NCBI GenBank assembly: GCA_021234155.1
Contig: JAJEKV010000001.1
Span: 28,413,768-28,477,767, forward strand
Origin: Isoetes taiwanensis
Lineage: Eukaryota; Streptophyta; Lycopodiopsida; Isoetales; Isoetaceae
Reading direction: 5' to 3'
DNA: 64,000 nt
Numbering within the stretch: position 1 is the stretch's first letter; every line of letters starts with the position of its first letter. Below are positions 1 to 64,000 of the stretch, piece after piece. The position numbers and the translations under genes were made by a program. The notes beneath the pieces were generated by a model. That model saw only the letters and a list, made by a program, of their open reading frames with translations, was not told the DNA's origin and ran no database searches.

Positions 1-983
1 GAAGAATCCCCATAAAATGGGTCAGTGAAGAGCTTTTTCATACCTTGAGGTGAATAAGAAGAAGGGGAGATTTCGACCAGAAGAGAACTCCGCCATAACC
101 GCTATAATCCGGCAGATGCTTCAGGGCAGGGGCAGAGTGTATGAGGCATAGAGTCGGTTGCCCCACTCTGCACGAATACTTGTTAGTAACCCATGAACCG
201 CTCTAACAAGTGTCCTAAATTCCTCTCTTAAGCATAAAAGCCTTTTTCGACCCCAGCCCTTTTTTGCAAGGGTAAAAAAGGAAAAGTGGCACATATTATT
301 AAAACAAGTCCTCCTTTCTTGTATTTACGAGATTCCTTCCTCGTTGTATCTTTCTTCTTCAAAGAGCCGTCACATGACAATTATTTGCAACCTAGAAGCA
401 ACGTCTTGTATACAAGAGCAGACAATTGCTACCTAGAAGCAACGTCCGCTCAAGTTTTCTCTATCTCTATTATATTATTTTATAAGGAAAAAATATTCTG
501 GTGTGTATGTGACTTTTAGTTTGCAACTTTCCAGTCATGTTCCTGTATTTATAACGATGACAATATTGTAGCCATGCTTTAAAAGGATCTTATAGGACAA
601 ATTAAAAGAATTTTAAAATCTCGGGAAGGGAACTAAAGCCTTAAGCCTAGATGGGTGTATTTCTTGTTACATCTCCGGTATAATTCGTATTGCCAAAGTC
701 AAGGGATATGTTTTCACGATATGAATACAATACAATCCAACTTACAATTCAGCTCATGATAAGAATACAATCCAATCCAACTAACAATCGTATCCAACTC
801 ACTACTTCTCATTTGCATATTCATGCATTCTAACTAAGCTTATGTTTGCTCTAAAGACTTGCAAGCTAAGCTATTTAGTTGGATTCGAATATAATTTTGC
901 TTTACTTGTTGGCGATCTCGGCTTGCTTTACTAGTATGCTATGGGCTAAAGTTGCCATACTAGTATGTTTTTGTGTAGATAAC
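1..983. other. no gene recognised
   Basis: Mostly AT-rich sequence with frequent stops in all frames. The short open frames here resemble no family I know. Between about 725 and 800 the phrase AATACAATCCAA recurs imperfectly, which looks like local slippage. Confidence 0.6.
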
Positions 984-1122
984 GCCCTGGCTCAAGGGGT
1001 TACGAGAAAAGAAAACGAGGGCCATATGGCCATAACCAAGATGGCGAGAGACATCCTCGCCATCTTGGCCATAGCCACATGGCCCTCAAATTTTTTTTGT
1101 AAGTAACTCCAAGGGCCAGGGC
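984..1122. repeat. nested foldback element (MITE-like hairpin)
   Basis: Two nested inverted repeats share one centre. The inner arms are 1017-1048 and 1056-1087: 32 nt each, about 28 matching, with a 7-nt loop. The outer arms are 984-1002 and 1104-1122, starting GCCCTGGC and ending GCCAGGGC, about 15 of 19 matching. The whole 139-bp unit is a near palindrome, as expected of a foldback MITE or a small-RNA hairpin. I see no clear target-site duplication and no coding capacity. Confidence 0.7.
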
Positions 1123-1498
1123 TTTATTGTCCTTAAGAAGCAGGGCAGCCATGCATTTTTGAAATGGGACCCTGATTTCATGATCAGAGGTGAATCAAGA
1201 TCAAATGCAGGGAATTGAACCATGCTTTCAATACCAGTTCTCTATTGTTAAGCCCCTGCTTTAAGCCCCGTGGAACAATAAAAGAAAGGAAGAACAACCA
1301 TATAAACAAGAACAAAAGAAAGAATAAAGAAAGGAAGAACAAGCATATACGAGATGAACAAAACAATGATTTCGATTGCAAAAAGCAAACAAATGTCTTC
1401 TTTATGCCTTATCGAACGAACAACTACTGAATCATAGTACTGGTGGCCTACTTTAGGCAAAAAGAGAACATGGAAAGAACAAAAAAAAGGGGAGAATA

Positions 1499-2044
1499 TA
1501 GAATAGAATGATTTTTATCGTCCACAGAGAGCAATCGACCTATGGGACCCAATAAGAGAGTGCAACAGACTTATTGATGTCCAGATTAAGAAACCCCCGC
1601 CTCAAAATGTTTTTGAGGGAAAAATCGTGGCAGTAATAAAAGTGATATCAAACTGTACAAATATACATATCGTGTAACACACATACAAGTCATACGAGTG
1701 TCCAGGAATATAACTAATCCTGCACATCCATGACCTCCTGAAGGTATGATCCCAACATCCGTACTGAAGCCATGCTCAGTATCATATATAGAAGTTGGCC
1801 AGGCCTGACCAACTTGCATGCCTAGATTTGATCATATGTCGGGCAGCTTTGGAAGGTATGACATTCGTCGTCAATGGCTCCCATTTTGCGACATCGACAA
1901 GGAATAGAATAGATTTTTTAACGTCCACGAAGACCAAGAGGCCATGGGACCCATACAATGGCCCAGTACAACCATTACTACTAGGATTAAAAAACCCCTG
2001 CCTCGAAAGATTTTTAAGGGAACAACCTTTGCAGTAATGATGAT
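1499..2044. repeat. diverged ~140-bp direct repeat pair
   Basis: 1499-1638 and 1902-2044 share GAATAGAAT, ATGGGACCCA, a lysine-codon-like run before CCC(C/T)GCCTC, and GCAGTAAT in the same order, with many substitutions. They are probably two old copies of one noncoding repeat. The DNA between 1123 and 2197 otherwise holds nothing recognisable. Confidence 0.5.
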
Positions 2045-2197
2045 ACTAGACAAGCAAGAAGAAAATATAAGCAGGCGATGACTACTGAGGGCTCAATAAT
2101 TGAAGACGCTCATCCAGAGCCTCAAGTATGTATAATGCCAATTCATGCACAGATGGGGCTATGAGAAGTTGTGGAAGCATGGAATGGAATGCTAAAG

Positions 2198-3366
2198 TTA
2201 AATGACGGTAACCATCTCAAAAGCAAGACATCTTAGCAAAATTTGGCTTTCGTCTTCAATAACTTGTAACTGGCAACATGCATATAATCTCGCTTCTCGT
2301 GGCAATTGCGGCCGCTCCCATTTACATGTCTCAATCCGTAGCTTGTGGGACCCTATGCGAATTGATGCAATAGCTACAAGCTTTTTCTTGGACAAGGAAG
2401 TAAGCAAATAAGCTTGTGGTCCTGGTGCCAAAGTGATATTTATATGTGCATGATAATGACCAGTTTTAACTTGGGCTAAGGCAACTGCATCCCACATCTT
2501 CTGAGAAAATGGACCATCGAGATATTGTTGCAAAAGCTCAGGATCAAAACTTGCAAGCACCATGCAGTGTTCCGGTTGCACAGACCAGTAGGCAAACCAT
2601 GCATTACAATTTTCTTTCCAACATCGTTTCAAATGCTGGGGAGATTCAGGCATGGTAAGTGCGAGATGAGGGTACCTATCATCATCCATGTGATGCATCT
2701 TGCTGATATAGTGGAGATGGCCTCTGTAGCCGTAGAAAGACTTTTTTATTTGAATTAGCATCGGGGTACAACTAACTATATTGCCAAAAATAAATTCATA
2801 TTGTATATTTTCAACGGAGATAGGTTGAATCCCTTGCTCTCTCGTGATATGATCCTCTTCCCACCAAGTCCTTAGCTTCATGGCAGAATATTGAAGAGGT
2901 CAAAAACCTGTCTCTGTAAAGGAATAGTATAGGGCACTGTTGTTTTGACTCCTAGGTTGTAAGTGAGAAAGGACTTTTTCATCCATTCCAAGCTCTCCCA
3001 AGCACGAGTACTAATGGCAAGCCCCCATACTTCATAACCATACAGTAAAGCAGGTTCTACTAAAGCCTGAGACAAGTGTGCTTTCCGTGACCAATCATGA
3101 ATCTCTGCTCGAAAATAATTGTTTTGCATTGCATAGAGTGCTCTCCAGCCAACAGTCACACGCTTAGCAATACATTGTTCCCAAAGTGTGTTCTTACAGA
3201 ACTCTACACCAAGATACTTGTAGCTATCTACAACTTCAACTTCGTGGCTATCATAGTGCAAAGTTGGAACAATATGCCGACAAGATTGAACTACCAAGAG
3301 CTTGGTCTTTTGGAGATTAACACGCAGGTCTGTATAAACTGTACAGGGCATGTAAATGTATTTAGC
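2198..3366 (-). mobile_element. LINE (non-LTR retrotransposon) 3' fragment, degraded
   Basis: Two adjoining minus-strand frames (3369-2878 and 2881-2198) read as the C-terminal half of a plant LINE reverse transcriptase polyprotein. The first has the post-palm signatures KTKLLVV, YKYLGVEF, GWRALYAMQ, PALLYGYEVWG and KKSFLTYNLGVK. The second ends with the usual C-terminal block: KLRIETCKWERPQ, then PREARLYACCQ and IEDESQILLRC. The frames meet at an ATGA overlap (2878-2881), so one frameshift separates them. The endonuclease and the RT catalytic core are absent, so this is a dead fragment. Its 5' side (high coordinates) ends where a copia fragment on the other strand begins. Confidence 0.8.
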
Positions 3367-3367
3367 C

Positions 3368-3505
3368 AAATCTAGCGCAGAAGTGGAATATGTAGCAGTA
3401 TCACAGGCAGCCTCAGAAATAATTTTGTTACATAGAATGTTTAAGGAGCTGGGAAATTCAACACGGCCATCTTATACTATGATAACAGAAGTGGAGTGGC
3501 GGTGA
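3368..3505 (+). mobile_element. Ty1/copia RNase H fragment
   Basis: One open stretch of 45 codons begins KSSAEVEYVAVSQAASEII and continues LLHRMFKELG. This is the classic copia RNase H motif (S-A-E-x-E-Y-x-A...E-x-x-L...L). Nothing else of a copia element is visible nearby. It abuts the LINE fragment on the opposite strand almost to the base, so the locus is a junction of two element relics. Confidence 0.75.
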
Positions 3506-4137
3506 CCAAAAGTCCAATTCATCATTCTAAAACTAAACACATTGAAATACACTATCACTTCATATGACATGAAGTAGAAAAAGGAGAAATAGATGTGGCC
3601 TATATTGCCATGAAATTGTAACAGGTCGTACATGTTCACAAAGGTTCTTTCTAAATCCAAGTTGCTGAAAGCCAAAAATCAAGTATGAATTATGGATTGT
3701 AAAGGTTAAGGGGGACTATGTGGATGTAGCCTTCACACATGCCGAAACCTCATATGCCAATTGTCAAACATGGCTTATTTAAAAAGGCGGTAAAGTTGGG
3801 CTTGAAATACAGATAAAAAGGATAGAGCCAATGGTATAAGGATCCGAATACAAAGTCGGATGAGAAGAGACAGAGTTACAGAACATCTTGGCAAAGATCT
3901 TTGAATCGAGAAGCATCTCGGTTGTAGCATCTGGATGAGATGGAAGGACAAGGCATCTGGAGTGCCGATGGTGCAACAGAATCATTGCAGAAGAGGGAGG
4001 CAGAGTGAAACTGACAGGGAAGACATACTCTAACAAAGCAGCAGAAATTGCGTCACCTGATCATGGCAGATATCAGAGTTGCGGTTTGCGGCAAAACTTA
4101 GCCTGTCGAGATTAACTTTGAGAAGCTTGTGAAGTAA
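3506..4137. other. no gene recognised
   Basis: Short frames on both strands, including an 85-codon minus frame at 3779-4036, have no recognisable motif. I see no repeat structure. Confidence 0.5.
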
Positions 4138-4169
4138 GTGGTTTGGCTGACTGGATATTGCTCGAAAAC

Positions 4170-4291
4170 CAACAACCCTTTGTTGGATAAGAGAAAGCCC
4201 TTTTACTGGGCTTTCGGTGTTGGAAAATGGGTCGATGCACGTCAGTGCGGAGGCCCACTTGACAACACTGAAAGCCCAGTAAAAGGACTTT
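4170..4291. repeat. miRNA-like hairpin / inverted repeat
   Basis: Arms 4194-4222 and 4263-4291 are 29 nt each. They differ at two positions, one of which would be a G:U pair in RNA, and flank a 40-nt loop. Just outside the left arm lies a small perfect palindrome, CCAACAA-ccct-TTGTTGG (4170-4187). Arm and loop sizes suit a plant MIR-type precursor or a foldback element. There is no expression evidence. Confidence 0.55.
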
Positions 4292-4742
4292 GTTTTAACA
4301 CAAAGGACGGTTGGACCATTACGACGTCGCCACGTGTACTTGCATCAGGAAAAAACAACGGAATGACAAGTAAAAAAACAGAAACAGTGAGTAAAAGCGA
4401 TAGAACGTGGCGTAAAAAAAAGAGAATTGTGAGTAAAATTCTTGGACTACTTTTTGTGTTTGAAAGAAGGACACGTGTCACACATCTATTGGATAGGACG
4501 GCTGAATGTGGGACGACTGTCCTTTATACGTAGCATTGGTCCACCCTCAGCATTAGCTTTTCACATTTTTAATACCCTTCTCCGATAACCACTATCGATG
4601 CCCCAGGGGCTCCAAAGGTGTGTTTGCGTGTTTTAAAATGATAAAACCATCAAACCAAATATAGTATAGTTTATGCTTTGGCATTTTAAACAAGTGCCAT
4701 TGGGGGATTGATTGGTTGACTTTGTTGCTTAAACTCTTGAGT

Positions 4743-4928
4743 GTGAACATCTTCACCTACTTCAATGATATGCTATGCCAAATAACAGTGTAGGGGATAT
4801 AAAGAAAAGGATTAATCTATCCACCTTTTTTGTTTGTGAACATCTTCACCTACTTCAATGATATGCTATGCCAAATAACAATGAAGGGCTGAAAAGAAAA
4901 GGGTTGATCTATCACTTCTCTTGTTTAA
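4743..4928. repeat. tandem duplication, 93-bp unit x2
   Basis: GTGAACATCTTCACCTACTT begins at both 4743 and 4836. The following ~60 bases are nearly identical, and the copies diverge towards their 3' ends. Noncoding. Confidence 0.8.
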
Positions 4929-5769
4929 GTCTTATGCAAAAGGTGCAATGTAGTCCCTGCGATCTGTCAATATAACCTATTTCAAAACATGTAGTGTAAT
5001 GGAAAAAATTTACTTGAAACAAGAGAATTTATCCATGATATGCTCCAAGATATCCAATATCAACTTTAGACCTTCAAAACCACGGCTCCAATCCACAATT
5101 CGAATTTTACATCTTACTCCAAGCATTCTGGTCGATCAATTTTTGCTGCAAAAAGCGACTGCCAGGGATCTATTTTGGGTTGAAGGTTTTCAAAGTAAAT
5201 TTTTGGCGATGAGTTGGAGAATTGGGTTGGATGCAGAAGAAGGAAGCAATAATTTTTATGTGATCAACCATACAAATGCATGGCAGGAAGTACAACAAAT
5301 TGCACAGTGTTTGTGCTCATCACGTGATGTTCCTGCAGCCTGGATGTAAATCCGATAGATTGCTAGCTCGATGAAGAGCCCCAATGGATCAAAAGTGGAG
5401 GACACAAGGTAGAGTTGGAATAACGAAGAAGAAGGGCATTTCAGTAATTTTTTAAGAATTAGGGACAATATGATAGATACGCCAAAATACTAGGTTATTG
5501 TAACAATTTTTCCTATAAATTATTGTGGGGCCTAACAAACTTTTTCGCATAAGGTTCCCAAATTATCCAATTACTATGATTGTGGTAGTGGTTTGGCGGA
5601 AAATAGGGGAGAGGTTATTTCTTACTATGATTTTGTTAGTGGTTTGGGAAGAAATATTAGGGTTAGGGTTAAAAAAAAATTGGACGTTGGCTAATTGTGG
5701 CGGTTGACGTGGCCATGGCGGCTGCCATCCGAGCATGGCGGGAAGCTGAGAAGTCAGGGAAGCAGAGGT
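4929..5769. other. no gene recognised
   Basis: A 116-codon plus-strand frame (4999-5349) has no domain I recognise. Neither a start context nor splice signals argue for it. The remainder is AT-rich. Confidence 0.5.
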
Positions 5770-5779
5770 AGTCTGGCAG

Positions 5780-5960
5780 AGCTGGGGGGCTTCTGGCGGC
5801 TGAGAAATGTTGCTGAAGAAACGTTGCTGAGAAACCGGCTTTGCTGAGAATCTTTGCTGAGAAGCCGGTTGCAGAGGGCGAGGTGGGGTAGAGAAATCTT
5901 TGCTGAGAAATCTTTGCTGTCAAATCTTTGCTGAGAAATCTTTGCAGAGGGCGACGCAGG
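5780..5960. repeat. GC-rich minisatellite, TTTGCTGAGAAATC-type units
   Basis: About ten imperfect copies of a 14-16 bp unit (CTTTGCTGAGAAAT and variants) are followed to about 6010 by purine-rich GGGCGAGGCAGAGAA repeats. Repetitive Ser/Phe/Ala frames on the minus strand here come from the repeat. Confidence 0.75.
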
Positions 5961-6130
5961 GCAGAGAACGGCGAGGCAGAGAAGGGCGAGGCAGGGCGAG
6001 AAGGGCAAGAAGTGGACGTAGAATCCTGCTTTATGAATCCTTCTTGTTTCTTTTTCTTGGGGCGTTGTTCGGAGTCAGAAGAAGACTCCAACTTGTGCTG
6101 AATGCAGTTCTTATGTCACGTTCTCTTTGA

Positions 6131-6256
6131 ATGGCACCTCTTCAGCCTCATTTCTTCTTATCTGTTCTTCACTCTCATTTGCTCTCATTTCTTGTTATCT
6201 GTGTTCTGTTCTTCAGTCTCATTTGCTCTCATTTCTTGTTATCTGTATTCTGTGAA
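6131..6256. repeat. ~48-bp tandem repeat, about 2.5 copies
   Basis: The phrase CTCTCATTTCTTGTTATCTG recurs with TCTGTTCTTCA(C/G)TCTCATTTG spacers. Pyrimidine-rich and noncoding. Confidence 0.7.
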
Positions 6257-6742
6257 TGGACAATGGATTTTTTGTGTGTATGGATTCAACTATATCATGT
6301 ATGTATGTACGTATTTAGGCGTATGGGGTGCACAAACTTATACGTGGGGCTGATGTGTAAATTCCACGGCCCTTTATACAGTTTTTCCATGTTTGCCTTG
6401 CCATTCTTTATCTTTAGTGGTTGAACACGAGGTGGCTGCAAAACTAGTATACATGCATCAATTGTTCCTATGTCCCCCCCCCTCCCTCCCGGTTCTAATG
6501 ATGGGGGTTTGTCCCCCAGTTTTGGTTTGGGTTTATGCCCTCATTTTGTTTGGGTTCCATAACCTGACTGGGTTCTCGTGGACGATAAAAAATTTAATTC
6601 TATTCATATTTCAGTAGCAAATGTGATACAAATTCCTCCCCTCCTTGGAATGCTCACCCTCGAGCATATGGGGCGTACATCATTTGCCCATGAAGCAATT
6701 TATCAATTGGGATGCTTCCATGGAGACTTGAACTCGAGACTT

Positions 6743-6780
6743 GGCTCTGATACCTATTGTTATGGATCACACCAATAAAC
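6743..6780 (-). mobile_element. primer-binding site and edge of an LTR retrotransposon relic
   Basis: GGCTCTGATACC at 6743-6754 is the reverse complement of GGTATCAGAGCC, the canonical plant PBS matching initiator tRNA-Met. Three bases later TGTTATGGATCACACC starts at 6758, as an LTR edge (TG...CA) should on a minus-strand element. The GAACTCGAG phrase just before it is also common next to such sites. No matching second LTR or pol is visible, so only a relic can be claimed. The right LTR boundary was not found. Confidence 0.6.
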
Positions 6781-8265
6781 CATATCTTTTATATCTCTGA
6801 ACCCTTATTAAAGACTTCTTCACACAATTCACAGTCTCACAATCTGTAATCCATCCAGAATTGCTATATAATCCATAACCAAACTGTTAGCAATGACAAA
6901 AAGATCTCTATTTAACACAAGTCAAATAAACACAGAACACGAGTTACATAGAAAATCAGATTGGCCAATGCTTTAGCTTGCCAAAACCAGATACAATAAC
7001 CAATCTATGGTAGTTCACCACCCAACTGGGTCTTTCAGTGCTAAGAACTGGCAGAATTATGGCAAGGCCTGATAATCAGCCTCCACTGGTAGCTCCTCCC
7101 TCGAGCTAGCATCCCTCAATATAAAACATCAAGAGTTAGGCTCAGAGATAGTAATAGATTATTAAAGAATAATAGTAGAAGCTCTAGAAAAAAAGTAATG
7201 GCTTTCAAAGAAAAAAGTAATGACTTTCATAGAATCATATTCAAGAGTGAATGAGTAGAGCAGTCTTCTTTGACCCCCTATCACTCTTTCGGCCATATCT
7301 TTATTATTCGGATGAACTATGGGAAGTATCTTCCAATTTGAAAACTAGACTTTGAGTTTTCTTTTGAGATCCCGGATGGCATATCTATTTGCATTATTTG
7401 CCTTTCCAACAACCTAACCTGTTTAATTTGTGGATGCATTAAGTTGTAATGTCTGAATAGTTACACTCAAATCGAAATAGGTTTTCCATAAGCTAGATTC
7501 AACAACATTGAAATTTAACGACAGAAACAAAAGTTATGATACAAAATTTCCTACTGTAGTTTTGTATTTGCTTTCTATTCACCCTTATCATGCACAAATC
7601 TGTAGACCAAGCATAAATTTGTCCACCATTATCCTGCATAATCTGTCTACCAGTCTTAAATATAGAACCTTGGAATGCTTATATACCTATCTGGCCTGTA
7701 AACATACATTAGGTTTCAGAAACCACATTGCCAAAACAGAGTAAGCATTGCATCCTAAACAACCCGCAGACTAATAACATACAGATATCCATGCATCACT
7801 ACTAACCTAGTGTTTGCATGATCTAGCTTCAGCACTAACCAATGCCATGATTACACACCCAAGCAAAAGAGTTTAAGCAGTTCACCAGCAAATGCCTAGG
7901 AACTAAAAAGCCCCACGTTTACTCATGAACACTATGGCAACCAAACCTTCCAGCAAACAAGATCCTTATCAACTACATGCACCCTCAAATTAAATCAGCG
8001 AGAAGTCCACATTATCTTCATTGTTTGCTTATGCATTGATCACAAAATTGTCACCTACATCGACAAGTTCTGCCTTCCACAGTTGTCTTCCTCACATTGA
8101 ACATGAGTGACAGGTGTCTGCTCAAGCATAATTTCAGGTTTTAAGGTTGAAAATGTGTAGCATCCCAATCTTTTTATGTTCTTGCACTTATTCCATAGAC
8201 CCCGAACAACTAGTACAGAAGCAAGATAAAGTTTTGTGTGGTGTGTGGTCACATGTCCAGTTGGA
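6781..8265. other. no gene recognised (part probably LTR)
   Basis: AT-rich noncoding sequence. Its left part probably belongs to the LTR starting at 6758, but no TG...CA partner end could be fixed. Confidence 0.45.
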
Positions 8266-8270
8266 TGCTG

Positions 8271-8316
8271 CCTAGTGGCGTGACGTTAAAACTACTATCT
8301 ATCTATCTATCTATCT
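8271..8316. repeat. conserved CCTAGTGG(C/T)GTGAC end with (CTAT)n tail
   Basis: CCTAGTGGCGTGACGTTAAA is followed by a CTAT microsatellite (8293-8316). The same phrase, with few changes and a shorter TCTATCTAT tail, occurs at about 27,005-27,040 and 41,638-41,675. A shared sequence that always ends in a simple repeat suggests the 3' end of a SINE- or RTE-type non-LTR element. Confidence 0.5.
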
Positions 8317-8388
8317 TGATAAATTGGTCAAATAATGTGTATATTCTTGGTCCCCTTCAAAGTATCACAATCATAAGTTACTTAGCTT

Positions 8389-9348
8389 CCTGCAAATATT
8401 ATCTATTTCTACATGCCAGAACACCTATGCACATAATGGACTACATTAGCATCTTCTCCCACATTAGCATTCATTGAAAGATGACAAAGAAAACTTGAGT
8501 GTGTGTACCTGGTGATCTTGCTATCCTTAGTGCTTCTTTTTGTACGGAAGTACCAAATCAAGAATAACACAACATCCTTCAGATAGATTCATATTGATTA
8601 AGATTCAGCCAGAAATGCCTTATTTACGTATACATTCACTGATTTTTAATATGAGCTCAAAAAACCATCCATAGCTTTGGCCTGGTTAAGCCGGTATGAA
8701 CTAAGCCTTCAAGTTCAACTGTTGCGCCTTATTCTGAGTAAAACGTACAATACCGTGGGGTAGAAAATAACATTGGATGCCGGAAGATTGCTTTCTGATA
8801 TGTTATTTAGGCCAAATTCACATTTTTCCTAAATCACACAATGTCCTAGGTAACCTAAGTTCATTCAAACTTCATACGGTGATGTGGAATGCTAGCACTC
8901 AATGCAAGTTGTGGTTCATGATAACTAAGATAAATCCAGCAGTATGTCTGCGAAACTGTGAGAACATGAAAATTTACAGTAATTAAAACATCTTATATTG
9001 TAATGTTATACTGTATTGGATTGGATCAAGCCCAAATTTGAATGGCTGAGATCATTTGATTGCTTCTAAAGACCGTGATTTATTGCACGACTTCTTACCA
9101 CCATGATTGGTCATGATTTGATCTCTTAAGGAGAAAGCAAAAAAGAAAAAGAGAGAAAATGAAGTGGGGTGGGGTTCTTGCAAACATCATCTATTTCTAC
9201 ATGTCAGAACACCTATGCACATAATGGACTACACTAGCACCTTCTCGACATTAGCACGCATTGAAAGATGACAAAGAAAAATTGAGTGCATGTACCTGGT
9301 GATCTTGCTATCCTTAGTGCTTTCTCTTTTACGAAAGTACCAAATTAC
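8389..9348. repeat. ~170-bp direct repeat pair (8389-8562 and 9176-9348)
   Basis: Both copies contain CCTATGCACATAATGGACTA, CATTGAAAGATGACAAAGAA and TACCTGGTGATCTTGCTATC in the same order. On the minus strand the right copy runs into the 3' end of the transposase-like gene, so the left copy is a partial duplicate of that gene's tail. An unrecognised 69-codon frame and AT-rich sequence lie between the copies. Confidence 0.75.
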
Positions 9349-9359
9349 TATTTCTCTTT

Positions 9360-11240
9360 AACATCTCACTCGTAATAATCCTCCTTATGACTGCCCTTGC
9401 ACCATCGTGCTCCCCTTTACCACGGCAAGATGCAAAAAAATTTCATTCAATCTTAACTCCATTAGATTGGAAAAATCTGCCTAAATAATAGAAGCACCTC
9501 GAGGACTTGAACTGCGTTGCACAACCATCGGACCAGCATACATCTTTTGAATCAGAAATACATTTGCTTGACAAATAATCAGCATGTTTTTGGAGACAAT
9601 ATTGTACAAATAATGTATCATGCAAGCGATCATCTGACATATAAAAATGAGTTTCCTTCACCAGCTTGCGGCCACCCACAACAAGATTTGCCTCCTCGTC
9701 TTTCTTTGCATACCTGTAGGTAATGTGTACAAGTAAAGAACATTGGTCATTATAATGCATTGTTTGAATCTCCTGCTGGATTTATAATGTATAGTTCTAT
9801 GCAAAATCAAAGACAGAGACAACCATATCTTCTGGGAATGTTTGCAAGCAATCTTTAAACTGATCTGCCTGCCACCTTGGCATGTAACTGTGAGGAGTTT
9901 TCACAATGGGCTTTCCACCCTTATCCTTCACAAATGTTTCTTTGACCTAGAAAAGTATAATCAATCCAGCAACAATGATAATTCAAACAAAAATATCGAC
10001 CCTAAACCAACATCTAAGTGAAGAAACCAAAAAAAAAAAAATAATAAGTTTCAAGTCCTAACCTTCTCAAAGTTCTTCCAATCACATTTCATTCTCTGGC
10101 TCTTTTCCTTTGAACATCTTGTGAATAATTTCAGACCACAATCATCACATTCCATTATCAAATATTTGGAGTTGTACCAATCTACTGTCTCCTTTTTAGT
10201 ACACACCATAAATCTCCACATCTCATTAACACTATTGAAAGTGTGCATCCCAGCTACACAAATCGGACCTGGACCACATATGCCACGTTTGCATGTACAA
10301 TTTGAACCGTGGTTATTTTAAGCTCACCTTAGCTTGTTGATGGCCTACCTAACATATTCCATTCGCATATGTTATATGCAACAACATGTTTCTCTCTTCT
10401 TTAGTCTCACAAACTTAGGTTTCAAGGTTTTGAACAACCTCAATTCTATCTTTATTTCTGGATATTGCCACTTGAATCTTGTGTAGAACATGACCTGAAA
10501 TTCAAGAACGCAATGTACAATAAAGAAAAACATTATGTTAGCCAAACAATCAAACACATACATGTGACTCTTCCAGAGAGTGAATTGGATGTAAAATATA
10601 AGGCTTTGACATTTTAATACCGTTATTAGATCTCCTCAATTTCATAACCTGTTTTTTGTTTGGAGACACTCTAGTTTCAGAAATCCAAAAGTTGTATACC
10701 GTTTCACGATCTGACTCGAATAATCTATCGGTTCTGCTTCTCCTCTTGAACATGGATCAGGGTTCCCCACATTCAGCAACTGCCCGATTGTCCAAGACAG
10801 TATACACAGTCCTCCTCTTCAAGTTCAAAGCCTTTGCAACTGCTACTCGATTGTTGCATCCACTAACAGCCATCAGTAAAGTAGATGACCTTGCTTGATT
10901 AATGGGTTGTGTCCTACCATGTTTCTTACTTTCAAGCGTTTTTTTTTTTCACGTTGTCAATAAGATGCTTGTATACATTTAATTGCCTATTTCTAGTGAT
11001 GTTAAACTCGGGTAACTGTCCAGCTACCCTGGAAATTACCTCGTTCCTATCATCGGAATCATAAAGAATGCATTGTCGATGTAATCAACAATTTTCTTGG
11101 CCAGCTCTTCTGCTTCTGCCTGGTTGTCATCCTTTCTTCCTGCTTGACTGAACGTAGTGTCTTGAGCTCAGATTGCCTATTCTTATCTCTGTACATTTTC
11201 CTTTTAGCGGATAAAATTCGCCTACGGGAATTATTAGGAG
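9360..11240 (-). pseudogene. decayed transposase-like gene (WSDGCA-QFKS / GKGEHDGA family)
   Basis: Fragments read in order on the minus strand. About 10,900-10,560: helix-turn-helix-like NRVAVAKALNLKRRTVYTV, then FKRRSRTDRLFESDRETVYN. About 10,505-10,340: YTRFKWQYPEIKIELRLF and FVRLKKRETCCC. 10,248-10,080: MWRFMVCTKK and CDDCGLKLF, with a likely donor at GAAG|GTTAGG. 9955-9443, after a TTTTCTAG acceptor: VSVFDFA, ITYRYAKKDEEAN, YMSDDRLHDTLFVQ, WSDGCATQFKSS. After 9443: NFFAS followed by RGKGEHDGA. The ISDD-HD / SDGC-QFK / HGKG-DG set is a transposase-like catalytic block that I recall from many uncharacterised plant and animal proteins; I cannot name the family. In-frame stops (for example within FDFA-NYTL-IQQ, and before NFFAS) and frameshifts make it a pseudogene. 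Confidence 0.65.
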
Positions 11241-11708
11241 ATACATGTCACTAGTATATGTCAACTATGACATATATACGGCGACTGCAAAGGATTGTAC
11301 CATGGGGTACAACCATTAGAATCCATTATATTGCACACGTTATGTAACATGTGAATATATCCTATATTGCCACGTGGCAATACCCCATACGAGCCATATG
11401 GCACATTAGACCCCAATCCTAAAACGTGGGCATAAAGAGACAGGAACCCTAAAAGTGTCTCCTTTTCCAAATTCCAGTCTCCAAGAGCCATTTTGACCAA
11501 GCGCATGCGCCATTCTGCCTTGCCAGATGCCGAGAAGCCAACATTGCCCAATAGATCATGCGCATTCGATTGTCTCGGGCCAGATCGAGAGCGTGGATGC
11601 CTTTCGTGGAGTTGGAGCGAGTCAAGGATCCGATATGTGGTCAATATATTGTGCAATACTGACTTCCCGACCTGCATTAGCCCAAGTTAGTATCTTCTAT
11701 TAGACTTA
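11241..11708. other. no gene recognised
   Basis: A 138-codon minus frame (11,261-11,677) has no convincing domain. The last five bases before the gypsy element (11,709-11,713) are its left target-site duplication, GAGGA. Confidence 0.5.
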
Positions 11709-11713
11709 GAGGA

Positions 11714-13297
11714 TGTGACACTCCCTACAAAATATACAGTACCTGACCGTACACCTCATAGGAAATCCTGCATCTGGCCCCCCGCCCGCATGGGCCCTCC
11801 GTCTATCCCGCACTCCAGGATGTCCCTAGTGCGGGAAGGGGATACGAAGGTGTCTTGCGCGCCCTTTCCCTATGGGCTCCTATATCAATGGAAGCATAAA
11901 CAATGTCAACACTAACAACAATAATACATCTAAACACCTCAAAGGGTAGTACATCCATACATCCATAGATATAACAGAGAGAACCATATGCCATAAAACA
12001 TGAGAGCTCCTACCCAGGCTCAGATTCATAAGGAGGTAGATTGACGGCTAGGCTACAAGATGGAGCAGACCGAGGTATAATAATAGCGGGGCTGGCTATA
12101 GACAATGGCTAGGGTTGACCACTCCATCCGCCCCTCATGTGCATACTTTGCAGATGGGCTAAATCAGGCTCTGTTGTGACCATAGCCTGCCAAATATGCA
12201 ATCTCATGGCATCACCCATCGAGACTACTCCGAGTTGCATCTCCCGTTCTGGGGATCTAGAGGCTCCATGGGCAAGTACAGAATCGTGGCGACACACAAT
12301 TCGTACCCAACTGAACCCCCCAAAACAAGAGCCAGGCCGACACCTCCAACTCTTGAGAGGCAGGGCGACACCATTGCCCAGGAGGTGTCAGACCCATACC
12401 CAGCCCACTCGAAGTGACCAACTATAGGCCTAGCCCGCTATGGGTCCCCAGCAGCCGCGCTCAGCAGGGACCTCCCTCCACTTTGCCATTAGCCCTATTA
12501 TGTGGTGTTAAGTAACCTCATGGGTTCCTATGCACAGACCGTATATAATAAGAACTGAGGGGTCCAAACTAGGAGCATCATTTAAATAATGGCTCTACCT
12601 CCCTTCCCAATACAAGAGGAGCAAACATGATCAACCAACATCACATATCCATATAACATGATACATAATGAGAATAACATCTAAACCTAATCACATGCAT
12701 CTAACTTACAGTTAGGGCTCATTGATTAGGGTTCAAGATCTAGACGGAGGGTTCTAGGATGGCTCTACTAGAGATACGAAATGCTAACTCATCTAGAATC
12801 CTAACTTCTAAATGATCTACAAAGGACTCTAACCCAAATATCTGCTCCTAAGGAACTCCCTCCTGCTCCCGGCATCTCTACAGCCTTCAAGGAGTTTGAC
12901 ATAGCTCCCACTCCTACTGATGCACTCATGCTCCGGGGGCTGCTGTACTATGTTGCGCCACAACAGACTGTTCTTGAAATGGAGTTTCGAACGCGAACAA
13001 GGTTCCCAGCGTGTTGGAGCCAGAAAAATGGCCTAGGGTTAGGGTTTGGCCATTTATAGGTTAGGTTGATGTCACCTGCCACATGGCTCCAATGGGGTGC
13101 TTCCGTGTGGAGGGTGCTCAATAGGTTAAGGCTATGTGGAAATGGCCTTAGCCTAAGGTTGGCTAAGTTATATGAATAACTTAGTCATGCTCCATTTTGC
13201 CACCGACTATGGTATACAAGGCTATAATGATAGACTTGTATAATGATGGGCCTAAAAATATACGTATTTATGGCGTATATTTCTCGAGAACGTCACA
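11714..13297 (-). repeat. 3' LTR of the gypsy element
   Basis: 1584 bp beginning TGTGACACTCCCTA and ending GAACGTCACA. It aligns along its whole length with 19,265-20,905 and 33,911-35,537 but is clearly more diverged from them than they are from each other. Short frames inside it are noncoding shadows. Confidence 0.9.
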
Positions 13298-13310
13298 TTC
13301 TCCCCCCTTA
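13298..13310 (-). other. polypurine tract
   Basis: On the minus strand TAAGGGGGGAGAA lies directly against the TGTGACG start of the 3' LTR. This is where plus-strand DNA synthesis of the element would be primed. Confidence 0.85.
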
Positions 13311-13659
13311 GGATAATGCCGTCCTCATCATTGAACCTGCAACAGCCCTGCAAAACTCACAACATGAATATAGAAACTTAACTTTATTGAAAGGATCAAC
13401 TTCCTGTTAATTACTTATTACATAATTATAAGCCTATATATATAACTTATTACAATTATATAGCTGTAACAATTATTATTATAAAAGTATACATACATAA
13501 TATTATTACAACAAATTTAGGAGTTCATAGTTAAGTCTAAAATCTATGACTTCTGTTTTCTCGTAACGTGCTTCCTCCTCCATGCTTCCCTTCACTGGCC
13601 TGCACAAGTAGCACATTACATTATTTAAGTTAGTAAGTTTGTGGTTTTAGTGGACCACC

Positions 13660-14200
13660 CCCTTAATTACCTCCTTGAGCCGAACTACTAGCTCAAGGTT
13701 ACCCCTACTACCTTGCACTCGATCATGGCCCAAAGGATTTGAGCTTAAGGACCGTTTAAGACGATCCTATCATCGCCCATGATTGAGTGCTACCTTGTAC
13801 AAGATTCTCTTGATCATGTACACCCGCAATATATCATGCCCCTGGGGGTTTAAGCTAGGGAACGTCCCAGATAATCCCATCATCGTGCATGATCACGCTT
13901 ACCTCATCATGACCCCCTTATGGTCATGTACACGTGCCGTGCATCATGGCATAGAGAACATTTTAACGATGATCCCATCATCGCGCACGATCCCGTGTGT
14001 ACTCGTGCATGACTCCTTCAGTCATACACACCCCGCAGTGCATCATGGCCCTGAATGTTTAAGCTAGGGAACATTCCATTGATCCCATCATTGCCCATGA
14101 TGCTATACTCCTTTCACATGACCTTCCTAGTCATGCGCACTCTTGGTGTGTACTGACCTAGAGAACGCCTGGGAGATCTCATCATCGCCTACACTCCAAG
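13660..14200. repeat. ~100-bp tandem repeats between pol and the 3' LTR
   Basis: The phrase CCCATCATCG(C/T)GCATGATC and variants recur at about 13,767, 13,877, 13,973, 14,084 and 14,177. They alternate with TCATG(T/C)ACAC and GCATCATGGC phrases. Spacing is about 93-111 bp. This is a noncoding minisatellite in the element's 3' untranslated region. Confidence 0.7.
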
Positions 14201-14252
14201 ATCTTCGTGTATGTATACGCTTTCCTGCACACTCACTAAGACATACATAAGC

Positions 14253-16992
14253 TTAGCTAAGAGCACCCGACAGGTTGACGTCGACCAATTCAGAGATGAC
14301 TTGGCCACGGAATTGCTCCAAGAATTCTGGGTATTGCTTCTCTGGATCTTGCTTTAATACTGATATTGGATCTTCCATAGGCAAGTGCTTCCATTTGACC
14401 AAGTATTGGGGAAATTGAGACCTTATTGTCTCCTTAAATGCTTTGTCGAGAATTAGCTGGGGGACTATCTCGATTTGCTCCTCCATCATCTCCAACAAGT
14501 TGGAGTCTCCAAAACCTCCTCTGGGTTTGGAGTATGGCTCTTAAGTAGGCTCACGTATAAGACTTTGTGGACCCTTTAGATGGGCAGGCAAGTCGAGCTT
14601 GTAGGCTTGGCTCCCTACTCGCTCCAACATCTTGAAAGGTCCCGCCCACCTTGGAGCAAGCTTCTTACAATTGCTGATGTGAAGCTTCCCTTGCTTGATT
14701 ATTTGAGCCAACTTTATCTCCCACAACAAAACAAACTCTCGAGGAGTTTTATGTCTATCTGGTAGACTCTTCTTTGTTTGAAGGTATTCTCGCACTTCTA
14801 CCACAAGCTGCTCCAATTCTGCTGCCGTCGTTGAGAAACTTCCACCTTGGGCACTAGATTATGTCACATAACTGGGGTTAAGCATTGATAACTGTAACTG
14901 ATCATGGAGGGAGACATCTTCAATGACTCTTGCTTCATATTATTGTACGTAACTCGCCTAGCTGGATGTAATCGGCCCATTTGGATTGCTTGTTCCAACA
15001 TAGTTTCTCAACATGTCCTCCAAAATTTTGTTGGTGCGCTCCATTTGCCCATTTGACTGCGAATGATAAGCAACACTCATCCACAAGTTGGTGCAGATCG
15101 TGTTGAAGAAGTCTTGCTAAATGGCACTAAAGAACTTCGGATCTCTATAGGTGATGATCGATCCAGGCATTCCGTACAACCTGAAAAAAAAAAGCTCTTT
15201 TGATGACTTATCTACCACAACCATCAAGGCATCAAGGTTCCCTATTGTCTCTGGAAGGCCCTTTATGAAATCCATGCTGATGACTTCACTTGGCATCCGG
15301 CACCGCCCAGGGTTCCAAAACTTTTGGGATTCGAAGTTGTTCTGCCTTTGTCTGCTGACACAACTGACATTCTTGGATATACCTAACCATCTGCTTCTTC
15401 ATGAGCGTTAAAAAGTAGCTATTTTTAATCTTGAAGTACGCCTTTATAAATCCTGTATGGCCGGTAATAGGGCTATTATGCGTGTGATGGAAGATTAACT
15501 TTCTTACTCCTGATGCTTCAAGTATGCATAGTTGTTCTTTGTGATATAAAAGGTTGCCTTCCTTTTTAAAATGTTTGAAGGTTTCTCTTTCCTTATCCGT
15601 CCTTGCGCTCTTGCAAAGACTAGCCCATATGTGCTTGAACTCCATGCTAGAGGCGGTGGCTTCTTCTATCTTCTTGCTGAATTCGCTTGCCGCAGTGGAG
15701 ATGGTATTGAAAATTGATGCTTCAAAAGCTTGCCAATAAGTGACGACGTCTTACCATCTCCAAGGCTTTCCTCAAATGGACTGCATGTTCTTCCATTGAT
15801 TTGTTGTAGATCACGATGTCGTCGAAGAAAAATTGATGATAAACTCATCGAACAAATCTTTGAAGATGTCGTTTCTCAAGTGCATAAAAGTCATTGGAGC
15901 ATTCGATAGACTCAAGAGGCATTACTATGAACTCATAATGCCCATATCGTGTCCTGAAGCAGTCTTATAGTTATCTTCCTCTTTCATCCCTATTTGATAA
16001 TTGCCCAACCTTAGGTCAATGTTGTAGAATAATCTTGCTCCTTGGGCCGATCCATTACGTTGTCTGCTTGTTGAGCTGCCGATGGTTGATATACATCCTT
16101 AGACTTCTACCCTCGCCGAAAGGATCCCCAAGTCGAGCAACTCCTACACTGCTTCTTGAGCTCTGCTAGCTCAAGAGTGCTCATTGTATAAGGAGCTTTG
16201 CTGGTCGGCTCTGCATCTGGAGCAAGAGTGATTTCACACTCTACGTCTCTATAGAGCAAAAGCTCTTGATTAGCTAGCAATCGGCCGAGGCAACGGTTTT
16301 CATCTTCCTTCTTACTTGCTTATGATAATCAATTATTGCCTTAGTAGGCTTTAATATTCCATGCCTAGTATAAGGTCATACTTGCCAATGTACATAAGTT
16401 GGCGCCGATGCTCTACTTTTCTCCGCTTAAGGTCGATGTCGAACTTGACTCTTGTTCCTTTGGTGCTGCTAATTGCTCAGCCTTGCCATGCTTACTTAGC
16501 CTAGATTTAGACTTACGAGTCTTACTCTTAAAGATGTCCGCCATCTAAGAGGTGCAAGGTTATATGTTAAAGAATTATTTACATATAAATCATGTGGCCA
16601 CAAGGTTAGTCAACGTGACATTTCCTTTCAACATAAAACTATGCAATTAAATAATTATTCTTGTTTTAAATCTAATTTATACTCTAGGATCTCCCCTTTC
16701 TTAATTATTTCCCTGTTGAAATAGTCCCACCTTTGAGTTGATGCCATCTAAGAAGTTGGCCGGACTTATTAGATTGCTTCCCTTCATTTGGTCGGATTAT
16801 TTCTTATGTTGTAAAGGTACTCGTCATATACATGGTTGACGATTATCCTATTATTGAATCCTGCTTAGCGAGGTGATCAAGCTCACGAAGAGGTTCCAAT
16901 ATGTTGGATATCTGTCATCAATGTATATAATTATTGTACTCCATACGTTTTTCTTCCCAATCCTTGAAGCTTTGCTCAATTCTTGGGTCCAT
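14253..16992 (-). pseudogene. degenerate gypsy pol (protease-RT-integrase-chromodomain)
   Basis: From high to low coordinates: a possible frame start MDPRIEQSFKDWEEKRM (16,992); a short basic frame MADIFKSKTRKSKSRLSKHG (16,544-16,413); KYDLILGMEY, the segment joining protease to RT (about 16,390); RT pieces including the catalytic FFDDIV (15,812-15,829) followed by MEEHAVHL; the integrase zinc domain with H-x-H and C-x2-C (KLIFHHTHNSPITGH, CQLCQQTKAEQ; 15,645-15,286); the start of the integrase core, ISMDFIKGLPE (just below 15,286); and the post-core block KLAPRWAGPFKMLERVG (14,816-14,541). Last comes QYLVKWKHLPMEDP (14,498-14,253), the Y-L-V-K-W-K core of a chromodomain. Only about 100 bp separate the RT thumb from the integrase zinc domain, so RNase H is missing. 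Frameshifts and stops occur throughout. Confidence 0.85.
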
Positions 16993-17256
16993 CTTTTCTA
17001 AAAGAAATGACAAAAATCTACTCGAAATTTCGTCCCAATCCCATCATGGATGTTCACCCATCATGGAGGAATTTCTTAAGTAATTTTACAATTTTGGACA
17101 ATTTATGCCATTAAAGAAGGCAATCGAGTGTTATCGCGCGAAACGCATCTGCGTCAAGGCGGTAAGATCTGAGTGGACCAATTTTGATGCAAAAGTCAAA
17201 TTTAATGGAAAATTTTAAGCTAACATTAGTAATAAGAACAATCTAGTTACATTAAG

Positions 17257-17501
17257 AAAGATTTTACACCAATTTGATTTATACAAAATTATCTCAGTAC
17301 AAAATTAGAAGCTCTTAAGGCTTCTCCTTCCAGATCCTTCTAGCTAAATGGAGATCCTTGGGCATCACTGTTACCCTCTAAAGATTTTGCACCAATTTGA
17401 TTTATACAAAATTATCTCAGTACAAAATTAGAAGCTCTTGAGGCTTCTTCTTCCAGATCCTTCTAGCTAAATGGAGATCCTTGGGCATCACTGTTACCCT
17501 C
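17257..17501 (-). repeat. 122-bp tandem duplication over the 3' end of the H3-like frame
   Basis: 17,257-17,378 and 17,379-17,501 are nearly identical, both with AATTTGATTTATACAAAATT and GATCCTTGGGCATCACTG. The right copy holds the end of the H3-like frame. The left copy repeats its last ~25 codons downstream of the stop, without reading through. Confidence 0.85.
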
Positions 17502-17821
17502 TTCGCATGAATGGCACACAAGTTGCCTTCCTCAAAGAGCTGTACCAGCTCTGGCTCTGCTGCTTCTTGAAAGGATCGGACCGTTAGAGGTGTAACCCTA
17601 TAGTCGGTCTGAAACTCCTGCATGATCTCCCGGAGGAGCCGATCGAATGGCGCCTTCTGGATCAAGAGATTAATGCACTGCTGAAAGTGCCTAAACTCTC
17701 GAAACACCTGGGCGTGCTTCGAGTTAGGTCCATGATGGACCTTCGTCGGAGGCTCTGGCCGTGGTGGTGGCGGCTTCGGCTGGTTCTTTGGCCTGCCACC
17801 CCTAACGTACTTCTGTACGTT
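17417..17821 (-). CDS. histone H3-fold protein in the gag slot of the gypsy element
   Basis: A stop-free minus-strand frame of 134 codons, close to the 135-136 of histone H3, that continues the longer upstream frame. Residues 1-40 are basic and proline-rich ([13 protein letters not shown]-hook-like). From about residue 41 the H3 core aligns without gaps: [16 protein letters not shown] (alpha-N), [10 protein letters not shown] (alpha-1), FQTDYR (loop 1), [20 protein letters not shown] (alpha-2), [18 protein letters not shown] (loop 2 to alpha-3). By hand about 50 of 84 residues match canonical H3. Loop 1 has canonical length, so it is not obviously CENH3. The tail lacks the ARKS sites. There is no ATG in this stretch, and twelve stops interrupt the frame upstream. 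It may be an element-borne H3 variant or a captured host gene. Function and expression are unknown. Confidence 0.8.
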
Positions 17822-18751
17822 TTATTTGCAGTACCAATCATTATATCAGGTCCATCGGCGTAGATGTATCTTGTATTCTGCCTTCTTCTTCTCGTACCTA
17901 ATATCTTGCTTCAGGTTAAATGGCTTCTCGCTCATCTTGTACTCCTTGGCCCTCTTCTTGGGTGGCTTGGGCTACAATGGATATGGTGGCCGAGTGTAGG
18001 CTCCATCTGTTCTTCAGCTTCCTCCTACTCTTCTTCAGGGTCTTGCTCCCCCTCTTGTTGGTGCGATTCCTCCTCCTCGGACTCGCCCGCCTCTGGTTCG
18101 TCCTCTTGTGGTTCCCTAATAACCATGCTCCCCCTCCGCCTATGTTTGCACCTCTTTGTTTGCGTCTCTCTTGCCTACGTCTCTTCCTGCTGCTGGGGCT
18201 CCTCCTATTGTCGAGGTTGCTCCTGCTGCTTGCTGCTCACCCGTTCTTCTTGGTGTTGGGGTTGCTCCTACTATCGAAGTTGCTCCTGATGCTTGCTCCT
18301 CACCTGCTCTTCCTATTGTTGAGGTTGCTTCTACTGTCGAGGTTGCTCCTGCTGCTTGCTCCTCACTTGTGGAATCGGAAGCTACGATCTCAATTTCTCC
18401 CTAGCATTGCGATTATTCACCTGAAGTGCTAAGCCGTTGTTCCTCCAAGAGTGATTACGATTCGTCTGAAGAGCTTGAGTGGCTAAGTTCGTCGTCTGGC
18501 CTAGGCAGCAGGACCTCAAGAATTTGTTTGCCATCGTCCGCAGAGTGCTTCAACGTTCAGGCACAGGCTGGAGCTTCCAACCTTCCTAGCTACTTGTTTG
18601 GTCCTCCCAACAACTTAGCTTCCTTGATCGTGGCCTCTTCGAGAGCTCTTGCCTCTATCAATGGTTGAGTATGTTTATTCGTGGCTCCCTTGGGCGGATC
18701 TCGCAGATTGTTCGTTCGGTGCACCCTCTTATGGTAGCTTTGGAGATTAGC
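17822..18751 (-). pseudogene. degenerate upstream part of the gag-slot frame (Ser/Glu-rich, repeat and RGG segments)
   Basis: The frame of the H3-like protein extends upstream for 310 codons with twelve stop codons but no frameshift. Its composition looks coding. In order: a charged stretch (ALEEATIKEAKLLGGPNK); a Ser/Asp stretch; roughly 15-residue repeats of the type EEQA(A/S)GATS; an RGG-rich stretch (TRGRTRGGRVRGGG); then a Lys-rich stretch (KPPKKRAKEYK, RYEKKKAEYK). No CCHC knuckle or recognisable capsid fold is present. The opposite strand has an open, repetitive Val/Ala/Pro frame (18,156-18,404) with fewer stops, so the coding strand is not beyond doubt. Orientation and continuity with the H3 domain favour the minus strand. 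Confidence 0.55.
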
Positions 18752-19246
18752 TTATAATTCATCTTACAAGGATAAAGGAGAGATTTAAGCTACCATTTGG
18801 GAACTTCTAAGAAGTAGAGGTGCTTCCATAAATTTAGTGGCTACTTTCCCTAAGAATAATTTATTATAACTATGGGTTATTAATTAAGGTACTTTCTCTA
18901 ATCATCTTAACTGTTTTTTGAAATTTCCCTATTTCTTTTGGGCCAAGTATTGGTCATTTCGCGCCATTTTCTTTCAAGCTTTCTTTTGAGCGATTTTTTG
19001 TTCAATTTTCGCTTGAAGGGTGCGGTTCATGAACAACGTGAGCTCAATTTACGAGAAGGTTTCTTTGATTATATTGTTTCTATCACTTAGACTATAACTT
19101 AATCCAATATGACCCTGCTAATGGGAGAAAAAAAAAATCTCCCACATTGCGCTGTTCAAGACTGAAATTCTCATTCCATTCTTTAACTAGGCCAGTTAAT
19201 CTACCTATTCAGGGGATATAGTCGATTAGCTCTTGGTCAACCAAGA
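18752..19246. other. untranslated leader of the gypsy element
   Basis: AT-rich sequence between the gag-slot frame and the PBS, with no convincing frame. It is also present in the duplicated copy (33,394-33,892). Confidence 0.6.
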
Positions 19247-19264
19247 ACATTGCTCTGATATCAT
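19247..19264 (-). other. primer-binding site (initiator tRNA-Met)
   Basis: On the minus strand ATGATATCAGAGCAATGT directly follows the CA end of the 5' LTR. TGATATCAGAGC differs at one base from the plant tRNA-iMet PBS TGGTATCAGAGC. This fixes which LTR is 5'. A second copy lies at 33,893-33,910. Confidence 0.85.
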
Positions 19265-20905
19265 TGTGACGCTCCCTATAAAATATATGGTACTAGACCG
19301 TACACCTCATAGAAAATCCCCCATCCGGCCCTCCCGCCACATGGGCCTTCCGTCTATCTCGCACTCCAGGATGTCCCTAGTGCGGAGGAGACACGAAGGT
19401 GTCGTGCGTGCCCTTCCCCTATGGGCTCCTATAACAGCGGAAGCATAAACAATGTCAGCACTAACAACAACAATACATCTAACTACCTCGAAGGGTAGTG
19501 CATCCATACATCCATAGATACAACAGAGAGAACCATATGCCATAAAACATGAGAGCTCCTACCTAGGCTCAGACTCATAAGGAGATAGACTGACGACTAG
19601 GCTACAAGATAGAGCAGACCGAAGTATAACAATGGCGGGGCCGGCTATAGACAATGGCTAGGGTTGACCACTCCATCCGCCCCTCCTGTGCATACTTTGC
19701 ATATGGGCTAAATCAGGCTTTAGTGTGACTATAGCCTGCCGGATACGCAATCTCATGGCATCACCCATCGAGACTACTTCGGGTTGCATCTCCCCAATCC
19801 GATGAGGCGGGAAGGGTTGCATCTCCTCTTCCGGGGGTCTAGAGGCTCCATAAGCGGCTAGAGAATCGCGGCGACACACGATTCATACCTGACTGAACCC
19901 CCAAAACAAGAGCTAAGCCGACACCTGCAACTCTTGAGAGGCAGGGCGACACCATTGCCGCAGGAGGTGTCACCCATACCCGACCCACTCGAAGTGACAG
20001 ACTATAGGCCTAGCCGGCTATGGGTCCCGAGTAGCCGCGTTTAGCAGGGACCTCCCTCCACATTGTCACTAGCCCCGTTATGTGATGCTAAGACACTTCA
20101 TAGCCCCCGTAGCCGGGTGGGTTCCTATGCACAGGCCACATATAATAGGAACTAAGGGATCTAAACTAGGAGCATCATCTAAATAATGGCTACTAGGTCT
20201 CTACCCCCCTTCCCAATACAAGAGGAGTAAACATGATCAACCAACATAATATATCCACATAACATGATACATAAATGAGAATAACATCTAAACCTAATCA
20301 CATGCATTTAACTTACAGTTAGGGTTCATTGATTAGGGTTCAAGATCTAGACTGAAGGTTCTAGGATGGCTCTACTAGAGATACGAAATGCTAACTCATC
20401 TAAAATCCTAACTTCAAGATGATCTACAAAGGACTCTAACCCAAATACCTGCTCTTGAGGAACTCCCTCCTGCTCCTGGCATCTCCACAGCCTTCAAGGG
20501 GTTCGACGTAGCTCCCACTCCTGCTGATGCACACAGGCTCTGGGGCCTGTTGTGCTATGTTGTGCCACAGCAGACGGTTCTCAAAACGGAGTTTCGAGCG
20601 CGAACAAGGTTCCCAGACTGTTGGAGCCAGAAAAATGGCCTAGGGTTAGGGTTTGGCCATTTATAGGTTAGGGTTGATGTCACCTGCCACGTGACTCCAA
20701 TGGGGTGCTTTCATATGGCGATCGCCCAATAGGTTAAGGCCATATGGAAATGGCCTTAGCCTAAGGTTGGCTAAGTCATAGGAATAACTTAGTCATGCTC
20801 CCTTTTGCCATCGACTATGGTATACAAGGCTATAATGATAGACTTGTATAGTGACGGGCCTAGAAATATATGTATTTATGGCATATATTTCTTGAGAACG
20901 TCACA
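19265..20905 (-). repeat. 5' LTR of the gypsy element
   Basis: 1641 bp from TGTGACGCTCCCTA to GAACGTCACA, followed by target duplication GAGGA (20,906-20,910). It contains the promoter-side sequence of the element. It is nearly identical to 33,911-35,537 because both belong to the tandem duplication. Confidence 0.9.
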
Positions 20906-20949
20906 GAGGACCTATAGATTCCAAGATATCAGCCCTTAAGGAAGGAACC

Positions 20950-21725
20950 TAACCGTGTATGTTTAGGTAGATAGACTAGATGTTATTCTGTATTTTAGTT
21001 CTATGGATGATCATGTTCTATCTCTACGTGCACTCCTATATATTGGGAAGGGGGGTAGAGATCCCGAAAGCCTTAGTGGATGATGTATCTAGTTAGCTTC
21101 ATTAATTCGCAATTAATGTGGCTTGTGCATAAGAGCCCACCTGGCTATGGGTGGTGGAGCTAGACTGGCTGACAAGGAAGACTTGTCCGGTTACAGTTGA
21201 ACCCTCTAGTGTGTAAAGCCTACAAGGAAACACCGTGGGCTAGGCCTAATAGCTTGCCACTGAGTGTGGGCAAGGTATGGGCTCGACACCTCTTGGATGA
21301 TGCATCACCTTCAATGGGGTTGAAGTCGTAGACGAGCAGTAGCTCTCCAGCCCGCCTGTAACTGGCATGTATCTTCTGGAGGGGAGTGATCTCCTCCTGC
21401 CTCATCGGGAACTGGGGAGATGTAACTCAGGAGTAGCCCCTTTGACTATGCATCTGGTAGGCTACAATCAGGCTCCAAGACTTACCAGCCTATCTACAAA
21501 GTATGATAAGAGGGGCGGATGGAGTGGACTACCCAATGACCATGTTTTATGCCAGGCAAGTCCATTGTTATGAACTCTGTCTACTTTGACCTCTGGAGAT
21601 CCGAGCTGTCAGTCGATCCCCTTGAGTCTGAGCCTTGGATAGGATCCCCCTTATGTTGATGTTACTGTTGTTGTTGTTCCAGATGCTATGTTATGGTGAG
21701 CCACCCTTCGAGGTGTATATATATG
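20950..21725 (+). repeat. older related LTR relic in inverted orientation
   Basis: This segment is a diverged reverse complement of parts of the gypsy LTR. TATTGGGAAGGGGGGTAGAG mirrors CTCTACCCCCCTTCCCAATA at about 20,195, and GGGGCGGATGGAGTGG mirrors CCACTCCATCCGCCCC at about 19,665. The element therefore sits immediately beside an older relative of opposite orientation. Copy B of the relic is at about 35,580-36,355. Its short frames are shadows. Confidence 0.7.
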
Positions 21726-22290
21726 TTATTTGATGTTATGTGCTCACTAGAAAAAGTGCCCAGGCTGTTTGGGCTATCAGGCAATTGTTGGGTTATAAAG
21801 CGTCGTTGGTCATTATTATGCTGTAAAGTTTAGTTTTATGAATTTGTTAAGAGAAACATATGTATGAAATAATCATTGATAAAGTAAAATTTAGAATCAA
21901 TACAAATATTCTTAGCAATTGTATGTCATTCATTATCACTGCAAATTTCATCATAAATTTTACATGCTTTAGCTTTGTTCATCACTACTACAACTCTTTA
22001 GAAGACTCTAATTTCTGTTGGAGTTAATCTAATTTTGCCTTTTGATAACCACATGACATTTGCAATGGTTAATGATTTTCTATAACTTGTATATTGATTG
22101 TTGTTTAGGTGCTTACTGATGGTGAGCCGCAGTTTCATTCAATAACTTCAAAGCTTGATGCTTCTGAACGGGAGTTCATATGTACTTGTGTCATTTTTAT
22201 AATCATTTAGTGAGAACACTTGTTGATCAATTAAATAATATTAAGTGATGGATAGTGATTTACAACATTTACAGCTTTGAATAATGCTTA
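21726..22290. other. no gene recognised; one exon-like block
   Basis: AT-rich. A block after TTGTTTAG (about 22,109) reads VLTDGEPQFHSITSKLDASE on the plus strand behind a good acceptor, but no partner exon or family is evident. It lies beside the Helitron's 3' side, so it could be captured sequence. The matching block in copy B starts near 36,736. Confidence 0.35.
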
Positions 22291-22300
22291 CTCTTAGAAG

Positions 22301-23880
22301 TTACGCAATCTCATCTTGAAGCACCTCCTTGCAGACGATGTTTAGGGTGTAGGTCTCTTCATTTCCAGTCAAGTTCCCTTGCTTGCTTGTGTTTTCTACA
22401 TACGTTCTGGTGCCGCTCTCGGATGTGTACCTAGAGAGTGTGACATATAGTTGCTTATGTGAGAAGACTAGCTCACGTGTAAGCGGTTCTCGACGCCGAT
22501 CTAATGATTGCCCTTGTGACTTTGAAATCGTCATTGAAAATGCAACTCTAACAGGGAACTGACATCTTGTGTATGGGATTTGCCTATCTGACAGTGTCAA
22601 CTTATGCTTGGCAAAAATACTTGTTTTCTTTTGTGATTTCCTGTAATTATGCGCGCATATATGGAGTGTGTTAGAGCATTATCAACTTGCAATCTCGTTA
22701 TACATAGTTGGAAATTGTTCTTGTGATATATATGCACCATATATCTTGTCAATGATATCATTTTGAGCGACACAACCCCGTGGAATATGTACTATATTAT
22801 TTGTGAGGCCCTCATCATTCATGGTCTCGCCATTACCTAGATGCAATAGGTACGCTGACCAGATCCTTTCATGTGGTGCTACACACATATTTTGTATGAG
22901 CTTGTGGAAAGTAAATTGTGTCCACAAAGGATTTTCCTTCACACACTTCGAAATTTTCAGTGCTTTGCTTGCTCTCTTTACAACAGGTAGCAATTGCCTA
23001 AATTCACCGGGAGCAACCAGTATGATGCCACCAAATGGCTCCTCGTTTTGCCTTATCTCCTTCAAAACTTTGTCAACTGCTGTAAAAGCATCTGTATGGG
23101 TCATCCCTATTTCATTCCATATTAGAAGTTTTGCTTTGCGTAGTGAGTCTACTTCTTTACTAACAGGTCATAAAGTGGATGCTGATTCTGGATGGAGACT
23201 AAGAGGCAATTTAAAAGTTGAGTGCACGGTTCGAGCACCTTTTAGTAGGAGGCTTGCTATGCCTGTCCAAACTACTGTGACAACTCCTTCTTTCATGGAT
23301 CTGAGTATGCTTATGAGTGCGTTAAAGGAGAAAGTCTTTCTTGTACCACCTGGGCCATCGATGTTGTGGCATTTGTTGCTGCTTGTAGGGTTCTGTACCA
23401 GGTGTATGATGGTGTCTATAATTTGTAGTTGCTCACTATTTAGCTTTTTGTATTGCTATGTTGCTTCAATTAGCTCTTGCTCAATGTCAATTGCCATTGC
23501 ATCATCAAGGAATTCTAAATTAGGATCAGGAGAGTTGGTAGGCCAATAATTTGACAAGACATGATGTTTGCTTCTAAAATCTGGTTGATGTCAGTAAGTG
23601 CTCTATTTTCTGCTACTGTTTGTGGCATTTGTCTTAGGTAATCCTCACACAGGTCTTGCTTGAATTTTTGCCATAGTGTTGGCGGATCATACAGCTCATT
23701 GTGTACACATATGAATGCAAATATCTGTTGGAGCTGCAATGGCATTTGGTAGTTAGCTGCCTCCTCAAGCCCTAGTTCCCATTCATGGTCAACAAGGACC
23801 AGACCAGATTCTTTGGCAGCTTCTTTGAACATTGTGCATTGTTTTCCATTGACATGCAATAAGTCCTCATAACTTGTCAC
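22301..23880 (-). pseudogene. Helitron helicase (PIF1-like), copy A, inactive
   Basis: Minus-strand pieces in order: the pre-helicase block TSYEDLLHVNGKQCTMFKEA (23,880-23,515); Walker A region (23,333-23,356) reading GPGGTRKT, with Arg before the Lys where Gly is expected; Walker B (just above 23,104) reading WNEI instead of W-D-E; motif FGGIILVAPGEFRQLLPVV; HIPRGCVAQNDIIDKIYG (23,104-22,682); and the C-terminal [15 protein letters not shown] and LYVTLSRYTSE (22,600-22,301). This is the 5'-3' helicase module that unwinds DNA during rolling-circle transposition. The changed Walker A and B residues and several stops indicate an inactive protein. The long plus-strand frame at 22,803-23,549 is a shadow of this. 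Confidence 0.85.
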
Positions 23881-23985
23881 CCCTTTTGCATGGAGTAATA
23901 ATAGTCAAAGGTAGAATCTTTCTCCCTCCTGAGGCTTGACATTATACATCTTGGTCACGATCTTTGTTGTATTTTGCCTAGCTAT

Positions 23986-25130
23986 TCACTTCTTGATGTT
24001 TTTGCCTTTCTCTTTTTCATATTTATAATGGAAGGGTATTTCTGCATACGTATACGATCTTGCATGTTCTTTTTCTGCATTGAGTTTAAACCACGCAATC
24101 AACATTGTGCCCTCTTGATGCATGTTGGATAGTCTGGTGTTCTTGTCCTGCCATATACTGCAATCGTTGTTAAAATGGCAAGTGCACTGGAAGACGTATG
24201 ATTGTGTGTGAGTTTGCATGCATCTCGTACTTGTTCAGCCTCCATATTCCTTCAGGCACTGATATGTATCTACTATCCAAGTATGTTTGGACCTCATCTC
24301 AATCTAAGGATCTGTCGTCTGTGGGTATTAGCCCAATACTTGCACAATCATAGCCCTTGTATATTTATACTTGTATATATAATTTATGCTGTTAATTCCT
24401 TGGCAGTTCTCTACATTTATGTGAGCTCTGTACTTTGCAAGCATGTAAGGATTATGAGGAACTATCCAACTATTGTCTACACTAATGTTTGGACATTTAG
24501 AATGGGTGTAACTTTTGCCTGTGTACCTCCTCTTGTATTGTGGATATCCATTCTCATTAAGACTTGTTGCCTTGTTGAAATCCTTTGGATAGGATTTGGT
24601 GCAGTTAGCAATTTCTGAATCTGATAGCACTTACATGGCATATTTAGTCTGCCTTGTCCACATGGCCTATGTATCATGTGGTTCATGCCAAGCTCATGTA
24701 GGTATAGACTGGATGCAGGATCTGGTATTTCGGCACTGATTGTTTGGTCTATTTGTTCAATTGTTTGAATTTTCTCATCGAGTATGAGCAACATGTGGCA
24801 ATGTGGCGAGCCCCTTTTTTGAAATTCAATAGTGTATGTCCATGCCTTAGCTTTTCCAAAGACCTGTTTTTTCAGTTATGTCTTTTAAGAACTCCCGTAG
24901 CTTTAGATAAAAGACCCTAGCGACAAGGTCAAGCCTATCGCTTGCTGTTTGGTGGGGGCATAGGTTCATTTGGATTTCAACCCATCTTGGATTACATGTG
25001 TACGTGTGAATAAGTCAGGTTTACCATGGCATCTGACTACCGTGGTGAAGAAAGAGAATTGCCGGAAGCCTGACTTATATATTCTATTAGCCCTTGGTAC
25101 AATTCCACTCGTCAAAAAGTGGGAGAACTA
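23986..25130 (-). pseudogene. Helitron Rep (HUH nuclease) module, copy A, inactive
   Basis: Minus-strand reading from high coordinates: FRQFSFFTTVVRCHGKPDLF, then CNPRWVEIQ and LDLVARVFYLKLREFLKDIT. After a frameshift come the two-histidine motif SPHCHMLLIL (about 24,812-24,784), IDQTISAEIPDP, MNHMIHRPCGQGRLNMPC, SYPKDFNKAT and NGYPQYKRRYTG. The last part is WQDKNTRLSNMHQEGTMLIA and YAEIPFHYKYEKEK. HUH Reps nick one strand to start rolling-circle transposition. At least three frameshifts break the protein. Together with 22,301-23,880 it makes a RepHel gene. The Helitron ends (5' TC, 3' hairpin plus CTRR) were not located. Confidence 0.85.
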
Positions 25131-26339
25131 GCCAAAATAGGAGGATCGATGACATAGCCAACGAACTTCCCAAAATGGGACGAATTTCGAAGGTAGAAAT
25201 TTTGACACTCTAAGAGAAACCCTTTTAGCATATAATGCATGACGGGTTGAAATTACAGTCTAAAAATAAACACAGATATCAAAAATGACCCCCACCTATA
25301 TGCTTTGACCTGATATTAACAGGAAATTTCTGCAGAAGAAATCGGAAGCTAGTGCCAGTACACAAGTGCCCTCATCAAAGTCGGGTCCATCTTTAATAGC
25401 CAAGTCACCTGAATCTTTGAAGGCCAACTCACCTGAATCTTTGAACGTGAAGTCGCATGAATCTTCAAAAGGCAAGTCTGCTGATTTGGACAAAAACCTA
25501 TTGCCCCGATTCAAAACTAGACTCGAAATGGTTATAAAAATAAAAAATTGCCTCAATCGAAGCTCTGGTTTTTGAGATATGTCCAACTGAAGCTCAGCTA
25601 GATGTCTCCACGACTTTTTGCTTTTAATTTGAATACTTGACTTATCATCTATGGGATATTATCTAAGGCCTTTTATTCAAGCTTGACCCCAACTGATAAT
25701 ATCATGACCATTTCAATGATAGAGCTTCAAACAAATAATCATAAGCTAGGGAAAGGATTTGCACACCTCTTCATAGTCAGATATGAACCTTTGCCCGGTT
25801 TGGATAGCTCTTTATTTCTTCGAGAGCTTCTTATGTAGACTGCATGGTGCTTCCCCATTTTTTTGCTCCCCGGCAATGAAATCCCCAACCCGTGAGGTGG
25901 GAATGTGGCACACCCACACCCGGTTGAGTACCTCCCTCTTGCGGTTCGGGACTCGATGCTCTAACATAATCCGGGGTAGTCGATCGCGGATCAAAATGCC
26001 CTTCCTGCGGGTCTGCTTTGCCAAATGCCCGCTTTTGGTACCGTTGTCACTAAAAATGTTATCGAGCTTGCCCTTTGCAAGGACATGGAATTCAGTTGTT
26101 CCAGGCACTTACCTCCTCAATCTTCTCGTCCAAGTCCATGCCGAGCTCCCCGCCGCCGTCGTCGAATAGAGGTAGGGCAAAACAGAACAGGTGATTCCAT
26201 GGAATGGTATGAACAAATGATCGGGATGAGCATTTTAAAATTTTCATGGGTGGATTCGACGACGCCATGGCCGTCGATCTGGTCCTTTATATGCTGTCTC
26301 GATATTGACACGTGTCGAACATGCAACTGCGTAGCTGGG
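25131..26339. other. noncoding, with a 27-bp / 9-residue tandem repeat at 25,385-25,480
   Basis: A short plus frame (25,366-25,575) contains KSPESLKANSPESLNVKSHESSKGK, i.e. three copies of a 27-bp unit, and is also present at 39,996-40,208. From about 25,780 to 26,330 the DNA is GC-richer and contains many small differences from copy B. No recognised gene. Confidence 0.5.
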
Positions 26340-26820
26340 GTGATTTTGTCTGGCGGAATTCCATCGGGGTGATTCCGCCGGGAGGAATCAGATTGTGGTG
26401 ATTCCGCCGGGCGGAATCACAATGTGGTGATTCTGCCAGGCGGTATCAAGATTTGGTGATTCTGTCACGCGGAATCAGAATATGGTGATTCTGCCAGGCG
26501 GAAGTGGAGATTTCATCGGACGAAATAACAAGTCGGTGATTCCTTCTGGCGGAATTACAAATTGGTGATTCTGTCCGACGGAATTACAAGTTGGTGATTC
26601 TGTCTGGCGGAATTCTTCACGATGTGATTCCGCCTGGCGGGATATCATCCACAATATTCCGTGCCGTGGAATCAGTGACGGGTGATTCCGCGGGGGTGCA
26701 TACTAAAACGTGATTCCATCCGGCAGAATCAAGGCAATGTGATTCCATCGCGTGGAATAATTATGTGGTGATTCCGTCCGGCGGTATTCTACTGTTGTGA
26801 TTCCGTGGGGAAGTATAAAA
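26340..26820. repeat. palindromic minisatellite upstream of the BTB pseudogene (copy A)
   Basis: About 17 units of 28-32 bp, each built on GTGATTC(C/T)G(C/T)C-N-GGCGGAAT. The core GATTCCGCC...GGCGGAATC is a near-perfect inverted repeat, so each unit could be a dimeric protein site or a small hairpin. The array ends at TATAAAA (26,814-26,820). Copy B of the array is at 40,973-41,446. Confidence 0.85.
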
Positions 26821-27449
26821 CGGACAGCCATGATTCAACCTGCAGATGGATGGCTACGATCCATCAGAAAGTACACCTGTCTCTGTGTCAGGTACAGATA
26901 ATGGGGCCTCCGAAACGGATCCCGTTCCCGGATGGTCTGTGATTCCGCGAGAAAGTATTCACCGCAATAGAATCACCAAAACCAGGGTAAAGCTATTTTC
27001 ACCCCCTAGTGGTGTGACATTAAAGTGTTATCTATCTATATTGACTCGTCTTTTTAAAGTTTACGGTTAAACTTAATGTTTCCTGGTTAAGTGAGGCTAG
27101 TGCATGGGCAGATAGAGCGAGCCTTGTGCTTCCTTTATTTCCTCGAAATTAATTAATCCGACATTTACCGGGATGGATAATTTTCCCCAAATAGCCCGCC
27201 CTTCAAAGAATCCGTGATGTGACTTTCCGTTTTTTATTAGATTCGCTCTCCGTCCCTTTTGTCCGGACATGGACGCCGCTCCATTTAATTTTTCCGATAT
27301 AGAGCAACGGTTCAATCCAAAAGGAGCTTGTGAGCGCTTTGCATGGGAGCATTTGAATTGAACGGAATGCTCCAACGCTTTTTTTTGCTTTCGTAGCTTC
27401 CCCGCCCGAGAAAACATTAGTGGGCTTGTTATTTCTATCATTTCCTTGA

Positions 27450-28130
27450 ATGGATACTTCTTCTTCGAAAGAGGATGACATTTTGAAACTGCATCCAAGA
27501 GCTTTGTGGCTTGATTTTACTGAGGAAGACACTTGCGATATGACATTAAGAATCAGCCGACCATAAAATTCATTGCAAGAAATACGTTTTGCTACCCGGA
27601 TGTGGGTTCTTTAGGCGCCTCTGCAGATATGTGGATAAACCGAGACACATGTATATAGATATGGAGGCTTTTCCGGGAGGGATAGAAAATTTTCAAACCA
27701 TATTGAAGTTTTGCTATGGGAACGAAATTGACTTGGTTGCGGATATCGATTTTACGTATCTTAGCCAAGGAGCCACCTTTTGGGCATGAACAGATCGGTC
27801 ATGTTTGATGAAGATAATCTGGCGAGTTATGTGACAAGTTTTGGCAAGATTATATGCTAAGTTCATGGAGATCAGTATTCAAAACGTTGGCTCTTCTTCA
27901 ACAGGCAAGGATGCATCTGTCTATATCTCATATTAATGGTTACATGCAAAAATGCAAGAAAGCGCTATGCATGTTGGTGAAAAGCATCCATTCATGGGAG
28001 TTAGACGATTTCATGAAGAAGTTAGTTTTGCTACCTGAATATCAGCTGGATGTTATAATCTCAGGCTTAAGAACAGTGTGGCATTCATGCCAGCAAAAAG
28101 CACTGATTGATTCTTTTGTTTTAGCAGCTC
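27450..28130 (+). pseudogene. truncated BTB/NPH3 gene, copy A
   Basis: It starts like the intact gene (MDTSSSKEDDILKLHPRALW) and follows its exon 1 up to codon ~227 (DSFVLAA), where the duplication junction cuts it off. Relative to copy B it has frameshifts near 27,558 and 27,779 and a single-base loss near 27,822. Most differences are CAG or CTG in copy B written as CGG, CG or ACG here, so some frameshifts may be consensus errors. The truncation itself is real, because the joined sequence matches 17,809 onwards. The NPH3 C-terminal half and the ubiquitin-like exon are lost. Confidence 0.85.
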
Positions 28131-28305
28131 ACTTCTGTACGTTTTATTTGCAGTACCAATCATTATATTAGGTCCATCGGCGTAGATGTATCTTGTATTC
28201 TGCCTTCTTCTTCTCGTACCCAATATCTTGCTTCGGGTTAAATGGCTTCTCGCTCATCTTGTACTCCTTGGCCCTCTTCTTGGGTGGCTTGGCCCTCTTC
28301 TTGGG

Positions 28306-31300
28306 TTATTTTGCTACATATTCTAAACGAGGTGCACCCTGGACTACCACAATCGTCGGATCTGTCAATCCGACGGCCCAGACTGTATGTTGGAGCCTCT
28401 GGACACCTCTCGTTTCGATTATGCTCAATTATGATTGGGGACGCCTATGATTTTAAGATGTCGAATACGAGTTTGCCTAAGGTTTTGATGGTATATCGAG
28501 CCTCTATACGGTTTCGCTTAAGCTTTTAGAATATGAAATACGGGGATTCGAACCTCTACCAAAATAACTCAATGTCCTAATAAGACTACTTTAACCAATC
28601 TAACCAGTGAGCTAATGTGACTATTTTTTATCTTAAATCTATGTTTTTTTTTATAATAACCCATTGAATTGTTTTAGGGATATGGTCTATGGTTTCAAGA
28701 ATTATATCTATATCAAATCCCCCTGGAACCCCCTGTTATTTTGCTACATATTCTAAACGAGGTGCACCCTGGACTACCACAATCGTCGGATCTGTCAATC
28801 CGACGCCCCCGCATCGCATGTTGGAGCCTCGACACCTCTCGTTTCGATTATGCTCAATTATGATTGGGGACGCCTATGATTTTAAGATGTCGAATACGAG
28901 TTTGCCTAAGGTTTTGATGGTATATCGAGCCTCTATACGGTTTCGCTTAAGCTTTTAGAATATGAAATACGGGGATTCGAACCTCTACCAAAATAACTCA
29001 ATGTCCTAATAAGACTACTTTAACCAATCTAACCAGTGAGCTAATGTGACTATTTTTTATCTTAAATCTATGTTTTTTTTTATAATAACCCATTGAATTG
29101 TTTTAGGGATATGGTCTATGGTTTCAAGAATTATATCTATATCAAATCCCCCTGGAACCCCCTGTTATTTTGCTACATATTCTAAACGAGGTGCACCCTG
29201 GACTACCACAATCGTCGGATCTGTCAAATCCGACGCCCGCATCAGATGTTGGAGCCTCTGACACCTCTCGTTTCGATTATGCTCAATTATGATTAGGGAC
29301 GCCTATGATTTTAAGATGTCGAATACGAGTTTGCCTAAGGTTTTGATGGTATATCGAGCCTCTATACGGTTTAAGCTTAAGCTTTTAGAATATGAAATAC
29401 TGATTTCAACCTCTACCAAAATAACTCAATGTCATAATAAGACTACTTTAACCAATCTAACCAAAGGAGCTAATGTGACTATTTTTATCTTAAATCTATG
29501 TTTTTTTTTTATAATAACCCATTGAATTGTTTTAGGGATATGGTCTATGGTTTCAAGAATTATATCTATATCAAATCCCCCGAACCCCTCGTTATTTTGC
29601 TACATATTCTAAACGAGGTGCACCCGGACTACCACAATCGTCCGGATCTGTCAATCCGACGGCCCGTGATCAGATGTTGGAGCCTCTGGACACCTCTCGC
29701 TTCGATTATGCTCAATTATGATTGGGGACGCCTATGATTTTAAGATGTCGAATCACGAGTTTGCCTAAGGTTTTGATGGTATATCGAGCCTCTATAACGG
29801 TTTCGCTTTAAGCTTTTAGAATATGAAATACGGATTCAACCTCTACCAAAATAACTCAATGTCATAATAAGACTACTTTAACCAATCTAACCAAGTGAGC
29901 TAATGTGACTATTTTTTATCTTAAATCTATGTTTTTTTTTTAATAAACCCATTGAATTGTTTTAGGGATATGGTCTATGGTTTCAAGAATTATATCTATA
30001 TCAAATCCCCCGAACCCCTCGTTATTTTGCTACATATTCTAAACGAGGTGCACCCCGACTACCACAATCGCCGGATCTCGCCAATCCGACGCCCAAAATC
30101 AGTATGTTGGAGCCTCCGACACCTCTCGCTTCGATTATGCTCAATTATGATTGGGGACGCCTATGATTTTAAGATGTCGAATCAATGAGTTTGCCTAAGG
30201 TTTTGATGGTATATCGAGCCTCTATAATGGTTTAAGCTTAAGCTTTTAGAATATGAAATACTGGGGATTCAACCTCTACCAAAATAACTCAATGTCATAA
30301 TAAGACTACTTTAACCAATCTAACCAAAGGAGCTAATGTGACTATTTTTATCTTAAATCTATGTTTTTTTTTATAATAACCCATTGAATTGTTTTAGGGA
30401 TATGGTCTATGGTTTCAAGAATTATATCTATATCAAATCCCCCGAACCCCCAAGTTATTTTGCTACATATTCTAAACGAGGTGCACCCCGGACTACCACA
30501 ATCGTCGGATCTGTCAATCCGACGCCCGCATCAGTATGTTGGAGCCTCCGACACCTCTCGTTTCGATTATGCTCAATTATGATTGGGGACGCCTATGATT
30601 TTAAGATGTCGAATCTGAGTTTGCCTAAGGTTTTGATGGTATATCGAGCCTCTATACGGTTTCGCTTTTAAGCTTTTAGAATATGAAATACTGGGGATTC
30701 AACCTCTACCAAAATAACTCAATGTCATAATAAGACTACTTTAACCAATCTAACCAAAGGAGCTAATGTGACTATTTTTATCTTAAATCTATGTTTTTTT
30801 TATAATAACCCATTGAATTGTTTTAGGGATATGGTCTATGGTTTCAAGAATTATATCTATATCAAATCCCCCGAACCCCCGTTATTTTGCTACATATTCT
30901 AAACGAGGTGCACCCCTCGACTACCACAATCGCCGGATTCATCAATCCGACGCCCGCATCAGTATGTTGGAGCCTCTGGACACCTCTCGCTTCGATTATG
31001 CTCAATTATGATTGGGGACGCCTATGATTTTAAGATGTCGAATACGAGTTTGCCTAAGGTTTTGATGGTATATCGAGCCTCTATACGGTTAAGCTTAAGC
31101 TTTTAGAATATGAAATACGGGGATTCGAACCTCTACCAAAATAACTCAATGTCATAATAAGACTACTTTAACCAATCTAACCAAAGTGAGCTAATGTGAC
31201 TTTTTTTTATCTTAAATCTATGTTTTTTTTTATAATAACCCATTGAATTGTTTTAGGGATATGGTCTATGGTTTCAAGAATTATATCTATATCAAATCCC

Positions 31301-32620
31301 CCGAACCCCCCATTATTTTGCTACATATTCTAAACGAGGTGCACCTCGACTACCACAATCGCCGGATCTGTCAATCCGACGGCCCGATCAGTATGTTGGA
31401 GCCTCTGGACACCTCTCGTTTCGATTATGCTCAATTATGATTGGGGACGCCTATGATTTTAAGATGTCGAATCTGAGTTTGCCTAAGGTTTTGATGGTAT
31501 ATCGAGCCTCTATAATGGTTTAAGCTTAAGCTTTTAGAATATGAAATACTGGGATTCAACCTCTACCAAAATAACTCAATGTCATAATAAGACTACTTTA
31601 ACCAATCTAACCAAAGAGCTAATGTGACTATTTTTTATCTTAAATCTATGTTTTTTTTATAATAACCCATTGAATTGTTTTAGGGATATGGTCTATGGTT
31701 TCAAGAATTATATCTATATCAAATCCCCTCGAACCCCTCGTTATTTTGCTACATATTCTAAACGAGGTGCACCCCGACTACCACAATCGTCGGATCTGTC
31801 AATCCGACGGCCCGGACCGTATGTTGGAGCCTCTGACACCTCTCGCTTCGATTATGCTCAATTATGATTGGGGACGCTATGATTTTAAGATGTCGAATAA
31901 TGAGTTTGCCTAAGGTTTTGATGGTATATCGAGCCTCTATACGGTTTAAGCTTTTAAGCTTTTAGAATATGAAATACTGGGATTCAACCTCTACCAAAAT
32001 AACTCAATGTCATAATAAGACTACTTTAACCAATCTAACCAGTGAGCTAATGTGACTATTTTTTATCTTAAATCTATGTTTTTTTTTATAATAACCCATT
32101 GAATTGTTTTAGGGATATGGTCTATGGTTTCAAGAATTATATCTATATCAAATCCCCCTCGAACCCCTCAAGATTTTGCTACATATTCTAAACGAGGTGC
32201 ACCCCTCGACTACCACAATCGTCGGATCTGGCAACAATCCGACGCCCGCATCAGATGTTGGAGCCTCTGGACACCTCTCGTTTCGATTATGCTCAATTAT
32301 GATTGGGGACGCCTATGATTTTAAGATGTCGAATACGAGTTTGCCTAAGGTTTTGATGGTATATCGAGCCTCTATACGGTTTCGCTTAAGCTTTTAGAAT
32401 ATGAAATACGGGGATTCGAACCTCTACCAAAATAACTCAATGTCCTAATAAGACTACTTTAACCAATCTAACCAGTGAGCTAATGTGACTATTTTTTATC
32501 TTAAATCTATGTTTTTTTTTATAATAACCCATTGAATTGTTTTAGGGATATGGTCTATGGTTTCAAGAATTATATCTATATCAAATCCCCCTGGAACCCC
32601 CTGTTATTTTGCTACATATT
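28306..32620. repeat. satellite array, ten ~430-bp units
   Basis: Units begin TTATTTTGCTACATATTCTA at 28,306, 28,736, 29,165, 29,592, 30,022, 30,455, 30,882, 31,313, 31,741 and about 32,171, plus a 17-bp stub at 32,604. The array sits in copy B of the tandem duplication where copy A has GGGCTACAATGGATATGG, so GCTACA-A/T microhomology marks both insertion edges. Units 1, 2 and 10 are nearly identical. Inner units carry small indels clustered at CTGG, CAG and CG. Repeated short frames are shadows. Just before the array, 28,131-28,305 repeats 17,809-17,984. Confidence 0.92.
28532..28621 (-). ncRNA. tRNA-like / SINE-type Pol III promoter in satellite unit 1
   Basis: On the minus strand TAGCTCACTGGTTAGA is a good A box. 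About 59 nt after its start GGTTCGAATCC is a perfect B box. The 5' GTCACAT and 3' ATTTCAT ends cannot form an acceptor stem, so it is tRNA-derived rather than a tRNA gene. The same block recurs in every unit. The B box is intact in units 1, 2, 7 and 10 and written as GATTCAACC (one base short) in the others. Confidence 0.65.
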
Positions 32621-33393
32621 GGATATGGTGGCCCAGTGTAGGCTCCATCTGTTCTTCAGCTTCCTCCTACTCTTCTTCAGGGTCTTGCTCCCCCTCTTGT
32701 TGGTGCGATTCCTCCTCCTCGGACTCGCCCGCCTCTGGTTCGTCCTCTTGTGGTTCCCTAATAACCATGCTCCCCCTCCGCCTATGTTTGCACCTCTTTG
32801 TTTGCGTCTCTCTTGCCTACGTCTCTTCCTGCTGCTGGGGCTCCTCCTATTGTCGAGGTTGCTCCTGCTGCTTGCTGCTCACCCGTTCTTCTTGGTGTTG
32901 GGGTTGCTCCTACTATCGAAGTTGCTCCTGATGCTTGCTCCTCACCTGCTCTTCCTATTGTTGAGGTTGCTTCTACTGTCGAGGTTGCTCCTGCTGCTTG
33001 CTCCTCACTTGTGGAATCGGAAGCTACGATCTCAATTTCTCCCTAACATTGTGATTATTCCCCTGAAGTGCTAAGCCGTTGTTCCTCCAAGAGTGATTAC
33101 GATTCGTCTGAAGAGCTTGAGTGGCTAAGTTAGCCGTCCCGCCTAGGCAAAGCCGGGACCTCAAGAATTTGTTTGCCATCGTCCGCCGAGTGCTTCAACG
33201 TTCAGGCACAGGCTGGAGCTTCCAACCTTCCTAGCTACTTGTTTGGTCCTCCCAACAACTTAGCTTCCTTGATCGTGGCCTCTTCGAGAGCTCTTGCCTC
33301 TATCAATGGTTGAGTATGTTTATTCGCGGCTCCCTTGGGTCGATCTCGCAGATTGTTCGTTCGGTGCACCCTCTTATGGTAGCTTTGGAGATT
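32621..33393 (-). pseudogene. copy B of the gag-slot upstream frame (without the H3 part)
   Basis: Matches 17,980-18,751 almost base for base. The H3-like domain is not duplicated, because the duplication begins inside that frame at 17,809. Small differences (for example 33,131-33,160 against 18,485-18,515) sit at CAG and CTG. Confidence 0.75.
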
Positions 33394-33910
33394 AGCTTAT
33401 AATTCGTCTTACAAGGATAAAGGAGAGATTTAAGCTACCATTTGGGAACTTCTAAGAAGTAGAGGTGCTTCCATAAATTTAGTGGCTACTTTCCCTATGA
33501 ATAATTTATTATAACTATGGGTTATTAATTAAGGTACTTTCTCTAATCATCTTAACTGTTTCTTGAAATTTCCCTATTTCTTTTGGGCCAAGTATTGGTC
33601 ATTTCGCGCCATTTTCTTTCAAGCTTTCTTTTGAGCGATTTTTTGTTCAATTTTCGCTTGAAGGGTGCGGTTCATGAACAACGTGAGCTCAATTTACGAG
33701 AAGGTTTCTTTGATTATATTGTTTCTACCACTTAGACTATAACTTAATCCAATATGACCCTGCTAATGGGAGAAAAAAAAAATCTCCCACATTGCGCTGT
33801 TCAAGACTGAAATTCTCATTCCATTCTTTAACTAGGCCAGTTAATCTACCTATTCAGGGATATAGTCAGTGCTAGCTCTTGGTCAACCAAGAACATTGCT
33901 CTGATATCAT

Positions 33911-35537
33911 TGTGACGCTCCCTATAAAATATATGGTACTAGACCGTACACCTCATAGAAAATCCCCCATCCGGCCCTCCCGCCACATGGGCCTTCCGTC
34001 TATCTCGCACTCCAGGATGTCCCTAGTGCGGAGGAGACACGAAGGTGTCGTGCGTGCCCTTCCCCTATGGGCTCCTATAACAGCGGAAGCATAAACAATG
34101 TCAGCACTAACAACAACAATACATCTAACTACCTCGAAGGGTAGTGCATCCATACATCCATAGATACAACAGAGAGAACCATATGCCATAAAACATGAGA
34201 GCTCCTACCTAGGCTCAGACTCATAAGGAGATAGACTGACGGCTAGGCTACAAGATAGAGCAGACCGAAGTATAACAATGGCGGGGCCGGCTATAGACAA
34301 TGGCTAGGGTTGACCACTCCATCCGCCCCTCCTGTGCATACTTTGCATATGGGCTAAATCGAGCTCTAGTGTGACTATAGCCTGCGGATACTGTAATCTC
34401 ATGGCATCACCCATCGAGACTACTTCGGGTTGCATCTCCCCAATCCGATGAGGGGGGAAGGGTTGCATCTCCTCTTCCGGGGGTCTAGAGGCTCCATAAG
34501 CGGCTAGAGAATCGCGGCGACACACGATTCATACCTGACTGAACCCCCAAAACAAGAGCTAAGCCGACACCTGCAACTCTTGAGAGGCAGGGCGACACCA
34601 TTGCCGCAGGAGGTGTCACCCATACCCGCTCGAAGTGACAGACTATAGGCCTAGCCGGCTATGGGTCCCGAGTAGCCGCGTTTAGCAGGGACCTCCCTCC
34701 ACATTGTCACTAGCCCCATTATGTGATGCTAAGACACTTCATAGCCCCCGTAGCCGGGTGGGTTCCTATGCACAGGCCACATATAATAGGAACTAAGGGA
34801 TCTAAACTAGGAGCATCATCTAAATAATGGCTACTAGGTCTCTACCCCCCTTCCCAATACAAGAGGAGTAAACATGATCAACCAACATAATATATCCACA
34901 TAACATGATACATAAATGAGAATAACATCTAAACCTAATCACATTAACTTACAGTTAGGGTTCATTGATTAGGGTTCAAGATCTAGACTGAAGGTTCTAG
35001 GATGGCTCTACTAGAGATACGAAATGCTAACTCATCTAAAATCCTAACTTCAAGATGATCTACAAAGGACTCTAACCCAAATACCTGCTCTTGAGGAACT
35101 CCCTCCTGCTCCTGGCATCTCCACAGCCTTCAAGGGGTTCGACGTAGCTCCCACTCCTGCTGATGCACGCAGGCTCTGGGGCCTGTTGTGCTATGTTGTG
35201 CCACAGCAGACGGTTCTCAAAACGGAGTTTCGAAATAACAAGGTTCCCAGCATTTGGAGCAGAAAAATGGCCTAGGGTTAGGGTTTGGCCATTTATAGGT
35301 TAGGGTTGATGTCACCTGCCATGTGACTCCAATGGGGTGCTTTCATATGGCGATCGCCCAATAGGTTAAGGCCATATGGAAATGGCCTTAGCCTAAGGTT
35401 GGCTAAGTCATAGGAATAACTTAGTCATGCTCCCTTTTGCCATCGACTATGGTATACAAGGCTATAATGATAGACTTGTATAGTGACGGGCCTAGAAATA
35501 TATGTATTTATGGCATATATTTCTTGAGAACGTCACA
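33911..35537 (-). repeat. copy B of the gypsy 5' LTR
   Basis: 1627 bp, TGTGACGCTCCC...GAACGTCACA, followed by GAGGA (35,538-35,542) and preceded by a PBS copy (33,893-33,910). It is a duplicate of 19,265-20,905, not a separate insertion, since the flanks on both sides match copy A. Confidence 0.9.
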
Positions 35538-35579
35538 GAGGACCTATAGATTCCAAGATATCAGCCCCTAAGGAAGGAA

Positions 35580-36355
35580 CCTAACCGTGTATGTTTAGGT
35601 AGATAGACTAGATGTTATTCTGTATTTTAGTTCTATGGATGATCATGTTCTATCTCTACGTGCACTCCTGTATATTGGGAAGGGGGGTAGAGATCCCGAA
35701 AGCCTTAGTGGATGATGTATCTAGTTAGCTTCATTAATTCGCAATTAATGTGGCTTGTGCATAAGAGCCCACCTGGCTATGGGTGGTGGAGCTAGACTGG
35801 CTGACAAGGAAGACTTGTCCGGTTACAGTTGAACCCTCTAGTGTGTAAAGCCTACAAGGAAACACCGTGGGCTAGGCCTAATAGCTTGCCACTGAGTGTG
35901 GGCAAGGTATGGGCTCGACACCTCTTGGATGATGCATCACCTTCAATGGGGTTGAAGTCGTAGACGAGCAGTAGCTCTCCAGCCCGCCTGTAACTGGCAT
36001 GTATCTTCTGGAGGGGAGTGATCTCCTCCTGCCTCATCGGGAACTGGGGAGATGTAACTCAGGAGTAGCCCCTTTGACTATGCATCTGGTAGGCTACAAT
36101 CAGGCTCCAAGACTTATCAGCCTATCTACAAAGTATGATAAGAGGGGCGGATGGAGTGGACTACCCAATGACCATGTTTTATGCCAGGCAAGTCCATTGT
36201 TATGAACTCTGTCTACTTTGACCTCTGGAGACCCGAGCTGTCAGTCGATCCCCTTGAGTCTGAGCCTTGGATAGGATCCCCCTTATGTTGATGTTACTGT
36301 TGTTGTTGTTCCAGATGCTATGTTATGGTGAGCCACCCTTCGAGGTGGATATATA
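35580..36355 (+). repeat. copy B of the inverted LTR relic
   Basis: Near-identical to 20,950-21,725. 36,356-36,925 continues as in copy A with several small indels and holds no recognised gene. Confidence 0.7.
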
Positions 36356-36925
36356 TGTTATTTGATGTTATGTGCTCACTAGAAAAAGTGCCCAGCGTTG
36401 CTGGGCTATCAGGCAATTGTTGGATTATAAGGCGTCGTTGGTCATTATTATGTTGTAAAGTTTAGTTTTGTGAATTTGTTAAGAGAAACATATATATGAA
36501 ATAATCATTGATAAAGTAAAATTTAGAATCGATACAAATATTCGTAGCAATTGTATGTCATTCACTATCACTGCAAATTTCATCACTTTGTTCATCACTA
36601 CTACAACTCTTTAGAAGACTCTAACTTCTGTTGGAGTTGATCTATTTTTGCCCTTTGATAACCACAATTTCCTACAAAATGACATTTGCAATGGTTAATG
36701 CTTTTCTATAAGTTGTATATTGATTGCTGATTAGGTGCTTACTGATGGTGAGCTGCAGTTTCATTCAATAACTTCAAAGCTTGATGCTTCTGGACGGGAG
36801 TTCATATGTACCTGTGTCATTTATAATCATTTAGTGAGAACACTTGCTAATCAATTAAACAATATTAAGTTGATGGATAGTGATTTACAACATTTATAGC
36901 TTTGAATAATGCTTACTCTTAGAAG

Positions 36926-38506
36926 TTACGCAATCTCATCTTGAAGCACCCCCTTGTAGACGGTGTTTAGGGTGTAGGTCTCTTCATTTCCAGTCAAGTT
37001 CCCTTGTTTGCTTGTGTTTTCTACATACATTCTGATGCCGCTCTCGGATGTGCACCTAGAGAGTGCGACATATAGTTGCCCATGTGAGAAGACTAGCCTG
37101 CGTAAGCAGATTCTGACGCGATCTAATGATTGACCTTGTGACTTTGAAATCGTCATTGAAAATGCAACTCTAACAGGGAACTGACGCCTTATGTATGGGA
37201 TTTGCGTATCTGACAGTGTCAACTTATCCTTGGCAAAAATACTTGTTTTCTTTTGTGATTTCCTGTAATTATGCGCGCATATATGGAGTGTGTTAGAGCA
37301 TTATCAACTTGCAATCTCGTTATACATAGTTGGAAATTGTTCTTGTGATATATATGCACCATATATCTTGTCAATGATATCATTTTGAGCGACACAACCC
37401 CGTGGAATATGTACTATATTATTTGTGAGGCCCTCATCATTCATGGTCTCGCCATTACCTAGATGCAATAGGTACGCTGACCAGATCCTTTCATGTGGTG
37501 CTACACACATATTTTGTATGAGCTTGTGGAAAGTAAATTGTGTCCACAAAGGATTTTCCTTCACACACTTCGAAATTTTCAGTGCTTTGCTTGCTCTCTT
37601 TACAACAGGTAGCAATTGCCTAAATTCACCGGGAGCAACCAGTATGATGCCACCAAATGGCTCCTCGTTTTGCCTTATCTCCTTCAAAACTTTGTCAACT
37701 GCTGTAAAAGCATCTGTATGGGTCATCCCTATTTCATTCCATATTAGAAGTTTTGCTTTGCGTAGTGAGTCTGCTTCTTTACTAACAGGTCATAAAGTGG
37801 ATGCTGATTCTGGATGGAGACTAAGAGGCAATTTAAAAGTTGAATGCACGGTTCGAGCACCTTTTAGTAGGAGGCTTGCTATGCCTGTCCAAACTACTGT
37901 GACAACTCCTTCTTTCATGGATCTGAGTATGCTTATGAGTGCGTTAAAGGAGAAAGTCTTTCTTGTACCACCTGGGCCATCGATGTTGTGGCATTTGTTG
38001 CTGCTTGTAGGGTTCTGTACCAGGTGTATGATGGTGTCTATAATTTGTAGTTGCTCACTATTTAGCTTTTTGTATTGCTATGTTGCTTCAATTAGCTCTT
38101 GCTCAATGTCAATTGCCATTGCATCATCAAGGAATTCTAAATTAGGATCAGGAGAGTTGGTAGGCCAATAATTTGACAAGACATGATGTTTGCTTCTAAA
38201 ATCTGGTTGATGTCAGTAAGTGCTCTATTTTCTGGCTACTACTGTTTGTGGCATTTGTCTTAGGTAATCCTCACACAGGTCTTGCTTGAATTTTTGCCAT
38301 AGTGTTGGCGGATCATACAGCTCATTGTGTACACATATGAATGCAAATATCTGTTGGAGCTGCAATGGCATTTGGTAGTTAGCTGCCTCCTCAAGCCCTA
38401 GTTCCCATTCATGGTCAACAAGGACCAGACCAGATTCTTTGGCAGCTTCTTTGAACATTGTGCATTGTTTTCCATTGACATGCAATAAGTCCTCATAACT
38501 TGTCAC
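36926..38506 (-). pseudogene. Helitron helicase, copy B, inactive
   Basis: Same module order as copy A: TSYEDLLHVNGKQ (38,506-38,225), GPGGTRKT Walker A variant (about 37,955-37,978), WNEI (just above 37,726), FGGIILVAPGEFRQLLPVV and HIPRGCVAQNDIIDKIYG (37,726-37,304), [15 protein letters not shown] and [11 protein letters not shown] (37,222-36,926). The Arg-for-Gly and Asn-for-Asp changes are shared with copy A, so inactivation preceded the duplication. Confidence 0.85.
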
Positions 38507-38611
38507 CCCTTTTGCATGGAGTAATAATAGTCAAAGGTAGAATCTTTCTCCCTCCTGAGGCTTGACATTATACATCTTGGTCACGATCTTTGTTGTATTT
38601 TGCCTAGCTAT

Positions 38612-39760
38612 TCACTTCTTGATGTTTTTGCCTTTCTCTTTTTCATATTTATAATGGAAGGGTATTTCTGCATACGTATACGATCTTGCATGTTCTTTTT
38701 CTGCATTGAGTTTAAACCACGCAATCAACATTGTGCCCTCTTGATGCATGTTGGATAGTCTGGTGTTCTTGTCCTGCCATATACTGCAATCGTTGTTAAA
38801 ATGGCAAGTGCACTGGAAGACGTATGATTGTGTGTGAGTTTGCATGCATCTCGTACTTGTTCAGCCTCCATATTCCTTCAGGCACTGATATGTATCTACT
38901 ATCCAAGTATGTTTGGACCTCATCTCAATCTAAGGATCTGTCGTCTGTGGGTATTAGCCCAATACTTGCACAATCATAGCCCTTGTATATTTATACTTGT
39001 ATATATAATTTATGCTGTTAATTCCTTGGCAGTTCTCTACATTTATGTGAGCTCTGTACTTTGCAAGCATGTAAGGATTATGAGGAACTATCCAACTATT
39101 GTCTACACTAATGTTTGGACATTTAGAATGGGTGTAACTTTTGCCTGTGTACCTCCTCTTGTATTGTGGATATCCATTCTCATTAAGACTTGTTGCCTTG
39201 TTGAAATCCTTTGGATAGGATTTGGTGCAGTTAGCAATTTCTGAATCTGATAGCACTTGCATACATGGCATATTTAGTCTGCCTTGTCCACATGGCCTAT
39301 GTATCATGTGGTTCATGCCAAGCTCATGTAGGTATAGACTGGATGCAGGATCTGGTATTTCGGCACTGATTGTTTGGTCTATTTGTTCAATTGTTTGAAT
39401 TTTCTCATCGAGTATGAGCAACATGTGGCAATGTGGCGAGCCCCTTTTTTGAAATTCAATAGTGTATGTCCATGCCTTAGCTTTTCCAAAGACCTGTTTT
39501 TTCAGTTATGTCTTTTAAGAACTCCCGTAGCTTTAGATAAAAGACCCTAGCGACAAGGTCAAGCCTATCGCTTGCTGTTTGGTGGGGGCATAGGTCCATT
39601 TGGATTTCAACCCATCTTGGATTACATGTGTACGTGTGAATAAGTCAGGTTTACCATGGCATCTGACTACCGTGGTGAAGAAAGAGAATTGCCGGAAGCC
39701 TGACTTATATATTCTATTAGCCCTTGGTACAATTCCACTCGTCAAAAAGTGGGAGAACTA
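38612..39760 (-). pseudogene. Helitron Rep module, copy B, inactive
   Basis: As in copy A. One stretch that copy A breaks is open here: 39,424-38,954 runs from the residue after the HUH motif through SAEIPDP, MIHRPCGQG and YPQYKRRYTG without interruption (156 codons). The frameshift before the HUH motif and the one after GKPDLF remain. Confidence 0.85.
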
Positions 39761-40972
39761 GCCAAAATAGGAGGATCGATGACATAGCCAACGAACTTCC
39801 CAAAATGGGACGAATTTCGAAGGTAGAAATTTTGACACTCTAAGAGAAACCCTTTTAGCGTATAATGCATGACGGGTTGAAATTACAGTCTAAAAATAAA
39901 CACAGATATCAAAAATGACCCCCACCTATATGCTTTGACCTGATATTAACAGGAAATTTCTGCAGAAGAAATCGGAAGCTAGTGCCAGTACACAAGTGCC
40001 CTCATCAAAGTCGGGTCCATCTTTAATAGCCAAGTCACCTGAATCTTTGAAGGCCAACTCACCTGAATCTTTGAACGTGAAGTCGCATGAATCTTCAAAA
40101 GGCAAGTCTGCTGATTTGGACAAAAAACCTATTGCCCCGATTCGAAAACTAGACTCTGAGCTGGTTATAAAAAATAAAAATTGCCTCAATCGAAGCTCTG
40201 GTTTTTGAGATATGTCCAACTGAAGCTCAGCTAGATGTCTCCACGACTTTTTGCTTTTAATTTGAATACTTGACTTATCATCTATGGGATATTATCTAAG
40301 GCCTTTTATTCAAGCTTGACCCCAACTGATAATATCATGACCATTTCAATGATAGAGCTTCAAACAAATAATCATAAGCTAGGGAAAGGATTTGCACACC
40401 TCTTCATAGTCAGATATGAACCTTTGCCCGGTTTGGATAGCTCTTTATTTCTTCGAGAGCTTCTTATGTAGACTGCATGGTGCTTCCCCATTTTTTTGCT
40501 CCCCGGCAATGAAATCCCCAACCCGTGAGGTGGGAATGTGGCACACCCACACCAGTTGAGTACCTCCCTCTTGCGGTTCAGGACTCTGATGCTCTAACAT
40601 AATCCAGGGTAGTCGACTGTGATCAAAATGCCCTTCTGCAGGGTCTGTTTGCCAAATGCCTGCTTGCAGCTGTCACTAAAAATGTTATCAGAGCTTGCCC
40701 CGCTGCAAGGACATGGAATTCAGTTGTTCCAGGCACTTACCTCCTCAATCTTCTCGTCCAAGTCCATGCCGAGCTCCCCGCCGCCGTCGTCGAATAGAGG
40801 TAGGGCAAAACAGAGCAGGTGATTCCATGGGATGGTATGAACAGTCGTACGGGGGATGAGCATTTTTAAAATTTCGGCGGGGTGGACTCAGACGACGCCA
40901 TGGCCGTCGATCTGGTCCTTTATATGCTGTCTCGATATTGACACGTGTCGAACATGCAACTGCGTAGCTGGG
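39761..40972. other. noncoding, copy B counterpart of 25,131-26,339
   Basis: Includes the 27-bp repeats (about 40,018-40,105). 40,540-40,720 is where copies A and B differ most, almost always as CAG/CTG here against CGG/CCG/CG in copy A. Confidence 0.5.
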
Positions 40973-41446
40973 GTGATTTTGTCTGGCGGAATTCCATCGG
41001 GGTGATTCCGCCGGGAGGAATCAGATTGTGGTGATTCCGCCGGGCGGAATCACAATGTGGTGATTCCGCCGGGCGGTATCAAGATTTGGTGATTCTGTCA
41101 CGCGGAATCAGAATATGGTGATTCTGCCAGGCGGAAGTGGAGATTTCATCGGACGAAATAACAAGTCGGTGATTCCTTCTGGCGGAATTACAAATTGGTG
41201 ATTCTGTCCGGCGGAATTACAAGTTGGTGATTCTGTCTGGCGGAATTCTTCACGATGTGATTCCGCCTGGCGGGATATCATCCACAATATTCCGTGCCGT
41301 GGAATCAGTGACGGGTGATTCCGCGGGGGTGAATGCTAAAACGTGATTCCATCCGGCAGAATCAAGGCAATGTGATTCCATCGCGTGGAATAATTATGTG
41401 GTGATTCCGTCCGGCGGTATTCTACTGTTGTGATTCCGTGGGGAAG
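40973..41446 (+). promoter_or_regulatory. palindromic minisatellite, probable upstream control region of the BTB-NPH3-UBL gene
   Basis: About 17 tandem units with the near-palindrome GATTCCGCC-N-GGCGGAATC at ~29-bp spacing, close to three helical turns. They face the gene and end exactly at a TATA box. Unit sequence varies, but GATTC and GGCGGAAT are kept in most. The regulatory role is an inference from position, symmetry and spacing. Confidence 0.6.
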
Positions 41447-41453
41447 TATAAAA
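41447..41453 (+). promoter_or_regulatory. TATA box
   Basis: TATAAAA directly after the palindromic array, 630 bp before the BTB start codon. A start about 30 bp downstream would give a long 5' leader that begins near a small open frame (41,479-41,703, MDGYDPSESTPVSVSGTDNG), which is also open in copy A (26,846-27,070). That frame could be an upstream ORF. A second promoter nearer the gene is possible. Confidence 0.5.
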
Positions 41454-42082
41454 CGGACAGCCAGGATTCAACCTGCAGATGGACGGCTACGATCCATCAG
41501 AAAGTACACCTGTCTCTGTGTCAGGTACAGATAATGGGGCCTCCGAAACGGATCCCGTTCCCAGATGGTCTGTGATTCCGCGAGAAAGTATTCACCGCAA
41601 TAGAATCACCAAAACCAGGGTAAAGCTATTTTCACCCCCTAGTGGTGTGACATTAAAGTGTTATCTATCTATATTGACTCGTCTTTTTAAAGTTTCTGGT
41701 TAAACTTAATGTTTCCGGTTAAGTGAGGCTAGTGCATGGGCAGATAGAGCAGAGCCTTGTGCTTCCTTTATTTCCTCAGAATTAATTAATCCGACATTTA
41801 CCGGGATGGATAATTTTCCCCCAAATAGCCCGCCCTTCAGCAATCCGTGATGTGACTTTCCAGATTTTTATTAGATTCGCTCTGGTCCCTTTTGGTCTGG
41901 ACATGGACGCCGCTCCATTTAATTTTTCCGATATAGAGCAACGAAGTTCAATCCAAAAGGAGCTTGTGAGCGCTTTGCATGGGAGCATTTGAATTGAACG
42001 GAATGCTCCAACGTTTTTTTTGCTTTCGTAGCTTCCTGCCCAGAAAACATTAGTGGGCTTGTTATTTCTATCATTTCCTTGA

Positions 42083-44193
42083 ATGGATACTTCTTCTTCG
42101 AAAGAGGATGACATTTTGAAACTGCATCCAAGAGCTTTGTGGCTTGATTTTACAGAGGAAGACACTTGCGATATGACATTAAGAATCAGCGGCCATAAAA
42201 TTCATTGCAAGAAATACGTTTTGCTACCCAGATGTGGGTTCTTTAGGCGCCTCTGCAGATATGCGGATAAACCGAGACACATGTATATAGATATGGAGGC
42301 TTTTCCAGGAGGGATAGAAAATTTTCAAACCATATTGAAGTTTTGCTATGGGAACAGAATTGACTTGGTTGCAGATATCAGATTTCTGTATCTTAGCCGA
42401 GGAGCCACCTTTTTGGGCATGAACAGATCGGTCATGTTTGATGAAGATAATCTGGCAGAGTTATGTGACAAGTTTTGGCAAGATTATATGCTAAGTTCAT
42501 GGAGATCAGTATTCAAAACGTTGGCTCTTCTTCAACAGGCAAGGATGCATCTGTCTATATCTCATATTAATGGTTACATGCAAAAATGCAAGAAAGCGCT
42601 ATGCATGTTGGTGAAAAGCATCCATTCATGGGAGTTAGACGATTTCATGAAGAAGTTAGTTTTGCTACCTGAATATCAGCTGGATGTTATAATCTCAGGC
42701 TTAAGAACAGTGTGGCATTCATGCCAGCAAAAAGCACTGATTGATTCTTTTGTTTTAGCAGCTCATTCAGCTGCACCATGGCAGGCTAGGGCACTCTATG
42801 CCGTTGCTATGAGCTTGGCAAAAGGACGTGATATTCCTTGTGTTGACGCTGAAGAGCAGGAAAATGAGTTTAGAGCAGTTCAAAAAGAACATGGACGTTT
42901 ATTAGTATTTGTTCCTTCAGTAGTATATATCCTTATGATGCTTGATGCAATCCCTCTGAAGTTTGAGCCTGTCATGAGACTGAGGAGAAATATATTCAAG
43001 CTGCTTCTACCAAAAAGTTTAGGTACTTCATCTCCTGAGTTAGCTGTCAAGTTGATCAGAAATTTCATTGAAGATGAATGTAAGCTCTTACATTTTGACC
43101 ACATTGGCACAAATCTTCTACTCAAGTATTTCCAGCATTGTAGGAGTAGCCTGTATCCTTTTCCCTTTAGCTTGTTTCTGAAGTTTGCCAAAGTTTTATC
43201 TCTTGTATTTAAGGATTCACATAATCAGCTATATGATGAGGTTAAATTGTATTGTAAAGAGGCCAGCGTATCACGAGCTGAGAAGGAAGAGTTGGAACAC
43301 TTGGTTAATTGTGCTACGATTTCAAGTGACAGACTGAGGGAGGTGATTGTTTCAGATTTTTCATGTTCACTTGGAGATGTGGCATTGGCTTTGAAGAAAG
43401 AAAATGAGGAATTGAAAGATGATCTCACAAAGAAGAGACGTAGGGACTCTTGTTCATCTTGTTTACTTGATAGTCAAACACCACCTAAAATCTCTAGAAG
43501 TTCAGAAGATGGTGAAGTGGAGAATGACATGCCCAAAACTTCCGTAAGTTTAGAAATGTTTGGATCAGATAAAGACTCTCATATACAGGTACACATATCT
43601 CATTTCCTATCTTATCTTTGACATTCTCAAATCTGTAGTTTTTATTTTGAGTAGGTTTACGTTTTTCCAGATCATGAAGAATATAGATGAGCATGAGGAG
43701 GAGGATGTAAAGCCCAAGGACCCTTTTTACATGTTATATCCATCAAATGTATCTAAGGAATTTTACATCTCTATCATGACAACTGAGTACAAGTGCCTAT
43801 CATTTCCTGTGGATTTATTTGATGAAATGGCCCTGGTGAGGAAGAAAATTCTGGAGGAGGTGGAAGCAAACTCTCTAAAAGTGCCCAGCAATTGGCATCT
43901 AACGTATAAGGGCAAGAAAATGGTAGAGAGTGCGACTCTTCATGTCCATGGCATTGAGATGTATGGGGTTATACATATGCAAGATTGTTGGTCTGCCAAG
44001 GTATAGTTATATAACTGATTAACATTGATGCTAAAAATCCTCTTTCATTTTTAAGCCTCTAACTTACTGGATGTGGATTTGCCTTTAACTTATGAAGGAA
44101 GAAGAACCAAGAATACAACCCTCCTTTGGTACGCCAGATGCTGCAGCTGATCATAATTCTGGATTAGACCTAAGGGATGCAACTTCCACTTGA
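42083..44193 (+). CDS. BTB/POZ-NPH3 protein with a C-terminal ubiquitin-like domain (3 exons)
   Basis: Exons 42,083-43,588, 43,671-44,000 and 44,098-44,193, all phase 0, with GT-AG introns of 82 and 97 bp; about 643 aa. Residues ~28-125 are the BTB domain (CDMTLRISGHKIHCKKYVLL, FPGGIENFQTILKFCYGN). About 130-430 is NPH3-type (LSSWRSVFKTLALLQ, LYDEVKLYCKE, LRE at the end). A coiled coil and basic KKRRR follow (~420-445). Residues 533-607, all in exon 2, align with ubiquitin: FYISIMTTEYKCLSFPVD for strands 1-2, MALVRKKILEEVEAN for the helix, HLTYKGKKM for strand 3, ATLHVHGIEMYGVIHM to the end, with a 3-residue insertion. There is no di-glycine end, so it would not be conjugated. NPH3 family members are CUL3 substrate adaptors at membranes in light and auxin signalling. 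Here the UBL could contact the proteasome or ubiquitin receptors (inference). This is the intact duplicate; the truncated one is at 27,450. Confidence 0.85.
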
Positions 44194-46620
44194 TAAACTA
44201 ACGCCAATGTCATATGCAAGAGGTTTAGTCAAGATAATGTATGGTAAAGGGACATAAAAGAGAAATAGAGCAGCAAGTTCAATTGCTTAATGTTTAAACA
44301 GTGTATGGTAAAGACTAAGCTAATATGTTAGAAATTTTGATGCCTTTGCAAGAAAACATAATCTTCCCTAGTGAGCCAAGGGATGGACCTTAAATGAAAA
44401 AACTGTAGTATTTTGGGGATGCTAAATGAAGCAAGATTGGCTTTGGCTATATGAATCTGCCAACAATGGACTCAATTAGATTGCATATGCATCACCAAGT
44501 TGATGGATTGTAACATGCACAAAATTCACATGGCAGTTCACTACATCATAAAAGAATATGATAGAACATAAAGAATATGATAGAACATGAAGGACGGACC
44601 CTACACTACGATTGTAGGCACCCAATGGGCTGATTCATTACTTTTCAGGGAAAAACTCTAAAAAACCCCAAGTTTTGCTAAATTTGCCTAAACGTCCTTG
44701 GTTTATAGATATTTTTGGGTGAAATGGGGCTGATTCATTACTTTTCAGGGAAAAACTCTAAAAAACCCCAAGTTTTGCTAAATTTGCCTAAACGGATGCC
44801 ACGTTCGTGGTAGGGGAAAGCTTTTTGAGGCGTGTCGGAGATATGATTCAAAACCGGTCGATAATTGATAGCCCATGTAGAACGTCAAGCTTATGACTAA
44901 GTATGGATGTACTTGACTCACACTAGCTCTAAGAGCTTATGGATGGCAAAAGTAAATCATATCTACCCTACTCTGACTTATGTAAATCATATCTACTCTA
45001 CTTCAACATATGTTATTTTTATAAATTAACCAGTCGAAATTGGAAATTCTCCGGTTAAGCTAGTGTATCATAGGAATTTTTCCGATAGGTTTTCTTATAC
45101 TTTTCTATTAAGTCAATGCAAAGTTCCAACTATAGAATTTTTTTCGATGAGACCCAAAAAGTTTGCTCAACACTGCTTTTGTGATAATCTTAATGAAAAT
45201 GTGCCTTTTATATGCATTAGATGAGGATCGGATTATAATATAGGGTTCACATCATTTATCCAAGAAAATAAGAGAAATATAAAATAACTTATGCTTCTGG
45301 ACTCCGTTTTAGGTGATCTGAATTTTGATAGAAAGATGCCATAATTATGATAGCAAATTGTAGGTTATGATGTGGGTTGTGTTTCGTAATATAAAATTGA
45401 ATACAATTATACTATGCAATTCGAGCTTCCAAGCTTATCCACACACATTGAGGAGCTATGTCTTTTTGGCTTATCCACACATTGAGGAGCTATGTCTTTT
45501 TGGCTTATTTTTTAAGCTATGTTTATACTTTGTAAGTCTAATACCCTTACTTCATGTGTTTAATTTTTATTCTAGAATCCATCCCCAAATCAAAAGTCGA
45601 TAAAAGCACTGCTCCTGCTCATTGTGTAAGTATTTTATCTTTGATGCATTGTCATCACTGGTCATTGCCTTTGTAGTATTTGTTGGTGGCAAGGAGAGTT
45701 CCTAGTCTTATCATTAGTTTTATCATTAGTTTACTAGAAGATTTTTAGCTATGAACATAATTGATAGATTGGAGCTTTAGTGAGAATGCTCCCTATATGT
45801 ATTGAAGCCATAGCGCGTGACTACATGGTCATGCTCAAAGTTCATTGACAATATAATTCAAAGTTGTTTGAGAGAAGAATGATATTGACAAATGTTTGAG
45901 CTTACTCTTAAATAAAATATATATCTAAACTCTAGTAAATAGCCAAGCATAAGGTAAACAACTAAAAATTAGAGTAAAAAATGAGATATTTGCCATGTTT
46001 GCATTGGCTACCATAGCCGCTTTTGTCTCTTGCACAGAATTCACGCAATCAGCATCATTCATCTTTCATTCAAAATATGATTGTTCCGTTGTTATTGTGT
46101 CCTCAACGTAAGTCTTAGAAATTCCAGTGAGAATAAAACGCAGAAAAAAATACTATAGATTTGTGCTTCACAAAATGTCTGTCTGGTATTCGCAGAGGCA
46201 AATGAAAGGCACTGCTCATCTGAACTTCTTGGTTCCATTATCCCTTCCATTGTTTAGGTCACGACTTCAAAATTTGGTAGATAAAATATTCTTCGTCCAT
46301 TTTGGTGAAGCACTGCCTAGCTATAACATCTTATAACTGCAGTACTGCGCAACAAGAAGGATGTCAAATAGAAGGCAGGAAACCTTCAGAGAATTTTGCT
46401 TGTTCTAGTTTACAAATAAATGCTTTGAATCCCATACAAAAATTATGCTAAGAAGTTTGTAAACTATAAGAGCTCATGCACATCTACTTCCTCATTTTTG
46501 CTACAACATATAGAGCTTCTATCTGGACCAAGACATATTACAGTGTTATGCTACTCCAAAGCACTCTAAATCTTGTAGGACATTCCACCAATGAAGCAAA
46601 CTAGAGCTATTATGCCAAAT
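44194..46620. other. intergenic, no gene recognised
   Basis: AT-rich. It contains two short direct duplications: ~66 bp repeated at 44,630-44,694 and 44,728-44,793 (GCTGATTCATTACTTTTCAG start), and ~36 bp repeated at 45,440-45,511 (TTGAGGAGCTATGTCTTTTT). The 3' UTR of the BTB gene must lie at the left end; no clear polyadenylation signal was chosen. Confidence 0.55.
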
Positions 46621-47300
46621 ATAATCTAGAAATCTATAGGGCATCCAAAAAGGAGGAGTCTTGCGCAAAAAAGGAATCAAAGAACTAGTTTTACGTGAAA
46701 GCAATATAATCAGCAAGATGCAGAAATAGAAATTTTAATCTCATTTCATATTCATCCAGCAGGTCAGCTGCTAGCTACTACTTGTGGATAAATTTTTACT
46801 TCCACATGATTGATGATCCATTCGCATGCCTTTCAGCTAAACGTGCAAGCAGTTAAATGAATCATTTTGCAACATGGTAGGAATTTACCTGAGTTAAGAA
46901 TGAAAAGGCGGAGCTGGGTAGTGGGTACTGCAATTGTAGAGCAGCAGGAAGCGCCAACACCACTTGATCCATGGTAGAGTCCATGCTCTTTCTCTTTCTT
47001 TGCACTTTCTACTATGCTTACAAAAAGTTGAGAAATACGATAGGCGACAGTTCACTACTACAAAGAAGAACGAGAGTAAGCAATCTATAGGGCATCCAAA
47101 AAAGAGAAGTCCTGTGCAAAAAAGAAATCAAATGACCTAGGTTTGCCTGAAAGCAATATAAACAGCAGAATTCAACAACAAAAAATCTAATCTCATTTCA
47201 TATTCATCTAGGAGCTCTTGAAAATCTAATCTCATTTCATATTCATCTAGGAGCTCAACTGCTAGCTGCTGCTTGTGTATAAATTCTTACTTCCATATGA
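46621..47300. repeat. diverged ~180-bp direct repeat pair (46,630-46,810 and 47,088-47,300)
   Basis: Both contain GGGCATCCAAAAA, GAAAGCAATATAA, AATCTCATTTCATATTCATC and CTGCTAGCT in order. The right copy has an inner 36-bp tandem duplication (AATCTCATTTCATATTCATC twice). Probably an old noncoding repeat. Confidence 0.6.
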
Positions 47301-48568
47301 ATGGCATCCCTTTCAACTAAACTTGCGGAAATGAATAATTTGCATGACAGAGCAATTCAAGATCTGGAAGCAGATAATGTAGAAGAGAAAAGGAAGGAAA
47401 ACATGGCCATTACACTATTGCAGGAAGTCCTAGAACCAAAGAAAGTAAGCACAACAATTTTGTTGGAGATGGTATTTCTTACTATTAAACTAATTAATAG
47501 ATGAAGAGGCCCGCAAAAGCACAGTTAAACATGGTTGAATTCATGCTCCTTGTCTTTCTTCGTTACAAAATCAAGGCCTTCTACTTGAGACAATGAAAAT
47601 ATATAATATCAGAGGAGCAGATGAATAATTCACAAATTACTGTGTAGGAAATACAACAATATAAGGAATGAATGAGGCACATTCAACTTGTTCCAGAATA
47701 GGCATGTTCATCTATCATAGAAGCTGCAGCTAAAACTTCTGAATCCGAGCGATTATCAATGACAATATAATATCCCCTCCCTTTGTCTGCTTGTGTTTTT
47801 TCTTTGACTGGACATATTTACCATATCAGATAATCTGACATAAATGAAGCTAAGATGCACTTCATGATAGAAGGCATTGATGTGCACCATCATGCATACC
47901 CTTTTAGAATGTCTTGTCTTCCAATATAATCCACGTTATGTCTATGTCTGAGCTCAAACAGGGAGATGTGTCAATTTACTCCTCCTTGAAGTCTTTGTTC
48001 CAGTATATGTTTCTGCAATCGATTATTATACCAAACTTCTTCAGCATACTCACTATCTCTTTGTAAATCCTTAAACTTGAGACAGAGTGTGAGCTGATGC
48101 ATAATAATCGATTTGACATCTCTCATCTGTTAAAGCGAAGCGGTATGTAAGTTGGGTTTAGAACGTCGTGAAACAGTTCGGTTTCTATCTACCATGGTGA
48201 AGAAATACAGCCAGCCCAATCGCCGACCACTTGACCAAACCATTTGAGCAAATGAACCTAACATAACGTTAAGCCCATGGTGTGAAAGCTGCAATGTGTC
48301 TCAAAATCCTATTACGGGTCAAATTTTATCTCTTCCTGCGCTTCTTTGTAGCTCACATTGTAGAAGGGTCACAAATACCTTATGAGATGCCAACAAGTCT
48401 GCTTATGAAAAAATACAAGATGATTATCTTGTTTAATCTGCAATGCAAGCTCTTTCATTAACTACAGATTTGTGATTGCCAGAAATTTTTAATGCAGTAC
48501 AGGCATTTTTGTGCACCTGAGAATCGGAAGCATAAAACAAGTAAGCCGCCCATGACAATCCAAGCAGA
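47301..48568. other. no gene recognised; weak exon-like frame at 47,301-47,444
   Basis: A plus-strand frame MASLSTKLAEMNNLHDRAIQ, with a coiled-coil look, ends at AAAG|GTAAGC, a fair donor. No second exon or family was found. The remainder is AT-rich and contains the 3' flank of the PPR gene. Confidence 0.35.
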
Positions 48569-50772
48569 CTACTTCCCTAGCTCGCTATGGCCATCCATTC
48601 TGCAAGCACTAAGCAAAGACATCCATCCACTAAGATTGGGTTCAGTACTCTGGAGCAAACTCTCTGCATCATGTAGGAATCCTGCCTGGCCAAAAAGATC
48701 CACCATGCAGGTAAAATGCGCAATAGTGGGCATAATGCCATGTTGTTCGCTCATAGATTTAAAATACCACCGTCCTTCCTCTACAAGGCCTACATGACTG
48801 CACAAAATTAAAATACTCGTATATGAGACTTTATCTGGTTTTATACTCTTTGCATCTCTTCGAAATACTCTAGGGTGAGAACCCCTTCCCCATGATGACC
48901 ATATCCGGCAATGATTGCACTCCATGACATGGCATCTCGATTTGGCATGCCATTAAAGACTCTTTGTGCTTCTTCCAGGCTGCCACATTTAACATACATA
49001 TCTATAAGACTATTGCCAATAACTGCAGTTAGCTCAAGCCCTTTTTTCGTAATCTCCTTGTGAATGAGCCTCCCCTGCTCTGCTGCCCCTGCATTGGCAC
49101 AAGCCTTCAAGGCACTCAAAAATGTTATCTCATCTGGTTCGATGCTCTCTTGTTGCATTTTCTCAAAAAGCTCTACAGCAGGAAAGCTTTCGCCATATTG
49201 GGCATATCCTGCAATCATTGTATTCCATGAAATAATGTCCCGATCCCACAACTCATCAAAAACCTTGCGTGATTCATCCAGGCTCCAACATCTGGCATAC
49301 ATATTGATCAAAGCACTCCCCATCTTGGTATCTAATTCAAGTCCATTTTTTAAAACCCAATTATGTATGAGCCTACCTTGCTCTATGGCATCTATGTTGG
49401 CACACGCTTTTAAGAGAGCCAAAAAAATGATATTGTTTGGTTCAATGGATCTCTCTTTCATCTTCTCGAAGCAGCTTAAAGCAAGTAACCCTTCTCCATG
49501 TTGAGCATATCCTGCAACCACTGCTCCCCATGAAACCACATCTTGACTTGGCAATTTGTTTAATGTTTTCTCGGCTTCCTTCAAATGGCCAGACTTTGCA
49601 TACATATCGATTAGGGCACTCCATACAAGAACATCTAAATGACATCCATTCTCAATCATCTGTTCATGAATTAGCCTGCCATATAGTACTTCTCCTGTGA
49701 TGATACATGCTTTCAAAACACTAATAAGAATGGCATTGGTCGGCTTTATGGATTCATCTTGCATTTTATGGAAGCAAAGTAGAGCCATGCATCCTTCTCC
49801 GAGTTGAACCATACCTGCAATCATTGCACCCCATGACACTATGCTTCTATTCCACAATTTATTAAAGACCTTAAGAGCCTCCTTCAGGCTTCCACATTTG
49901 GTGTACATATCTACAAGAGTGTTGGCTACACTGACCTCAAACTGCAATCCTCTTCTAATGATCTGATTGTGAATATTCCTTCCCAATTCTATGAATCCTA
50001 TACGGGCACATGCTTTTAATACGCCCAAAAATGTGACGTCAGTTGGCTCCATATTTTTCTCCTGCATTTTCTCAAAGGCTTCTATCGCAAGTAGTGCTTC
50101 CCCATTTTGGGAATATCATGCAATCATTGAATTCCAAGAAACAACACTTCGGTTTGGTATTCTTTGAAAGACATGGCATGCCTCTACCAGGTTTCCACAT
50201 TTGGCATACATATCAAGAAGGGTGTTGCAAATGATTAAATCTGACTGCATACCGTTAATAATGATCTGTTCATGAACGAGCCTTCCGCATTGAAAGGAAC
50301 AAGATGATGTACATGCACCCAAAGCTGCTATATAAACAAATTTGTCGCACTCAATACCTGAACTTTCCATTTTGTGGTACAAGTCAAGGGCCTTCTTACT
50401 TTCACCAAACTTAGCATTTGCTGAAATGATTGTACTCCATGTATATGCATTTGAATTAGAAATCTTATGAAATGCTTCATTTGCTTCAATCCAGCTTCCG
50501 TTATTGGCAAACAGGCGAATAATATGGTTGCCCAAGACAGCAACAGAAGTGAGTCCATTGTGGAGCATAAGGGACTCCATTCGTCTTCCATACTCCAGGC
50601 CTACGGTTTTTCCGCATTGCTGCAAAAGGCAGTACGCAATGTTTCTGGTTAAACAAATGCCTTGCTGTTGCATACTCTCTGCAGCCTCAAGTGGCTGATC
50701 CATCTTACCATGCTCACAATTTCTTGTCAACGCTTCTATTTTTTCGGTGATTCTTGGAAATAAAACAGGCAA
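48569..50772 (-). pseudogene. PLS-class pentatricopeptide repeat gene, interrupted
   Basis: About 730 codons of PPR repeats in P-L-S order. Six S-type units end in forms of VVSWxxMIAG(Y) (TWSTIIS, SWNSMIA, SWGAMIA, SWGAVVA, SWNTMIA, SWSAIIA). L-type blocks read ALKACANxxxxEQGRLIH and P-type blocks NSLIDMYVKCGSLEEAQRVF. Two lesions: TGA at 50,116-50,118, exactly where the Gly of MIAGYSQNG belongs, and a one-base shift near 48,850 inside EEMQ-SIKPDKVSY. The frame ends after LLSACRMDGHSELGK, just where an E domain would start, so E and DYW domains are missing. Such proteins bind organellar RNA for editing or processing. No clear targeting peptide is seen at MPVLFPRITEK. If either lesion is a sequencing error, the gene could be closer to intact. 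Confidence 0.8.
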
Positions 50773-51251
50773 TTAGAAGCACACAGAGAACATATACAAC
50801 GATCATACCTGCGGGTTGGATTTGCAGTATTCCCTTCAGAGGGTAATTCTCCAATGATCTAAGAATAACATGCGTTGATTTCAATTGTCTAAATGCAAAA
50901 TGGGCATGTAAGGTTTTGAGAAAGGGCATGTACCTCACACGATCGCCGTAGTGAGCTTCTTAGCGACGACATAGAGGGCAAAAGATCATGACTGGCCTAA
51001 CACGTAGAAAAGTACATGGGCTTAAGATCTTCGGCCCCAGCACCATCGACATCGAGAGGAAGAGTCGCCATTCCGGCATGTGGAACGCGGGCAAGCATTC
51101 TCCCCAACGCGCCAATACACGCTGGAATTTCCCTTAATTTTTTGTGACCGTCGATTAAATCTAACGATGGAAAGTGCATCCTAGTCGAAAAAAGTCCTAG
51201 TTGGCAGCAACGTGGACACTCTAGAATTGCTTCAAAGTGTCCACTTGCTTT
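50773..51251. other. upstream region of the PPR gene
   Basis: Two short minus frames (50,938-50,714 and 51,179-50,997) precede the PPR start. The first ends in a splice-like CAG|GTATGA with TTTCCAAG 56 bp on, but the phases do not fit the PPR frame. They are most likely leader ORFs or noncoding. Confidence 0.4.
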
Positions 51252-51275
51252 AAAAAAAAAAAAAAAAAAAAAAAA
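51252..51275. repeat. A24 homopolymer at the edge of the 4.3-kb repeats
   Basis: Twenty-four A residues directly before CTTTTAAAATCTGTTCAACA, a sequence that recurs at about 59,938. It marks the left boundary of the large tandem repeats. 51,312-51,405 is unique sequence inserted in, or replacing part of, that repeat edge. Confidence 0.7.
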
Positions 51276-52369
51276 CTTTTAAAATCTGTTCAACAGACTT
51301 TTACCTTCCATATCACTGTCTCTTTGGGGCAGTTCTCCTTCCTCCTCACTTGCTTTGTAACATTACCATTCTTTTAATATATTGCTGACACAGTTCTTCA
51401 AAAAAAAAAAATATGCAGCCTTAAGCCAAAACAGGTGTAAATTTTGACTTAAGCCTTAAGAATGGTTAACATTTATCATCGCAAAATAAATTACCAAAAA
51501 TAATCTCCTTTTGTCAATTCAATTAATTTATTCGGTCAATACAACATGTTTACCTTTAGGAAAGTTAAGAAATCGAATCTAGAATAGATAAAAAAATACA
51601 GTTTAGAAGTTTCTTTATCTTCCAAATCAACACCATAGAGTGCTCAGCAGACTTGTCAAAAACATATCTTCAATGTCATCTCGTCTTGTCTTGTAGCTTT
51701 TCCAACTTGAATGGGAAAACACACATAGGAGCAAGAAATCCCGTTACCTGTAGTGAAACCAGAGGACAGTTAGCCTAAGAAGGGTAAAAGCCTAAGTCAC
51801 TAGCAGGTAAGCTACGGATTTCTTGGGCTTATCGCCCTTCACCTTGAATGTTTAACTTTAAACAAAGTAGCCAAATGAGTTTTATTACCCTATGGTCTCT
51901 GCACTACTTAAAAGCCTGCAGGAATATAACTTTTAGCATGCATAATTCTCTTAGGTCCCTTATAATCTTAATGTAAGGCCCCTTGTAGCCATAAACTTGA
52001 AATTCAGGTTCTTTTCTGCTCTATAATCAAAGAGAGAGAAAATTTAAAAACAATGACTCATCATACTAAAATAATCCTGTAAGTATATCCTATCCAATAA
52101 AACAAAACTTCGTTTACTTCATACAAAATTAGATAATTCCAGGAACAATGCCAGCAAACATATACTGCAAGAAAGTATTACTTCTAGTTATATGCAGCCC
52201 TTCATGGCATGTTAGATCCGAAGCTATCTTGCGGTTTAACATATCCGAGAAAATGCTTGGGCCCTATAAATTCTAAGTAGACTCATAAATAAATCTGTAG
52301 TATTTCCATAATAATGGCAGACCGGCAGTACAATTTATCATGCAAGATCTATTATATGCCTAGGCCAAC

Positions 52370-52815
52370 TTCACAATAAGCAGATCTTCAGCACATAGTC
52401 TACAAAGGTGCAATAAGAAGATCTTCAGCACATGATCTACAAGTTTAGTCTACAAGTTGCAATAAGCAGATCTTCAGCACATAATCTACACCTTGCAATA
52501 AGCAAATCTTGAAAGACATAATCTACAATAAGCGGATCTTGACAAAGACATAATCTACAAGTTTCTTGAAAGACATAATCTACAAAGGTGCAATAAAGCG
52601 GATCTTGACACATGATCTACAAGTTTAATCTACAAGTTGCAATAAGCGGATCTTGAAAGACATAATCTACAAGGCGCAATAAGCAAATCTTCAAAGACAT
52701 AATCTACAATAAGCGATCTTCAAAGACATAATCTACAAGTTTAAAAGAGATAAAGTCCGCCATAATCTACAAATTTGTTTAGAAGAACCAAGATCTGCAA
52801 TAATCTACAGATCGG
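52370..52815. repeat. minisatellite built on CTTCAGCACATAATCTAC (unit 1 of three)
   Basis: About twelve imperfect copies of an ~30-bp unit of the form AATAAGCAGAT plus CTTCAGCACATAATCTAC, with counterparts at 56,665-57,120 and 60,960-61,390. In this copy the AGCAC core is often written AAAGAC or GACAC, unlike the other two. Confidence 0.85.
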
Positions 52816-53860
52816 CAATAAACTACTGACCTAGTTTAGAAGAGATAAGATCATATCTACAATGATCATGTAATAATATTATGCATTTGCATTAGTCTAT
52901 GCTCTTCTTCAAGATATCAAAAATTAATTGATCTCAAACCCGAGTAGTTGGAGCCGGGTTTATGGACTCTTGATCAAAGATCCATTTGCTATTTCATGCA
53001 TGCACATCTATGAGCTTCACCTTTTTCGTCCAAGGATGCACTCAAGATCATCCTTGTGTAGTTGCTAATAAACAAAAGCAAAGCAATCATTACCCATAGG
53101 ACCAGCATTTGTAGCAAAGCCCTCTGCCAAATCTACCATGTCCCTAAAGCTTAAAATTTAATGCTCTAAAATCATAACACCAATTAATACGCATCTGCTC
53201 CTATAAGCCTCAATAATACGAAATTTCTTGCGGTAGTATTAATAAGTTTAGCCAAATGATAGATCTACCAAGAACATGGCCAAAACTCATGTATGCTTAT
53301 GCCTTCTTACCTATGTAAAACATAACGTAGAACTGTCCATGATCATTATTTCCCTCCATAATGCTAAAGTTAGCTTATTGCTTATGTGAAAACAAGAAAA
53401 ATATTTTATCTCACTTAATGCTCAATGCAAAATGTATGCATTTCATAAGCCTAAGTCAGTGAGCGTATGTGAAATCCCAAGAGAACACAGGGACGAAAAT
53501 ATTAACAATAAATGACATGTACAATTACCAAGTGTAGAACCCTACAAAACTGTTCCATGACCATAGCTATTTTAGATTTGTTCCAGGAAATAATTTTGTC
53601 TAAAATCCTTATGTCTACATGAGATCACCAAGACACAGTTCAACACAAGCACAAAGGTAAGAGCCTGGACTAACTTATCATAGCAATGCAAGCATAGATA
53701 TGCCGTTGTTTTTTGGCTTAAAGCAAGATGTAGAAAGCCCATCACTAGACTAAAGGTGTCTTGCAGATAATGCATTATAGCAACGAGCCGTAGATTTAAT
53801 AAAAATACATCAAGCATTTTACACAAAATAGACAAGGCGTTCGAATTGAATTAATCAGAC

Positions 53861-54254
53861 CTGAGAGGAGCCATTTGCCTCAGCTTTAATGCCTTCCATA
53901 GATTTCGAATATTTTCCATCTCCTTGTTCCATCCTAGCTAGCTCTTGCAGATTCTCAGCGATTCCAGTGAGCCCATAAGGAGTTCCTTGGCAATTTTTTT
54001 AACAGAGGAACACAAAATGCAAGCCTGCCAAACGCTCAGCTATTCTCTGAATTGAACTGAGCAAATGTATTGTCTGCCTCAGACAACCCTAATTAGGGCT
54101 CTATTACAGCTATAAATTAGGTCATGAACAGTAGATTCCTTATATATGCAAGAACCTAATCCATGTAGAATCAAAGCCTTACCTTTTATCAAGGTTCAGG
54201 ATCTCTCCAAGCATTCGTATGCCAGATGTGCGGTGGCCAATAGCTTATCTGTTC
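53861..54254 (-). other. exon-like blocks inside the 4.3-kb repeat (also 58,155-58,550)
   Basis: The minus frame at 53,985-53,861 reads GTPYGLTGITENLQELARME, then GDGKYSKSMEG, and ends NGSSQ|GTCTGA, a possible donor. Further upstream 54,254-54,183 reads IGHRTSGIRMLGEILNLDK before AAAAG|GTAAGG. Both blocks are kept in unit 2, and part of the first in unit 3. They look like exons of one gene duplicated with the repeat, but I do not recognise the protein, and a TAA sits just before the second block. Confidence 0.35.
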
Positions 54255-55718
54255 CTACAGTATAAGTTCAAGAAATCGTGCAAAATTTTAGGGCATAGAA
54301 TGAGAATCAGAGAACGTATTCCGTCCATGTATATTCCATGGTTTTATTTATTCAAATATTGTGCACCATTGAACCATTGAATCATGGAACCAAGTTGAAC
54401 CGACTTATTTGATTCCAGTTTCATATCTTAGCCTGCCCTCAACGGTCTAAACAAGCTTCAAGAATTTTTCTTTTGTCAATACCGAGTTCTCCATGCAAAC
54501 AAGTGTGTCCATATCTTTGGAACCATTGAGCGCAAAATGAGCATATTGGGCGCATTATCATGACTTGGCCAGTAAACCACCAAATCTTTTAAGATATAGC
54601 TCTATTGAGTCCTGTATAACAAGTCCATCATTACTTCTAATAAAAAAAGCCTGCCTCCTACCTGTAGGTCAGGGTGGGCCAAAGTTCATAAATAGAGTTA
54701 GCAACAAGGAGAGTAGGACCTTGTTGCCAAAGCCCTACCCTACCTATATTGCATAACTGTACAAGTATTTATTATTCTTTAACCAGCCAAATGGCATGCA
54801 AGTGGACCAATAAAGAGAGCAAGATATACCTTCTTGATAAGAGTACTAGTCTGTGCCAATGCCTGCCTACTCCATATATGTTCTAGAAACATAATCTATG
54901 CACAATACATTTTGAAAACTTGATCATAACCCTCTTTATTGTATAGAAAGCCAAGACGTATTTGAGTGAGTATAAACATAAGGCAAAATCTAGGAGAGGA
55001 TTACCTTCAAAGCTCGCCAGTATGGTCTGCAAAAGCCCAATGGCAATTCATAAACTTCATAAGCCCAATGGCAGTTTATTTCATATTACAGTCTTCTTGA
55101 CAAATATGTCCAATCTCACCATGTATAAAGGTTACAAAAAGGCCTTGGTGAGGTTGCATTGACTAACACTATTTATATATAATATGCTTCTCACTAAGTC
55201 ATTGAAAATCCAGCAAAGTCTTAATAGAAAAGACAGGTTGCTTAATGTCATTAGCATTTAGAACAATAAAGTTGCACGTACGATACTGCAACTAGAGCTT
55301 TCATGTTAAGTTATATTGGCAAAATTTCATCAACAACAAATGTCATATTACCTTTATTTTTTAGTCGATCTCCTTACTTCTGATCTCCTTATTTCTGATG
55401 CAAGCCAAGAGTGAAACTCATCTGTCATTTTTGCACAAGTTATATTTGTACCACTGATTATTGACATTATACTCGTCCACATTGGCAGCCTTAGTGAGTA
55501 ATCGTCCAGATTGATAGAAAGAATTATAATCGTCATTTCAAGCCTATGCCAATTCCTATAAATATCCAAAAGGTATTAGTAAGAAATTATCTACACCTGA
55601 ATTTTAACCATTTTAAGGCCCCTAGTACAACTAGAGTTAAAGAAAAAAACCTTTTAAAAATCGTTCAATGGACTTTTTACCTTCCATGGACTTTTGCAAA
55701 GACCATACGCCCAATATC

Positions 55719-58700
55719 ACGACCTTAAGCCAAAACAGGTGTAAATTTTGACTTAAGCCTTAAGAATGGTTAACATCTATCATCGCAAAATAAATTACCA
55801 AAAACAATCTCCTTTTGTCAATTCAATTAATTTATTCGGTAAATACATCATGTTTACCTTTAGGAAAGTTAAGAAATCGAATCTAGAATAGATAAAAAAA
55901 AATACAGTTTAGAAGTTTCTTTATCTTCCAAATCAACACCATAGAGTGCTCAGCAGACTTGTCAAAAACATATCTTCAATGTCATCTCGTCTTGTCTTGT
56001 AGCTTTTCCAACTTGAATGGGAAAACACACATAGGAGCAAGAAATCCCGTTACCTGCAGTGAAACCAGAGGACAGTTAGCCTAAGAAGGGTAAAAGCCTA
56101 AGTCACTAGCAGGTAAGCTACGGATTTCTTGGGCTTATCGCCCTTCACCTTGAATGTTAACTTTAAACAAAGTAGCCAAATGAGTTTTATTACCCTATGG
56201 TCTCTGCACTACTTAAAAGCCTGCAGGAATATAACTTTTAGCATGCATAATTCTCTTAGGTCCCTTATAATCTTAATGTAAGGCCCCTTGTAGCCATAAA
56301 CTTGAAATTCAGGTTCTTTTCTGCTCTATAATCAAAGAGAGAGAAAATTTAAAAACAATGACATCATACCAAAATAATCCTGTAAGTATATCCTATCCAA
56401 TAAAACAAAACTTCGTTTACTTCATACAAAATTAGATAATTCCAGGAACAATGCCAGCAAACATATACTGCAAGAAAGTATTACTTCTAGTTATATGCAG
56501 CCCTTCATGGCATGTTAGATCCGAGCTATCTTGCAGTTTTAACATATCCAGATAATGCTTGGGCCCTATAAATTCTAAGTAGACTCATAAATAAATCTGT
56601 AGTATTTCCATAATAATGGCAGACCGGCAGTACAATTTATCATGCAAGATCTATTATATGCCTAGGCCAACTTCACAATAAGCAGATCTTCAGCACATAA
56701 TCTACAAAGGTGCAATAAGAAGATCTTCAGCACATGATCTACAAGTTTAGTCTACAAGTCGCAATAAGCAGATCTTCAGCACATAATCTACATGGTGCAA
56801 TAAGCAAATCTTCAAAGACATAATCTACAATAAGCGGATCTTGAAAGACATAATCTACAAGTTTCTTCAGCACATAATCTACAAAGGTGCAATAAGCAGA
56901 TCTTCAGCACATGATCTACAAGTTTAATCTACAAGTTGCAATAAGCAGATCTTCAGCACATAATCTACAAGGTGCAATAAGCAAATCTTCAGCACATAAT
57001 CTACAATAAGCAGATCTTCAGCACATAATCTACAAGTTTAAAAGAGATAAAGTCTGCCATAATCTACAAATTTGTTTAGAAGAACCAAGATCTGCAATAA
57101 TCTACAGATCAGCAATAAACTACAGCCTAGTTTAGAAGAGATAAGATCATATCTACAATGATCATGTAATAATATTATGCATTTGCATTAGTCTATGCTC
57201 TTACTGAAGATATCAAAAATTAATTGATCTCAAACCTGAGTAGTTGGAGCCGGGTTTATGGACTCTTGATCAGCATCCACTGCTATTTCATGCATGCACA
57301 TCTATGAGCTTCACCTTTTCTGTCCAAGGATGCACTCAAGATCATCCTTGTGTAGTTGCTAATAAACAAAAGCAAAGCAATCATTACCCATAGGACCAGC
57401 ATTTGTAGCAAAGCCCTCTGCAAATCTACCATGTCCCTAAAGCTTAAAATTTAATGCTCTAAAATCATAACACCAATTAATACTGCATCTGCTCCTATAA
57501 GCCTCAATAATACAGAAATTTCTTGCAGTAGTATTAATAAGTTTAGCCAAATGATAGATCTACCAAGAACATGGCCAAAACTCATGTATGCTTATGCCTT
57601 CTTACCTATGTAAAACATAACAGAGAACTGTCCATGATCATTATTTCCCTCCATAATGCTAAAGTTAGCTTATTGCTTATGTGAAAACAGTAAAAATATT
57701 TTATCTCACTTAATGCTCAATGCAAAATGTATGCATTTCATAAGCCTAAGCTGTGAGCAGAAGTGAAATCCCAAGAGAACCTGGGACGAAAATATTAACA
57801 ATAAATGACATGTACAATTACCAAGTGTAGAACCCTACAAAACTGTTCCATGACCATAGCTATTTTAGATTTGTTCCAGGAAATAATTTTGTCTAAAATC
57901 CTTATGTCTACATGAGATCACCAAGACACAGTTCAACACAAGCACAAAGGTAAGAGCCTGGACTAACTTATCATAGCAATGCAAGCATAGATATGCCGTT
58001 GTTTTTTGGCTTAAAGCAAGATGTAGAAAGCCCATCACTAGACTAAAGGTGTACTGCAGGATAATGCATTATAGCAACGAGCCAGAGATTTAATAAAAAT
58101 ACATCAAGCATTTTACACAAAATAGATAAGGCGTTCGAATTGAATTAATCAGACCTGAGAGGAGCCATTTGCCTCAGCTTTAATGCCTTCCATAGATTTC
58201 GAATATTTTCCATCTCCTTGTTCCATCCTAGCTAGCTCTTGCAGATTCTCAGTGATTCCAGTGAGCCCATAAGGAGTTCCTTGGCAATTTTTTTTACAGA
58301 GGAACACAAAATGCAAGCCTGCCAAGCGCTCAGCTATTCTCTGAATTGAACTGAGCAAATGTATTGTCTGCCTCAGACAACCCTAATTAGGGCTCTATTA
58401 CAGCTATAAATTAGGTCATGAACAGGCCGATTCCTTATATATGCAAGAACCTAATCCATGTAGAATCAAAGCCTTACCTTTTATCAAGGTTCAGGATCTC
58501 TCCAAGCATTCGTATGCCAGATGTGCGGTGGCCAATAGCTTATCTGTTCCTACAGTATAAGTTCAAGAAATCGTGCAAAATTTTAGGGCATAGAATGAGA
58601 ATCGAGAGAACGATTCCGTCCATGTATATTCCATGGTTTTATTTATTCAAATATTGTGCACCATTGAACCATTGAATCATGGAACCAAGTTGAACCGACT

Positions 58701-60004
58701 TATTTGATTCCGGTTTCATATCTTAGCCCGCCCTCAACGGTCTAAACAAGCTTCAAGAATTTTTCTTTTGTCAATACCGAAGTTCTCCATGCAAACAAGT
58801 GTGTCCATATCTTTGGAACCATTGAGCGCAAAATGAGCATATTAGGCATTATCATGACTTGGCCAGTAAACCACCAAATCTTTTAAGATATAGCTCTATT
58901 GAGTCCCGTGATATAACAAGTCCATCATTACTTCTAATAAAAAAAGCCTGCCTCCTACCGTAGGTCAGGGTGGGCCAAAGTTCATAAATAGAGTTAGCAA
59001 CAAGGAGAGTAGGACCTTGTTGCCAAAGCCCTACCCTACCTATATTGCATAACTGTACAAGTATTTATTATTCTTTAACCAGCCAAATGGCATGCAAGTG
59101 GACCAATAAAGAGAGCAAGATATACCTTCTTGATAAGAGTACTAGTCTGTGCCAATGCCTGCCTACTCCATATATGTTCTAGAAACATAATCTATGCACA
59201 ATACATTTTGAAAACTTGATCATAACCCTCTTTATTGTATAGAAAGCCAAGACGTATTTGAGTGAGTATAAACATAAGGCAAAATCTAGGAGAGGATTAC
59301 CTTCAAAGCTCGCCAGTATGGTCTGCAAAAGCCCAATGGCAATTCATAAACTTCATAAGCCCAATGGCAGTTTATTTCATATTACAGTCTTCTTGACAAA
59401 TATGTCCAATCTCACCATGTATAAAGGTTACAAAAAGGCCTTGGTGAGGTTGCATTGACTAACACTATTTATATATAATATGCTTCTCACTAAGTCATTG
59501 AAAATCCAGCAAAGTCTTAATAGAAAAGACAGGTTGCTTAATGTCATTAGCATTTAGAACAATAAAGTTGCACGTACCATACTGCAACTAGAGCTTTCAT
59601 GTTAAGTTATATTGGCAAAATTTCATCAACAACAAATGTCATATTACCTTTATTTTTTAGTCGATCTCCTTACTTCTGATCTCCTTATTTCTGATGCAAG
59701 CCAAGAGTCTGTCATTTTTGCACAAGTTATATTTGTACCACTGATTATTGACATTATACTCGTCCACATTGGCAGCCTTAGTGAGTAATCGTCCAGATTG
59801 ATAGAAAGAATTATAATCGTCATTTCAAGCCTATGCCAATTCCTATAAATATCCAAAAGGTATTAGTAAGAAATTATCTACACCTGAATTTTAACCATTT
59901 TAAGGCCCCTAGTACAACTAGAGTTAAAGAAAAAAACCTTTTAAAATCTGTTCAACAGACTTTTACCTTCCATGGACTTTTCCAAAGACCACTTCTGCCC
60001 AATA
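55719..60004. repeat. 4.3-kb tandem repeat, unit 2
   Basis: The anchor recurs at 55,725, 4304 bp after unit 1. Minisatellite at 56,665-57,120, exon-like block at 58,155-58,279. Short frames such as 59,258-59,458 are identical to 54,962-55,162. Confidence 0.92.
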
Positions 60005-62489
60005 TGCAGCCTTAAGCCAAAACAGGTGTAAATTTTGACTTAAGCCTTAAGAATGGTTAACATCTATCATCGCAAAATAAATTACCAAAAACAATCTCCT
60101 TTTGTCAATTCAATTAATTTATTCGGTAAATACATCATGTTTACCTTTAGGAAAGTTAAGAAATCGAATCTAGAATAGATAAAAAAAATACAGTTTAGAA
60201 GTTTCTTTATCTTCCAAATCAACACCATAGAGTGCTCAGCAGACTTGTCAAAAACATATCTTCAATGTCATCTCGTCTTGTCTTGTAGCTTTTCCAACTT
60301 GAATGGGAAAACACACATAGGAGCAAGAAATCCCGTTACCTGCAGTGAAACCAGAGGACAGTTAGCCTAAGAAGGGTAAAAGCCTAAGTCACTAGCAGGT
60401 AAGCTACGGATTTCTTGGGCTTATCGCCCTTCACCTTGAATGTTTAACTTTAAACAAAGTAGCCAAATGAGTTTTATTACCCTATGGTCTCTGCACTACT
60501 TAAAAGCCTGCAGGAATATAACTTTTAGCATGCATAATTCTCTTAGGTCCCTTATAATCTTAATGTAAGGCCCCTTGTAGCCATAAACTTGAAATTCAGG
60601 TTCTTTTCTGCTCTATAATCAAAGAGAGAGAAAATTTAAAAACAATGACTCATCATACCAAAATAATCCTGTAAGTATATCCTATCCAATAAAACAAAAC
60701 TTCGTTTACTTCATACAAAATTAGATAATTCCAGGAACAATGCCAGCAAACATATACTGCAAGAAAGTATTACTTCTAGTTATATGCAGCCCTTCATGGC
60801 ATGTTAGATCCGAGCTATCTTGCAGTTTTAACATATCCAGATAATGCTTGGGCCCTATAAATTCTAAGTAGACTCATAAATAAATCTGTAGTATTTCCAT
60901 AATAATGGCAGACCGGCAGTACAATTTATCATGCAAGATCTATTATATGCCTAGGCCAACTTCACAATAAGCAGATCTTCAGCACATAATCTACAAAGGT
61001 GCAATAAGAAGATCTTCAGCACATGATCTACAAGTTTAGTCTACAAGTCGCAATAAGCAGATCTTCAGCACATAATCTACACGGTGCAATAAGCAAATCT
61101 TCAGCACATAATCTACAATAAGCAGATCTTCAGCACATAATCTACAAGTTTCTTCAGCACATAATCTACAAAGGTGCAATAAGCGCATCTTCAAAGACAT
61201 GATCTACAAGTTTAATCTACAAGTTGCAATAAGCAGATCTTCAGCACATAATCTACAAGGTGCAATAAGCAAATCTTCAAACATAATCTACAATAAGCGG
61301 TCTTCACACATAATCTACAAGTTTAAAAGAGATAAAGTCGCCATAATCTACAAATTTGTTTAGAAGAACCAAGATCTGCAATAATCTCTGAGATCGACAA
61401 TAAACTACAGCCTAGTTTAGAAGAGATAAGATCATATCTACAATGATCATGTAATAATATTATGCATTTGCATTAGTCTATGCTCTTACTGAAGATATCA
61501 AAAATTAATTAATCTTAAACCTGGGTAGTTGGAGCCGGGTTTATGGATTCTTGATCAGCATCCACTGCTATTTCATGCATGCACATCTATGAGCTTCACC
61601 TTTTCTGTCCAAGGATGCACTCAAGATCATCCTTGTGTAGTTGCTAATAAACAAAAGCAAAGCAATCATTACCCATAGGACCAGCATTTGTAGCAAAGCC
61701 CTCTGCAAATCTACCATGTCCCTAAAGCTTAAAATTTAACGCTCTAAAATCATAAGACCAATTAATACTGCATCTGCTCCTATAAGCCTCAATAATACAG
61801 AAATTTCTTGCAGTAGTATTAATAAGTTTAGCCAAATGCTAGATCTACCAAGAACATGGCCAAAACTCATGTATGCTTATGCCTTCTTACCTATGTAAAA
61901 CATAACAGAGAACTGTCCATAATCATTATTTCCCTCCATAATGCTAAAGTTAGCTTATTGCTTATGTGAAAATAGTAAAAATATTTTATCTCACTTAATG
62001 CTCAATGCAAAATGTATGCATTTCATAAGCCTAAGCTGTGAGCAGAAGTGAAATCCCAAGAGAACCTGGGACGAAAATATTAACAATAAATGACATGTAC
62101 AATTACCAAGTGTAGAACCCTACAAAACTGTTCCATGACCATAGCTATTTTAGATTTGTTCCAGGAAATAATTTTGTCTAAAATCCTTATGTCTACATGA
62201 GATCACCAAGACACAGTTCAACACAAGCACAAAGGTAAGAGCCTGGACTAACTTATCATAGCAATGCAAGCATAGATATGCCGTTCTTTTTTGGCTTAAA
62301 GCAAGATGTAGAAAGCCCATCACTAGACTAAAGGTGTACTGTAGGATAATGCATTATAGCAACGAGCCAGAGATTTAATAAAAATACATCAAGCATTTTA
62401 CACAAAATAGACAAGGCATTTGAATTGAATTAATCAGACCTGAGAGGAGCCATTTGCCTCAGCTTTAATGCCTTCCATAGATTTTGAAT
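60005..62489. repeat. 4.3-kb tandem repeat, unit 3, truncated
   Basis: The anchor recurs at 60,012, 4287 bp after unit 2. Homology stops at about 62,489, inside the exon-like block (CCTTCCATAGATTTTGAATA), where unrelated sequence begins. Minisatellite at 60,960-61,390. Confidence 0.92.
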
Positions 62490-62595
62490 AAAGTCGTATT
62501 TAATTAAAGTGGGACAAATCTCGAATTTTGGGACTCAGACTGAAAATGGGACTCATACAGACAAAATTTTTTTCATTGAATCGTTGTTAGATCGG

Positions 62596-63008
62596 GGGGG
62601 GGGAAGGGAAGGGGAGAAGTTGGGGGGAGAAGTTGAGAGAAGTAAGGAAGGGGTTAAGTTAGAAGAAGGGGGAGGGAGGAAGTTGAAAAGGGGTGAGAAA
62701 GAGGGGGCAAGGGAGGTGAGAGGAGGGTGCAAGGGGAGGAAGTTCGAAAAGGGGGGTGAGAAGAGGGGGCAAGGGGAGGTGAGAGGAGGGTGCAAGGGAG
62801 GAAGTTCGAAAAGGGGGGGGGAGAAGAGGGGCAAGGGAGGTGAGAGGAGGGTGCAAGGGAGGTGAGTTCGAAAAGGGGGGAGAAGGGGGGGCAAGGGAGG
62901 TGAGAGGAGGGTGCAAGGGGAGGTGAGTTCGGAAGGGGGGGTGAGAAGAGGGAGCAAGGGGAGGGGAAGGGGCAAGGGGAGGGGAGGGAAGTGGCAAGGG
63001 GAGGGAAC
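62596..63008. repeat. G-rich polypurine minisatellite
   Basis: Almost pure purine on the plus strand. An ~56-60 bp unit (GGGGCAAGGGAGGTGAGAGG, GGGTGCAAGG, AAGTTCGAAAAGGGG) repeats about five times. Many runs of three or more G make quadruplex or triplex structures possible. Long Pro/Leu/Ser frames on the other strand are artefacts. Confidence 0.85.
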
Positions 63009-64000
63009 CCCCTCCAAAATAAAAATAATAATACAATATTCATAATATAAATAAATAAATAAATTACAAATTAATTAATTAGAGTTGTCAATGTAATTAA
63101 ATATATAAATTAGAGAAACATTTACGAGTCAATATATACAATTAATTAATTTAGCCTAGACATTAATTTAGCCTTTAGACCATTTCTCGCCTCATAGAAG
63201 AATGTGCATGGACCAAGCCAAAGCCGAGAATGTGCAAGGCGAGAATGTGCATGGACTGCATGTGCATGTTGAATTGTAAACATCATTTTCTCCCCTCTCA
63301 TGATGTGAAGTGGATGTAAAATGATGACTAACTTAAATAGTAATCCTTGGCATGCCCAAATACACAACTAAGCCCAAATACAACACAACACAAGTGCCTC
63401 CATTCTCGACTCGGTAGTCGAGAATGAAGCATCCCTTCATCAATAGGAAGAAATGGTCATGCAGCTGCTCTGGGGTTTTTTCAGAAACAAAGACCCAATT
63501 CAGGCGAAAAGTGAGAGCATTCAGAAGCTTGTATGCTACCATGGCTCTGCTATCATGCAAGAAAGGCGATTCTTCATCTGCTACCATGCAAGAAAGGCAA
63601 GAAAGGCGATTTGCTGGCCACATCTTCCACATCAAACACGAAGAGAAACCCAAATCCAAAACCTTAAGAACATTTAAGCTCCATACCGAGCTCAAAACTG
63701 GAGGCCGCTGCTTATCTCTAAATCCTTTCATTCCATAGCTTATCTCGGCCAGAATGGCCATAGCTTCCTCTGCTGTAGTGTGCCTGGATCCAGAATCAGG
63801 CAACATCCAGAATAAATATATTTTTCTGTTCTATTCTAAGATAGATAAAAAATGCTTCCACTTATCTGGAATTTGCTTTCACCTATCTGTTGCATGGTCG
63901 AATATAGCATGGCATCATTTCCATTTGAAGACACAATGAATCACCCATATTAATGCGAAGCCTGGGTCTGCAGGTGGGCCTGGGTCGCCGTCATGCCCTC
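63009..64000. other. no gene recognised
   Basis: A 157-codon minus frame (63,806-63,333) begins MLPDSGSRHTTAEEAMAILA but has no domain I recognise and reads like chance coding. Small direct repeats occur at 63,200-63,260 (GAGAATGTGCA) and 63,556-63,610 (CATGCAAGAAAGGC). Confidence 0.45.

Follow-up and report, generated by a model that had tools for sequence, protein, structure and literature searches.

Can an LTR retrotransposon encode a core histone of its own? The question is raised by a locus of Isoetes taiwanensis (a lycophyte, not a fern as an earlier note on this DNA had implied), where an open frame with a histone H3 fold lies inside a retroelement. We analysed the 64,000-nucleotide stretch that holds this frame (C907:28413768-28477767, hereafter the window) and searched the genome, 1,658,258,908 bases (1.658 Gb) in 1110 contigs, for relatives. 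The paper describing the genome gives 1658.30 Mb in 204 scaffolds and 909 unplaced contigs; the word "histone" is absent from its main text (PMC8566536).

An H3 fold within a decayed LTR retrotransposon

The window contains one LTR-retrotransposon insertion spanning positions 11714-20905, with GAGGA at both ends (Table 1). Its LTRs have diverged by a p-distance of 0.0975 (K2P 0.106), and the primer binding site (PBS), which we take to be of the tRNA-Met type, adjoins the 5′ LTR. The region from integrase to chromodomain (15708-14259) is present and broken, and the RNase H expected after the reverse transcriptase (RT) is missing between RT and integrase. A tblastn search with the proteins of relatives described below recovered no gag, ORF2, third frame or RNase H from this copy. 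The chromodomain match scores 19.1 bits, under the cut-off of 25.1, against E-values of 3.3e-9 and 1.8e-8 in relatives. The earlier note had described an LTR element with a terminal chromodomain; the LTRs, the GAGGA repeats and the PBS bear this out, the chromodomain being below threshold in the window and strong in the relatives.

The H3-fold frame has 134 codons in the list of open reading frames. It matches the Pfam Histone family (PF00125) with an E-value of 5.9e-27 (94.8 bits, cut-off 26.4) and, in the PDB, Histone H3.1 with an E-value of 1.2e-27 over residues 37-123. Aligned with a plant H3.1 sequence, it is 59.3% identical over 86 gap-free positions, H3 residues 46-131. Both the fold and the gap-free alignment of the core, which the earlier note had put at about 50 identities in 84 residues by hand, were thereby confirmed. 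R42 and R63 are altered, and so is R40 in the alignment with plant H3.1. The loop 1 segment is 17 residues long, the length found in H3; that of Arabidopsis CENH3 being, we presume, 19 residues, a centromeric H3 was ruled out.

Coding periodicity extends upstream of the open frame to approximately 18.4 kb, where the reading frame has shifted and is interrupted by stops, and the 134 codons are therefore the surviving end of a longer protein. A profile of the whole ORF1 protein of relatives matches the window at 17893-17456 with 113 bits, compared with 100 for the fold alone, and the decayed stretch has words in common with the frames of two other copies of the same type (L038 and L039). The interval 17417..18751 that the earlier note gave for the histone domain is wider than the open frame; between 17822 and about 18400 it covers the eroded coding sequence for the upstream part of this protein. 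All eight in-frame stops of the decayed acidic part (18027-18384) are TAG, the outcome expected if methylated CAG had decayed while the element lay silenced. The H3 profile also matches at 17380-17333, within or near the 123-bp tandem copy listed in Table 1, and profiles of the ORF1 N-terminal domain (N-domain) and of ORF2 had no significant match in the decayed element. An AlphaFold model of the frame was poor (pLDDT 67.9, pTM 0.41) and was left unused; a neutral-decay simulation (0.212 open, 0.017 without indel) was superseded by direct dN/dS estimates. The window copy is best explained as a broken-down representative of an extensive group of Ty3/gypsy elements that carry a chromodomain and encode H3 in ORF1.

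Table 1. Coordinates of the element and of associated repeats in the window.
Feature	Position	Strand	Basis
Target-site duplication GAGGA (left)	11709..11713		sequence
3′ LTR	11714..13297	-	blastn self-match with 19265-20905
Polypurine tract, adjoining 3′ LTR	13298..13312	-	sequence
Integrase C-terminal frame, degenerate, with weak chromodomain	14253..14540	-	PF00385 E 0.0013; aligns with chromodomain-bearing protein of L029
Integrase SH3-like domain	14541..14858	-	PF24626 E 2.1e-12
Integrase zinc-binding domain (H2C2)	15286..15750	-	PF17921 E 2.3e-12; 64% identity to L015 over 140 aa
Broken reverse transcriptase remnant	15710..16268	-	tblastn with L015 gag-pol
Tandem copy of 3′ end of H3 frame and following sequence	17257..17379	-	123-bp repeat, 98% identical
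H3-fold open frame, C-terminal part of decayed ORF1	17417..17821	-	Pfam; PDB; at least 149 genome relatives
Decayed upstream ORF1 (basic and acidic insert of H3 tail)	17822..18400	-	several stops, at least one frame change
Primer binding site	19252..19263	-	one base from TGGTATCAGAGC; exact in 13 of 20 relatives
5′ LTR	19265..20905	-	blastn self-match
Target-site duplication GAGGA (right)	20906..20910		sequence
Second copy of 17809-17970 (piece of ORF1 insert)	28131..28292	-	98.1% identical; part of segmental duplication

Beyond the element, the window is rich in duplications. A 10.2-kb stretch with half of the element occurs twice (17978-28131 and 32620-42765, 97.5% identity), the copies being separated by an array of 10 tandem 429-bp units (28305-32620); the arrangement reflects either a genuine duplication in tandem or two haplotypes placed one after the other. 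By eye, frames duplicated at 22301-24875 and approximately 36.9-39.5 kb resemble a Helitron-type helicase protein, and an open 512-codon frame at 42083-43621 resembles a BTB/NPH3-type plant gene, part of which is repeated at about 27818-28131 and cut at the duplication joint. Further along lie what appears by eye to be a pentatricopeptide-repeat gene, a single frame split by one stop (48841-50772), and about 2.6 tandem copies of a 4.3-kb unit with 96-97.5% identity (51419-62490).

Relatives throughout the genome

Searching the genome with the window protein identified at least 149 relatives besides the window (75-87% identity, E ≤3.7e-63), all 150 of the candidates scored, the best of 9686 from the first look, being matches. 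The earlier note had envisaged a one-off capture should hits be confined to this locus; the number of relatives, together with the regular presence of H3 in LTR elements, rules this out. Counted by eye, 17 of these 150 best rows (window included) are free of stops and 133 contain them. In a parallel search with the Pfam Histone profile, 15 of 150 rows (the best of 8704 first-look candidates) span the profile from position 2 and resemble whole host H3 genes. Most of the others begin further in, many near position 20, and their frames reach up to 494 codons. A family B protein (families are defined below) used as query gave at least 111 match rows from the best 90 of 12132 first-look candidates, with stops in 35 of the first 70 by eye. 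The first-look totals (8704, 9686 and 12132) are raw candidate numbers and not counts of copies.

Twenty loci with frames of at least 451 codons were taken from the 150 Pfam Histone rows, a choice by histone score and open frame that favours conserved copies. They fall into families A (n=7), B (n=12) and C (n=1). In every one the H3 fold ends a frame of 451-494 codons, which in L022 continues some 27 codons beyond the fold. Sequence like the window 5′ LTR lies upstream of ORF1 at 18 of the 20 loci (it is absent in L018 and L026). The PBS is exact at 13, 495-1267 nt before the frame, and has one mismatch at another; a repeated search of the remaining six found none. The LTR and PBS that the earlier note proposed to look for around other H3 loci, along with gypsy pol, are thus largely in place; for the window subfamily the window is the one source of LTR context, L038 and L039 having been read as 1.3-kb pieces. 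Four hand-picked loci with short frames gave profile matches to the H3 fold and insert in all four cases and to the N-domain in three; the PBS was present in two.

The association was also approached starting from gag-pol, with a query taken from L028 that yielded 63 scored candidates, all matching. At least 15 of these have an H3 match, listed in the Pfam Histone or family B search, upstream on the same strand at 0.25-2.7 kb; 13 of the distances fall between 2.48 and 2.67 kb, the remaining ones being 0.25 and 0.59 kb. L028 itself and L011, both among the 15, already belonged to the locus set. Among the H3 matches listed, none is downstream of, or on the strand opposite to, any of the 63. On the contigs carrying gag, none of 71 window-type H3 rows falls within 6 kb of the 63 gag-pol matches, so the gag-pol of the window subfamily is probably a more distant one.

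Protein-database searches returned ordinary or long-tailed H3s (in one search, among the best 120 of 489) and, in a further search, one weak pol match. A database protein named Nicastrin carries a histone domain. Four long-tailed H3s of 370-687 aa (P0121, P0122, P0123 and P0124) come from ENA contigs; two of them start with MACMKQTARK and MARTKQTARK and have a long insert ahead of the fold, a design like that of ORF1.

Organization of full copies

For five loci further sequence was fetched piece by piece, and both ends were obtained in three (L013, L011 and L015; L017 and L028 were extended without both ends). The order in full copies is 5′ LTR, PBS, ORF1 (H3), usually ORF2, a third short frame, gag-pol with chromodomain, and 3′ LTR. 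L013+L029 and L011+L031 each measure about 13.2 kb, with LTR identities of 91.6% and 96.5% and target-site duplications of 4/5 bases and GTGGC/GTGGC, respectively; L015+L030 measures about 11.2 kb (CAATC/CAATC, LTR identity approximately 93%). The LTRs of L024 are 95.5% identical. LTRs with TG..CA ends and a 5-bp target-site duplication, as in Ty3/gypsy elements, were found in the window, L015+L030 and L011+L031. In the frames tested, Pfam recognised Ty3 capsid, Retrotrans_gag, protease, RT, RNase H, integrase and chromodomain. L015+L030 has the complete Gag-PR-RT-RH-INT order with a C-terminal chromodomain, L029 runs from RT through chromodomain, and L011, L025, L027 and L028 have partial sets. 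The Histone family is matched with E-values of 1.9e-43 (L015), 2.6e-38 (L009) and 2.6e-41 (L025).

Because an ordinary Ty3 capsid/gag-pol frame comes after it in the relatives, the H3 frame is ORF1 and not gag; the separate gag also eliminates H3 as a replacement for it. The "gag position" assigned to the histone by the earlier note is a position left by loss, no gag being recognisable in the window copy. ORF2 was read at 11 of the 20 loci (335-502 codons; fragments in L012 and L022), and L015 has no room for it. It is acidic, with 37 K/R to 83 D/E in L027, and has no relative in Pfam or, at E ≤1, in the PDB. The third short frame, read at 11 loci between ORF2 and gag, has no Pfam match. At L013:7134-7649 and L028:7114-7629 it is acidic and about 170 codons long; its 5′ edge resembles a splice acceptor by eye. 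The N-domain profile had no PDB match at E up to 1 and only stray Pfam matches (0.04-0.05). No H4, H2A or H2B partner was found among the element frames given to Pfam.

The ORF1 protein: H3 with a stretched tail

We read ORF1 as an H3 with a large insert in its N-terminal tail and the fold at its C-terminus, the tail being stretched by roughly 270-325 residues. Host H3 begins with MARTKQTARKSTGGK and has 39 residues (with Met) before H39, compared with 314-362 in the 20 copies of families A-C. Element H3s have no canonical short tail with K4, K9, K27 and K36. In the window type, the tip is followed by an acidic and basic stretch of about 270 residues and then by the fold. The frame of L038 stays open for 421 codons, starting ahead of its tip MARTKQTARKFGE and reaching the fold; the tip of L039, MARTKCTARKYSPR, is out of frame with the 400-codon H3 frame of that copy. 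Both of these window-type copies, the two that were read, have an ARTK.TARK N-terminus (MARTKQTARKF and MARTKCTARKY).

Families A-C have tips of the kind METPKQVY.., MPRFKLT.. or MANTKSA.., with variants, all with the ARK motif absent. Given the start Met chosen, a lysine stands at position 4 in all 20 copies. A TGGK-like remnant precedes the fold and position 36 is R in 19 of the 20, L019 keeping K36. A rule that all methyl-lysines are lost was dropped in view of the window-type ARTK.TARK, the K4 of families A-C and the K36 of L019. L025, of family C, has an ARKS motif within the insert (L025:3942-5372), possibly a mimic of the H3K9/K27 motif, or else a chance occurrence. The window-type insert was not recognised by the N-domain and linker profiles of families A-C; the whole-ORF1 profile extends into the window linker, and an alignment of the family C protein to the window covers 150 residues. 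One capture or two are possible for the window subfamily and families A-C.

Selection and origin

The dN/dS ratios, another point raised by the earlier note, were obtained as Nei-Gojobori medians over within-family pairs of the 20 loci, whose choice by histone score and open frame lowers the values; between families dS is near saturation and only few pairs are usable. For the H3 fold, medians are 0.010 in family A (21 pairs, range 0-0.047) and 0.037 in family B (66 pairs, 0-0.168), with dS of 0.55 and 0.74 and dN of 0.005 and 0.029, respectively. The corresponding ratios are 0.139 (21 pairs) and 0.103 (46 pairs with usable dS) for the N-domain, and 0.123 (21 pairs) and 0.212 (60 pairs) for the insert; ORF2 gave 0.098 (3 pairs) and 0.164 (15 pairs). 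Between the folds of L038 and L039, dN is 0.077 and dS 1.617. The fold is under strong, histone-like purifying selection, since dS values of this size with so little dN need selection despite the sampling.

Element folds are 85-89% identical to host H3, and the host residue is present in all 20 copies at 65 of 94 fold positions. Invariant residues include R40, R49, R69, R72, R83, K115, R116 and T118, which we take to be DNA-contact residues of H3, as well as C110, H113, D123, L126 and R129; the invariant fold residues other than the DNA contacts presumably include H4-pairing and H3-H3 contact positions. Among contact residues, R42 is K in 7 of the 20 copies, R63 is C in one and F104 is L in 10. 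For all 20 copies, synonymous divergence from the L001 host H3 exceeds what can be estimated, which suggests that the capture is old. In an H3 tree of 39 rows, an analysis that the earlier note had proposed, the 20 element H3s group in a single clade (support 96/97); the window H3 falls outside it with a long branch, its placement being unreliable.

Discussion

Short target-site duplications are a trait of plant chromoviruses and occur in the Isoetes elements as well. From the part of Neumann et al. 2019 available to us, the two also have in common a tRNA PBS and a chromodomain after gag-protease-RT-RNase H-integrase; the Isoetes elements differ in their approximately 13.2-kb size and in the ORF1 (H3), ORF2 and third short frame ahead of gag (PMC6317226). 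Plant LTR retrotransposons can carry additional ORFs, some upstream of gag-pol, and the resemblance lies in an extra frame, in sense orientation outside gag-pol, that many copies retain; in the passages accessible, those ORFs are env-like or mostly domain-less (an SMC domain occurs in one), no histone is among them, and the word "histone" does not appear (PMC7264820). Orchid Gypsy elements, as described in the text available, have likewise gained and kept a host-type functional domain, in that case an m6A RNA demethylase ORF in large (25 kb) elements and not a chromatin component (PMC9289625). LTR elements of bdelloid rotifers have repeatedly captured extra functional frames (ORF3), but these are of the esterase, exonuclease or env-like kind, with zero occurrences of "histone" in the paper (PMC5408684). 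A parallel in content is the multiplication of H3 by hAT DNA transposons of Dothideomycete fungi, where a mobile element also carries and multiplies an H3 gene; according to the sections available, these are DNA transposons and the P. fijiensis copies are RIP-inactivated except the original gene (PMC3538342, PMC6710886). The Isoetes elements differ in being LTR retrotransposons with a regular long-tailed H3 frame under strong purifying selection, and a transduplicated H3 of the hAT type is ruled out by LTRs, PBS and gag-pol in place of terminal inverted repeats and hAT transposase. Among the listings of a literature search confined largely to openly accessible papers, no LTR element encoding a histone was seen.

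Judged by fold, conservation and placement, ORF1 is almost certainly an H3 variant encoded by the element. Since the fold keeps the residues that serve these functions in established H3 biology, the protein should pair with H4 and bind DNA, and its use in nucleosomes or in H3-H4 pairing appears fairly probable. ORF1 would pair with host H4 and enter nucleosomes; a weaker step is that these would be placed on the element's own DNA, in its favour, loading being possibly assisted by the acidic ORF2. The chaperone role of ORF2 is a guess, being based on its acidity. The benefit would most likely be resistance to silencing based on the tail, families A-C having tips without ARK and R36 in 19 of 20 copies. 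That ORF1 protects the element in this way is put forward tentatively, as rather less likely than not, from the tail sites that are absent; a general loss of K4 and K9 is argued against by the ARTK.TARK of the window subfamily. In its fullest form, the long-tailed H3 would replace host H3 on element DNA with ORF2 as chaperone, the group building nucleosomes of its own; the host could not mark the resulting chromatin in the normal way, or the integrase chromodomain of the element itself would recognise it. We hold this to be possible, though on the doubtful side. According to the tips read, a chromodomain reading the element's own H3 tail, an idea of the earlier note, would fit only the window type, for which self-recognition is possible because two copies keep ARTK.TARK. 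The chromodomain of L029 appears, in our assessment, to be without two of the three aromatic cage positions. Chromodomains of this kind, type II, have no known partner in the available text of PMC6317226.

Among other explanations, the one that survives best, although we think it rather unlikely, is that the H3 fold serves as a tether, pairing with host H4 or docking on nucleosomes so as to guide the particle or the integrase to a chromatin target, with the tail insert carrying the cargo contact; this would complement the integrase chromodomain found in the same kind of element. The retained H4-pairing and H3-H3 residues and a constrained N-domain (dN/dS 0.139 and 0.103) would suit such a role, but a tether could do without conserved arginines at the DNA contacts and without such severe constraint across the entire fold, and we know of no contact of ORF1 with Gag or integrase. 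Less probable still is that ORF1 and host H4 wrap the new cDNA or carry it to the nucleus by the histone import route. An H3 core with most of its DNA contacts, encoded soon after the 5′ LTR of an element that makes DNA, could be so employed; against this, the element frames given to Pfam include no H4, H2A or H2B partner and the cDNA is made in cytoplasmic particles which, to our knowledge, need no histone in other Ty3 elements.

It is very improbable that a host H3, captured once, has merely multiplied with the element without benefit to it. H3 capture by DNA transposons has precedent in fungi, as far as the accessible text goes (PMC6710886, PMC3538342), and many copies are broken (stops in 35/70 and 133/150 best rows, by eye), yet fold dN/dS of 0.010 and 0.037 at dS 0.55 and 0.74 are hard to obtain without selection during multiplication, and the same holds for L038 and L039 (dN 0.077, dS 1.617). 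A host H3 variant or centromeric H3 gene located next to or within a nested insertion, or else an error of assembly, might be suspected from the large recent duplications of the region, but can practically be discounted given an arrangement repeated at many places on many contigs, the many window-H3 relatives and a loop 1 of H3 length.

We favour a working H3 variant of the element's own, one that probably enters nucleosomes and thereby protects or steers the element, and give this reading as a whole about even chances. Mobile elements are usually silenced through the histones of their host; if the favoured reading is true, an element with its own selected core histone edits the substrate of silencing, and an arms race would be under way at the level of the nucleosome. 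The long-tailed proteins would offer a natural experiment on the requirement for the H3 tail, and the type II chromodomains of plant elements, so far orphans, would gain a candidate partner in ORF1. In genomes such as this one, histone-domain counts can be dominated by element copies.
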